From: Siphonodentalium dalli
Taxonomy: Eukaryota; Mollusca; Scaphopoda; Gadilida; Siphonodentaliidae
Direction of reading: 5' to 3'
DNA length: 64,000 nucleotides
Assembly (NCBI GenBank): GCA_032622095.1
Contig: CP136063.1
Location: forward strand, 70,843,980-70,907,979
The position numbers and the translations under genes are program-made. The notes under the pieces are model-generated. The model searched no databases. It saw nothing but the letters and a program-made list of their open reading frames with translations, and had not been told where the DNA came from. Of the stretch, positions 1 to 64,000 are shown one piece after another (the stretch's first letter is position 1; every line of letters begins with the position of its first letter).

Positions 1-165
1 TGTTTATTGGAAAGAATACGGGCCCACATTCAAAGTTTGAGGGCCCAAATCTCCGCCATTTTTTAACGGATTTACAATCTGTTTTCAGTTTTATGATCAA
101 CGTGTATGGTATATGTTATATATCAAGTTTCATATAATTCGGAGACGAAATAAATTTTGGTACCC

Positions 166-594
166 CGGACCACCCCTCCCCTGACCCACAACACTGAACC
201 GACACTGGCAAAATTTGGCTCATCGCGTGCTCTCTTCAGACCGCACGCATTGGCGTATCAGTTGACATCCAAAGTTTGACATCTTCGGAGGAGATGTGAT
301 CACAAGCATATGGGGCCAAATTTGCATTGTTTGAAGGCCCACAACTCTGACATTTTTCAATGGATTTTCGAAATTCTTTCAGTTTCTAGATCGGTTGGCG
401 GTATGGATGTTATATTCCAAGTTTCATCCGATTCGGAGAAGAATACAAAATTGGTACCCCGGACCACCCCTCCCCTGACCCACAACACTGAACCGACACT
501 GGCAAAATTTGGCCCATCGCGTGCTCTCTTCAGACCGCACGCACTGGGATATCAGACGACATCCAAAGTTCGACATCTTCGGAGGAGATAGGGT
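166..594 (+). repeat. Internal ~294-bp direct sub-repeat within the S monomer (representative copy)
   Basis: The segment starting CCCCGGACCACCCCTCCCCT at 163 recurs at 457, followed in both cases by the same ~130 bp ending in CATCTTCGGAGGAGA. The flanking GGGCCC-containing stretches near 36, 328, 630 and 1625 are more diverged versions of the same subunit. The 1744-bp monomer is therefore itself largely an older tandem array. The same internal structure is present in every S copy in the window. Confidence 0.85.
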
Positions 595-1200
595 CACAAG
601 CACATGGGACCAAATTGCAAACTTTGAGGGCCCGTAACTCTTGCATTTCTTCTCGGATTACAAAAATCCTTTCCGGTATGGGTTTGTTTTCGTTCAGGGA
701 ATCTACATACTTAAATAGATGAATGTCAATAATAAAAAAAAATTGCGAAAATATTGCCCCCACCCCAGTGTAAAAATATATGTCCAACCCTGTCAAATTT
801 TCTTCCTCGGACTAAGCTGACAACGGTCAACACGACTACAAAAACCAAATACAGTTATCTGGAATGATACGAGAGGACAACAGAGTACAATAAAATAGAG
901 GTTTGCCAACTATGGGCGGTAACTCTTCAGGGAAAGGGCGGACCCAAGTTTTTATGCCCGTGGGCAGTAGTGCATATCGAGATGTGCATACGGTCTAATT
1001 TTCGATGCTCTGCTTCTTATAATTTCCGAGATAATAAAATGACATTTTTTCAAATAAAGGGAGATAACTCCTCGGGGAAAACGCGGACAATATTCGTTAT
1101 GCGACGATGGCATACAACTCTTTGATCCCAAGATACGTACCAAGTTTTAGTGTGCTACTCCTGGTACTTTTCGAGTAATAAGGGTTGCAAAAGTGTCCAG

Positions 1201-1235
<35 letters not shown>

Positions 1236-1408
1236 AAAATAATCGAAAAAGGGCCATAACTCTGTCAAAATATATTGGACCAACATCCGGATAGCATTAT
1301 TTTTAGTAGACCTTAGATGCCTACATTCGCTAGAGATTTCGCGGTCCTCCTCCCATTAGTTTCTGAGTATTTCCAATTAAACAGAAAACGGCCGCAGTAG
1401 AAAAACAA

Positions 1409-1439
1409 TATACTTCCTTGGTTACACCATGGAAGTATA
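1409..1439. repeat. Hairpin TATACTTCC..GGAAGTATA inside S (representative copy)
   Basis: Inverted arms TATACTTCC and GGAAGTATA flank a short centre, followed at once by ATAATA. The same hairpin, slightly varied, ends T modules at 8319-8347, 10839-10865 and 59484-59513, so it is a shared landmark of families S and T. It recurs once per S monomer at 1744-bp spacing. Confidence 0.85.
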
Positions 1440-2944
1440 ATAATAGGGCAAATCATGAGCTCAATAAATCGCAGTTAAGGGACGGAAAATATGAATTAGG
1501 ATGATTATATCTTTCCCTTAACATGTGTGGGTTGATCTCAAGTGTTTGGGAGTGACCCCACCCCTGCCTCGAAATTGGGTGACGGGATTGGGAAATAGTC
1601 AAACCCGGCCCAAAATGCGAATTTTGAGAGCCCGTAACTCCGTTATTTTCCAATGGATTTAAAAATTGTTTTGAGTATTGTGATCAGCTACTTGCATTGA
1701 TTATTTGTTATAATTTTTGTCTGATTCAGAGACGAATAACATTTTGTTTATTGGAAAGAATACGGGCCCACATTCAAAGTTTGAGGGCCCAAATCTCCGC
1801 CATTTTTTAACGGATTTACAATCTGTTTTCAGTTTTATGATCAACGTGTATGGTATATGTTATATATCAAGTTTCATATAATTCGGAGACGAAATAAATT
1901 TTGGTACCCCGGACCACCCCTCCCCTGACCCACAACACTGAACCGACACTGGCAAAATTTGGCTCATCGCGTGCTCTCTTCAGACCGCACGCATTGGCGT
2001 ATCAGTTGACATCCAAAGTTTGACATCTTCGGAGGAGATGTGATCACAAGCATATGGGGCCAAATTTGCATTGTTTGAAGGCCCACAACTCTGACATTTT
2101 TCAATGGATTTTCGAAATTCTTTCAGTTTCTAGATCGGTTGGCGGTATGGATGTTATATTCCAAGTTTCATCCGATTCGGAGAAGAATACAAAATTGGTA
2201 CCCCGGACCACCCCTCCCCTGACCCACAACACTGAACCGACACTGGCAAAATTTGGCCCATCGCGTGCTCTCTTCAGACCGCACGCACTGGGATATCAGA
2301 CGACATCCAAAGTTCGACATCTTCGGAGGAGATAGGGTCACAAGCACATGGGACCAAATTGCAAACTTTGAGGGCCCGTAACTCTTGCATTTCTTCTCGG
2401 ATTACAAAAATCCTTTCCGGTATGGGTTTGTTTTCGTTCAGGGAATCTACATACTTAAATAGATGAATGTCAATAATAAAAAAAAATTGCGAAAATATTG
2501 CCCCCACCCCAGTGTAAAAATATATGTCCAACCCTGTCAAATTTTCTTCCTCGGACTAAGCTGACAACGGTCAACACGACTACAAAAACCAAATACAGTT
2601 ATCTGGAATGATACGAGAGGACAACAGAGTACAATAAAATAGAGGTTTGCCAACTATGGGCGGTAACTCTTCAGGGAAAGGGCGGACCCAAGTTTTTATG
2701 CCCGTGGGCAGTAGTGCATATCGAGATGTGCATACGGTCTAATTTTCGATGCTCTGCTTCTTATAATTTCCGAGATAATAAAATGACATTTTTTCAAATA
2801 AAGGGAGATAACTCCTCGGGGAAAACGCGGACAATATTCGTTATGCGACGATGGCATACAACTCTTTGATCCCAAGATACGTACCAAGTTTTAGTGTGCT
2901 ACTCCTGGTACTTTTCGAGTAATAAGGGTTGCAAAAGTGTCCAG

Positions 2945-2979
<35 letters not shown>

Positions 2980-4688
2980 AAAATAATCGAAAAAGGGCCA
3001 TAACTCTGTCAAAATATATTGGACCAACATCCGGATAGCATTATTTTTAGTAGACCTTAGATGCCTACATTCGCTAGAGATTTCGCGGTCCTCCTCCCAT
3101 TAGTTTCTGAGTATTTCCAATTAAACAGAAAACGGCCGCAGTAGAAAAACAATATACTTCCTTGGTTACACCATGGAAGTATAATAATAGGGCAAATCAT
3201 GAGCTCAATAAATCGCAGTTAAGGGACGGAAAATATGAATTAGGATGATTATATCTTTCCCTTAACATGTGTGGGTTGATCTCAAGTGTTTGGGAGTGAC
3301 CCCACCCCTGCCTCGAAATTGGGTGACGGGATTGGGAAATAGTCAAACCCGGCCCAAAATGCGAATTTTGAGAGCCCGTAACTCCGTTATTTTCCAATGG
3401 ATTTAAAAATTGTTTTGAGTATTGTGATCAGCTACTTGCATTGATTATTTGTTATAATTTTTGTCTGATTCAGAGACGAATAACATTTTGTTTATTGGAA
3501 AGAATACGGGCCCACATTCAAAGTTTGAGGGCCCAAATCTCCGCCATTTTTTAACGGATTTACAATCTGTTTTCAGTTTTATGATCAACGTGTATGGTAT
3601 ATGTTATATATCAAGTTTCATATAATTCGGAGACGAAATAAATTTTGGTACCCCGGACCACCCCTCCCCTGACCCACAACACTGAACCGACACTGGCAAA
3701 ATTTGGCTCATCGCGTGCTCTCTTCAGACCGCACGCATTGGCGTATCAGTTGACATCCAAAGTTTGACATCTTCGGAGGAGATGTGATCACAAGCATATG
3801 GGGCCAAATTTGCATTGTTTGAAGGCCCACAACTCTGACATTTTTCAATGGATTTTCGAAATTCTTTCAGTTTCTAGATCGGTTGGCGGTATGGATGTTA
3901 TATTCCAAGTTTCATCCGATTCGGAGAAGAATACAAAATTGGTACCCCGGACCACCCCTCCCCTGACCCACAACACTGAACCGACACTGGCAAAATTTGG
4001 CCCATCGCGTGCTCTCTTCAGACCGCACGCACTGGGATATCAGACGACATCCAAAGTTCGACATCTTCGGAGGAGATAGGGTCACAAGCACATGGGACCA
4101 AATTGCAAACTTTGAGGGCCCGTAACTCTTGCATTTCTTCTCGGATTACAAAAATCCTTTCCGGTATGGGTTTGTTTTCGTTCAGGGAATCTACATACTT
4201 AAATAGATGAATGTCAATAATAAAAAAAAATTGCGAAAATATTGCCCCCACCCCAGTGTAAAAATATATGTCCAACCCTGTCAAATTTTCTTCCTCGGAC
4301 TAAGCTGACAACGGTCAACACGACTACAAAAACCAAATACAGTTATCTGGAATGATACGAGAGGACAACAGAGTACAATAAAATAGAGGTTTGCCAACTA
4401 TGGGCGGTAACTCTTCAGGGAAAGGGCGGACCCAAGTTTTTATGCCCGTGGGCAGTAGTGCATATCGAGATGTGCATACGGTCTAATTTTCGATGCTCTG
4501 CTTCTTATAATTTCCGAGATAATAAAATGACATTTTTTCAAATAAAGGGAGATAACTCCTCGGGGAAAACGCGGACAATATTCGTTATGCGACGATGGCA
4601 TACAACTCTTTGATCCCAAGATACGTACCAAGTTTTAGTGTGCTACTCCTGGTACTTTTCGAGTAATAAGGGTTGCAAAAGTGTCCAG

Positions 4689-4723
<35 letters not shown>

Positions 4724-6659
4724 AAAATAATCGAAAAAGGGCCATAACTCTGTCAAAATATATTGGACCAACATCCGGATAGCATTATTTTTAGTAGACC
4801 TTAGATGCCTACATTCGCTAGAGATTTCGCGGTCCTCCTCCCATTAGTTTCTGAGTATTTCCAATTAAACAGAAAACGGCCGCAGTAGAAAAACAATATA
4901 CTTCCTTGGTTACACCATGGAAGTATAATAATAGGGCAAATCATGAGCTCAATAAATCGCAGTTAAGGGACGGAAAATATGAATTAGGATGATTATATCT
5001 TTCCCTTAACATGTGTGGGTTGATCTCAAGTGTTTGGGAGTGACCCCACCCCTGCCTCGAAATTGGGTGACGGGATTGGGAAATAGTCAAACCCGGCCCA
5101 AAATGCGAATTTTGAGAGCCCGTAACTCCGTTATTTTCCAATGGATTTAAAAATTGTTTTGAGTATTGTGATCAGCTACTTGCATTGATTATTTGTTATA
5201 ATTTTTGTCTGATTCAGAGACGAATAACATTTTGTTTATTGGAAAGAATACGGGCCCACATTCAAAGTTTGAGGGCCCAAATCTCCGCCATTTTTTAACG
5301 GATTTACAATCTGTTTTCAGTTTTATGATCAACGTGTATGGTATATGTTATATATCAAGTTTCATATAATTCGGAGACGAAATAAATTTTGGTACCCCGG
5401 ACCACCCCTCCCCTGACCCACAACACTGAACCGACACTGGCAAAATTTGGCTCATCGCGTGCTCTCTTCAGACCGCACGCATTGGCGTATCAGTTGACAT
5501 CCAAAGTTTGACATCTTCGGAGGAGATGTGATCACAAGCATATGGGGCCAAATTTGCATTGTTTGAAGGCCCACAACTCTGACATTTTTCAATGGATTTT
5601 CGAAATTCTTTCAGTTTCTAGATCGGTTGGCGGTATGGATGTTATATTCCAAGTTTCATCCGATTCGGAGAAGAATACAAAATTGGTACCCCGGACCACC
5701 CCTCCCCTGACCCACAACACTGAACCGACACTGGCAAAATTTGGCCCATCGCGTGCTCTCTTCAGACCGCACGCACTGGGATATCAGACGACATCCAAAG
5801 TTCGACATCTTCGGAGGAGATAGGGTCACAAGCACATGGGACCAAATTGCAAACTTTGAGGGCCCGTAACTCTTGCATTTCTTCTCGGATTACAAAAATC
5901 CTTTCCGGTATGGGTTTGTTTTCGTTCAGGGAATCTACATACTTAAATAGATGAATGTCAATAATAAAAAAAAATTGCGAAAATATTGCCCCCACCCCAG
6001 TGTAAAAATATATGTCCAACCCTGTCAAATTTTCTTCCTCGGACTAAGCTGACAACGGTCAACACGACTACAAAAACCAAATACAGTTATCTGGAATGAT
6101 ACGAGAGGACAACAGAGTACAATAAAATAGAGGTTTGCCAACTATGGGCGGTAACTCTTCAGGGAAAGGGCGGACCCAAGTTTTTATGCCCGTGGGCAGT
6201 AGTGCATATCGAGATGTGCATACGGTCTAATTTTCGATGCTCTGCTTCTTATAATTTCCGAGATAATAAAATGACATTTTTTCAAATAAAGGGAGATAAC
6301 TCCTCGGGGAAAACGCGGACAATATTCGTTATGCGACGATGGCATACAACTCTTTGATCCCAAGATACGTACCAAGTTTTAGTGTGCTACTCCTGGTACT
6401 TTTCGAGTAATAAGGGTTGCAAAAGTGTCCAGTATAATAATAATAATAACTAGAATGAAACTGTAATTGCACAGCAATTTCGATACTTCCATGTTCGCCA
6501 ATGACGAAATTGTGTCACCTGATAAAGCGTCATTTTTCAGTCAGTATGGTGATACTCTAGCTCATAGTAATACTCGGCAACCGCAGATTCTATCCACCAA
6601 ATTCCATCAAAATCTGCACCAAAAACAATTTGAGAAACATACCAACATACCGGAAGTGA

Positions 6660-6905
6660 AATCAGTAAAATGTATCGTATATAGGTAGTACCCACACACC
6701 TTACCATACCACCACCCACAGTAACTTATGTGCCGCAGGCGCGCGTATATAGGTAGTAAACAACTCACCACTCCATCCCGCCACCAATAGTAGCCTATAT
6801 ATGCTCTCATATATAGGTAGTACCCACTCATCATCCCATCCCGCCACCCATAGTATCTTATGCGCCACAGACTCTCGTATGTAGGTAGTATACCCAATTC
6901 AAGTG
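6660..6905. repeat. Minisatellite, ~65-bp unit (short version)
   Basis: Three to four units each carry ATATAGGTAGTA, a CCACCC-rich stretch and TAGTATCTTATGCGCC. The same minisatellite is longer at the equivalent place in T module III (18108-18590), which shows copy-number change inside the T family. Confidence 0.8.
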
Positions 6906-8318
6906 GCATAGTGATCAGCGGCAGCTAGTGATGATGTCCACCAAATTTCATTAAAATATGCGCCAAAATAGTTTTTGAGATACATACCCACAGCCATTTC
7001 TCCCAAACCGGAAGTGAACTCCATTAACTATATATACCATTAAAGAGCGCAGAGTTTGCTGCACATCATGCAAAAAGTCCCAACTCGATATCTCAAGCCC
7101 TTCTGGATTTCATATAAAGAGCGTTCTTTTATTCTTCGACCAGTAGCGAACTTTTAAACCGGAAGTGCGAAACCTATCATTTTTCGCCGGTACATAACAC
7201 ACATAAATGAGCAAATAATGAAAAAAGTCCGAACTCGATATCTCTAGCCGTTTCGGAGGAGATACTGGAACAACAATAAAATCGATAAAGAGCGTTTTTT
7301 CCAAAGGTCAAGGTCACACGAAATTCCCTATTAGTTCATCGACTGCCAATGCTCAATGGCTAAAAGGGTTCCGAATTTCAAATCAATCGGCCAAGCCGTT
7401 TTGGCGATATAAGAAATCAAACATCGATTTTGCAAGTCATTTTAGTTGCGCGAAGACCCCCCAAAAATCAACAAAATGTCGATAACTCTGAAGGTCAAGG
7501 TCGGAAATAAACCAGGTTTTTAAACAGCCATAACTATCGAAGTTTATGTCCGATTTTCAAAATTCGAGATGCATAGCAATCAGTGGCATCTACTGATGAC
7601 GTCTACCAAATGTCATCAAAATATGCGCTAAAATAGTTTTGAGATACATACCCACACGTCCGCTCTCCCGAACCGGAAGTGATATCCGTTAACTATATAT
7701 ATCGTTCGATAGCGCAGAGTTTGCTGCACATAATGCAAAAAGACCCAACTCAATATCTCAAGCCGTTCTAGATTCCCTATAAAGAGCGTTGATTTATCCT
7801 TCGACCAGTAGCGAACTTTTAAACCGGAAGTGCGAACCCTATAATATTTCAGCATTTTAGAACACACATTCAGGCGCAAATAATGAAAAAAGTCCGAAAT
7901 CGATATCTCAAGCCGTTTCGGAGGAGATATGTGCACAACAATAAAACAGATAGAGAGCGTTGTTTCCAAAGTTCAGGTCACACGAAATTCCCCATTTGTA
8001 CATCGACTTCGTATACCCAATGTCTATGCAGGTACCAAATTTCAAATCAATCGGTCAAGCCGTTTCGACGATATAAGAATTCAAACCTCGATTTCGCAAG
8101 TTACTTTTGTGTCGCGAAAAACCCCCAAAAATCTACAAAATGGCGATAACTCCGAAGGTCAAGGTCGGACGAAATTCTCGATGGGCCATTTTCAGAGAAC
8201 TTCCAAAGTTATATACTAAAGCCGAAAACAGCAGGTAAATCGGTCCAGCCGTTCCGGAGATTAAGGCATGTTATTGGAATAAGAAGAAGAAAAACAATAA
8301 AAGCCAGAAGAATTACAA

Positions 8319-8347
8319 TATACTTCCATGTTACACATGGAAGTATA
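8319..8347. repeat. Terminal hairpin of T module I
   Basis: Twelve-base arms TATACTTCCATG and CATGGAAGTATA separated by five bases, followed immediately by ACTAGAATG, the start of the next T module. It marks a module-to-module junction. Confidence 0.9.
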
Positions 8348-10838
8348 ACTAGAATGAAACTGTAATTGCACAGCAATTTCGATACTTCCATGTTGCCAAT
8401 GACGGGAACTTGTGTCGTCCATTAACGAGTTAGTTGTCAGCAGACACATGCGAGTATTGTGATACTATATACCATACTACTAGTCACCAACCATAGTATT
8501 TTATCCACCAAATTTCATCAAATTCTGCACCCACTCGCCAGTTCTCCCAAACCGGAAGTCAAATCAGTACCCTATATATATCAACATACAGCGCAGAGTC
8601 TGATGCACAAAAACTGCGAATGCTCAATAGCTATCCAGGTTCAAAATTTCAAATCAATTGGCTGAGCCGTTTTGACGATATGAGAAATGTAACTCGATTT
8701 GCAAGTTATTATGGTGGCACGAAACCTTCCCAAAAACCAGGTATTTAAGCAGCCATAACTCCAGAAGTTTTAGCCCAATTAAAAAAATTCGAGTGGGATA
8801 GTGATCATCGGCAACTAGAGATTATATCCACTAAATTTCATTATAATCTGCGCCAAAACAGTTTTGAGGTACATACACACACGCCCGTTCTCCAGAACCG
8901 GAAGTGAAATCCGTTAACTATATATATCTTTATACATCGCACAGTTGGATGCACATAACGCAAAAAGTCCCAACTCAATATCTCAAGCCGTTCTGGATTT
9001 CGTATAAAGAGAGTTCTTTTATTATTCGACCCAGGGTCAACTTTTAAACCGGAAGGGCGACCCCTATTATTTTTCGGTGGTGTGTAACACGTGTGCGTGC
9101 GCAAATAATGAAAAAAGTCCCAACCAGATATCTCAAGCCGTTTAGGAGGAGATACGTTAACAACAATAAAACATATAAAGAGCGTTCTTCCAAAGGTCAA
9201 GGTCAGACGAAATTCCTTATTAATGCATCGACTGCGTATGCTCAATGGCTATGCAGGCACAAAATTTCAAATCAATTGGCCAAGCCCTTTCGACGGTATA
9301 AGAAATCAAACATCAATTTTGCAATTTTGCAAGTCATTCTAGGGGTCCGAAAACCCCATAAAAATCAGGTCTCTAAGCAGCAATAACTCGAGAAGTTTAA
9401 GTCCGATTTTTAAAATCGGAGCGGAGTAGTGGTCAGCAACAACTAAAGATTATGTCCACCAAATTTCATCCAAATCTGCGCCAAAATAGTGTTGAGATAC
9501 ATACCCACACGGTCGTTCTTCCGAACTGGAAGTGAAATCCGTTAACTAAATATATCGTTCGAGAGCGCAGAGTTTGCTGCACATCATGCAAAAAGTCCCA
9601 ACTCAATATCTCAAGCCGTTCTGGATTCCCTATAAAGAGCGTTATTTTATCCTTCGACAAGTAGCGAACTTTTAAACCGGAAGTGCGAACCATATCATTT
9701 TTCGGCGGTTCATGACACACATACACGTGTAAATAATGAAAAATTCCGAACCCCATATCTCAAGCCGTTTAGGAGGAGATCTCTTCACAACAATAAAACC
9801 GATAAAGAGCGTTGTGCCCAAAGGTCAAGGTCAGACGAAGTTCCCTATTAGTTCATCGACTGCCAATGCGCAATGGCTAAGAAGATTCCGAATTTCAAAT
9901 CAATCGGCCAAGCCGTTTCGGCGTTATACGAAATCAAACCTCGATTTTGCAAGTCATTTTAGTGGCGCGAAGACCCCCAAAAATCAACAAAATGTCGATA
10001 ACTCTGAAGGTCAAGGTCGGAAATAAATCAGGTTTTTAAACAGCCATAACTAACGAAGTTTATGTCCGATTTTAAAAATTCGAGTTGCATAGCAATCAGG
10101 GGCATCTACTGATGACGTCTACCAAATGTCATCAAAATATTCGCTAAAATAGTTTTGAGATACATACCCACACGCCCGCTCTCCCGAACCGGAAGTGATA
10201 TCCGTTAACTATATATATCGTTCGATAGCGCAGAGTTTGCTGCACATAATGCAAAAAGTCCCAACTCAATATCTCAAGCCGTTCTGGATTCCCTATAAAG
10301 AGAGTTCTTTTAACCTTCGACCAGTAGCGAACTTTTAAACCGGAAGTGCGAACCCTATAATTTTTCAGTATTTTAGAACACACATACAGGCGCAAATAAT
10401 GAAAAAAGTCCAAAATCGATATCTCAAGCCGTTTCGGAGGAGATATGTGCACAACAATAAAACAGATAGTGAGCGTTGTTTCCAAAGTTCAAGGTCACAT
10501 GAAATTCCCTATTTGTACATCGACTTCGTATACTCAATGTCTATGCAGGTACCACATATCAAATCAATCGGTCAAGCCATTTCGACGATATAAGAATTCA
10601 AACATCGATTTTGCAAGTTACCTTTGTGTCGCGAAAACCCCCCAAATATCAACAAAATGGCGATAACTCCGAGGGTCAAGGTCGTACGAAATTCTCAATA
10701 TGCTATTTAGCGAGATCTTCCAAGGTTTTATTCTAAAGAAAAAAACCGCAGGTGAATCGGTTCAGCCGTTCTCGAGATATAAGGGTGTTATTGGAATAAT
10801 AAGAATAAGAAGAAAAAGAAAAGCCAGAAGAATTACAA
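8348..10838 (+). repeat. Repeat family T, module II
   Basis: Starts ACTAGAATGAAACTG. About 650-bp subunits are marked near 8866, 9491 and 10157. From about 8840 to the end it matches the T module at about 57450-59510 in the same order, so the two are copies of one long module. Subunits carry AGGTCAAGGTCA (e.g. near 9195 and 9824). The right end is an A/G-rich stretch and then a palindrome. No coding potential is evident. Confidence 0.85.
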
Positions 10839-10865
10839 TATACTTCCATTTAAAATGGAAGTATA
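10839..10865. repeat. Perfect palindrome at the T-to-S junction
   Basis: Thirteen-base arms TATACTTCCATTT and AAATGGAAGTATA around one central base, followed by (ATA)n and then the S monomer. It is the strongest version of the shared hairpin. Confidence 0.9.
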
Positions 10866-12593
10866 ATAATAATAATAATAATGAAAAATAATCGAAAAAG
10901 GGCCATAACTCTGTCAAAATATATTGGACCAACATCCGGATAGCATTATTTTTAGTAGACCTTAGATGCCTACATTCGCTAGAGATTTCGCGGTCCTCCT
11001 CCCATTAGTTTCTGAGTATTTCCAATTAAACAGAAAACGGCCGCAGTAGAAAAACAATATACTTCCTTGGTTACACCATGGAAGTATAATAATAGGGCAA
11101 ATCATGAGCTCAATAAATCGCAGTTAAGGGACGGAAAATATGAATTAGGATGATTATATCTTTCCCTTAACATGTGTGGGTTGATCTCAAGTGTTTGGGA
11201 GTGACCCCACCCCTGCCTCGAAATTGGGTGACGGGATTGGGAAATAGTCAAACCCGGCCCAAAATGCGAATTTTGAGAGCCCGTAACTCCGTTATTTTCC
11301 AATGGATTTAAAAATTGTTTTGAGTATTGTGATCAGCTACTTGCATTGATTATTTGTTATAATTTTTGTCTGATTCAGAGACGAATAACATTTTGTTTAT
11401 TGGAAAGAATACGGGCCCACATTCAAAGTTTGAGGGCCCAAATCTCCGCCATTTTTTAACGGATTTACAATCTGTTTTCAGTTTTATGATCAACGTGTAT
11501 GGTATATGTTATATATCAAGTTTCATATAATTCGGAGACGAAATAAATTTTGGTACCCCGGACCACCCCTCCCCTGACCCACAACACTGAACCGACACTG
11601 GCAAAATTTGGCTCATCGCGTGCTCTCTTCAGACCGCACGCATTGGCGTATCAGTTGACATCCAAAGTTTGACATCTTCGGAGGAGATGTGATCACAAGC
11701 ATATGGGGCCAAATTTGCATTGTTTGAAGGCCCACAACTCTGACATTTTTCAATGGATTTTCGAAATTCTTTCAGTTTCTAGATCGGTTGGCGGTATGGA
11801 TGTTATATTCCAAGTTTCATCCGATTCGGAGAAGAATACAAAATTGGTACCCCGGACCACCCCTCCCCTGACCCACAACACTGAACCGACACTGGCAAAA
11901 TTTGGCCCATCGCGTGCTCTCTTCAGACCGCACGCACTGGGATATCAGACGACATCCAAAGTTCGACATCTTCGGAGGAGATAGGGTCACAAGCACATGG
12001 GACCAAATTGCAAACTTTGAGGGCCCGTAACTCTTGCATTTCTTCTCGGATTACAAAAATCCTTTCCGGTATGGGTTTGTTTTCGTTCAGGGAATCTACA
12101 TACTTAAATAGATGAATGTCAATAATAAAAAAAAATTGCGAAAATATTGCCCCCACCCCAGTGTAAAAATATATGTCCAACCCTGTCAAATTTTCTTCCT
12201 CGGACTAAGCTGACAACGGTCAACACGACTACAAAAACCAAATACAGTTATCTGGAATGATACGAGAGGACAACAGAGTACAATAAAATAGAGGTTTGCC
12301 AACTATGGGCGGTAACTCTTCAGGGAAAGGGCGGACCCAAGTTTTTATGCCCGTGGGCAGTAGTGCATATCGAGATGTGCATACGGTCTAATTTTCGATG
12401 CTCTGCTTCTTATAATTTCCGAGATAATAAAATGACATTTTTTCAAATAAAGGGAGATAACTCCTCGGGGAAAACGCGGACAATATTCGTTATGCGACGA
12501 TGGCATACAACTCTTTGATCCCAAGATACGTACCAAGTTTTAGTGTGCTACTCCTGGTACTTTTCGAGTAATAAGGGTTGCAAAAGTGTCCAG

Positions 12594-12628
<35 letters not shown>

Positions 12629-14337
12629 AAAATAATCGAAAAAGGGCCATAACTCTGTCAAAATATATTGGACCAACATCCGGATAGCATTATTTTTAGT
12701 AGACCTTAGATGCCTACATTCGCTAGAGATTTCGCGGTCCTCCTCCCATTAGTTTCTGAGTATTTCCAATTAAACAGAAAACGGCCGCAGTAGAAAAACA
12801 ATATACTTCCTTGGTTACACCATGGAAGTATAATAATAGGGCAAATCATGAGCTCAATAAATCGCAGTTAAGGGACGGAAAATATGAATTAGGATGATTA
12901 TATCTTTCCCTTAACATGTGTGGGTTGATCTCAAGTGTTTGGGAGTGACCCCACCCCTGCCTCGAAATTGGGTGACGGGATTGGGAAATAGTCAAACCCG
13001 GCCCAAAATGCGAATTTTGAGAGCCCGTAACTCCGTTATTTTCCAATGGATTTAAAAATTGTTTTGAGTATTGTGATCAGCTACTTGCATTGATTATTTG
13101 TTATAATTTTTGTCTGATTCAGAGACGAATAACATTTTGTTTATTGGAAAGAATACGGGCCCACATTCAAAGTTTGAGGGCCCAAATCTCCGCCATTTTT
13201 TAACGGATTTACAATCTGTTTTCAGTTTTATGATCAACGTGTATGGTATATGTTATATATCAAGTTTCATATAATTCGGAGACGAAATAAATTTTGGTAC
13301 CCCGGACCACCCCTCCCCTGACCCACAACACTGAACCGACACTGGCAAAATTTGGCTCATCGCGTGCTCTCTTCAGACCGCACGCATTGGCGTATCAGTT
13401 GACATCCAAAGTTTGACATCTTCGGAGGAGATGTGATCACAAGCATATGGGGCCAAATTTGCATTGTTTGAAGGCCCACAACTCTGACATTTTTCAATGG
13501 ATTTTCGAAATTCTTTCAGTTTCTAGATCGGTTGGCGGTATGGATGTTATATTCCAAGTTTCATCCGATTCGGAGAAGAATACAAAATTGGTACCCCGGA
13601 CCACCCCTCCCCTGACCCACAACACTGAACCGACACTGGCAAAATTTGGCCCATCGCGTGCTCTCTTCAGACCGCACGCACTGGGATATCAGACGACATC
13701 CAAAGTTCGACATCTTCGGAGGAGATAGGGTCACAAGCACATGGGACCAAATTGCAAACTTTGAGGGCCCGTAACTCTTGCATTTCTTCTCGGATTACAA
13801 AAATCCTTTCCGGTATGGGTTTGTTTTCGTTCAGGGAATCTACATACTTAAATAGATGAATGTCAATAATAAAAAAAAATTGCGAAAATATTGCCCCCAC
13901 CCCAGTGTAAAAATATATGTCCAACCCTGTCAAATTTTCTTCCTCGGACTAAGCTGACAACGGTCAACACGACTACAAAAACCAAATACAGTTATCTGGA
14001 ATGATACGAGAGGACAACAGAGTACAATAAAATAGAGGTTTGCCAACTATGGGCGGTAACTCTTCAGGGAAAGGGCGGACCCAAGTTTTTATGCCCGTGG
14101 GCAGTAGTGCATATCGAGATGTGCATACGGTCTAATTTTCGATGCTCTGCTTCTTATAATTTCCGAGATAATAAAATGACATTTTTTCAAATAAAGGGAG
14201 ATAACTCCTCGGGGAAAACGCGGACAATATTCGTTATGCGACGATGGCATACAACTCTTTGATCCCAAGATACGTACCAAGTTTTAGTGTGCTACTCCTG
14301 GTACTTTTCGAGTAATAAGGGTTGCAAAAGTGTCCAG

Positions 14338-14372
<35 letters not shown>

Positions 14373-16081
14373 AAAATAATCGAAAAAGGGCCATAACTCT
14401 GTCAAAATATATTGGACCAACATCCGGATAGCATTATTTTTAGTAGACCTTAGATGCCTACATTCGCTAGAGATTTCGCGGTCCTCCTCCCATTAGTTTC
14501 TGAGTATTTCCAATTAAACAGAAAACGGCCGCAGTAGAAAAACAATATACTTCCTTGGTTACACCATGGAAGTATAATAATAGGGCAAATCATGAGCTCA
14601 ATAAATCGCAGTTAAGGGACGGAAAATATGAATTAGGATGATTATATCTTTCCCTTAACATGTGTGGGTTGATCTCAAGTGTTTGGGAGTGACCCCACCC
14701 CTGCCTCGAAATTGGGTGACGGGATTGGGAAATAGTCAAACCCGGCCCAAAATGCGAATTTTGAGAGCCCGTAACTCCGTTATTTTCCAATGGATTTAAA
14801 AATTGTTTTGAGTATTGTGATCAGCTACTTGCATTGATTATTTGTTATAATTTTTGTCTGATTCAGAGACGAATAACATTTTGTTTATTGGAAAGAATAC
14901 GGGCCCACATTCAAAGTTTGAGGGCCCAAATCTCCGCCATTTTTTAACGGATTTACAATCTGTTTTCAGTTTTATGATCAACGTGTATGGTATATGTTAT
15001 ATATCAAGTTTCATATAATTCGGAGACGAAATAAATTTTGGTACCCCGGACCACCCCTCCCCTGACCCACAACACTGAACCGACACTGGCAAAATTTGGC
15101 TCATCGCGTGCTCTCTTCAGACCGCACGCATTGGCGTATCAGTTGACATCCAAAGTTTGACATCTTCGGAGGAGATGTGATCACAAGCATATGGGGCCAA
15201 ATTTGCATTGTTTGAAGGCCCACAACTCTGACATTTTTCAATGGATTTTCGAAATTCTTTCAGTTTCTAGATCGGTTGGCGGTATGGATGTTATATTCCA
15301 AGTTTCATCCGATTCGGAGAAGAATACAAAATTGGTACCCCGGACCACCCCTCCCCTGACCCACAACACTGAACCGACACTGGCAAAATTTGGCCCATCG
15401 CGTGCTCTCTTCAGACCGCACGCACTGGGATATCAGACGACATCCAAAGTTCGACATCTTCGGAGGAGATAGGGTCACAAGCACATGGGACCAAATTGCA
15501 AACTTTGAGGGCCCGTAACTCTTGCATTTCTTCTCGGATTACAAAAATCCTTTCCGGTATGGGTTTGTTTTCGTTCAGGGAATCTACATACTTAAATAGA
15601 TGAATGTCAATAATAAAAAAAAATTGCGAAAATATTGCCCCCACCCCAGTGTAAAAATATATGTCCAACCCTGTCAAATTTTCTTCCTCGGACTAAGCTG
15701 ACAACGGTCAACACGACTACAAAAACCAAATACAGTTATCTGGAATGATACGAGAGGACAACAGAGTACAATAAAATAGAGGTTTGCCAACTATGGGCGG
15801 TAACTCTTCAGGGAAAGGGCGGACCCAAGTTTTTATGCCCGTGGGCAGTAGTGCATATCGAGATGTGCATACGGTCTAATTTTCGATGCTCTGCTTCTTA
15901 TAATTTCCGAGATAATAAAATGACATTTTTTCAAATAAAGGGAGATAACTCCTCGGGGAAAACGCGGACAATATTCGTTATGCGACGATGGCATACAACT
16001 CTTTGATCCCAAGATACGTACCAAGTTTTAGTGTGCTACTCCTGGTACTTTTCGAGTAATAAGGGTTGCAAAAGTGTCCAG

Positions 16082-16119
<38 letters not shown>

Positions 16120-17856
16120 AAAATAATCGAAAAAGGGCCATAACTCTGTCAAAATATATTGGACCAACATCCGGATAGCATTATTTTTAGTAGACCTTAG
16201 ATGCCTACATTCGCTAGAGATTTCGCGGTCCTCCTCCCATTAGTTTCTGAGTATTTCCAATTAAACAGAAAACGGCCGCAGTAGAAAAACAATATACTTC
16301 CTTGGTTACACCATGGAAGTATAATAATAGGGCAAATCATGAGCTCAATAAATCGCAGTTAAGGGACGGAAAATATGAATTAGGATGATTATATCTTTCC
16401 CTTAACATGTGTGGGTTGATCTCAAGTGTTTGGGAGTGACCCCACCCCTGCCTCGAAATTGGGTGACGGGATTGGGAAATAGTCAAACCCGGCCCAAAAT
16501 GCGAATTTTGAGAGCCCGTAACTCCGTTATTTTCCAATGGATTTAAAAATTGTTTTGAGTATTGTGATCAGCTACTTGCATTGATTATTTGTTATAATTT
16601 TTGTCTGATTCAGAGACGAATAACATTTTGTTTATTGGAAAGAATACGGGCCCACATTCAAAGTTTGAGGGCCCAAATCTCCGCCATTTTTTAACGGATT
16701 TACAATCTGTTTTCAGTTTTATGATCAACGTGTATGGTATATGTTATATATCAAGTTTCATATAATTCGGAGACGAAATAAATTTTGGTACCCCGGACCA
16801 CCCCTCCCCTGACCCACAACACTGAACCGACACTGGCAAAATTTGGCTCATCGCGTGCTCTCTTCAGACCGCACGCATTGGCGTATCAGTTGACATCCAA
16901 AGTTTGACATCTTCGGAGGAGATGTGATCACAAGCATATGGGGCCAAATTTGCATTGTTTGAAGGCCCACAACTCTGACATTTTTCAATGGATTTTCGAA
17001 ATTCTTTCAGTTTCTAGATCGGTTGGCGGTATGGATGTTATATTCCAAGTTTCATCCGATTCGGAGAAGAATACAAAATTGGTACCCCGGACCACCCCTC
17101 CCCTGACCCACAACACTGAACCGACACTGGCAAAATTTGGCCCATCGCGTGCTCTCTTCAGACCGCACGCACTGGGATATCAGACGACATCCAAAGTTCG
17201 ACATCTTCGGAGGAGATAGGGTCACAAGCACATGGGACCAAATTGCAAACTTTGAGGGCCCGTAACTCTTGCATTTCTTCTCGGATTACAAAAATCCTTT
17301 CCGGTATGGGTTTGTTTTCGTTCAGGGAATCTACATACTTAAATAGATGAATGTCAATAATAAAAAAAAATTGCGAAAATATTGCCCCCACCCCAGTGTA
17401 AAAATATATGTCCAACCCTGTCAAATTTTCTTCCTCGGACTAAGCTGACAACGGTCAACACGACTACAAAAACCAAATACAGTTATCTGGAATGATACGA
17501 GAGGACAACAGAGTACAATAAAATAGAGGTTTGCCAACTATGGGCGGTAACTCTTCAGGGAAAGGGCGGACCCAAGTTTTTATGCCCGTGGGCAGTAGTG
17601 CATATCGAGATGTGCATACGGTCTAATTTTCGATGCTCTGCTTCTTATAATTTCCGAGATAATAAAATGACATTTTTTCAAATAAAGGGAGATAACTCCT
17701 CGGGGAAAACGCGGACAATATTCGTTATGCGACGATGGCATACAACTCTTTGATCCCAAGATACGTACCAAGTTTTAGTGTGCTACTCCTGGTACTTTTC
17801 GAGTAATAAGGGTTGCAAAAGTGTCCAGTATAATAATAATAATAATAATAATAATA
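10866..17856. repeat. Satellite S, block 2: four head-to-tail 1744-bp monomers
   Basis: Anchors at 11703, 13447, 15191 and 16938 are spaced 1744, 1744 and 1747 bp. The 3-bp difference comes from one extra ATA triplet in the run at about 16083-16117. Otherwise the copies look identical to block 1, although 4.4 kb of T sequence separates the blocks. The left edge is a T hairpin plus (ATA)n; the right edge is (ATA)n plus ACTAG. Confidence 0.97.
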
Positions 17857-19857
17857 ACTAGAATGAAACTGTAATTGCACAGCAATTTCGACACTTCCAT
17901 GTTCGCCAATGACGGTAAATTGTGTCACCTGATAAAGCGTCAGTTTTCAGGAGACACATGTCAGTATGGTGATACTGTAGCTCATAGCAATACTCGGCAA
18001 CCGCAGATTATATCCACCAAATTTCATCAATATCTGCACCAAAAACATTTTGAGATACATACCAACACGCCTGTGCTTCCAAACCGGAAGAGAAATCAGT
18101 AAAAATTATCATATATAGGTAGTACCCACCCACCGTCCCATCCCGCCACCCATAGTATCTTATGCGTCACAGGCGCTCGTATATAGGTAGTACCCACCCA
18201 CCACCCCACCCATAGTATCTTATGCGCCGCATGCAGGCTCTCGTATATAGGTAGTACCCACCCACCATCACGCCACCTATAGTATCTTATGCGCCGCTGG
18301 TGCTCGTATATATGTAGTACCCACCGCCACCCCATCCCGCCACCCATAGTATCTTATGCGCCACAGGCGCTCGTATATAGGTAGTACCCACCACCACCCC
18401 ATCCCGCCACCCATATTGTCTTATGCGCCGCAGGCGCTCGTATATAGGTAGTACCCACCCACCACCCTATCCCGCCACCCATAGTATCTTATGCGCCGCA
18501 GGCGCTCGTATATAGGTAGTACCCGACCATCATCCAATTCCGCCACCCATAGTATTTTATGCGCCGCAGGCACTCGTATATAGGTAATATATCATTATAG
18601 AGCGCAGACGCTGATGCACATAATGCAAAAAGTCCCAACTCAATATCTCAAACCCTTCTGGATTCCGTATAAAGAGCGTTATTTTATCCTTCGACCAGTA
18701 GCAAACTGTTTAACCGGAAGTGCAACCACTATCATTTTTCAGTATTTTAGAACACACATACAGGCGCAAATAATGAAAAAATCGGAACCCGATATGTCAA
18801 GCCGTTTTGGAGAAGATACGCTAACAACAATAAAACAGATAAAGAGCGTTGTTTCCTAAGGTCATGGTCATAAAACTTTTCATGTTAGCGGCTCGACTGC
18901 ATGTACTCAATGGCTATGCAGGTACGAAAATTCAAATCAATTGGCAATGCCGTTTTGACGATATAAGAAATCAAACCTCCATTTCCAAGTAATTCTGGTG
19001 GTGCGAAAACCCCCCAAAAACCAGGTTTTTATGCAGCCAAATCTCGAGAAGTTAAAGTCAGATTTGAAAAATTCGAGTGGAATATTGATCAGCGGCAAAT
19101 AAAGATTATATAAACCACATTTCACCAGCGAAACTGAAGATTATGTCCACCAAATGTCATCAAAATCTGAGCCAAAATAGTTTTGAGATACATACCCACA
19201 CGCCCATTCTCCCAAACCGGAAGTCAAATCCATAAACTTTATATACCATTACATAGCGCAGAGGTTCATGCACATAATCCAAGAAGTCCCAACTCGATAG
19301 CTCAAGCCGTTCTAGATTCCCTATAAGAGCGTTGTTTTACCCTTCGACACCTAGCGAACTTTTAAACCGGAAGTGAGAACCCTATCATTTTTCGGTGGTT
19401 CATAACACACAAAAATGCGCAAATAATGAAAAAAGTCCGAACCCGATATCTCAAGTCGTTTAGGAGATCTCTTCACAACAATAAAACCGATAAAGAGCGT
19501 TGTTTCCAAAGGTCAAGGTCACACAAAATTCCCTATTTGTACATAGACTTCGGGTACTCAATGGCTGTGCAGTTACCAAATTTCAAATCAATCGGTCATC
19601 CGTTTCGACGATATAAGAGATCAAACCTCGATTTTGCAAGTCATTTTAGTGACTCAAAAAACCCCCAAAAATCAACAAAATGGCGATAACTCCGAAGGTC
19701 AAGGTCGGACGAAATTCTCAATAGGCTATTTTCAGAGAACTTCCAAAGTTATATCCGAAACCGAAAACAGCAAGTCAATCGGTCCAGCCGTTCCTGAGAT
19801 ATAAGCATGTTATTGAAAAAATAATAATAAAAAACGGAAGAATTAGAAATATAATAC
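17857..19857 (+). repeat. Repeat family T, module III
   Basis: Begins ACTAGAATGAAACTG after S block 2, exactly as module I does after S block 1. It contains the enlarged 65-bp minisatellite, then ~650-bp subunit material with CTCAAGCCGTT and AAGGTCAAGGTCGGACG, and ends in an A-rich tract without a clear hairpin. Confidence 0.82.
18108..18590. repeat. Minisatellite, ~63-69-bp unit, about 7 copies
   Basis: ATATAGGTAGTA-type starts lie near 18114, 18181, 18244, 18307, 18374, 18441, 18509 and 18577. Most units contain GCGCCGCAGGCGC, a small hairpin with GCGCC/GGCGC arms, and a CCACCC-rich half. It is the expanded form of the array at 6660-6905. Confidence 0.9.
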
Positions 19858-20568
19858 TGATCTGATAGCGGGTTAGTTGTAAGCAGACACATGCGATACT
19901 ATAGACCATAGTACTAGTCATCAACCACAGTATTATATCCACCAAATTTCATCAAATTATGCACCAAAAGATTTTGAGATACATACCCACTCGCCAGTTC
20001 TCCCAAACCGGAAGTCAAATCAGTACCCTATATATCAAACAAGCTAGCATACCCCCACTGTGGCAGATTCAACCCGCATTATCCGTAAAGTGTTCCGAAC
20101 CCATATTCAAAGAAACTTCCGCAAAATATCCTAACTTGATAGCATCCACAAAAACTAAATCCCAAAATTTTCCAAGTCAAAATAAGTCGAAAATGAAGTG
20201 TAATGTTAGTAAAAACAGTCCGAGCCAACCCTGAGCCGCATCATGTAGAGAGGGTGTTGTGACAAGCATGTATACCAAAAATTATTGAAATATGTTCATA
20301 TTTGTCAAATTTATTAAGTCGGACAGAATTTTGTCGAAAATTAAGGTGTAACTTAAAAAAAGAAGGTTGGACCGCAATTAGCATCATGCGGAGAGGTGGT
20401 CCTAAGGAGATTGCATACAAAATATTATTTAAATCGGTTGTTCGAGTTATGAGGTCGTACGGACACACGCACGGAGGGAGAAAGTGTGACAGATGGACAG
20501 ACGCTGTCAATCCAAAAGTGTGACACACGGACAGACGCAGTCAATCCAGTATACACCCCATTTTCTTC
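19858..20568 (+). repeat. T fragment followed by an unassigned element with a pearl-like 3' end
   Basis: 19858-20035 matches an internal part of T (the same phrases occur at about 8420-8580). 20036-20568 is not repeated elsewhere in the window, but it ends with GACGGACAGACGC-like microsatellite and CAGTATACACCCC, resembling the end of the pearl-like element at 25376. I see no coding sequence in it. Confidence 0.55.
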
Positions 20569-20690
20569 AAGGTACCTTTATAAAATAATTAAACCATCAA
20601 ACCATTACTCCCAGGTATAACAGAGGCCAAACTGACAGTTATAGTTCTTATATGCTTAAAATCATATTTTTCAGCCCTCCTACAAGCCAT
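20569..20690 (+). repeat. Dispersed repeat R, copy 1
   Basis: About 120 bp starting AAGGTACCTTTATAAAATAA and ending near CAGCCCTCCTACAAGCC. It is nearly identical to 29873-29995 in the same orientation, 9.3 kb away. It is too short and simple to classify; it may be an end of a larger element. Confidence 0.85.
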
Positions 20691-21216
20691 GAAATTGTGT
20701 ATTGCTACCTTAAAGGAAAAATAGAGTTACCCCCCTTGAGCGCATTTTCGTCTTCCTAGGGTTATGCCGATAAATTTGATATATGACATATATAGGAAAT
20801 ATTGTTGAACATTTTTTTATTCACAACAGAACATGCCTTGGGTAATCAACATTTTAGCCATTTCCAGTCTGCAGTTCACCATGACCTGGATATCTTATAT
20901 ATTTACTAATTATAGGTAAGACCATGGGGTCAGATCATTCTAGACATGTAATGCATCTATTTCAAGTAGAATTCCATCACTCAGTGTTACAAGTTAGCTA
21001 TTCATATTGTAGATTCCATGCTTTATTTTCAAACACCTCCACCCCCCCCCCCCCAAGGGAAGTAATCAACAGGTGCCTGAAAAAGTCACAAGGTTATTCC
21101 CTTTGTTGCATCCATGACGACATATTGTAATGACATCATTCTTTGTTATTATTTTGCTCTATGGTTTTCCAATTCTTTACATACAAACTCGAAAAATTAT
21201 TTGTTAATCTCCAACA
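20691..21216. other. Unassigned stretch with a C-run
   Basis: I recognise no gene or repeat here. It holds a run of 13 C at about 21042-21054. It precedes the decayed transposase and could be that element's 5' region. Confidence 0.4.
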
Positions 21217-22560
21217 CCATGAAAAATAAAAATAAAAGAAATAAAGGTTATAAAGATGGCATGTTGCCAATTAGATGGTGTAATACACGATCTAATGATC
21301 AACATGAAGAGAGCGCTAATTCTAATTCTCAGGATAAAGATCGAAGAGGAAAAAAATTACGATTCTTAGACCGAAGCGCACTGATGAATATTTAGAAGCA
21401 TGCAACATGACGAGTGATGGGATTCTACCCGGGAAACTTCAGCCCATTAATTCGCACCTGATGTGACCCAATGTGAAATTGACAGCCAAGTATGAAAATC
21501 ATATTGTGAATCTGAACAAAATTAATTCAGCTTATCCTTCATTCTTTTATATTCACAATAATGGGAGATGTCAGCGTCCAATTCCAGAAATGGCAATCTG
21601 CCAGAAACTAGGCATTTGTGTTTATGTGAGAATAATATGCGTGTCCTGCCAGTTGGAAGGAGTCCGCAGCGTTTTGTCTGATACATTGGCTAAATCTTCA
21701 AGGGGATTTCCTGCAGGTGGACTTAAATGATCGGTTATGCTTATCCATGCTCAAAAGCAAAGTCGAACCATCGGACAAATGTCTTATTTTGAGTTATCTG
21801 AACATTCAACATCCATCCCGTTAACTGCTGTCCAATCGTCCCAGTAAGTTCTGTGATAAGACTGGTGAAATAAACACGATTCCTTGCAACAGAATCAGAT
21901 ATTCATACGAAATCTTCTAAGTGATAACCATAGCATTGATGTTTCTGTTGACACAACTTATAATAATCGCCCACAAGCTGGCTGCAAAGCTGCTACACAG
22001 TCGGTATCTGTCGTCACAGAGCAAAATACTTAATGAAAGTTACCGCTCGCTATGTCAGTTTCTAACAAGTTATGCACAAAGAGATTGTGTAAACACACCG
22101 AAAGCTTTTTATGCAACAGGAATGTCACACTTGAAACTCAATTGCGTCGACAGAGTCCTCAATGGCAAAAATGTCACTGAATTCCATAAATGCTGCTAGT
22201 CTTGTACGCGTCGAATCTGTTACAACTGACGCCAGTTACCAACTCCAGAAATCTGTCTGATACATTTCAACGACATCAGCGCCGATAGCACACTTTACAT
22301 GTTTCATCCATTCATCACGAAGCCTGCAAAAGAGAATACAGAAACTCAAATTAAATACCAAACCTGCAGTTTTAGGGGGAGACAAATCATGATTTGTAAA
22401 GAAACTTTCGTCAAGTGTACTCAACTGTTGAGAATGGAACTTGTTCGCATCAAGAAATTGTTTCGAGATAAGGACAAATTTTTTAACCAAGATAGTCAAT
22501 GACTGTGGGGTCGCCCACCAGACTGCAAAGACTGGTAAGACTGGGACTCTGAAGACCACA
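21217..22560 (+). pseudogene. Decayed Mutator-like (MULE) transposase
   Basis: No single frame stays open, but successive frames give fragments in transposase order. A basic N-terminus MKNKNKRNKGYKDG starts at 21217. HIVNLNKINS with CQRPIPEM lies near 21490-21600. DVSVDTTYNNRPQAGCKAAT near 21940-22000 resembles the region of the first catalytic Asp in the mollusc Mutator-type transposase family. VESVTTDAS near 22210-22230 and then FTCFIHSSRSLQKRIQK near 22290-22340 resemble the next conserved blocks. Stops and frameshifts separate these pieces, so the gene is dead. The family call rests on recognition of these motifs, not on a search. A MULE source would fit the 9-bp target duplication of the MITE at 45174-45757. 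Confidence 0.55.
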
Positions 22561-22639
22561 ACAGTCAGAACTTTTCATAATCACTTTAAAATAAGTAGAT
22601 ATCTAAAGAGTTAAATCTAAAAAAAAAAAATTGAGTTAT
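22561..22639. other. Short AT-rich spacer
   Basis: Contains an A-run near 22620; nothing else is recognised. Confidence 0.4.
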
Positions 22640-23013
22640 GTCCCTGGCCCCGTCCACATTTGACCCAGTGACCCGATTTGAAGAATCTGAACCCCAGTCA
22701 CCCAAGGATCCTTCATACCAAATATGAACCCATATGGCCTGATGGTATTTGAGAAGAAGTCATTTTAAGAATACTATGGAGGGAAAGAGTTATGGCCCTG
22801 GCTTCGCAACTATTTGACCCAGTGACCTCATTTGAACAAATCTGAATGAGAGCCACCTAGGGAACATCCACAACAAATATGAACCCATTTGGTCTTATGG
22901 TTCCAGAGGAGAAGATGTTCAACAATTGTTGACGGATGGACGGACGATGGACAGACTCGGACGAGGAGTGATGACTATAGCTCCACCGGAGACTTCGTCT
23001 CAGGTGAGCTAAA
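22640..23013 (+). mobile_element. Pearl-like non-autonomous element, short copy
   Basis: Two ~153-bp core units (TGACCCAGTGACC near 22662 and 22815) are followed by a GACGGATGGACGGACGATGG microsatellite and an imperfect hairpin AGCTCCACCGGAGAC..GTCTCAGGTGAGCT, then AAAA. Core units, microsatellite, hairpin and A-run recur in the same order at 42385-43631. This is the published architecture of bivalve pearl elements, which are thought to be Helentron-related; the assignment here is by architecture. Confidence 0.75.
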
Positions 23014-23990
23014 AAGCACAGGTAGGGTGAATGGTTGATAATTAAATCTCTTATCTCCAGCCCTATTTGAATAAAGATGAATCCCCATCTATGAGATCCA
23101 TTAATTTGGTAATTTCAGACAGTAGATTTTAAGAGTTGAACTGAACTGATTTACCTAAAATGACCCCAAATCTGAACAAATCTAAACCCCAGTCACCGAA
23201 GGAGCCTCCATACCAAATATAAGCTAAATAGTCCCAATTGTTGACGGATGGACGGACGACGGTGTGATGACTATAGCCAGGGTTTCCGCTAGGGGTAGGG
23301 GAATGGGGCCGGTAGCCGTCAAGGGGAAAAATCCAGGTAAAAGTAGCCTGTTTTACTTTTAGCACTGGTTGAACTACTTTCATTATATCGGCCAATAGAA
23401 TCGTGTGAGAGTAGAAACGGCAGATTGTTTTGTTCCATTTCTGCCCAAGTGCCAAGCTATCAAACCTTATACATGTACCTGTAACTTTAAAACTAGTAAA
23501 TTTATTAGATATATATTAATTTACGAAGTACATGTACAGAAAAACCAGTAATTTTAATCCCGAGTTAAACGTGCTCGTTAATGTTAAAAGACTCACTGTG
23601 GAAGACACAGCAGATGTTTCGGATGCATAACGTAATCGGAATATATTAAGGCTGATTACATACAACCGCAACGTAACTAACCGACCTCAAAGGCATAGCT
23701 CCTAGCGATGTCAGTTCTGATCACTTCCTGTTTCAATTTAACAACGCGTTTAGAGTGTACACTCACAAGATATAAAATAAATTCACCTTTTAAAATTCCT
23801 TAGTACTATTCCAACAAAATTCAGAAGTTTTAAACATCTTTATACCTTTATAGACATGCAGTATGTCCTGGGGTATGGCAGGAGGGGAAAACTTGGCGAG
23901 GGGAACGGGGCCGTCAAGGGGACCCTGTGCCGGTATAGCGGAAACCCTGCTATAGCTCCACCGGAGACTTCGTCTCAGGTGAGCTAAAAA
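23014..23990 (+). mobile_element. Second pearl-like remnant, split by a MITE
   Basis: 23150-23277 carries one partial core unit and GACGGATGGACGGACGACGG, stopping at GATGACTATAGC. The missing hairpin CTCCACCGGAGAC..GGTGAGCTAAAA resumes at 23950-23990. The piece between is a separate insertion (23278-23949). Removing it restores a normal pearl-like terminus. Confidence 0.75.
23278..23949. mobile_element. hAT-like MITE, 672 bp
   Basis: Terminal inverted repeats CAGGGTTTCCGCTA and its complement bound the element. The flanks carry a perfect direct repeat CTATAGC (23271-23277 and 23950-23956), consistent with a target duplication. CGTCAAGGGG recurs in inverted orientation just inside both ends. 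A CAGGG start and a 7-8-bp duplication fit the hAT superfamily, though a canonical 8-bp duplication is not seen. The interior has no recognisable protein. Confidence 0.8.
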
Positions 23991-24169
23991 GCATATTATG
24001 CTATTCAGAACATAACTCCTTGTTTGACTAACAACCACAATAAATGTCCAGCATCTTCACTGGTTTGTAAGGTGCATCTGAAATAAAAAATCTGACCAGT
24101 TCAAAATACAGAATGCGTTGAATAAATATTTCTCTTTTAACATGCTACGGAAGCTCAGCCATTCATATG
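23991..24169. other. Unassigned spacer between pearl-like elements
   Basis: No gene or repeat is recognised here. Confidence 0.4.
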
Positions 24170-25376
24170 ATACAAACAAAAACAAGAGATGGACTGTCGT
24201 CCGGTACATACCCCCTAGTGGCATACCGCCTAGTGTGGGCATATCTATAACTTATGACTGCTATACTCAGACAGATGGACCCAAAAATCAGCATTTTCAT
24301 ATAAACGAAGATGAATAACTATAGCACAAAAAAACAAAACAAAACAGTTGAATGTGCCATTAAATGTCCTCATAGTGGTGAACATCCATACAAAATTTCA
24401 TTGAGATCCGAGCATTACTGTTCAAGTTATGACCTGAACAGACGGACCAAAAAGCCAACATGTACAGATAAACAAAGATGTATAACTCTAGAATGGAAAA
24501 TCCGAACAAAACGATGGAATCCTCTTTTTAATGTCCTCATAGTAGTGAACATCCATACCAAATTTCATTGAGATCTGAGCACTACTGTTCATGTTATGAC
24601 ATGAACAGACACCAGACGGACAAAAAATCCAACATTTCCAGATAAACAAAGATGAATAACTCTAGAATGGAAAATCTGAACAAAACGATGGAACCCTCTA
24701 TTTAATGTCCTCATAGTTGTGAACATCCATACCAAATTTCATTGAGATCCCAGCACAACTGTTGAAGTTACGACATGAACAGACACCAGATGGATAAAAA
24801 ATTCAACATTTCCAGATAAACAAAGATGAATAACTCTAGAATGGAAAATCCGAACAAAACGATGGAACCCTCTATTGAATGCTCTCATAGTAGTGAACAT
24901 CCATACCAAATTTCATTGAGATCTGAGCACTACTGTTCATGTTATGACATGAACAGACACCAGACGGACAAAAAATCCAACATTTCCAGATAAACAAAGA
25001 TGAATAACTCTAGAATGGAAAATCTGAACAAAACGATGGAACCCTCTATTTAATGTCCTCATAGTTGTGAACATCCATACCAAATTTCATTGAGATCCCA
25101 GCACAACTGTTGAAGTTACAACATGAACAGACACCAGATGGACAAAAAATTCAACATTTCCAGATAAACAAAGATGAATAACTCTAGAATGGAAAATCCG
25201 AACAAAACGATGGAACCCTCTATTTAATGTCCTCATAGTAGTGAACATACATACCTAATTTCATTGAGATCCGAGCACTATTATTCAAGTTATGACATGA
25301 ACAGACATCGGACGGACGTACGGACGGACGGACAGGTGCAAAACAGTATACCCCCTTTTTTTTTTAAAAGGGGCTA
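24170..25376 (+). mobile_element. Pearl-like element with a dimeric 348-bp higher-order core array
   Basis: Units begin AGATGAATAACT at 24309, 24476, 24650, 24824, 24998 and 25172, with a period of 174 bp after the first. Odd and even units differ consistently: AATCCGAAC with TAGTAGTGAAC versus AATCTGAAC with TAGTTGTGAAC and CCCAGCACAACTG. The true repeat is thus an A-B dimer of 348 bp. The array runs into GGACGGACGTACGGACGG, then GGACAGGTGCAA and a hairpin TACCCCC(T)n(A)nGGGG ending in CTATAAT. The same terminus occurs at about 41480-41520. Confidence 0.85.
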
Positions 25377-25653
25377 TAATGAAAGTATCAACCATTGTGT
25401 TTTTATGTACGAACCAAACAGCACACTCTGAAGCAGAAATTTTTCAAGCACTTTGCTGTTCTGTGGTCCATTAGACCACCCACAGCACAGGAAAATTGCT
25501 AATTTTATTGCCAAAATATGTTGGTGTCGCTTGTCATGACACATCCAATGACTGTGCAATTGAGAAAATGAGACAAATGAGCTCTTTATCATTCACTACG
25601 CAAGTCGCAGAATGACTTTAAACATTTATTAGTGATTTATATATGTATCTTAC
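25377..25653. other. Unassigned; probable intron side of the adjacent exon
   Basis: No recognisable coding sequence or repeat. It lies downstream (minus strand) of the splice donor that ends the endonuclease-like exon. Confidence 0.35.
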
Positions 25654-26035
25654 CTGCCGATATAACCATAACATGCACGAATGATACATTATATGAACAT
25701 CACATGATGTCTTGTACAGGAAGTCTCTCCGGTCTTTATTTATTTTGTCCGGCTGCAGTGATATATGACTTGAGTTAACAGTCCTTCTTGTGGCATAGAT
25801 GAGACGCATGGTTTGATGGTACTCGGTGATGAACAAAGTAGGCGAATCGATGTGCTGCAACAGACTGTACTTTGGCAACCCATCTCACACTCAACTTCCC
25901 ATATTCATCTCGCACATGTGCAGTTCAAAAATGGCAACCAGATGAAGTTCTAAGGATGTTACGCATAATTGACTGCTGTAATGAGGCCAGTTTTCTCTCG
26001 CTCGGGACAGAGTTAAAAATCTGTGGCATTATCAC
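25654..26035 (-). pseudogene. Decayed exon of a His-Cys-box (I-PpoI-like, zinc-binding loop) endonuclease
   Basis: On the minus strand a TTTTTTCTTGTTACAG acceptor opens an exon that closes with CAG|GTAAGA. Between them reads RWVAKVQSVAAHRFAYFVHH and then ASHLCHKKDC, a good match to the SHLCH..C core of His-Cys-box endonucleases, where the His is catalytic and the Cys bind zinc. A frameshift consistent with 2 missing bases follows. The next frame continues NSSHISLQPDKINKDRRDFL and CDVHIMYHSCML, keeping the later zinc-ligand His and the active-site Asn of the N-K-x-R motif. A TGA stop interrupts the exon upstream (after SSGCHF) where a Trp codon is likely. A Phe sits where this family usually has a zinc-binding Cys. 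The exon-like borders suggest it once belonged to a spliced metazoan gene or mobile element. The family call is by motif only. Confidence 0.65.
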
Positions 26036-26511
26036 CTGTAACAAGAAAAAATAAGACACATACATTTGTGTATGGTTGACTCTATCGATATTAATTTTAT
26101 GAAGTCTCTCAATTAAATAAGACAAAAAGAGATGCCACGCAAACCCCCCTTCTTTTCCCCATGTATGCCTTGGCTATATAATACAAAATGGCTGCACCAC
26201 CCCCCTTCACAACATTCTCCTGTGATTGTTTACAATTAATAAAGTGTCCCCTAATATAATATATACTTACTTGCGGAGTGCAGGCACACAATCTTCAATA
26301 TTCAAAATCTTAACAGGTTTTTGCAGGTGGAATAGTGCCCTATATTTAGTAACATACACATGTTTTGGTTTAAATTTGATTTTTGGAAATGAATCCGATG
26401 TCTGAGAAAGGGAAAAGGTGTTTTATAAAGAATATACAAATAATCCAATGTTGACATGAAAATACGGAAGATTAATCGACCAAAAATAGTTAATTTCACA
26501 TGCTTCTTAAA
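26036..26511. other. Unassigned sequence
   Basis: Lies upstream of the endonuclease-like exon. I find no further exon, repeat or motif I can support. Confidence 0.4.
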
Positions 26512-29401
26512 GGTACCGCTATACTTAAAGTAATTGACCACCTGTAACGCGGTGCCACCCCGTTAATACCGCGGTATCCCCCAATACCGCTGTACTGATA
26601 CCGCTTATTAACGCTTCAACACCGCGCATACCGCGGTGACACCACGATGCATGCGGTCATGGTTCGCGATTCTGCAGTGATTTTAACAGACAATTTGTGC
26701 GGAAAAAAAACGAAGGACACTGAATAAATCTTCATTTATTGTGGTTATTTGATTTACTTATTATTGAGGATGATGTATTTTTGCCAATAGTGATTTGTCC
26801 ATGTGTATAATATGTTTTTGCCAATAGTGATTTCTTTATGTGTCTGAGTCATCAAAAACTATCTCTTGAGTGGAATTTGTTTTTCTCGTCTCCGTATAAC
26901 AAATAGATATTGATAGATGGTAACGTCTTCCTTAGAAAATCCGATATATCCGACCTAATTTAGTTTTAACACTGGACCTTGTCGTTGAACTCTATAGGAT
27001 TTATTTTTATTGTATATTTGAAACCTCGTGCATGTATACATGTTGACCCATCAACGTATACATGCATATAGACAAAGGTCGATGATAAACCTACATGAGA
27101 ATGCATATCAGTTTTAGTTGCGATGCAGGGTACAGGTAGGTAATAATTATCTGAATGACCCAAATAATAGTGCGGGTGGGGAAACAACAATTCTTACCAT
27201 TATTCCCAACTTTTATAATGTCCAATGCAATTGGATTTATTTTGTGTGGTTTTTGTGTAGTCTACTTTTACAGACAAGCGGGGGGGGGGGGGGGGGTCGA
27301 ATATGGTTATTTATAAGTGAGGTAATCCTGATGATTATGACGACACATGCGCGTCCTCGTATAAAGACATGCGGGGTGGGAACAGTCTGTATGCATCTGC
27401 TACATGTACCGGTATTGTTTATTGCCGTAAAGTGAACATGGGAATTTGTCAAATGTGGACGCTTACAATTTGACATTTATAAGAAGCAAACAAAAACATA
27501 ACCACGTGGTTGAACACAATTTGACAATATGACCCACGATGACGTCATCAAGGGAACTTCCCCATCAAACGACTGACGTATTTAACTGTCGAATTATTCA
27601 ACATTTTGTTTAAACCTTTGGGTCAAGGGCTGAGTGGCGCAAATCGACAATGGGATCAAGTGATAACACTAATCGACTGAGAGGAACTAGTAATCATGAC
27701 GTGTATTGTCACTCAGGACAAATCATGAAGCTTGTGGATATATTAAATTGGATTAGTCATAACCCGGATGCTGGAATCACTGATTTTTTTGCCACTTTTT
27801 AGTCTGGAGAATAACCAGGGATTTACAGATTAGGATATAATCTATGGATAAACTCCCCGGGATAATCTATAAAAATCAGTGATTATTGTATGCATTAATT
27901 AATGTAATTATTATCTTATACACTCTACCAATTTTGTAAAAAAAAACAAGTTTTATGCAGGAAGCATCATGCAGGGTCGGTGAATTATTTTTTCATACAA
28001 ATAAAACAAAAATCGATAAGTTTCATTTAAATCTTACGAACATATTTAATTGTGCTATTTTTCTGAAAGGTGTTGCTTATTATATCCAAAGTTGAATTAA
28101 TCAGAATTCTATTGTCAACCATGCAGCAGATGGTGAATGCACTTAGGTTCAGAAATAACGTGACCTGTCATGAATCACCGCAGTAATTAAAAGCAAAATT
28201 TCGAACAAAATTGTCATGCACGATCACAACAAACACTAAATGATAAATACGTCACAAAAATGTCACGTGGGCTTGTTCTGAATGCGACAGGTCGTCATGG
28301 TAATCTTCAGCCCTGAGTGCAACACTAAGTATCACGCGGTGAACTTTACGCTACTTTGAAGTTACCGACATCGGCTGTCAAATTATAAACTCCACCCAAC
28401 GCCTGGTGTCCGGGCACTGAGGTGTCTTCCAATAAAGGCCATAAAATGAGGGATGAAGGAGAGGGCCTCTTGGCCCTTTCGACCATCCCGGAGTTAGCCC
28501 CTCCCCCCCAAATCACATACCTTAGTCTTCCAACACATACCTGCCCTTGAAATAATTTCACCACGCACCAAGTATGAATGTGTTATGACGGAATGTTTTT
28601 TTTATTTTTATTCGATAAGTAAGATGGACATTCTAAGGCAGCGATTGGCATTGGCACGAAGTCGTGGAAATCACACATCTGTGGAATTTAATGAGATCCT
28701 TAATTAAGGCTTGGAGACATATTGTTTTAACTTTCTGTGTGACAACCCAGCCAGCAGGAGTCGTCATTTAATTAATAGATATTATGGCAATGCCGTGAAT
28801 CATGCATCAAAAACACGAACATTGCACTCGCATTTATAAACAAATCATATTTCTCTTGCTATTCCACATAGTTCAAATCATTTTGAATTTATTCCGTATC
28901 CCCCGCTCCGATTTTCAGAAATAAACCGCGAATAAAGCATGTGATTGACTACCCTGCGATCATTTCCAGCTACGATTTTTACGTACACATGACTGCGATT
29001 ACGTCGCAATTAAGTGGAGGTTATCAAGGATACGCCACGATTTGGCATCTAAAATCAAACAGTGCTTGATATTATTTTTTTACTTACGACATTGTCGTCA
29101 GCTTGCGCAATCCAACTACCAGTTACTTCCTCGACGGAAATCTTTCCACTTACGATTGAATCGTTGTTGTCTGAACGTTCACTAAATACATCCCTTCAAA
29201 GAGTTCCGTGAAAATCACCACGGTATTCAAAAAATTTATCGCGGTGCCCGCTATAAGACCGCAGTATCCTTACCGCCCGATACCGTAACTCCACCACCGT
29301 GACTGTCTCGATACCGCTACCGCTTATTACCGGTATCACCGCGGTCATGACCGGGATATCACCCCGTTTTTCTGGTCAATTACTTTGAGAATAGCGGTAG
29401 C
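26512..29401. mobile_element. 2.9-kb inverted-repeat element with subterminal ACCGCGGT arrays (element G1)
   Basis: A 29-bp terminal inverted repeat (26512-26540 against 29373-29401, about 26 of 29 matching, core AAAGTAATTGACCA) bounds the element. Just inside each end lies a dense array of GCGGT and ACCGC words, including the palindrome ACCGCGGT (about 26545-26660 and 29215-29370). The interior is AT-rich with a run of 17 G at 27280-27296 and no recognisable protein, so it is probably non-autonomous. The superfamily is unclear. A second element with the same subterminal word but different ends is at 48361-50975. Confidence 0.75.
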
Positions 29402-29872
29402 ATAACACGATTTCTGGCCATTTTCACCATTTTGAGGGGGATACTGCATCCGCTGCACTATGGTGATTAATAAACAGCACATGAGTGCTTGGTTAAAAGA
29501 TAGAGAAATGATCAGAGCATAACCTTTTCGCAGGAATTGCCTCACAAGTTGAATTATCTCCCTTAGATTGACTTTGAAAAATATTAATTTTAACCATTTT
29601 TTGGCTGAAATTGATTGTCTTCGTTAACATAGCTAACGATGATAGAGCGCATGCCAGTTTATAACCATCTTGTGAGTCGATAGATAATCAAATATATTAA
29701 AAAAAGAAAAAAAATGTTATATCAATTTTTAAATTTTGTCTTCCAAGTGCAGACGACTGTTTTCAAGGGAGAGAAATCAAGATCTTTTCCGGTGGAGTAC
29801 TACCACACAGAGCTGGCCGACATCGAATTCCAAAAACATACATCAAATTCAGACATCTCATTTTGTATACTA
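29402..29872. other. Unassigned AT-rich stretch
   Basis: Nothing recognised apart from a short A-rich tract near 29700. Confidence 0.4.
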
Positions 29873-29995
29873 TGGTACCTTTATAAAATAATTAAACCAT
29901 CAAACCATTACTGCCAGGTATAACAGAGGCTAAACTGACAGTTATAGCTCTTATTTTGTAGACTTAAAATCATATTTTCAGCCCTCCTACAAGCC
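29873..29995 (+). repeat. Dispersed repeat R, copy 2
   Basis: Begins GGTACCTTTATAAAATAATT and matches 20569-20690 almost throughout, in the same orientation. It lies shortly before the pearl-like structure at 30130-30790 and may be that element's 5' part. Confidence 0.85.
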
Positions 29996-30207
29996 AAACA
30001 AATTGTACACACCAATGCCAAGCGGTACCCTAAACTATGATGCCACACGGCCCATTTTATACATATATGGGCATAGAAACAGGAACTTTAGGAAGGGGTC
30101 TGATTAATCAACTAGTGTTTGATTAGCTCTTGTCAACTAATGGACTCCTGAATATCCCAAACAATTTCAACACTAGATACAAGGGGTACGCATCCAAGAT
30201 GCTATGT

Positions 30208-30246
30208 CAAGTTTATTGGCAGTCGAAAAAGACTGCCAATAACTTG
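30208..30246. repeat. Long hairpin with 16-17-bp arms
   Basis: CAAGTTTATTGGCAGTC and GACTGCCAATAACTTG pair completely apart from one bulged T, around a loop GAAAAA. It lies just before the first core copy of the element at 30130-30790. Confidence 0.9.
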
Positions 30247-30720
30247 GCAATAAGGCCCACACAAGGCTCAAAATGTCGGACAAACCTGGTTTTCAAACTC
30301 GTCCGGATGAGTTATTGTTGCAAGAGACTCATACATGTATATCAAATATGGTTTGAATCAGTTAATATTTAATTGAGTTATCGCACTAACAGTGAAAAAC
30401 ATGCTAAAAATAGACAAAATAAGGTCCATAAATCCAGGGACAAAATTTGGACAAACCTGGTTTTCGAACTCGTCTGAGATATTGTTGCAAGAGACTCATA
30501 TATCAAATATAGTTATAATCAGTTAATATTTGATTGAGTTATCGAGCTAACAGGTGATTTAATTGCAAAAAAGTCATCAAAGATGGAGAACTGTTGTCAA
30601 AAAGTTTGGACGTGATCCATTTTCTACAGGCAGTAAATAGTTATTGGGAGCAACTCATATCCCAGAATGATTTTGAATCCATTCACAAATGTCAAAGTTA
30701 TAAGGCATTCTTTAGGTCCG

Positions 30721-30757
30721 CCCACCACCGCCCGCCCGCCCGCCCCGCCCACCCGCC
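30721..30757 (-). repeat. G-rich tract (minus strand)
   Basis: CCCGCC-type repeats on the plus strand give at least six runs of three or more G on the minus strand, a strong G-quadruplex motif by pattern. It lies between the Helentron stop codon and the core repeats. Confidence 0.75.
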
Positions 30758-30765
30758 GACCATAA

Positions 30766-30788
30766 GTCGAGTTTTTCAAAAACTCGAC
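30766..30788. repeat. Perfect terminal palindrome
   Basis: Arms GTCGAGTTTTT and AAAAACTCGAC around a single C, followed by TAAAAATAGC. Position and context match the terminal hairpins of Helitron-group elements. Confidence 0.9.
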
Positions 30789-30917
30789 TAAAAATAGCAA
30801 AAAAAGTATAGGGATCTTAATGTTGTTTTATACAGTTTTATATTGAATAAATTTGAAAATAATATAATATGTAATTGAAATATATACCTATAATTTTAAG
30901 GAATAATTAAATGAACT

Positions 30918-33900
30918 TCAACTTACAGTGGTGTTTACATCAATGGCAATTCCCTCGTGATAACTATAATATTCAGAGAGTCTGCTGCAAGATACAGAGA
31001 GTTCTCCTTTAAAGTAGACATGATCCAACAGAGTGCCGCCTTCTGTTGTAGGGAACTTGATAATTTGTTGAAAACCTTTGCTTTCAATGAGTGTACTTAG
31101 AGAAGAATTTTGTAAGTCATTCTGATTAAAGTCGCCTATCAGGAGCACATTTGTGTAATGTTCAGCTACTGCACAAATCTCATGTATTTTTGGCGTGAAC
31201 ACTTTTACCGCATATTGTGGAGGCCTGTATATTACAACCAAGAGTAAATCTAAATTGTAATTGTATGTGCAAATGTGTTCGAGATTGATGAGACCAATCT
31301 GAGTTCTGCGGAAGTCTGATTCATTGCTCACATAAACCCCAACACCACCATGTTCTTGTTTTTTCATTTTCTTAAAAAAATTTGTGGACTCGTCAAAACA
31401 TTCAGACCTGGCAGTGTGATGAAACTCATAATCATCTATATCATATCTCAAACTTCCTATATCGCTGGGGGCAAGCCACGTTTCAACGAGAGCTATACAG
31501 TCAGCAGTAAAAATTCTTTGATCTGCTTTAAGATCTTCAAAATGACATGATAAACCTTCAATATTGTGCAAAATGATTTTTAAACATTGGCCAGATGAGG
31601 TTTTCTCAGCTTCAATGAAATCTGGCATTCTATTGAGTGCTTTTGAGACTTTTTCATCACAATAGATCTTATCAGTGATTTCATGAGATTCACAATTTAT
31701 TATTGAAAGTCCTTCAAGTGATGTCACTCGACTCAATGCAACATAGGCCATACCAGGGGAGAATATATTTTTCAGTGAGATAACAGCCTTTTCCAGTGTA
31801 ATTCCTTGAGCCTTATGAATTGTACATGCATATGACAACGTCAATGGGAACTGTTTCCTCACAGTTACTTGGCTACTTCCAATGTGATGTTCATCTGGTA
31901 CAATTTCAATCGTTCGCATTTCGCCTTCTAGCCCAGAAAGTCTTTTCCTTCCAACTCTTTCATTGTCAAACCTGATATACACTCTTTTCATATCTATATC
32001 AACATTTTCAAAGTTTTTCAAATCTATCACAGTTCCAATAACGCCATTCACCAAACCATCATCAATATCTAGATTCTTCACCAACATGACTCTGCAGCCT
32101 TCAGCTAGGACAATGGAATGAGGCAAGTAGGTTTTCAACTGCTTTGAGGTACAGGGTCTGTTTAGTCTAACAGTAACTCCAGTTGCCTTATTTGTTTTGT
32201 AATCCTGAGCATCAATGGTGAAAAGATTACTGCAAACTTTCTGCAACATTTTTGTGTTGTGATCGCCGACCTCGGCTTTTGTGCTGGCTAATAGTAATGC
32301 TTCTCCAACTTCTCTATTTATACAACCAGACAACATATCAACATCCTGTGGCAACAGACGTTCAGCTCGATATTTGGTTCTACACCTGTTTAGCATGTAT
32401 GCAAAATCAGCATCATCTTTCTGTCTCATGATTTTGTCAAGAATGGCAATGGAGAAGCGTTTGTCCCAGAGTTTACGTCCAGGCACCCTTGAAAATAGTT
32501 TGTCTTCCTCTGAGACACAAACAGGTGGAATCTGATAGAAGTCACCTACTGCTATAACAGAAACTCCTCCAAAGCAGATTTTGTCATTTCCACAAGTTCT
32601 CTTTATCTGGTTCAATCTCTCGCTCACATAGTGCAGTAGATTATATTTGATCATAGAAATTTCATCTATTATCAATAGGAGAAGAGAGCTTAATTTACAC
32701 CTCATGGTATTCATAGTGTTTTCTTTTAGAGGCACACATCTTTCACCGAGAAATAATGGAATCGAGAATGCTGTATGTAGAGTTGTACCTCTAATGTTGA
32801 AGCTTGCACTACCAGTGGATGCTGTCAACAAAACAACAGTGTCATCTGGGTTGTTGGATATTTGGGATAGCAGCCGGTTCATTTCATAATACAGACATTT
32901 TATCAGAAGAGATTTTCCAGTGCCTGCTCCACCAGTTAAATGTAGAAAGAATTGTTCTGGATTTTTTCCGTGAATTTTATCAAGGCACCAGTTGCGTACT
33001 TTATGAAATATTTTGCTTTGTTGCTCATTCAGAGTTCTCATCAGTGGCAGAATTTCACTTTTATCATAGACATCATAATGTCTTTCATTCCTAGATTCAG
33101 ATGGAATATTGCCAAACTCATTTTTGCAATCAATATTTTCATCCTGTCCAACTGTTGATACTGGCATATTTGAATCATCCAATCTGTCTACTTCTGACTC
33201 AGGACACATATTAGCCCATGCATCTTCAGGATTGACTTTGTGGATAGAATCCTGGGCATTATCAATTGCACTAGCATTTGCCTCATAATGCTTTCTGTTG
33301 TCCTCCACTACAGATTTCACAGTGCAAATGTCATTCTCTGATCTAATGTTTCCAGACTCATAAAAGTCCATGTACAATTGAAATGGACTTGGCTTCAGTT
33401 GTTCTTTATTACGATGGGGCAGGTACAGTTGTAGCATGCTTTGGTAGAACTTCTCGCGTTCCTTTTCTAGTACAAATCTAGGATACTTTATGACAGCTGG
33501 ACTTGACTTTGTTCTCTTTTGAACATATCCAAGTTCATTCTGTAGTCGGAACACAGTTGCTGTTATTTTATCCTCAGCACAATTCTCAGCATTCTTGGGA
33601 AGTTGACTTTTACAGAGAACTCTATACTCTGAACAAAATCTAGCCAAACACATTGCCTTGAACTCAATCAGCAGTGGTCTTGCTTCATATCTCTCAGTGA
33701 TGTTAATCATCCAAACTCGTTCAGAGTCTTCGTTTATTTGATCCAGAGGAAGACTTATTCGGACAGGATTCTCCCCAAGAGGTATCCACACAACATTTCT
33801 TGAACATTCTTTAAGGGGCAGTTCACAAACTCTGAAGACACTTTCAATGGCCGACACATTTCGCTTGTTTAGGTATGTTGATCCAAGCTTTCTCATTGTT

Positions 33901-36900
33901 TTCTTAGCGGACAAATTCCCTTTCTCAGCTTCTTTTTTAGTCTGTTTCAAAAATGATCCCATTGTTTTCTCATTCTTTGAGATGTAGCTAATGATATACA
34001 CAACACAACTGTATGCATCCAATACATACTGAATGTCAAGATTGGCATTCCAGCATCTTGAGAGATATGCATTGTATTGATTAGTCCACATGTCTTTAGG
34101 TGATCTTTTGAGAACAACAGTATTGCGTGTAGACAATCGGCTCAAAGCTACTTCCAAGTCAGACTGGTCTACATTAGCCTTATCAAGTAGTTCCTTGCAA
34201 CTTGTTATCTCCTCATTCTTATCTAGCAGCAGTTTCCATAATGACTCAACTAATGTTTTTGCATTTTCCTTCTCGGTTTGATGTTCTTCAGTTTCCATAC
34301 TCTTCGCTCTAGCAATGAATGACTCCTCAGATGGTGGCCTGGGAAAATTAAACCTGCAGGTTGTTCCTCGTTTGCGACAAGATGTTGTGTGGTTCTTGCT
34401 ATGTTGTTGCACACTTTTAACTATGTCAAACAATTCTGGATCAGTTTCCTCATCTGGTGTAAGACAGGTTATGTATTTATCAATGAATGCAACCACAAGA
34501 GCATCATTGTCAACATCAAACTGAGGCGCATTATCGATCCAAATCACACAATGCCAATGCGGTCTAAACTTGTCAGAATTTTCTTCCCTGATGAAGAAAT
34601 CTTTAACTTTACCGATAGGTTCGGACTCTGACATAATCACCTTTTTGAAAAACTTGTGGAATCTATCTGAAAGCATTCTTGCAACAGTCACAGGATTTGA
34701 TTTCAGAATTTTGCACTTTTCATCCCAGTCCAGTTTTTCAAAAGTCCTTGTGTCATTCTGTTGAATCAAAATAGTTTTTATAATCTCAGGCCATCGGAAC
34801 TCAGCTGTAGAGAAACTTGTGAACCACGTTGGTATACCAACCATTCTTAACATAGCAAATAGATCTTTCTGGCAGTTTTCCCAGTATGCCGGACTACTTC
34901 TTATGGTCTTGAGAAATCTGTATGCCTGATCACTATTGAGTAGTTCGTCTCGCTTCTCCTTGTCTCTCAGATCACTACCAGTTATCTCTGATCCGTCACT
35001 TGACTTAGCATTAGATTTTCTACAAGCAATAGAAATCTGGGACAGTACCTGCTGAAGCTCAGATATATACTGACTGAAGAATATGTAATCTGTGTCCCTC
35101 GCAAACCTATTATCCACATGCATCAGTCTGTGCTTAAAATATTGTGCCAATGTTAACCGCACTTTTCGTTCACTCTTAAATGTATGCTGCCCTTCAGGAA
35201 ATTGTTTTGGAAATGCTTTACCTTCTATGTCCTCATCACCGAGCATGTACACTGGTTTGTTTCCTTCTGCTGGTGCAACATCAAATATCTCATCACTGTG
35301 GCTATCAAGTACAAATTGACCGATATCCTCTGGTTGCAGACATGAATCAACAGGAAATGCAGAGTCACGAGCACCATGTTCATTCTCAGAATCACTTGCA
35401 CTGTCTGATTTATCATCAGTAACATCCTGTTCCATGTCAGATTCAGAATCAGTCGAGTCTGAGCTTTGGTCATTGTCCATGTTTGCTTCATTCCATCGTT
35501 CATCAATTGTTATATCCTTGAAAAACTTGTTGTGCCTTTTAAGATAGGACAAAGCAGTGATAACCCTCTTTGTATTCACATATTCATATTCATAATAACC
35601 CTCATAGCACCTTTTCCGTTTCAATTTTACTCGAAGTAACGAACTTGTGTTTTCGGGCCTTGGCAAGACATCTGCAGTTTTACTCATATCAGTAGGGACA
35701 CAAACTACTGAACCTCGAATTCCTTCTTGTGAACCTCTGGGTAATTTAACAATCTTTTTGAAGGGGAGTAGTGGTGCTAGGAGGTGGCATTCTAGTCGGT
35801 TGATATTTGCGATCTCTTCAGGTATTGGATCAAGTTCCATGTTATTAACAAAAGAACCAGAGGGAATCTTTCCTTGCTGAATTTTGCGATGACAAGTATA
35901 GCAGATCCAGAGTTTGCTGCATGGTCTCTCAAGAAACTGACAATTATTAGGGCATTCATCTGAGCATTCATGCAAATACTTCTTTGTGATGCACTTCTTA
36001 GCAATAGCATCAACATTGGAACCTTTTAGACTATAGTTATCTAAATTACATCTCGTCACCTGGTTTTGAAACAAAACACGGTTGCAGCTGGCACATACAT
36101 ACTCAGGTCCATGTGCAGTTTCCTCCCTGAAGGATTTTATTACATTGTCTATTATTGACAGGTGTTTTATCCTCTTTACCATTTGACATTTTTTGGCAAG
36201 TAGTAGGTTTTTTCGATATGCACTAGATATTCTGTACTTCCTTTTGATGCTGTTAATGAGATTATTCCTGAACTGAGAATTGTTTGTATACTTGGCTTTG
36301 GAATAACTCATAAGTTTCTTTCTGTACTCACTCTGTGTGGCATACTTGGCTTTGAAATAACTGATCTTTTTCTTTCTGAACTCACTCTGTGTGGCATACT
36401 TGGCTTTGGAATAACTCCTAAGTTTCTTTCTGAACTCACTCTGTGTGGCATACTTGGCTTTGGAATAACTCTTAAGTTTCTTTCTGAACTCACTCTGTGT
36501 GGCATACTTGGCTTTGGAATAACTCTTAAGTTTCATTCTTAACTCACTCTGTGTGGCATACTTGGCTTTGGAATAACTGATCTTTTTCTTTCTTAACTCA
36601 CTGTTGGTGGCATACTTGGTAGCAGAACGTGTCTTCACATCAGATCTAAATTGTTCCTGATTTTTGTACTTATCTTTTGAATCCATGCATGCCCTGAGTC
36701 TGAATTCCTTGTTACTTTGATATTTATGTACAGACTTGGCTTTCTTTTCCAGTTTCAATGCTTTGTTAGTAGCATAGTTCTGTTGTCCCCTTTCATTCTT
36801 AGCTGTTTTGTGAGAAGCCTGGTATAAAGACACATATTCATTGCGACTTCCTGTTTTATTTTGATTTTTCACATTTTGCCTCTTATAGGAAACAGACCAT

Positions 36901-39050
36901 CTGCTTTTGTTTTTTCTCTTTTGTTTGATTAGTTCGGGCTTATCGGTCTGATTAGTGAGTCCTATTTCACAACACTTGTCAACTTGTAATTTCTGATATG
37001 ATGAATGGTCCATTATTTTGGGTTTACAGGTCTGATCATCGTAGCTGGTCAGATATTTACTTTTGCTCACAGGGTCTTGTCTGACAGCCAATACAACATT
37101 GTAATGATTACCATTTAAATTCTGTAAAAATATCATTTCAGGATAAGATATTCTTGAACTGTTAAAGCTCTTTGGGGGATATTTCAGCCATGAAGTTGTG
37201 TGTATCATGATATAAGTATTGAGAAGATCTGCCATAGCAAGTACTTCCATTTCAGTTGCCCAGGTACCTTCATCCTTCATCTTGGTATCATGTAGATATT
37301 GTGTGATGCTTGAAAAAGTAGGTCTCAACCACTTTTGAAATTTCAAACTTCTATCCTGCATGTGCTTGATGACTTTACCTCTAAGGTCAAGGTGAAAGTT
37401 CTCAGAACCTGTTAAAGCATAAGATATGGCTCTAAAGAAGCAATTGCCATCTCCATAAATCTGTCTTGTCAAGAAGTGATCACTAATCAATTGACAATCT
37501 CCATATTTTATTTCATCATTCATAGTGAGTCCTATTTCATGACACTTCACAGCACGAGATTTGTCACGCAATGGGTCAAATATGACAGCACTAGCATCAG
37601 TTTGTCCTGTTATCACTAGATTATTCTCATGGTCAATAGAAGTTTTAACATTGAGACCAGTGAGGTCAATCTGCTGTCTCCCAACCTGATTCATTGACAG
37701 AAGTAGTTCACCAAAATGCTCAGCAACTTCATTCAGGTTATTGAACTTCAATAAAACACTGGTTCCATCTCCATCTACTAGGCCTTGATCGTTACGTGCA
37801 TGAGAATCAATCATGAAGTACTTGTTTCCTCTACCAGTTTTGCCAATTATTACTGTGAATATTAGGAATGTTGCAAAACAATAATCAGAGACTTCAAAAA
37901 TTGACTGTAATGCATCTATCATTGGGATAATACCCCAACTAATCTCATCTTCATTTGATGAAAATACAGAAGCTTGAACAGGGATTTTGATATCAAACAA
38001 GAATTCTGTATCAAACACTGTGTATATTTTTGGAAGTTCTTGAACGTCAAGAAATTTTAAATTTATTAGTGTGATCTTCTCCTGATGTGGTAACTTTTTT
38101 CGTTCATTAATGACAAACGAATACATCCTTGAACCATGATTTATCACTTTGTCCACGTCAGACGTATTCCACAAAAAAATATTTTTAATGTGAGAGTAAG
38201 CAGCAGCTAGTAAACAGACAGCGGCACATTGGTTACCAGCAATTAACCCGAATAATGCTGTATTACCCTGGCTATAATTACCTTGGATTGAAGACATGTC
38301 CATTGCACATGCATCATCTTGATTCAGTGGTTGACTGTAGGTGCATGTTTTGGTACTGACGATTGTGGCATTATTGATTTCATATTTATCGCAGTCCTGT
38401 TTTTTTGGTGCAATGTTACTCAAAACAACGCTGCATGACTTGAGAAGGCCATGAGGTATATTTCCAACATCAAAAGAAGCAGATTCAAACTTCGCACCTG
38501 AACTCTCACTTAGATTTGTATAGCCACTTGTCCTATTGGCATTTGTATGATTTGCACTGTTTGTAAGATTAAGTTGGGTTTGTGTGTTAACACTGTTTGG
38601 GTTTGTATGGTTGATAAGACTTGTTTGGATGAATCGTCCATTGCGGGTTTGCATGTTTTCATTCTGAAGTTTGCTTTGCCTGGTTTGTGGTTTGTTTGTA
38701 GTTTGTTTGTAGTTTGGCAGATTAGCAGTTTGGCAGATTGGCAAATTAGCAGTTTGGCAGATTGGCAGATTAGCAGTTTGGCAGATTGGCAGATTGGCAG
38801 TTTGGCAGATTGGCAGATTGGCAGGTTTGTAAGCAGGTTTGTAAGCAGGTTTGTTCGTAGGTTTGTTCATAGGTTTGTTCGTAGGTTTGTTCATAGGTTT
38901 GTTCGTAGGTTTGTTCATAGGTTTGTTTGTAAGCAAGTTCGTAGTTTGCTTTTTACCTTTTGTTTGCTTCTGTTCCTCACGTTTCTTCGCCATTTGTCGT
39001 CTGTGCCTCTCTCTTCTCTGAATGTCGCCTAGCACTCTTTTCTTCGGCAT
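30918..39050 (-). CDS. Helentron (Helitron2-type) transposon protein: proteases, Rep, PIF1 helicase and EEP nuclease
   Basis: Residues are counted from an upstream in-frame Met at 39095. I choose Met16 (39050, MPKKRVLGD) because a pyrimidine tract plus CAG, an ideal splice acceptor, lies immediately before it; length is then 2710 residues. Order: NKPT/NKPM and ANLPICQT repeats (about 50-137); a UL36/C76-like cysteine protease (QC290 and D430-S-H432); an OTU protease (GD549GNC552, H664); 18-residue KYATQSEFRKK repeats (about 790-960); cysteine pairs and a DUF6570-like block (about 1000-1165); a Helitron-like N and HUH Rep domain (PH1513WH1515, Y1700-xxx-Y1704-xx-K1707); a PIF1 helicase (GGAGTGK2061S, IID2144E, GDFYQIPP, HKAQG, YVALSRV); and a C-terminal EEP nuclease (N2511, E2538, GD2655FN, D2691H, H2713). 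The Rep domain would nick and join single strands, and the helicase would unwind them during rolling-circle transposition. All core motifs are present and the frame is open throughout, so the element may be recent or active. The usual Asp before the last EEP His is Tyr here. Confidence 0.9.
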   Translation of the reverse strand: MPKKRVLGDIQRRERHRRQMAKKREEQKQTKGKKQTTNLLTNKPMNKPTNKPMNKPTNKPMNKPTNKPAYKPAYKPANLPICQTANLPICQTANLPICQTANLPICQTANLPNYKQTTNKPQTRQSKLQNENMQTRNGRFIQTSLINHTNPNSVNTQTQLNLTNSANHTNANRTSGYTNLSESSGAKFESASFDVGNIPHGLLKSCSVVLSNIAPKKQDCDKYEINNATIVSTKTCTYSQPLNQDDACAMDMSSIQGNYSQGNTALFGLIAGNQCAAVCLLAAAYSHIKNIFLWNTSDVDKVINHGSRMYSFVINERKKLPHQEKITLINLKFLDVQELPKIYTVFDTEFLFDIKIPVQASVFSSNEDEISWGIIPMIDALQSIFEVSDYCFATFLIFTVIIGKTGRGNKYFMIDSHARNDQGLVDGDGTSVLLKFNNLNEVAEHFGELLLSMNQVGRQQIDLTGLNVKTSIDHENNLVITGQTDASAVIFDPLRDKSRAVKCHEIGLTMNDEIKYGDCQLISDHFLTRQIYGDGNCFFRAISYALTGSENFHLDLRGKVIKHMQDRSLKFQKWLRPTFSSITQYLHDTKMKDEGTWATEMEVLAMADLLNTYIMIHTTSWLKYPPKSFNSSRISYPEMIFLQNLNGNHYNVVLAVRQDPVSKSKYLTSYDDQTCKPKIMDHSSYQKLQVDKCCEIGLTNQTDKPELIKQKRKNKSRWSVSYKRQNVKNQNKTGSRNEYVSLYQASHKTAKNERGQQNYATNKALKLEKKAKSVHKYQSNKEFRLRACMDSKDKYKNQEQFRSDVKTRSATKYATNSELRKKKISYSKAKYATQSELRMKLKSYSKAKYATQSEFRKKLKSYSKAKYATQSEFRKKLRSYSKAKYATQSEFRKKKISYFKAKYATQSEYRKKLMSYSKAKYTNNSQFRNNLINSIKRKYRISSAYRKNLLLAKKCQMVKRIKHLSIIDNVIKSFREETAHGPEYVCASCNRVLFQNQVTRCNLDNYSLKGSNVDAIAKKCITKKYLHECSDECPNNCQFLERPCSKLWICYTCHRKIQQGKIPSGSFVNNMELDPIPEEIANINRLECHLLAPLLPFKKIVKLPRGSQEGIRGSVVCVPTDMSKTADVLPRPENTSSLLRVKLKRKRCYEGYYEYEYVNTKRVITALSYLKRHNKFFKDITIDERWNEANMDNDQSSDSTDSESDMEQDVTDDKSDSASDSENEHGARDSAFPVDSCLQPEDIGQFVLDSHSDEIFDVAPAEGNKPVYMLGDEDIEGKAFPKQFPEGQHTFKSERKVRLTLAQYFKHRLMHVDNRFARDTDYIFFSQYISELQQVLSQISIACRKSNAKSSDGSEITGSDLRDKEKRDELLNSDQAYRFLKTIRSSPAYWENCQKDLFAMLRMVGIPTWFTSFSTAEFRWPEIIKTILIQQNDTRTFEKLDWDEKCKILKSNPVTVARMLSDRFHKFFKKVIMSESEPIGKVKDFFIREENSDKFRPHWHCVIWIDNAPQFDVDNDALVVAFIDKYITCLTPDEETDPELFDIVKSVQQHSKNHTTSCRKRGTTCRFNFPRPPSEESFIARAKSMETEEHQTEKENAKTLVESLWKLLLDKNEEITSCKELLDKANVDQSDLEVALSRLSTRNTVVLKRSPKDMWTNQYNAYLSRCWNANLDIQYVLDAYSCVVYIISYISKNEKTMGSFLKQTKKEAEKGNLSAKKTMRKLGSTYLNKRNVSAIESVFRVCELPLKECSRNVVWIPLGENPVRISLPLDQINEDSERVWMINITERYEARPLLIEFKAMCLARFCSEYRVLCKSQLPKNAENCAEDKITATVFRLQNELGYVQKRTKSSPAVIKYPRFVLEKEREKFYQSMLQLYLPHRNKEQLKPSPFQLYMDFYESGNIRSENDICTVKSVVEDNRKHYEANASAIDNAQDSIHKVNPEDAWANMCPESEVDRLDDSNMPVSTVGQDENIDCKNEFGNIPSESRNERHYDVYDKSEILPLMRTLNEQQSKIFHKVRNWCLDKIHGKNPEQFFLHLTGGAGTGKSLLIKCLYYEMNRLLSQISNNPDDTVVLLTASTGSASFNIRGTTLHTAFSIPLFLGERCVPLKENTMNTMRCKLSSLLLLIIDEISMIKYNLLHYVSERLNQIKRTCGNDKICFGGVSVIAVGDFYQIPPVCVSEEDKLFSRVPGRKLWDKRFSIAILDKIMRQKDDADFAYMLNRCRTKYRAERLLPQDVDMLSGCINREVGEALLLASTKAEVGDHNTKMLQKVCSNLFTIDAQDYKTNKATGVTVRLNRPCTSKQLKTYLPHSIVLAEGCRVMLVKNLDIDDGLVNGVIGTVIDLKNFENVDIDMKRVYIRFDNERVGRKRLSGLEGEMRTIEIVPDEHHIGSSQVTVRKQFPLTLSYACTIHKAQGITLEKAVISLKNIFSPGMAYVALSRVTSLEGLSIINCESHEITDKIYCDEKVSKALNRMPDFIEAEKTSSGQCLKIILHNIEGLSCHFEDLKADQRIFTADCIALVETWLAPSDIGSLRYDIDDYEFHHTARSECFDESTNFFKKMKKQEHGGVGVYVSNESDFRRTQIGLINLEHICTYNYNLDLLLVVIYRPPQYAVKVFTPKIHEICAVAEHYTNVLLIGDFNQNDLQNSSLSTLIESKGFQQIIKFPTTEGGTLLDHVYFKGELSVSCSRLSEYYSYHEGIAIDVNTTVS
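30921..30926 (-). promoter_or_regulatory. Possible splice donor at the 3' end of the Helentron ORF
   Basis: The last two codons before the TGA stop read GTA AGT, giving CACT|GTAAGT, a consensus 5' splice site. The current C-terminal VS-stop could therefore be intron read-through, with another exon downstream. This is inference from sequence only; the EEP fold looks almost complete without it. Confidence 0.35.
36240..36620 (-). repeat. 54-bp coding tandem repeat within the Helentron gene
   Basis: The phrase CTCTGTGTGGCATACTTGG recurs every 54 bp (for example 36331 and 36385), giving seven or eight copies of an 18-residue motif K-Y-x-x-x-S-x-x-R-K-K. Neighbouring copies are almost identical in DNA, which suggests recent expansion without loss of frame. 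The strong positive charge suggests a nucleic-acid-binding or linker role. Confidence 0.9.
38690..38950 (-). repeat. Coding minisatellites near the Helentron N-terminus
   Basis: Two adjacent arrays: a 24-bp type unit encoding ANLPICQT (about 38700-38820), and a 12-24-bp unit encoding NKPT/NKPM/AYKP (about 38820-38930). Both stay in frame. The encoded segment is Pro/Asn/Lys-rich and probably disordered. Confidence 0.88.
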
Positions 39051-39073
39051 CTGAAAAAGAAAAAGAAAGAAAG
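39051..39073 (-). promoter_or_regulatory. Probable splice acceptor just before the Helentron start codon
   Basis: On the minus strand TTTCTTTCTTTTTCTTTTTC is followed by AG and then ATG. A 20-base pyrimidine tract ending in CAG right before a Met codon suggests that the first exon is an untranslated leader upstream, and that the 15 codons ahead of Met16 are intron. Confidence 0.6.
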
Positions 39074-41520
39074 TGTCAATGATACTGTAGCTCAATTTTG
39101 AGGATATATGTCATATGTGTTACATTCTATCGAGCAATTATGAACGCAGAAAGTTTAATTGATTAACTAATACTGAATGTCAACATGAAGAGACACATAT
39201 AATTAGGGATTTAGGTAGTAGATGGAATGGCGATATATGTAAAACTATAAAGTTGCTGGAGGAATTGCAGCAACAACCCCTTTATGATCAGATAATGAAC
39301 ACTATTACTGTTGTCAGAATATCTATCATGTTTGTGAAAATAAGATCAAGTCTGGATTTTGTCCCATGATAGCCATTGGCATCCATGTTTTTTAACAGTT
39401 TTCGGGAAAATTGGTAAGCTCCAATCTAGAAGTCACCCCACAGATCCCTATTAAGTTCGGTGACGATCAGATGAGGGATGTGGCCTGTAGGTGTGTAAAA
39501 TAATTTACTGATGCAAAGAGTACAATCAAAGATGGCTGCCGGTAGCTATAATTACATTGCCGGTCTTTATAAGGTATATACCAAATTATTTAGTTAAAGT
39601 AATTACTAGTGCCCTTATAAGACATCTCATGTAAACTTTTAATAATGCTCCCAGGGTAAAGTTACCAATATATACAAATTTTGTACTCCGATAGTTCAGT
39701 TATTTGGTTGCCTATAAACAGACAAACAAACATATGGACAAAATTGAGTTTCATCAGTATAGATTTCCTATTTCGAAATGTTTTATCTTTTTTTCAATTT
39801 TGTTTGCCTCGCGTCCACCTATTATGCTGTGTACATATTAAAGTTACCTTGGTTTAATGTGCAGAAAATTCTACGATGTTATGATCAGCAATACTGTTAC
39901 TATCAGCAATACTGTAACTGCAATACTGTAACTGCAATACTTTAACTGCAATACTTTAACTGCAATAGTTCTGTATCTGAAAATAATTGGATCATGTATG
40001 TAAATGTACGGAGATATGTCAAAGAACCTTAAAGGCCAGAAGGTATTAGTGCTAAGGGACATTATAGTCTGGGAGCTGACAGTGTGCCTCTGAACACCCC
40101 CCCATCGGGATTTAACTCCACTCCACTCATTTTGTTCCTTGTTATGTCCCACAACTTTTACGCCATGTTAACTTGAAATGAAAGTGTCAATAACAATGTA
40201 CATGTAGCTCAACTTCGAGGAGGAATAATTTCTTGTGATACAGTCAATGGAGTGATTAGGAATGGGAGAGTTGATCTGTCCAAGTAATACTTAGTGTTGA
40301 CATGAAGAGATATATATAAAGTAATATCCAAGATGGCTGCTGGTCAGTCTGGAGTAAACTACATACTCACATATAAAAAATAGTCGGTATCAGTATGAAT
40401 CTGAGTGTATGTTTACAACAACAATATTTACTTCTTGATACAGGTTGCAACTGCTGGCGATAAATTAACGAAAACAATTTTGTCATCACGAGTCGCTGCC
40501 TTTTGGTCAATATAAAACTGACGATGTGCGTGTTGTCAATAGGGATATAATAATTGTTAAAATAGCTACTTTGAGTTCAATTATCTTACATTTCTATTTT
40601 ATCGCCCTACCGAAGTGTTTCACTTACTTTAAACTAATATAATGAAAGTGTCACTGTAGCAACTTTTGAGAGGGAATAATTTTCTCTGGTACAGTAAATG
40701 GAGCGTCTACAGATGGGAAAGTTGAAATGTCTAAGAAATACTAGATGTCAACATGAAGCGATATACTGATATAAAGTAAAATCAAAGGCGGCCATGTTAC
40801 TTTATTGAGTTTCGGAAAAAAATTTTATGTCTCACACCTAGAGGTCACCCAGAAGATAAATCAGAAGTTTGGTAATGAACGGATGACAGAGCTGGCTTGT
40901 AGGGTGTGCTGAAAGATTTAGTGATATGAAGAATAAAATTCAAGATGGCTGCCGACGGCCATGTTATTTGGCAGAATGACCCCAAAATGACTTGTTCCCA
41001 TCTTCATGTCAATGTCAACATCCATGACAAATTTAATGAAGATGAGACAAACAGATGAACCTGCATCCCGTGCTAATTGATTTTGCAGAAAGATTTAGTC
41101 AAACAAAAAGTTAAATCTAAAATGGCCACTTGTGCCATGTCTTTTGGCCAAATAACCCCAAAATTACTCGTTCCCATCTACATGTCAACGTCCATGACAA
41201 ATTTTATGATGATCAGACAAACAGTATGGCCTGTAGCCCATGCTAATGTATTTAATTCTGAAATCCAAGATGGCCGCTAGCGGAGATGTTTTTTGGCTGA
41301 ATGACCAAAATAAATCATTCCCGTCTATAGAGACCACCCTGTTGATCTGTATGAAGTTTGCTGATGATCAGATCAGGGATGTGGTCTGTAGGCTGTGCCA
41401 AAGGATTTAGTGATGAAGTTATGACGTGAAAAGGCATCGGACAGACACACACACAGAGTCCCGGATGGACAGGTGCAACGCGTTATACAACTCTTCTTTT
41501 TTTAAAAGGGGGTTATAATT
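39069..41520 (+). repeat. Diverged repeat array with a pearl-like terminus, abutting the Helentron gene
   Basis: Related segments start GAAAGTGTCA near 39069, 40180 and 40643, and share GTAGCTCAACTT, AATACT..TGTCAACATGAAG and CAAGATGGCTGC. Further partial copies near 40860-41400 share GATCAGA..GGCCTGTAGG. The array ends GGACAGGTGCAA..TTATAC with a (T)n/AAAAGGGGG hairpin at about 41480-41515, the same kind of end as the element at 24170-25376. Copies are old and uneven. Whether it belongs to the Helentron or was there first is not decidable here. Confidence 0.7.
39908..39966. repeat. 14-bp minisatellite, four copies
   Basis: AATACTGTAACTGC or AATACTTTAACTGC repeats at 39908, 39922, 39936 and 39950. 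Confidence 0.95.
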
Positions 41521-41847
41521 ATCCTAGAATACATCTTTTTTCAGTAGTTTAATAAAAGCCCATTTCATTTGACTAAATGTATTTATGTTCATTCTATTGT
41601 CAATATATCCAACAACAGAAGGTCAGTTTGAAAGAATGTTTAGCAATTGATCATACAAGATCTCATATATAGTCACTAAATCTACTAGTAATTGATCAAT
41701 AACAATAGCTGTCATAATATACTGTGATACAGTGTTTTGTTTATTTCGAACCAGACTAAAATATTCTGCGATGGTTGATTCATAACTTTTTAACACGTTG
41801 AGTGTGGGCTACGTGTTATCTCGTACTACACTATTTTCTATATTCCA
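41521..41847. other. Unassigned stretch
   Basis: Nothing recognised. It contains CTACGTGTTATCTCGTACTA, a near copy of the adjacent MITE terminus, so a broken MITE end may lie here. Confidence 0.4.
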
Positions 41848-42236
41848 GGGTGCCACTACGAGTTATCTCGTACTTTATTATGGGGTCTAGATATTCTGCT
41901 GCAGAAATTTAAGAAATTTAGTTCCCCACATAACGATTTCATCCATCTTAGGAAGCTCAAAAATGTGAGATATGAGTGGTGCCACTGCATCTGTGTAATG
42001 AAGGAACCTAATTTGGGCCGAAAGTATGGTTATACTGACGCAATGGCCCCTAATTATATTCTGCCGTCTGAATTGGCATTTTTTTTATAAGATCCACAAA
42101 AGCCCCTAACATTCTGCACTACAGAATAACAAGTTAGTTCGTGTATTTGAATAGAAGACATTAATTTTGAAGTAGCACGATCACACATGTAAGATTGTAT
42201 TTTTTAAATGTACGAGATAGTTCGTTGTCGGCACCC
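41848..42236. mobile_element. MITE, 389 bp, terminal repeat GGGTGCC..
   Basis: Left end 41848-41873 and right end 42210-42236 are inverted copies (GGGTGCC, then ..ACGA..TATCTCGTAC) with about 23 of 27 positions matching. No target duplication is obvious, so the superfamily is undetermined. The interior has no coding sequence. Confidence 0.65.
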
Positions 42237-42326
42237 AGCGCAACCCATGTAAACCTTATGAATTTGATTAAATATTATTCTATGGGACAAGGGTGTCAGA
42301 AGCAGTGAACTTGGGTAAAGAGCCAA

Positions 42327-42346
42327 GGGGGGGGGGGGGGGCGGGC

Positions 42347-42384
<38 letters not shown>
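42327..42384. repeat. G-run followed by (TA)n
   Basis: Fifteen G at 42327-42341, then GCACAA-type spacing and a (TA)n tract at about 42350-42384. It sits at the 5' edge of the pearl-like array that follows. Confidence 0.95.
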
Positions 42385-42387
<3 letters not shown>

Positions 42388-43631
42388 CACCATAGATATG
42401 AACCCATTTGACCTGATGGTATTTGAGATGTTTAAAAGAATTAATAAGGGAAAGAGTTATGGTCCTGGCTTCACAACTATTTGACCCAGTGACCTCATTT
42501 GAACTTATCTGAATGTGATTCACCTAGGCAACATCCACACCAAATATGAACCAATTTGGCCTGATGGTATTTAAGAAGATGTGTAAAAGAATTACTATGG
42601 AGGGAAAGAGTTATGGCCCTGGGTTCGCAACTATTTGACCCAGTGACCTAATTTGAACAAATCTGAACCGCAGTCACCCAAGGATCCTTCATATCAAATA
42701 TGAACCAATTTGGCCTGATGGTATTTGAGATGTTTAAAAGAATTAATATGGAGGGAAAGATTTATGGCCCTGTCTTCGCAACTATTTGACCCGGTGACCT
42801 CATTTGAACAAATCTGAATGTGAGTCACCTAGGTAATATCCACACCAAATATGAAGTCATTTGGCCCGATGGTATTTGAGAAGAAGTTTAAAATAATTAC
42901 TATGAAGGGAAAGAGTTATGGCCCTGGCTTCGCAACTATTTGACCCAGTGACCTCATTTGAACAAATCTGAACCCCAGTCACCCAACGATCCTTCATATC
43001 AAATATGAACCCATTTGGCCTGATGGTATTTGAGAAGATGTTTAAAAGAATTAATATGTAGGGAAAGAGTTATGGCCCTGGTTTGACCCAGTGAACTCAT
43101 TTGAAAAAATCCTTTGGCCTGATGTATTTGAGAAGTTTAAAAGATTTACTATGGAGGGAAAGAGTTATGTCCCTGGTTTCGCAACTATTTGACCCAGTGA
43201 CCCCATTTGGCCTGATGGTATTTGAGAAGATGTTTAAAAGAATATGGAGGGAAAGAGTTATGGTCCTGGCTTCGCAACTATTTGACCCAGTGACCTTATT
43301 TGAACAAATCTGAATGTGAGTCACCTAGGCAACATCCACACCAAATATGAACCCATTTGGCCCGATGGTATTTGAGAAGTTTAAAAGAATTACTATGGAG
43401 AGAAAGAGTTATGGCCCTGGCTTCGCAACTATTTGACCCAGTTACCTCATTTGAACAAATCTGAATGTATGTCACCTAGGCAACATCCACACCAAATATG
43501 AACCCATTCGGTCTTATGGTTCCAGAGGAGAAAAAGTTTAAAGAATTGTTGGACGAATGGACGGACGGACAGATGACCGAGGAGTGATGAATATAGCTCC
43601 ATCGGAGACTATGTCTCAGGTGAGCTAAAAA
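42385..43631 (+). mobile_element. Pearl-like element with about eight core units
   Basis: TTTGACCCAGTGACC-type markers occur near 42483, 42637, 42788, 42942, 43085, 43191, 43284 and 43435. The typical spacing is 151-154 bp, with two shortened units of about 106 and 93 bp. The array is followed by ACGGACGGACAG, an imperfect hairpin GCTCCATCGGAGAC..GTCTCAGGTGAGC, and AAAA. It is the long version of the element at 22640-23013. Two short open frames on opposite strands are by-products of the repeat. Confidence 0.85.
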
Positions 43632-44486
43632 CTGGAAGTGTGAAAAATTAGGACAGCTAAATTGGTAACCGATGGAAGTATATATTGTTCATTCAACTGA
43701 TTAACTTGAATTTGCCATGGCTTCCAGCAGTCGTTTATCCCTGCACCATTTTACCTAAGATTAATGCAGAAAATCAAATTTTTGATGGGTTTATACAGTA
43801 ATAAATTATAATTGGCCACACAGGTAGAATAAAGTATAGTTTAATTTTGCTACGATTTCGAAAGCAGTGCAATGGATTTATCGTAGCAGTGACGATGTTG
43901 ATTCAACACGTGCATATAAATAGGCCCCTATATTTTTATTACCATGATATAATTGTGCTTTTACAGGAATTAATCAATAGGGGCATCATCATGAGCAGTA
44001 GACAACTATCAACTCAAACAAAAATTACTTTGACAACTTTTATTAATAACATTTACATCAAAGAATATCTTGTTCTGATCTGAAATATAAATGTGTAACG
44101 AAACAGTATATCTTAGTCTCAAGGCAATTGCCCGTTGTTGATAGAGGCATACAATATGTCAGATGCGCAGAAATTTCAGAAATTGTGTATTGATGCCATT
44201 GTACTGATATGCAGGTTTCTACTAGGGGTGGGAAATGGTGGCCGTCACCCCCCAAGAGGAAAATACAGTCAATATTTTCAATATGGCACTGCAAATCTTA
44301 TATTTTGGTTCGAATTGAATATCGGATTGAATATTCAAAAATTTTCTAATTGAATCAAACAGGGCTCAAAATACATCTTATTTTGCGAGAATCATTAGCT
44401 GAATCAAGTTAATCATAAAGCACTGAAAATTGAAAAGTTTCACAAGAATCATTACTGAGAATCGGTTCAGTGATTCTCATTGAATC
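43632..44486. other. Unassigned AT-rich stretch
   Basis: I see no gene or repeat. The open frames near 43850-44350 are short and unlike any protein I recognise. Confidence 0.4.
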
Positions 44487-45173
44487 TTAACCCTTTGAAC
44501 CCTGACGCCCCACAGCGATCGACACCCTGACCCGTGGCTCCCAGTGGCATTTCCGCTTAAATTAGACAGTGTCTAGTCGCATGGTGTTGATTATGTTTAA
44601 ATTGTGACACAAGTCTGAAACTTTACAGGTTTGTCCCACACAGATCAGCGATTATTATAAGATTGCGAGACTTTGCCTCACGGCAACTCCTTGGCAACGG
44701 TTGCTAGGCAACTACCCGGAATTGACTGGAAAATGTAAATATAGCTTATAGCGTCGTAATTCAACCCCAGTGGTTGCATTTTTTTATGCAGCTAATACCC
44801 TAACATGAAATTTGAGATATACCCGACCAGAATAGTAAAACAAATATCCAATTTAAGGGTAACAAGGGTTTCTAGCAAATACCACACATGATCGAATGAC
44901 ATCATTGCACTAGCCATTCAGTGGTATGTTTTGCCTTAATGTAGACAGTGTCTAGTCACACGGTGTTGGTTATGTTCAAAAGGGACACCTACCTGAAACT
45001 GTGCAGGCATGCTATGCATGGACTACTGATCATTATAAGATCTGGAGACTTTGCCACCCGATCTCTCATTAGAAACAGTTACAAGGCAACTACTCGAAAT
45101 TTGCAGAATAAACAAATTCTAGCTTATAACGTTGTAATTATACATCAGAGAATTGCGTCTATTGTGTTATTCA
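44487..45173 (+). repeat. Direct duplication with ~379-bp offset
   Basis: AGACAGTGTCTAGTC occurs at 44564 and 44943. Flanking matches include CGGTGTTGGTTATGTT-like sequence, ATTATAAGAT and GAGACTTTGCC, AAGGCAACTAC, and TAGCTTATA. The second copy is interrupted at 45174 by a MITE. The left edge TTAACCCTTTGAACC at 44487 resembles a piggyBac-type end, but no partner end was found. Confidence 0.75.
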
Positions 45174-45757
45174 TAGCCCAAGTTTTCTTCGGCATAAACC
45201 AGCTAGTAAAATCGGTTGGGATAGTGCTGGTTTGTAGCCAAAGCCTGCTGCGTATACAGTTCTATGACGGGTGTATTGACCAGCTCATCTAACATTGCTA
45301 ATAACTGTAATAATATCTCAAATTTGTGGCAGTATGTCTGTCTATTACATGAAATATATTATATTTGTTCCAAACTCCACAAGAGTTGCCAACTGAAAGT
45401 AGTAATTCAATCGGAAAAATAAATTATATTGCAGTGTTTACATAAATACGAACTCATTTCTTCTCGCTAAATCACACTGCGAATTGAATGTGAACAACAA
45501 GAGAGTACTCACAGTACCAGGCATATTCTGAGGGTATTTAAACAGGAAATTTTGATTATAATAGTATCATATATATGTAAATAGTATCATATATTGATTT
45601 GTTGAACAAAATTGATTAAATGTCAGGAGAATCCCCGCCACTGAGTTTGGGTGTACACCCAGTTATAGAAATGTATACGCAGTGGGTTTCGGTTAAAAAC
45701 CAGCACTATCCCAACCGGTTTCACTAGCTGGTTTTTGGCAGAAGGAAACTTGGGCTA
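45174..45757. mobile_element. MULE-type MITE, 584 bp, with a perfect 9-bp target duplication
   Basis: Terminal inverted repeats begin TAGCCCAAG and end CTTGGGCTA, and continue for about 95 bp (shared CCAGCTAGT, CGGTTGGGATAGTGCTGG). The direct repeat TGTTATTCA flanks the element on both sides (45165-45173, 45758-45766). Long inverted repeats plus a 9-bp duplication are the hallmark of Mutator-like elements. It interrupts the second copy of the 379-bp duplication. The interior is non-coding. Confidence 0.9.
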
Positions 45758-46242
45758 TGTTATTCATTGCTCTCCCTGTACGTCACTCGCTTGAAATTTA
45801 CAAAATCAAAGACTAATAGTAATAGTTTGAACATGAACACATGTGCCTATGAACTCTATTTGATGAATTTCACATTATTTGAACTTGTGTTCGGTTATGT
45901 TCAGTTGTGATGGGTAAATTGTAGGACTGGGCAGTCCTCATGACAAAGCGGGCCGCATTTTAGATTTCCCTGACATGATGTATCGCTCCTGTATTTTTTC
46001 ATAGTGGAAACCGGCGCTTTAGTGTGAATTTCTGGCCAGAATGTATTCTCACCGGAAACTCCGGCAATGGTTTTCCTGTCAACGTTCCTATCATGGACAT
46101 TTAAAATATCTTTTGGTTATGAGAATGAGTACAGGGATGGCAAAACAATGAAAGCTTATTGTAAAGCATGCGCCAAGCATTCTGACAGCATTCGGGGAAA
46201 AATTTACCGGTAAAGCCTTAAAGCAGTTTAAGAAAATGGCTT
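45758..46242. other. Remainder of the interrupted duplication, and unassigned sequence
   Basis: Continues from the MITE right flank. I recognise no gene. Confidence 0.35.
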
Positions 46243-47513
46243 TATAAGGTTCCCTGTCAAAACTTCAAAAAGTTCCCAGGTTTTGTATTGGTGGAATATT
46301 ATCTATACGACGTTAGCCATAGTAGAGATTCATGGCATGATCTACATTAGGACCCTAATTGACTTTGCATTCATTGTAATAAGACCCCAGGGAATAATAA
46401 TTTAAGTCAACACAAACAAAGTAGAAACAATAACATGAACATTGTAAGTTAAAATTTTAATATATAATAAGGTAACAATACTGATGGGGTAATTGTCACA
46501 AGGCTCCGATCACATTCGAAGCCAGCTTTTTAAATCGATCACAAATGTAGCCAGCTTTTCGATCCCATTCATAGCCAGCTTTTCTAATTCCATGCTTTAT
46601 ATGGCGCGAAATATGTCATCGCGTTCGTGATTAAAATTTCAACATCATGCTCCAAAACTTCCGTTTATCGACTTATATTGGAATATAATTCGAGCAACTA
46701 ACGACATTGATCCGAAATCTCAGGTTATTAGATGAACTAATATAAAATTTACGCTGTTTTTTCATTCATCAACTCAGAAAAATGTGACTAACCTAATCTT
46801 GTTCATTGAGGCTCGCATGAATATTAAAAGCTGGCTACAAATGTGATCGCCGTTGAGAAGCTGGCAACATTTGTGATCGATTTAAAAAAGCTGGCTACGA
46901 ATATGACAGGAGCCTTGTGACAATCCCTACCTTTTAATAGATATCACAACCCTATAATAAGTTTATCTAACATTTCGATGTATTCTTTTAGAACTGTTGG
47001 TCCATGATTATTAATAGCTTTGGCGAATATTGCAACTAATTCCGTCAAAGCCATAACGAGAGGTTTTAAAAGTAGCTGTCTTTATTAATACTATTAACTC
47101 AGTGCTTCCTTATGGATGTCTATACATCCAACATGACATGTATCCAAGAACGCTCTATATATAACTATAATAGTGAAATTCAGGATGTGCCTGACCTGTT
47201 CAAATGTTACCTCCATAATATCTCAACTATAAGTTACAGTCGCGCAATATTGATGCTGATACTAATAACAAACGGAAACCAATTGTACACTATGTGAATT
47301 GTGTACTACTACTAATTTGACTTTATTTTTATTTAGCAAATCAACGGCTGATCAATATGGACCCAAAACTCATTCAACGCTGCCACTGATCAATATTTTG
47401 GTAGAAGTAGTCATTTTGATAGATCATGCCACGAATCTCTAGAATCAGTAGAGTTCATATTCCACCAGTACAAAACCCAGGGACTTTTTTAAAGTTTTGA
47501 CAGGGAACCTTAT
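46243..47513. repeat. Inverted-repeat pair, arms ~100 bp
   Basis: 46243-46352 (CTTTATAAGGTTCCCTGTCA .. GGCATGATCTA) is the reverse complement of about 47420-47513. A third arm in the same orientation as the first lies at about 51340-51430 plus 52640-52656. It is either a shorter element sharing its right end with the 47420-52656 composite or a tandem neighbour of the same family. Confidence 0.8.
46492..46924. mobile_element. MITE, ~433 bp, terminal repeat ATTGTCACAAGGCTCC
   Basis: The two ends are inverted copies over about 75-100 bp, each containing several AGCCAGCTTTT words and ATCGATCACAAATGT. The flanks GGGGTA and CCCTAC give no clear target duplication. It is nested between the arms at 46243 and 47513. 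Confidence 0.8.
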
Positions 47514-47723
47514 AAAGTCGAAAAAATAACGCGAGGAATGTATTTGTTAATACCTGTTGCTTAATGATTTATTCATCGGTACGTGAAGTTCCCAGCTCGA
47601 GATTACATTATTTACGTGACGTTTGAGACCCGATTCCGCGATAAATATTTATTTTATTCCCCGTCACGAAATTCATTGTCTTATCAAATACGGAAGCAAT
47701 TCTGATTGGTCGATGGCCAAAAG

Positions 47724-48268
47724 TAGGCTTGCCACGATTATTTGACTAACCTTCAACAGGTGCGGTAGTCGACGGTTATTTACTTTCGTCGACTAATCGC
47801 CCAAAGGGGGGGGGGGGGGGGGGGGGGCTATGTAAGCAGTAATATGCACACATGCCATGCCTGGAAGTAAAAGCTAAGTGTATGCAGCAAAATTTACCAT
47901 CGATACAGAATGGGATTCTCAGCATTCTCTGCAAAACTAACTACTAGTACAGTCCGTTTTCAATAAATATCTAACAATTCCACAAGCTTTCAATAGGCAC
48001 CTCGATGCATGTTCACAGGGAACAATGAATGACTGGACATGTATTATACAAATATTTCATCCGCGGGAATAAATAATGACAAGGAGGGAGTTTACCGGCT
48101 CTTCAACTTTGAGTTTAGGTGGCCAATGACGGGCGGGTGGATGCAATTTTGAATTTCAATATCACTTGTTTACCTGGGTGTAATATAGGACGCATATATG
48201 AACGATTAATCGACTAACCGTCAATTATAACGGTCAATTATGAAAACTCATAGTCATGACCACCCTAG
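47724..48268. mobile_element. hAT-like insertion, 545 bp, with a G-run
   Basis: Ends TAGGCTTGCCACGATTA and (reverse complement of the right end) TAGGGTGGTCATGA match in the pattern TAGG-T-G-CA-GA. The flanks CCAAAAG and CCAAAAC resemble an imperfect target duplication. Inside are GTCGACTAATCG/CGATTAATCGAC-type inverted words and a run of 22 G at 47806-47827. It interrupts the left arm of the 47420-52656 composite. Confidence 0.6.
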
Positions 48269-48360
48269 CCAAAACTGAAAGTATAACTTCCCTCAACCGA
48301 ACCGTTCACAAAACTGGTGAAGCTTCACATGCGTAACACTCACGCTGGATTAATACTCTA

Positions 48361-50975
48361 TATATACAGCACTGCTCAAATTAAGCGACCTGTTTTAACG
48401 AGGTGTACATGCGTTAATACCGCGGTGCAATACCGCGACATACCGCCGATTTGCGGTTGCACTACCACGCGCGTACCGCGGTACCACCGCGACGTTCACG
48501 GTACCACCGCACTACCAGCGGTAACGAATGTTGGTAGCGCGGTGGCACGCGGTAATGCACCGCACAAACGCGGTGACATTACCGCTAGGCGGTAGCATTT
48601 TTGTAACGAGGTTAATGACGGGATTCGATGGCTGACCGCCAATCTTCCAAAATAGGACCGGCCGTTCTCACGATCTCCGTCCATGTTTGTGTACCGTGAA
48701 GTGTATTATTAAAATATTGAAATAGATGAAAGCCGAGTATCGGGAAATATGCCCATTATATATAACGGGCTTCCAGATTAGGTAAAGGTAAGTATAAGTT
48801 ACTTTGAGAAAGTCATTTTTCAATTAATGTGAATATTAAAATATTACAATAACATTTCTAGTCTCGTTTTATTGCCTAAAATTCCCATAAATGACACTAT
48901 TTGTAATCAGTGTTGGTTATCGGGAAGGGAACAAATGATTTCGGCCATTTTAGACAGCTCGATAAATCCGGTATCTATACAGTTTATATCAATGTTCAGA
49001 TGTACGTGATCCCTAAATTGAATGATAGCGACCACTATTTAAATAGTCCCCAGAATAAATATCGTTATTAACTTTATTGACATTCATTAACTGCAAATCA
49101 CAAACACCATTTGTTCGTATAACGGGAATTATTGTCTTAGCAATAAAAGACACAACGTGGAACTCCTGTATATCCAGGGGGAAAAAACACATTCTGGCAA
49201 AAGCCCGAGTCACTGATTACGTCATACTGCAGCTGGCAGACTTTGTTAATATAGGTCACGGGGCACTTAAATTAAGATGTCGTCATGTCTTTTTATAACT
49301 GGCCTCAATGGGTGATGGTGCTATTATATAGTAAAGCTACACACGTGACGCACGCGCGAATGGCTGTTTTGTGTTTTGGACACTTGTATTTCCATTACTT
49401 CAATGCGTCCGTTTGGCTTACATAATGCTCGCAGAAGGTAGTTCAGATATTTATCGATCTATTTTGGTATTGCGAATAATATTATGTGCGAACCGCTACG
49501 TGGCTTTAAACAGACAAGTCTCATTCGATCTTTAAAATGTTGTGCACGTAATAGCTATTTATAAATATTTGTCGCACAATAGTGAGACAAACGCTCTTTA
49601 TTGCTACCGTATCGGGAATAAACTAACAAGGACTAAAACACACCGAATTCGATCACTTGAAATAATTATGTTACAATGTTAACCTCTGTATATAACCAAA
49701 CAAACTTATTTTATCTTTCCAACACCATGCATGTTTTTTCCGAATAACGATTAGATAGGAATACCGGTATGTGATATAATTTATACTGCGACCCACCAAG
49801 AACTACAAGTGCACGCCCTCGCCAAAAGTTGCAATTTCACATCAAACGATGCCGCCCGACACGCACTCGTGAGCACAATGAATGTTCACGAAACAAAATC
49901 GAAGACTGATTTGACAACGTTGTGTCTTTCAATGTTTGGTGTTTTGCGTGTGTCTTTTGTCGCGCACATTGGTGATGATAACAACTTTACTTTGCTGCAT
50001 GACATGTGCCACGCTTTCTTAGTTATACATTTTATTCCCACCGACAAGAAATCTTCAGGCGCAAATGTTTGTAAATTGCTTTACTATTTCACGAATGCGT
50101 ACAATCATACGTCTTGGCGATAATCTACTATTTACACGCCGATTTTGTTTGGCATATGAACACAACTATAGATTTGAACGAATATGAATATTTCTGCAAC
50201 GATCGCCGCCCTGGCCTCCAAGACTAAACTCGGACTCAGTGTTACTAATGCACCGTCCCCGCTGGTTTCGACCAAATTCAGATAAATGGAGGATTTACTT
50301 TTCCCATTTTTATAAGAAATTTAGATTTCGGAAACACAAAAAAAAAAAAAAAAAAATTCCGCATGAGTGGAAACCGATATAGGAATCGGGTGCGTAAATC
50401 ATTTGACGATATGTAAGATAGATGCTAACAACAAAACTATTACTCCACGGTGTTTTGCGTAATCCAGTCGCCGTAAGCAATTATAGCTGAGTTCAAAAAC
50501 CGCCGACGTGATTAAACGTGATGTACGTGTACATTTGTAATATGTTACATGTAAACCAGACATGTTCATATGTAATCCGATTGCATTATTATTCATTTTT
50601 TTCATTACGTATGTACATAATTACGTGCAGCTTACAGGTATTCATTCAATACAAAAGTTATTCATATAAATCATTTACCTACCGTGTGACGCCTTGTTTC
50701 AGTCGTGTTCTCTCCGCGGTGGAGGGCCGTTAGCGGTAATTTGAACGCGGTTACGAAAAAAATACCGCGGTGTACGGCGGTGACGAACACCAATAACGCG
50801 GTGACCTGCGGTAACCAACGGTAAAAATACCGTACCAGTACCGCGGGTCAACCGCCCTCCGTCGCGGTACAGAATGGTAACCGCGGTATTTTGGTGATAA
50901 CACCGCGGTAAGTACCGGCCCATAACCTCGTTAAACAGGTCGCTTACTGAGAGCATAGCTGTACATGTATCTACT
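48361..50975. mobile_element. Second element with subterminal ACCGCGGT arrays (element G2)
   Basis: Ends share TAAGCGACCTGTTT(T)AACGAGGT in inverted orientation (48380-48403 and about 50934-50955), with weaker extension outward (TACAGC, TGCTC). Inside each end a dense array of GCGGT/ACCGC words spans about 48410-48600 and 50705-50935, including several ACCGCGGT palindromes. The interior shows no recognised protein and has an A-run at about 50338-50356. Compare element G1 at 26512-29401. Confidence 0.7.
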
Positions 50976-51429
50976 GTATATTGCCATTGATTTGGAGTAA
51001 AACATTGTTTCGTAGATAAATCATTTGTATCGGTCTCCTTTGTAAAGAAACTTGTATCCTACGGTCCGCGGTGTCACCGATAACAGACAACCGTCCCATT
51101 GGATTGTGTATTAATCCAACGTGAGTGTTACACAGGGGGAGCTTGACCCAGAATTGCTTCCGCGTTTGGTCACTTTAGACAATGAATTTCGTGACAAGAA
51201 ATAAAATTAATATTTATCATGCAATCGGGTCTCAAAAGTCACGTAAATAATGTAATCTAGAGACAGTAACTTCACGTACCGATGAATGAATCATCAAGCA
51301 ACAGTTATTAACAAAGAAATACATTCCCAGCGTTATTTTTTCGACTTTATAAGGTTCTGTCAAAACTTAAAAAAAGTTCCCGGGTATTGTACTGGTGGAC
51401 TATTATTATCTCTACGGGCGTCAGCAGGA

Positions 51430-52613
51430 GTAGACAGGTCTGGCAAATGTGAGAATACAGCTACAATAGCTGTATTCAGCTAACCTAGCTGTATTCAGCT
51501 ATATATTATAGTCTCAAATCGGCTGTTTTTCGATAATAAACTAGAAGCGGTAATTTGCGCATCAAAATTAGGCTACCCTATTCTCCGGCCACCCTCAACC
51601 AAATCAAAATCGTCGCTTGTGTTCTGACAAAGTGTTGCCTTTTGTCGGCACGGCGATGGTGATTATGTGTGAAAACTTACTACGGCGGTCGATGTCGGTC
51701 ATAACGGTTAATAACTCTCTTATGCAATGCGGAATACCTTGAAAAATACATTAAATACAATATTTATCACTGAAGATGGAACATCTTAATCATTCCCGGA
51801 AGTATCAATATGATGCTGCTAAAACGCAGTTTGGTTGGTGCGTTAAAACAGGTAAAAAGGGGAACATCTCTAGCCAGAGTTTAACCGAGCGAGTTCCACT
51901 CACTGCTTGAGCTGATTCTCTCCAAAAATACGGAAACGCATACTTGTATGTCGAATCGCGAAAATACAAATACCAATGTTATGTTTAGTAAGTTTTCACA
52001 CATTATATATTTTCCCGCCAAAACAGATTGAATAGTTCTTACTCGCTAACGACCAGGACTTCATGTTTGAAATACTTCAGAAATTATATATTAAAGTCGC
52101 ATTTTCATTTCAGTTGTCCCTATGTTGTGCCATACATTTGCAATATGCCGCACAATATCTGTATATACAGTTATGAATAGTTACCAGTATCGCTCACAAA
52201 CCGCTAGTGGTATGTAATTCTAAATGCTTGATATAGGTACACCATTCTAACGCCCCCTACCGGTTTAGCATCGGGAAGAAGTCAACAAGTGTTTGGGATG
52301 AATTTGATCTTTATTTTATAAGTTAGTTAATGAATGCATTTGCAGAAAATAGTCCCCAGAATATTTACTGACATCGACCACCGTAGTAAGTTTTCACACA
52401 AAATCAGAATTGCCCTGTCGACAAAAGGCAACACTTTGTCAGAACACAAGCGACGATTTTGATTTGGTTGAGGGTGACCGGAGAATATGGTAGCCTAATT
52501 TTGATGCGCAAATTAGCGCTTCTAGTTTATTATCGAAAAACAGCCGGTTTGAGAGTATAATATATAGCTGAATACAGCTAGGTTAGCTGTATTCTCACAT
52601 TTGCCCGACCTGG
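51430..52613. mobile_element. Foldback element, ~1.18 kb, arms ~250 bp
   Basis: Left arm CAGGTCTGGCAAATGTGAGA through GTGTGAAAACTTACTACGG (to about 51690) is matched in reverse by about 52377-52613. The arms contain repeated AGCTGTATTCAGCTA words that are themselves palindromic. The middle ~690 bp has no recognisable gene. It is inserted into the right arm of the larger composite. Confidence 0.85.
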
Positions 52614-52656
52614 TACTGCCTACTGGTACAGTGGTAGAGATTCGTGGCATGATCTA

Positions 52657-53338
52657 CCATTTTGACAACTCTGTAACATGTGCCATGTCCTTAAAAATAA
52701 ATATACACTGTTCCCTTTGATACTAACTGTTCAACAATTTTATCACAACCCTTCAATAATTGCTATAAGTCAAGTTTGTGTAAGAAATTCTTTAAATGGT
52801 TTCAGGCCACGATGTTTTGACCGGAAGTATGATCAGGGTATGTTCGATTCACAATCGGGAGATTCCATAGATTACGCTCAGGTACAATCGGTCGGGAAGA
52901 TTCGACCCAGGGCAGATTCGGCAGGGAAGATTCGGCCCATGGTTTGGACCGAATCTTCTCACCAAAAAAATGTTTTTATCAGTAGTATATTTATATATTT
53001 TTCTTTTGTATGTTATTTTATTATTATAATAAAGCATTTGAAATGTTGATTAAAGTGTATACAAGGGATTCATTGTTCTAGTTTATATTATATATCTTGA
53101 TCTTATGATTTGATTTAATATTCTTACCTGTGAGAAAGTTGATAATAAAGTTGTACATATACCGGTAAGTTTCGATATAGACAGGTACATGTATCTACCT
53201 TGGATAGTTTATACCATCCCCATTGTCATCAAAAGACCGACCCCAAGTAATGGGCAATTAGCATAAAAGGCCGCCCAATGGTAGGCCTATCTGGAGAAGT
53301 CGGCCCCGCGCGAAGTCGACCAATTAACACCCACGCTA
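52657..53338. other. Unassigned, with short GGACCGAATC/GATTCGG words
   Basis: No gene recognised. 52890-52950 repeats GGGAAGATTCGRCC-like words; related GGACCGAAT words recur at 53590-53630 and 55905. A simple relationship to the neighbouring inverted repeat is possible. Confidence 0.4.
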
Positions 53339-55880
53339 CCAAACTCCAGGCATAGGTTATTTCCCATCGCTCCGCTGAGATACCACTGCCATAAGGACAT
53401 TAATTGGTCAGGAATTCTTACGTGTTTTTAGTTATTTTAAAACAAATTTGGTGGTCAAGACAAGATCATAGGTGACTAAATACAGTTTCGCGGCGATATG
53501 TAAAAATAGATTTATCGTCTGCAAAGTACCATCCTTATGGCAGTGCTATATTGCAGTGATAACGTAGCCCGATCGAAAGAGCCCTGGACCGAAAAGTCCA
53601 AGGCCGAAAGAACCCTGGACCGAATCGACCCGCTCCCTGTCAAACTCCATACAGCGCCCTCTACGCTATCGCTGCGATATATCACTGAGGCGTTATTTCG
53701 CTAAAATCCGATTTGGATTCTGGATTCAGATTACAGATTTGTCCCCGTACGACTTGGTTCGGCAAAAGAACAGACCACAAATTTCCAGAATCAGTAAACG
53801 AACAGACCGTAATCCTAATTTCGTGGGAATCCGATAGGGATTCGGATTCCGATTACGTACTCAAATGTTCGTAATGTAAACAAACCGAGATTTCGCCACC
53901 TCAGAGTTTAAAAACACAATAAAACATAAGAATCCGTCTCTTGTGTACAAATTATTGCAGAATATAAACGATCTATATCAAAGAATTTTAAATGCGGAGA
54001 CAAATTTGTTTTATTGAATGTAAACTGGGAGAATATTACTGAAATTAGCCAAATAATAACGCTATTGATAGTAACGCTGGGGGAGCACTTCGGTTGATGG
54101 CGAAGAAATTGCAAACCATTGTTGATTGTCACTTTCATATGTCCATTTCATAATTCCATCCTTAAAATACCGCCCGAACGCATGTCGATTTCGAATTCGG
54201 CGGATACGTCACCATTGACCGAGTTCATATGCACCTGCATGGATATGTCTTCTGCTGTGTTCGTTATTATAATGTTTCTTCTTATTCAAGAAATAGTAGG
54301 ATTATATGGTATCGATGGATTATCAGATACACGTATGTACTATCATCTAGTCTTAATGTTATAGCAATTTCATGTTTAACATGTTTTGTTTCGTTAAATG
54401 CAGTCGTTTTGCACAATAGTCTCTGTATAGACAACAGACACATGTTCTAGGGCCGTGGCTAGAAGTTTCCTCAAATTTACGGCCAACTGCACCCCCCCCC
54501 CCCCCCTGAACCAAACATCAATCTCACAGGTTCGCAGAATTCAATTTGCTCCCCTTGGAAATATCCAATCTGACAAACACTAAGATTGGAAAATTACCAA
54601 CTTTTACTGGTTGAAAAAAATCAAACAATGAGAACAATGCCAACCTATATATGGTGTCAAATTAATGTCCAACTAATGTTGTGTCATGCATGAAATTTCC
54701 GACTGCTGGAATGTACCAAAGTTTAGTTTAGATATATTTATTTCAAATATATGTCAAATTTAGATAACACATGATATATAACACATACATTTGTTTATAC
54801 ATACAAAGGAATTGGGGACAAGTACTGACTCACTTAAGGGTACCCCCTCTCCCATATGTTATTACACTGAAAAAATAAATAATTAGTAATGGCAAAGCAA
54901 CATGACTACCAAAACAAGTTGAACATATATACAGATCACTGGACACCCCGTCTCCCGAGTTAGTCATAAGTTTGTATATGTATTTATTTAAAATCGGGTT
55001 TGTTTGTTTGTTGCGTTTGTTGGCTTGTACGTATCATTATTTGAAACAGTTAGTCAAAATAATCCTGATTTTCCTCACGTATGAATGACTGCACAGCTTA
55101 GCAAATTGTACCAAAAATCGGGGTGGGGTCGAGACACCAAATCAACCCCTGTCGTCACGTCCCTGTTCAACTGACAAGTTTCGTGTGTTCTTCACAACAT
55201 CTTCGGAATTTGATTCAGGAGGCCTAGAGCTGTCATGTTTAGATATGCTTGCCATCATCAATAAACACACTTTAACTTGAACAAAAAAGATGCGATTAAG
55301 TCGGATTGGCAGCAAATTATGTGCCGTGTATATACACATAGAAGAAAAGCATGATTTCACAACAAACATGCACTTTATAAATATAAGATACAAATGATAC
55401 TTTTGTCAAATACATGAGCCATGTTTGACGCTGGGAGAGATTTTCGGAGACCACGTGGATTTCAAAATCTGACCTAGAATCCGAAATTAGCTCCGCCCCC
55501 CGTAATCGGCTTTGGATTCTCAATCCGGATTTTAGCGAAATTACGGCTCTGGCACAATGAGTGTACTTTGCAGACGATAAATCTATTTTTACATATAGTT
55601 GCGGAACTGTATTTACTACTATTTAGTCACCTAGGCTGTTATCTTGTTTTGACCACCCAATTGTTTTTAAGTTTGCAATAATGGTAATTCTTCCGGTATT
55701 GATAAGAACAATATGAACTGAGCCAGACATAGACAATTTTAATCCTAAAACATAAGAACTAAAAACACGTAAGAATTCCTTATCAATTAATGTCAGTGTG
55801 GCAGTGCATGTGGTATCTCAGCGGAGCCATGGGTGATATCTCTGTCTGGAGTTTGGGGCGCTGTATGGAGTTTGCCACGC
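53339..55880. mobile_element. ~2.5-kb inverted-repeat element, arms interrupted
   Basis: The left arm 53339-53529 (CCAAACTCCAG, CTCCGCTGAGATACCAC, AAATAGATTTATCGTCTGC) is the reverse complement of 55563-55856. An inner pair TTTCGCTAAAATCCG lies at 53699-53713 and 55529-55545. The left arm has an extra ~160 bp (53530-53691) carrying its own small inverted words. The right arm has an extra ~85 bp. The interior has a C-run at 54492-54506 and no recognisable protein. The right end abuts a truncated T module at about 55935. Confidence 0.75.
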
Positions 55881-55934
55881 GGCCTAATTAGGCCTACCCG
55901 AATTGAATGGGGACCGAATCGTCCCGGTCGAAAC

Positions 55935-58900
55935 TTCCCTGGCCAATATCTCAAGCCGTTCTGGATTTCGTATAAAGAACGTTCTTTTATTATTCGACCC
56001 AGAGTCAACTTTTTAACCGGAAGTGCAACCCTTAATATTTTTCGGTGGTTTATAACAGATGTACATGCGCAAATAATGAAAAAAGTCCGAGCCCGATATC
56101 GCAAGCCGTTTAAGAGGAGATACGTAAACAATAATAAAACAGATGAAGAGCGTTGTTTCTTAAGCTCAAGGTCATACAAAATTCTATATCAGTGCACCGA
56201 CTGCGTATGTTTAATGGCTATGCAGGTACGCAAAAAGTCCCAACTCAATATCTCAAGCCGTTCTGTATTTCGTATAAAGAGCGTTCTTTTATTATTCGAC
56301 CCAGAGTCAACTTTTTAACCGGAAGAGCTACCCCAATCATCTTTCGGTGGTTAATAACACATGTACATGCGCAAATAATGAAAAAAGTCCGAACCCGATA
56401 TATCAAGCCGTTTAGGAGGAGATACGTTAACAACAATACAACAGATAAAGAGCGTTGTTTCCAAAAGTCAAGGTCAGAAGAAATTTCGTATTTGTGCATC
56501 GACTGTGTCTGCTCAATGGCTATGTAGGTACAAAATTTCAAATCAATTGGCCGCGCCGTTTCGATGATATAAGAAACTAAACATCGATTTTGCAGTTTTG
56601 AAATTCATTCTAGGGGTCCGAAAACCCCATAAAAATCAGGTTTTAAGCATCCATAACTCGAGAAGTTTAAGTCCGATTAAAAAAATTTGAGTGGAATAGT
56701 GGTCAGCGACAACTAAAGATTATGTCTACCAAATTTCATTAAAATCTGCGCCAAAATAGTTTTGAGATACATACCCACACGCCCGTTCTCCCGAACCGGA
56801 AGTGAATTCCGTTAACTAAATATATCGTTCGAGAGCGCAGAGTTTGCTGCACATCATGCACAAAGTCCCAACTCAATATCTCATGTTTCCAATGACGGGA
56901 ATTTGTGTCATCTGATAAAGCGTCAGTTTTCAGGAGACACATGTCAGTAAGGTGATACTGTAGCTCATAGCAATACTCGGCAACCGCAGATTATATCCAC
57001 CAAATTCCATCAAAATCTGCACCAAAAACAATTTGAAACACATACCAATACGCCATTTCTCCCAAATCGGAAGTAAAAACCGTAACATATATACATCATT
57101 ATGCAGCGCAGAATCTGATGCACATAATTCAAAAAGTCCGAACCCGATATCTCCAGCCGTTTTGGGGGAGATACCTTAAAAATAATAACAAAGATAAAGG
57201 GCGTTGTTCCCAAAGAAGAATGTCAGACGAAATTCTCTATTAGTCTGTCGATTTCGTATGTACAATAGCTATGCAGGTACAAAACTTCAAATCAATTGGC
57301 TGAGCCGTTTTGACGATATAAGAAATAAAAACTCGATTTGCAAGTCATTATGGTGGCACGAAACCTCCCAAAAAATCAGGTATTTAAGCAGCAATAACTC
57401 CAGAAGTTTTAGCCCGATTTAAAAACTTCGAGTGGGTTAGTGATCAGCGGCAATTAGAGATTATATCCACCAAATTTAATCATAATCTGCGCCAGAACAG
57501 TTTTGAGGTACATACCCACACGCCCATTCTCCAGAACCGGAAGTGAAATCCGTTAACTATATATATATTTATACATCGCACAGTTGGATGAACATAACGC
57601 AAAAAGTCCCAACTCAATATCTCAAGCCGTTCTGGATTTCGTATAAAGAGCGTTCTTTTATTACTCGACCCATGGTCAACTTTTAAACCGGAAGGGCGAC
57701 CCCTATTATTGTTCGATGGTTTGTAACACATGCGCATGCGCAAATAATGAAAAAAGTCCGAACCAGATATATCAAGCCGTTTAGGAGGAGATACGTTAAC
57801 AACAATAAAACAGTTAAAGAGCGTTGTTTTCAAAGGTCAAGGTCAGACGAAATTCTTTATTTATGCATCGACAACAAATGATCACCGGCTATGCAGATAC
57901 AAAATTTCAAATCAATTGGCCAAGCCGTTTCGACGGTATAAGAAATCAAATATCGATTTTGCAATTTTGCAAGTCATTATAGGGGTCCGAAAACCCCATA
58001 AAAATTAGGTTTTTAAGCAGCCATAACTCGAAAAGTTTAGGTCCGATATTAAAAATCTGAGCGGAGTAGTGGTCAACGACAACAAAAGATTATGTCCAAT
58101 AAATTTCATCAAAATCTGCGCCAAAATAGTTTTGAGATACATACCCACACGCCCGTTCTCCCGAACCGGAAATGAAATCCGTAAACTTTATACATCACTA
58201 TAGAGCCCAGAGGTTGATGCACATAATGCGAAAAGACCAAATTCGATATCTCAAACCCTTCTGGATTTCATATAAAGAGGGTTGTTTTATCCTTAGACCA
58301 CTAGCGAACTTTTAAACCGGAAGTGCGAACCCTATCATTTTTCAGCGGTTCATAACACACATACATGCGCAAATAATGAAAAAAGTCCGAACCCGATATC
58401 TCAAACCGTTTAGGAGGAGATCTCTTCACAACAATAAAACCGATAAAGAGCGTTGTGCCCAAAGGTCAAGGTCAGACGAAATTCCCTATTAGTTCATCGA
58501 CTGCCAATGCACAATGGCTAAGACGGTTCCGAATTTCAAATCAATCGGCCAAGCCGTTTCGGCGATATAAGAAATCAAACCTCGATTTTGCAAGTCATTT
58601 TAGTGGCGCGAAGACCCCCCAAAAATCAACAAAATGTCGATAACTCTGAAGGTCAAGGTCGGAAATAAATCAGGTATTTAAACAGCCATAACTAACGAAG
58701 TTTATGTCCGATTTTTAAAATTCGAGTTGCATTGCAATCAGTGGCATCTACTGATGACGTCTACCAAATGTCATCAAAATATGCGCTAAAATAGTTTTGA
58801 GATACATACCCACACGCCCGCTCTCCCGAACCGGAAGTGATATCCGTTAACTATATATATCGTTCGATAGCGCAGAGTTTGCTGCACATAATGCAAAAAG

Positions 58901-59483
58901 TCCCAACTCAATATCTCAAGCCGTTCTAGATTCCCTATAAAGAGCGTTGTTTTATCCTTCGACCAGTAGCGAACTTTTAAACCGGAAGTGCGAACCCTAT
59001 AATTTTTCGGCTGTTCATAACACACATACATGCGCAAATAACGAAAAAAGTCCGAACTCGATATCTCAAGCCGTTTCGGAGGAGATATGTGCACAACAAT
59101 AAAACAGATAGAGAGCGTTGTTTCCAAAGTTCAAGGTCACACGAAATTCCCTATTTGTGCATCGTCTTCGTATACTCAATGGCTATACTTGTACCAAATT
59201 TCAAATCAATCGGTCAAGCCGTTTCGACGATATAAGAATTCAAACCTCGATTTCGCAAGGTACTTTTGTGTGGCGAAAAACCCCCAAAAATCAACAAAAT
59301 GGCGATAACTCCGAAGGTCAAGGTCGGACGAAATTCTCAATGGGCCATTTTCAGAGAACTTCCAAAGTTATATACTAAAGCCGAAAACAGCAGGTAAATC
59401 GGTCCAGCCGTTCCGGAGATTAAGGCATGTTATCGGAATAATAAGAATAAGAAGAAGAAAAATAAAAACCAGAAGAATTACAA
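55935..59483 (+). repeat. Repeat family T, module IV (left-truncated)
   Basis: Begins mid-subunit (CCAATATCTCAAGCCGTTCTGG). Subunit markers lie near 56765, 57508, 58134 and 58799. 57450 onward parallels 8840-10838 closely. At about 56883 the sequence jumps from a subunit interior to the module-start sequence (TTTCCAATGACGGG), an internal rearrangement point. AGGTCAAGGTCA words occur near 57835 and 58468. Confidence 0.85.
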
Positions 59484-59513
59484 TATACTTCCATGTTAAC
59501 ACATGGAAGTATA
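59484..59513. repeat. Hairpin at the T-to-S junction
   Basis: Thirteen-base arms TATACTTCCATGT and ACATGGAAGTATA around TAAC, followed by ATAATG and the S monomer. Confidence 0.92.
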
Positions 59514-61245
59514 ATAATGAAAAATAATCGAAAAAGGGCCATAACTCTGTCAAAATATATTGGACCAACATCCGGATAGCATTATTTTTAGTAGACCTTA
59601 GATGCCTACATTCGCTAGAGATTTCGCGGTCCTCCTCCCATTAGTTTCTGAGTATTTCCAATTAAACAGAAAACGGCCGCAGTAGAAAAACAATATACTT
59701 CCTTGGTTACACCATGGAAGTATAATAATAGGGCAAATCATGAGCTCAATAAATCGCAGTTAAGGGACGGAAAATATGAATTAGGATGATTATATCTTTC
59801 CCTTAACATGTGTGGGTTGATCTCAAGTGTTTGGGAGTGACCCCACCCCTGCCTCGAAATTGGGTGACGGGATTGGGAAATAGTCAAACCCGGCCCAAAA
59901 TGCGAATTTTGAGAGCCCGTAACTCCGTTATTTTCCAATGGATTTAAAAATTGTTTTGAGTATTGTGATCAGCTACTTGCATTGATTATTTGTTATAATT
60001 TTTGTCTGATTCAGAGACGAATAACATTTTGTTTATTGGAAAGAATACGGGCCCACATTCAAAGTTTGAGGGCCCAAATCTCCGCCATTTTTTAACGGAT
60101 TTACAATCTGTTTTCAGTTTTATGATCAACGTGTATGGTATATGTTATATATCAAGTTTCATATAATTCGGAGACGAAATAAATTTTGGTACCCCGGACC
60201 ACCCCTCCCCTGACCCACAACACTGAACCGACACTGGCAAAATTTGGCTCATCGCGTGCTCTCTTCAGACCGCACGCATTGGCGTATCAGTTGACATCCA
60301 AAGTTTGACATCTTCGGAGGAGATGTGATCACAAGCATATGGGGCCAAATTTGCATTGTTTGAAGGCCCACAACTCTGACATTTTTCAATGGATTTTCGA
60401 AATTCTTTCAGTTTCTAGATCGGTTGGCGGTATGGATGTTATATTCCAAGTTTCATCCGATTCGGAGAAGAATACAAAATTGGTACCCCGGACCACCCCT
60501 CCCCTGACCCACAACACTGAACCGACACTGGCAAAATTTGGCCCATCGCGTGCTCTCTTCAGACCGCACGCACTGGGATATCAGACGACATCCAAAGTTC
60601 GACATCTTCGGAGGAGATAGGGTCACAAGCACATGGGACCAAATTGCAAACTTTGAGGGCCCGTAACTCTTGCATTTCTTCTCGGATTACAAAAATCCTT
60701 TCCGGTATGGGTTTGTTTTCGTTCAGGGAATCTACATACTTAAATAGATGAATGTCAATAATAAAAAAAAATTGCGAAAATATTGCCCCCACCCCAGTGT
60801 AAAAATATATGTCCAACCCTGTCAAATTTTCTTCCTCGGACTAAGCTGACAACGGTCAACACGACTACAAAAACCAAATACAGTTATCTGGAATGATACG
60901 AGAGGACAACAGAGTACAATAAAATAGAGGTTTGCCAACTATGGGCGGTAACTCTTCAGGGAAAGGGCGGACCCAAGTTTTTATGCCCGTGGGCAGTAGT
61001 GCATATCGAGATGTGCATACGGTCTAATTTTCGATGCTCTGCTTCTTATAATTTCCGAGATAATAAAATGACATTTTTTCAAATAAAGGGAGATAACTCC
61101 TCGGGGAAAACGCGGACAATATTCGTTATGCGACGATGGCATACAACTCTTTGATCCCAAGATACGTACCAAGTTTTAGTGTGCTACTCCTGGTACTTTT
61201 CGAGTAATAAGGGTTGCAAAAGTGTCCAGTATAATAATAATAATA
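59514..61245. repeat. Satellite S, single monomer
   Basis: One complete monomer that looks identical to those in blocks 1 and 2, more than 42 kb away. Its four longest open frames translate identically. It is bounded on the left by a T hairpin and on the right by (ATA)n then ACTAG, the same junctions as the long blocks. Confidence 0.96.
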
Positions 61246-61800
61246 ACTAGAGGTCAGATTCCATGGAATCAGATATACTTCCATGGTATACCATCCCATC
61301 CCATGTGAGTGCTATGCGTATATGTGTGTTCCTCTTCATGCGACAACGTATTGGTGTCTTATTATCTGATGGTGCACTTGCATTAACATTTCTAAATTTA
61401 ATATATATTTTGGGACTTCTGTCTGTTTGGTTGTCTGTTAGCTATGACTGGGAAAACTGCTGGACGGATTTTGACAAAATTTGATAAATATGGGTACTTT
61501 TGTCCAGGGAGTGTTTTGGACGTGTCAAATCGTGACCCCGACCTGATCTTGACCTTCAAAAAGGTCAATCCTATGTAAAATCGGGTAAAACAGACCGATT
61601 TCAACGAAATTTGATACCTAGGGGTACTTTTGTCAGGGAAGTCTTGTGGGTGTGTCAAATCGTGACATTGACCTGACATTGACCTTCAAAATGGTTAGTT
61701 CAAGGTCAAATCGGGTAAAACGAACGAATTTCCACGAAATTTGCTACCTAGGGAAACTTTTGTCCGGGGAGTGTTTTGGACAGGTAAAATCGTGACAATA
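61246..61800 (+). repeat. Module U: ~130-bp tandem repeat
   Basis: Starts ACTAGAGG after the (ATA)n of S, then ATTCCATGGAAT and ATACTTCCATGG. Three units with GAAATTTG.TACCTAGGG.ACTTTTGTC lie near 61471, 61606 and 61735, each followed by TCAAATCGTGAC and GACCTTCAAAA. Open frames here are repeat by-products. Confidence 0.8.
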
Positions 61801-62734
61801 TGTTACTTTGATAGTACAGCGGACATACCTATATAGTATGTCGGTCAGCATGTTCATGCATTTGCCTTGCTTCTTGACAAGTCCGTTTGAATTTGCGTCA
61901 CGAAGAGAGGGTTTGAATTTGAATAATATATATCACCCGTTACAACGTTATACGCTACCAGGGTTAAACCGTCCAATCTAAATCTTTAAAAAGCGTACTA
62001 ATCTTGCGTTTAGATGCTACTTATCACATCCACTCGTCGAAAAGTTTTTATCTCAATATCCGATTTTCGGAGTAATTTTCCCCATGTGATCTTCGGTGGT
62101 ATTTGCCAAATCTGAACCCACCCGACACAAACACTCCCTTGAGCAGGTTGCGTTTATAGTAGAGCGGTCAAATTTTGTAGGCATACCTACAGTATACCGG
62201 CTTATATGTTCCAGCGTGAAACTCGCTCCTATATTAGCCCGTTTGGATTTGGGGCTAAAAATCGGCTAGTGATAGACTACATACGTATACATATTTATGA
62301 TATATAGCGTTGTCACGAGTAAACCGTTCCATCTGAAAATTAGAAAATCTCCCTCTGGATGCGCGTGAACACTAGCCATCAGATGTACTCGTCAAACAAA
62401 TTTATCTGGATGTTTGAATTTTCCCCCCTTTGCAATTTTCGTGGAATTTTCCTAAAGTCTCAACCCACACTGACACGCATTCTCCGTTGGGCATGTTACA
62501 TTTATAATATAGCCCTCAAACTTCCGGGACGTACATAAAGTATATCAACGTACATGCTACGATATTATCTCGCTCTTTAACCAGCCGGTTTGGATTTGGC
62601 GGGAAAAGTAGTTGCAATATTTCGGTACACCGTAGCGCGGAAAGTACTGGGTAAAAACATTTTTAAGCGGTATATTGGAGTCCGAATCTCTCGTCCAATT
62701 CGGAATATGCAATAAAAAATTTAGAGCTCTGCAC

Positions 62735-62738
<4 letters not shown>
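61801..62738 (+). repeat. Diverged ~350-bp tandem repeat, three copies
   Basis: Copies starting near 61810, 62155 and 62508 share a GCGGWCA or CCCTCAAA start, CATACCTA-like sequence and TATGTYG-like sequence, then CCGTTTGGATTTGG or CGGTTTGGATTTGGCGGG. Old and diverged. No coding sequence is recognised. Confidence 0.55.

Positions 62739-62766
<28 letters not shown>
62739..62766 (+). repeat. Poly(A) run of 28 with an upstream AATAAA
   Basis: AATAAA at 62711-62716 precedes the A-run by about 22 bases, the spacing of a polyadenylated transcript end. It could be the tail of a retroposed sequence or chance in AT-rich DNA. Confidence 0.6.
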
Positions 62767-62769
<3 letters not shown>

Positions 62770-62796
62770 AGTTTATTCATCCCGGTGTATAGTGTG

Positions 62797-64000
62797 TCCC
62801 CTGTTTATGGGCGGTAACTCTTCAGGGAAAGCGCGGACACAAGTTTTGATGCCCGTGGGCAGTAGGGCATATCGAGGTGTGCATACGGTCCAATTTTCGA
62901 TGCTCTGCTCCCTATAATTTCCGAGATAATAAATGACATTTTGTTCATATAAAGGGAGATAACTCCGCGGGGTAAATGCGGACAATATTCGTTGTATGCC
63001 GACCGGTTAGAACTCATTGAACCCAACATACATACAAATTTTCAGTTCGAAACTCCCCATACTTTCAGATATTAAGGCGTTGCAAAAGTGTTGAGTATAA
63101 TAATAATAATAATAATAGTGAAAAATATTATTTTTTTTTATTTTTAATTTCACACCGTGGGGAAGCGTTGGGTCGATATCGCGATATCTTCATTTTCAGT
63201 ATCCCTTAGATGCCTACATTCCCTAGAGATTTCACGGTCCTACTGCAATTAGTTTCTGAGTATTTCAAATAAACGGAAAACGACCTCAGTACAAAAACAA
63301 TATACTTCCTTGGTTACACCATGGAAGTATAATAATAGGGACAATCATGAGCTGAAACAATAGCAGTTTAGGGACGGGATATATGAAGTATGGTGATTAT
63401 ATGTTGTCCTTAACATGTGTGTGTTGATCTCAAGTATTTGGAAGTGACCCCACCCCTGCCTCGAAATTGGGTGACGGGAATGTGAAATTGTCAAACCCGG
63501 CCCAAAATGCGAAGTTTGAGGGCCCGTAACTCAGTTATTTTCCAATGGATTTTAAAATTGTTTTCAGTATTATGATTAGCTCCTCACATAGATTGTTTGT
63601 TATAAATTTTGTCTGATTCGGAGACGGCTAACATTTTGGTTATTGGAAAGAATACGGGTCCAGATTCAAATTTTGATGGCCCAAATCTCGGCCATTTTTT
63701 AACGGATTTACGATCTGTTTTCAGTTTTGTGATCAACGTGTATGGTAGATGTTATATTTCAAGTTTCATATAATTCGGAGACGAAATAAATTTTGGTACC
63801 CCGGACCGCCCCTCCCCTGATCCACATCACTGAACCGACACTGGCAAAATTTGGCACACCGCGTGCTCTCTTCAGCCCGCACGCATTGGCGTATCAGATG
63901 ACATCCAAAGTTCGACATCTTCGGAGGAGATGTGTTCACAAGCACATCGGCCCAAATTGCAAACTTTGAGGGCCCGTAACTCTTGCATTTCTTCTCGGAT
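62797..64000. repeat. Diverged S-family copy, cut by the window edge
   Basis: Begins at the S position TATGGGCGGTAACTCTTCAG and follows the S monomer order through its AAT run (about 63098-63118), hairpin (63300-63330) and GGGCCC blocks, with many substitutions and a replaced segment at about 63121-63200. It shows that S is an older family than the near-identical copies suggest. Confidence 0.92.

Follow-up and report, generated by a model that had tools for sequence, protein, structure and literature searches.

A multi-copy Helentron of Siphonodentalium dalli predicted to encode tandem VTD and OTU proteases ahead of its Rep, helicase and endonuclease

A single open reading frame in a 64,000-nt stretch of the genome of Siphonodentalium dalli (hereafter the window) probably belongs to an intact, multi-copy, rolling-circle Helentron in which two unrelated protease domains, VTD and OTU in tandem, precede the Rep, helicase and EEP nuclease, in which the two proteases would remove ubiquitin in cis, and whose copies would exchange their protease halves. 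The many copies in the same genome provide evidence that both deubiquitinase-type domains are selected rather than carried as passengers, so that their role in transposition becomes a testable question. A head/tail mosaic found among the copies suggests separate histories for the host-facing and the DNA-moving parts of one transposon protein.

Open frame and protein domains

The frame (30918..39050, minus strand, stop codon included) is read out as 2710 codons from an ATG at 39050 to a stop at 30918, and the original prediction of a protein of about 2710 residues, open over more than 8 kb, is thus borne out; an alternative TTG start at 39095 would give 2725 aa in the same frame with the same stop. 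The window has two further complete frames of 150 aa or more, each encoding 161 aa. The order of domains is PT-type repeats, VTD, OTU, a basic 18-residue repeat, DUF6570, HUH Rep, PIF1 helicase and EEP nuclease, all on the minus strand. When the whole protein was scanned, PIF1 (8.5e-29), Helitron_like_N (2.7e-23), DUF6570 (4.6e-20) and OTU (8.1e-9) all exceeded their Pfam cut-offs. DUF6570 occupies residues 1059-1185 in Cys-rich surroundings (35496..35876), while the HUH Rep (33951..35141) contains H1498-W-H1500 and the two-tyrosine motif Y1685-IIS-Y1689, and the PIF1 helicase core (residues 2007-2213; 32412..33032) has a Walker A motif at 2041. The C-terminal EEP (AP-type) endonuclease (30921..31613), with N2496, E2523, D2640, N2642, D2676 and H2677, matches Exo_endo_phos at E 0.0051 with the whole protein and at 4.2e-5 with the last 231 aa, the latter match being slightly under the Pfam cut-off (23.8 against 24.5 bits). 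The active-site motifs N/E/GDFN/DH, which we take to be the set expected of EEP nucleases, are present and are kept in all of the 15 copies, out of 17, that extend that far. The protein therefore has the Helentron combination of an HUH Rep fused to a PIF1 helicase, recognized by Pfam matches above cut-off and by the HWH and Y-x3-Y motifs, and a C-terminal AP-type endonuclease, recognized by its active-site motifs and the match just described; the HUH Rep, PIF1 and EEP motifs noticed originally are all confirmed.

The VTD, a putative UL36/M48-like cysteine protease (residues ~245-470; 37641..38318), carries C275, D415 and H417, the Cys plus Asp-x-His arrangement of M48 (PMC9741609). With the whole protein, no Pfam match to a UL36-like domain was found up to E 1. 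Scanned alone, the VTD region of the window copy matches Herpes_teg_N at 8e-4, below the cut-off, and 13 of 14 aligned members match it at E <=1, with a best value of 1.6e-6. These members constitute profile A1, which consists of the window sequence and 13 sequences of the same genome sharing 37-94% identity with it (11 of 12 module loci plus the window, L019 and L023, with L036 omitted for a frame break). A single-sequence search of the PDB found 8ADD, the structure of a zebrafish Helitron VTD, at E 0.029, and profile A1 found it at 4e-8 over profile positions 35-234. In the single-sequence search, two chains of botulinum neurotoxin E, an unrelated protein, ranked above 8ADD (E 0.0043-0.0044 over a 75-residue stretch); we take them for a chance match, as the profile search, with 38 matches, no longer lists them. 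The relationship to known VTDs is thus found by profile search, with the single sequence falling below the Pfam cut-off. E338, part of an ELP motif that corresponds in the alignment to DELP in the zebrafish structure, is invariant in the 17 copies and the 14 aligned sequences. Single-sequence structure models had mean pLDDT values of 31.8 (residues 220-700) and 32.7 (residues 245-470), too low to inform on the fold.

The OTU cysteine protease (residues ~515-665; 37056..37508) is assigned more directly, since its region alone scores 43 bits against a Pfam cut-off of 23.3, profile A1 matches OTUD5 at 6.7e-12, and Pfam OTU is matched by 14/14 A1 members (E <=1). Its D-x-x-C ... H triad consists of D534, C537 and H649. 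All six catalytic residues of the two proteases are unchanged in 17/17 copies and in 14/14 aligned sequences of this one genome, down to 37% identity. The original prediction had named a UL36-like domain with Cys, Asp and His and an OTU domain with Asp, Cys and His; the profile matches and conserved residues argue for both. Its residue identities were right and its numbering was 15 too high (C290/D430/H432 and D549/C552/H664), as it took the length from the ATG and the residues from the TTG. Of the domains it listed, PIF1, Helitron_like_N and OTU are recovered by profile searches above the Pfam cut-off, the VTD through the 14-sequence profile and EEP slightly under the cut-off. Outside the source genome, no relatives were found in the viral contigs scanned, and a scan of prokaryote genomes found eight loci with a match confined essentially to the OTU part.

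Between the OTU and DUF6570 lies a basic coding minisatellite (36288..36619) with a 54-nt unit encoding 18 residues of KAKYATQSEFRKKL type, recognized by its repeat pattern. Matches to the pattern K[AY]KY within it number from 1 to 12 per copy among the 17 copies. The basic repeats that it encodes might bind DNA.

Copies, domain pairing and selection

The survey covered one genome of 2.23 Gb in 9 contigs, from which all relatives are drawn. At least 17 copies match most of the protein (17 of 2078 candidates scored); they are found on contigs C1-C7 and C9, with the main subfamily on C1-C6. The more distant families, which are about 40% identical, likewise have a VTD adjoining an OTU. An OTU lies within 1.5 kb of the VTD in at least 41 of 49 merged VTD places, and adjacent to it in 29/29 VTD places in frames of at least 700 aa and in 23/23 in frames of at least 2000 aa. 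These 23 pairs comprise 14 from the main subfamily, 2 from its sister and 7 from distant families, and are not independent because most come from shared subfamilies. Among the matches listed, a VTD without an OTU occurs in 8/49 merged places, all in frames of less than 300 aa, and an OTU without a VTD in 16/57, where 150 of 361 candidates were scored and the OTU counts are lower bounds. Three of the latter, at C7:100203992, C7:100244709 and C3:265651097, have about 32% identity and frames of 1423-2063 aa, and are possibly OTU-only elements. The VTD and OTU trees are concordant on the main groups, with L026 placed differently (support 0.81 and 0.88). A second copy at C3:70928820-70936949, 53.9 kb away, has an identical protein and DNA 99.97% identical over 10 kb, and is probably a recent local duplication.

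Selection was estimated from 11 of the 17 fetched copies, namely main-subfamily members whose frame is open from VTD to EEP. The set omits L010 (protein identical to that of L009), L021 (judged from near-equal scores to be a near-duplicate of L020) and L022 and L025 (interrupted frames); L023 and L024 belong to the other subfamily and served as outgroup, and L019, which has two in-frame stops upstream of the VTD, is included. Purifying selection acts on both proteases: omega is 0.28 for the VTD (bootstrap 0.16-0.49) and 0.27 for the OTU (0.16-0.48), with 0/1000 bootstraps reaching 1 for either domain, against 0.88 (0.62-1.30) for the adjacent 18-residue repeats, and therefore the VTD and OTU are both kept. 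For EEP alone, an omega of 1.14 comes from less than one change per pair and is uninformative. An explanation in which one of the proteases is carried as a passenger, or binds ubiquitin but does not cleave it, has precedents in insect VTDs judged inactive, and the OTUs of transposons are stated to be untested (PMC9741609). It is nevertheless unlikely here, as the invariant catalytic residues, the low omega of both domains and the pair being kept in all 23 VTD-bearing frames of at least 2000 aa all speak against it.

Head and tail of the element

Comparison of the copies divides the element into an old and apparently recombining head (residues 1 to at most 1300; 35151..39050, minus strand), comprising the VTD, OTU, repeats and a zinc-finger-like region, and a young, near-identical tail (30021..35150, minus strand), comprising Rep, helicase, EEP and ~0.9 kb of 3' non-coding DNA. 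At synonymous sites the 11 copies differ by 5.4% in the VTD, by 7.0% in the OTU and by 4.9% within the zinc-finger-like region, in contrast to 1.3% in the 100 residues after that region, 0.5% in Rep, 0.4% in the helicase and 0.1% in EEP, and the pS ratio of VTD+OTU to Rep..EEP is 14.3 (9.0-24.6). Informative sites fall within residues 110-1300 in 120 of 121 cases, 54 of them in the repeats, and in 66 of 67 cases without the repeats; these site counts omit residues 1-109, 2471-2479 and gapped columns. In residues 1301-2710, 38 of the 39 biallelic sites are singletons, a star-like pattern. By the four-gamete test, 286 of the 630 pairs of sites within VTD+OTU are incompatible. Incompatible pairs account for 20/89 of those less than 100 nt apart and 170/325 of those more than 400 nt apart, and a value as low was obtained in 0/2000 permutations. 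The same distance test gave 34/2000 within the OTU and 138/2000, which is not significant, within the VTD. The position at which head changes over to tail varies by copy, from residues ~910 to 1300. Recombination among the copies, by transposition with template exchange or by gene conversion, is strongly indicated by these patterns, and the copies appear to combine old, reshuffled protease heads with a single Rep-helicase-EEP tail that spread recently. From the near-identity of the copies we infer that the family was recently active.

The flanks were also compared. Mean divergence of the 3' non-coding DNA is 1.1% (blocks of 0.3-1.4%, including the last well-populated ones), with 11% in one thinly covered end block. 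On the 5' side, divergence is 3.6-7% in the nearest blocks; it reaches 30-36% farther out, in a part whose alignment is untrustworthy. The copy on C1 is 98.6-99.2% identical to the window along the 3' side compared, down to window position 14864, and 90-97% identical on the 5' side. Similarity ends near window 45.6-46.9 kb on the 5' side, differing by copy, and runs past the region compared on the 3' side.

Homogenization of the tail in place by gene conversion, instead of transposition joining a new tail to old heads, is a reading to which we give appreciable but lesser credence. The copy on C5 (L011) has a tract similar to the window that is bounded on both sides: beyond the stop, the stretch at ~2.4-3.9 kb is 98.3% identical to the window and that at ~5.0-6.4 kb is 94-96% identical, as measured on the window minus its 2.9-kb insert. 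The excess of singletons in the tail argues against conversion in place and fits a recent burst with a single ancestor, although repeated conversion could yield the same pattern. With respect to the mosaic itself, we tentatively suggest, as a doubtful extension, that the head with its two proteases serves as an exchangeable cassette, with a diverse, selected pool of VTD-OTU heads reassorting by recombination among copies and repeatedly joining whichever tail is spreading. If so, the element would resemble pathogens that shuffle their host-facing parts, because the head meets host ubiquitin control.

That the head simply mutates faster, through hypermutation or repeat-driven error, is very improbable: the minisatellites of the head and a raised dS between subfamilies in the repeats (0.59) and residues 110-230 (0.98), compared with 0.19-0.41 elsewhere, are in its favor, but synonymous divergence between subfamilies (L009 against L023) is equal in VTD+OTU (0.279) and Rep..EEP (0.282) in spite of the 14-fold contrast within the subfamily, and many head sites are common to several copies and incompatible with one tree. 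The VTD and OTU are therefore without faster mutation, and this between-subfamily control disfavors hypermutation as the source of their divergence. The repeats and residues 110-230 do appear to change faster, and poor alignment may be part of the cause.

Several other repeats lie around the frame. Nested inverted repeats at window 46240-47517, around what is presumed to be the element's 5' end, may be a fold-back element or may mark the Helentron terminus. Helentrons are characterized by subterminal inverted repeats, a 3' stem-loop and T-T insertion without duplication of the target. The C1 copy lacks a 2.9-kb stretch at window 26514-29399 that is bounded by 27-nt inverted repeats (93%) and resembles a TIR transposon that entered the 3' part of the Helentron. 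A tandem repeat of ~1744 bp, with units up to 100% identical, occupies window 1-6890, 10863-17868 and 59511-61251; it occurs on the 3' side of the Helentron frame and, in one place, on its 5' side, and is also present in the C1 copy, inside a 7.8-kb match at 98.6% identity. In oyster, non-autonomous Helentrons that bear satellites have been described (PMC7492417).

Proposed function and known systems

Zebrafish Helitron VTDs are reported to react with ubiquitin probes and to cut K48 and K63 chains, with the VTD of DrT2, a zebrafish element that also has an OTU, being markedly less active than the others, and protection of transposition proteins from the proteasome has been proposed for VTDs (PMC9741609). 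By analogy with its family, the VTD of the window would cut K48/K63-type ubiquitin chains, and the OTU, also by family, would contribute a second linkage preference. We propose that the two proteases most likely act in cis, where they would remove ubiquitin either from the transposase itself or from host factors present where transposition takes place, and that the transposition complex, once stripped of ubiquitin, would escape the proteasome. Copies would swap the protease half by recombination, giving older, varied heads and one recently spread tail.

The original prediction had also suggested self-processing, by which one or both proteases would cleave the 2710-aa protein into its Rep, helicase and EEP parts. 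This was proposed for the OTU of Helentrons (PMC4067079), and the repeat linker does lie between the proteases and Rep. We regard it as quite improbable and find the suggestion unsupported. The ubiquitin-tail-like patterns tried match only LRG (556, in the OTU) and LTGG (2038, in the helicase), with none in the linkers, and GG occurs only within the helicase and EEP, all of which is weak evidence in that a ubiquitin-like site need not be the preference of the OTU. The linker repeats are near-neutral and variable in number, not as expected for a kept cleavage site, and the known Helitron VTDs cut ubiquitin (PMC9741609).

Deubiquitination in cis is the reading that we prefer. VTD Helentrons have been reported with molluscs among their hosts, together with 121 Helitrons that have both VTD and OTU (Erven et al., 2022; PMC9741609), and for the OTU proteases of Helentrons the proposed roles are chromatin signaling or cleavage of Rep, helicase and endonuclease (Thomas et al., 2014; PMC4067079). 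The earlier view that a role of such domains is not established for Helentrons accordingly holds for transposition, where a role is only proposed, but not for the VTD+OTU pairing and the cleavage of ubiquitin by Helitron VTDs, both described earlier (PMC9741609), nor for the presence of OTU proteases in Helentrons (PMC4067079). The architecture of VTD+OTU Helentrons and the ubiquitin activity of VTDs are thus already published, while a limited, word-based search of the open-license literature found no earlier description of such a mosaic for Helentrons.

The herpesvirus UL36/M48 deubiquitinase is a virion tegument protein and not a Rep-helicase protein. Like the VTD of the window, it has Cys plus Asp-x-His (PMC9741609), and the two show a weak sequence match. 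The Helentrons of Thomas et al. (2014; PMC4067079) share the fusion of Rep, helicase and EEP, and some families have OTU-like cysteine proteases; the available text names no VTD and describes terminal subTIRs and a stem-loop. DrT2 and the 121 VTD+OTU Helitrons have, like the window, a VTD and an OTU in one frame, a C-terminal AP-type endonuclease and conserved catalytic residues (PMC9741609). They differ from it in sequence, and the family described here adds purifying selection across copies, a head/tail mosaic and, within its genome, a VTD-OTU pair that is constant in long frames.
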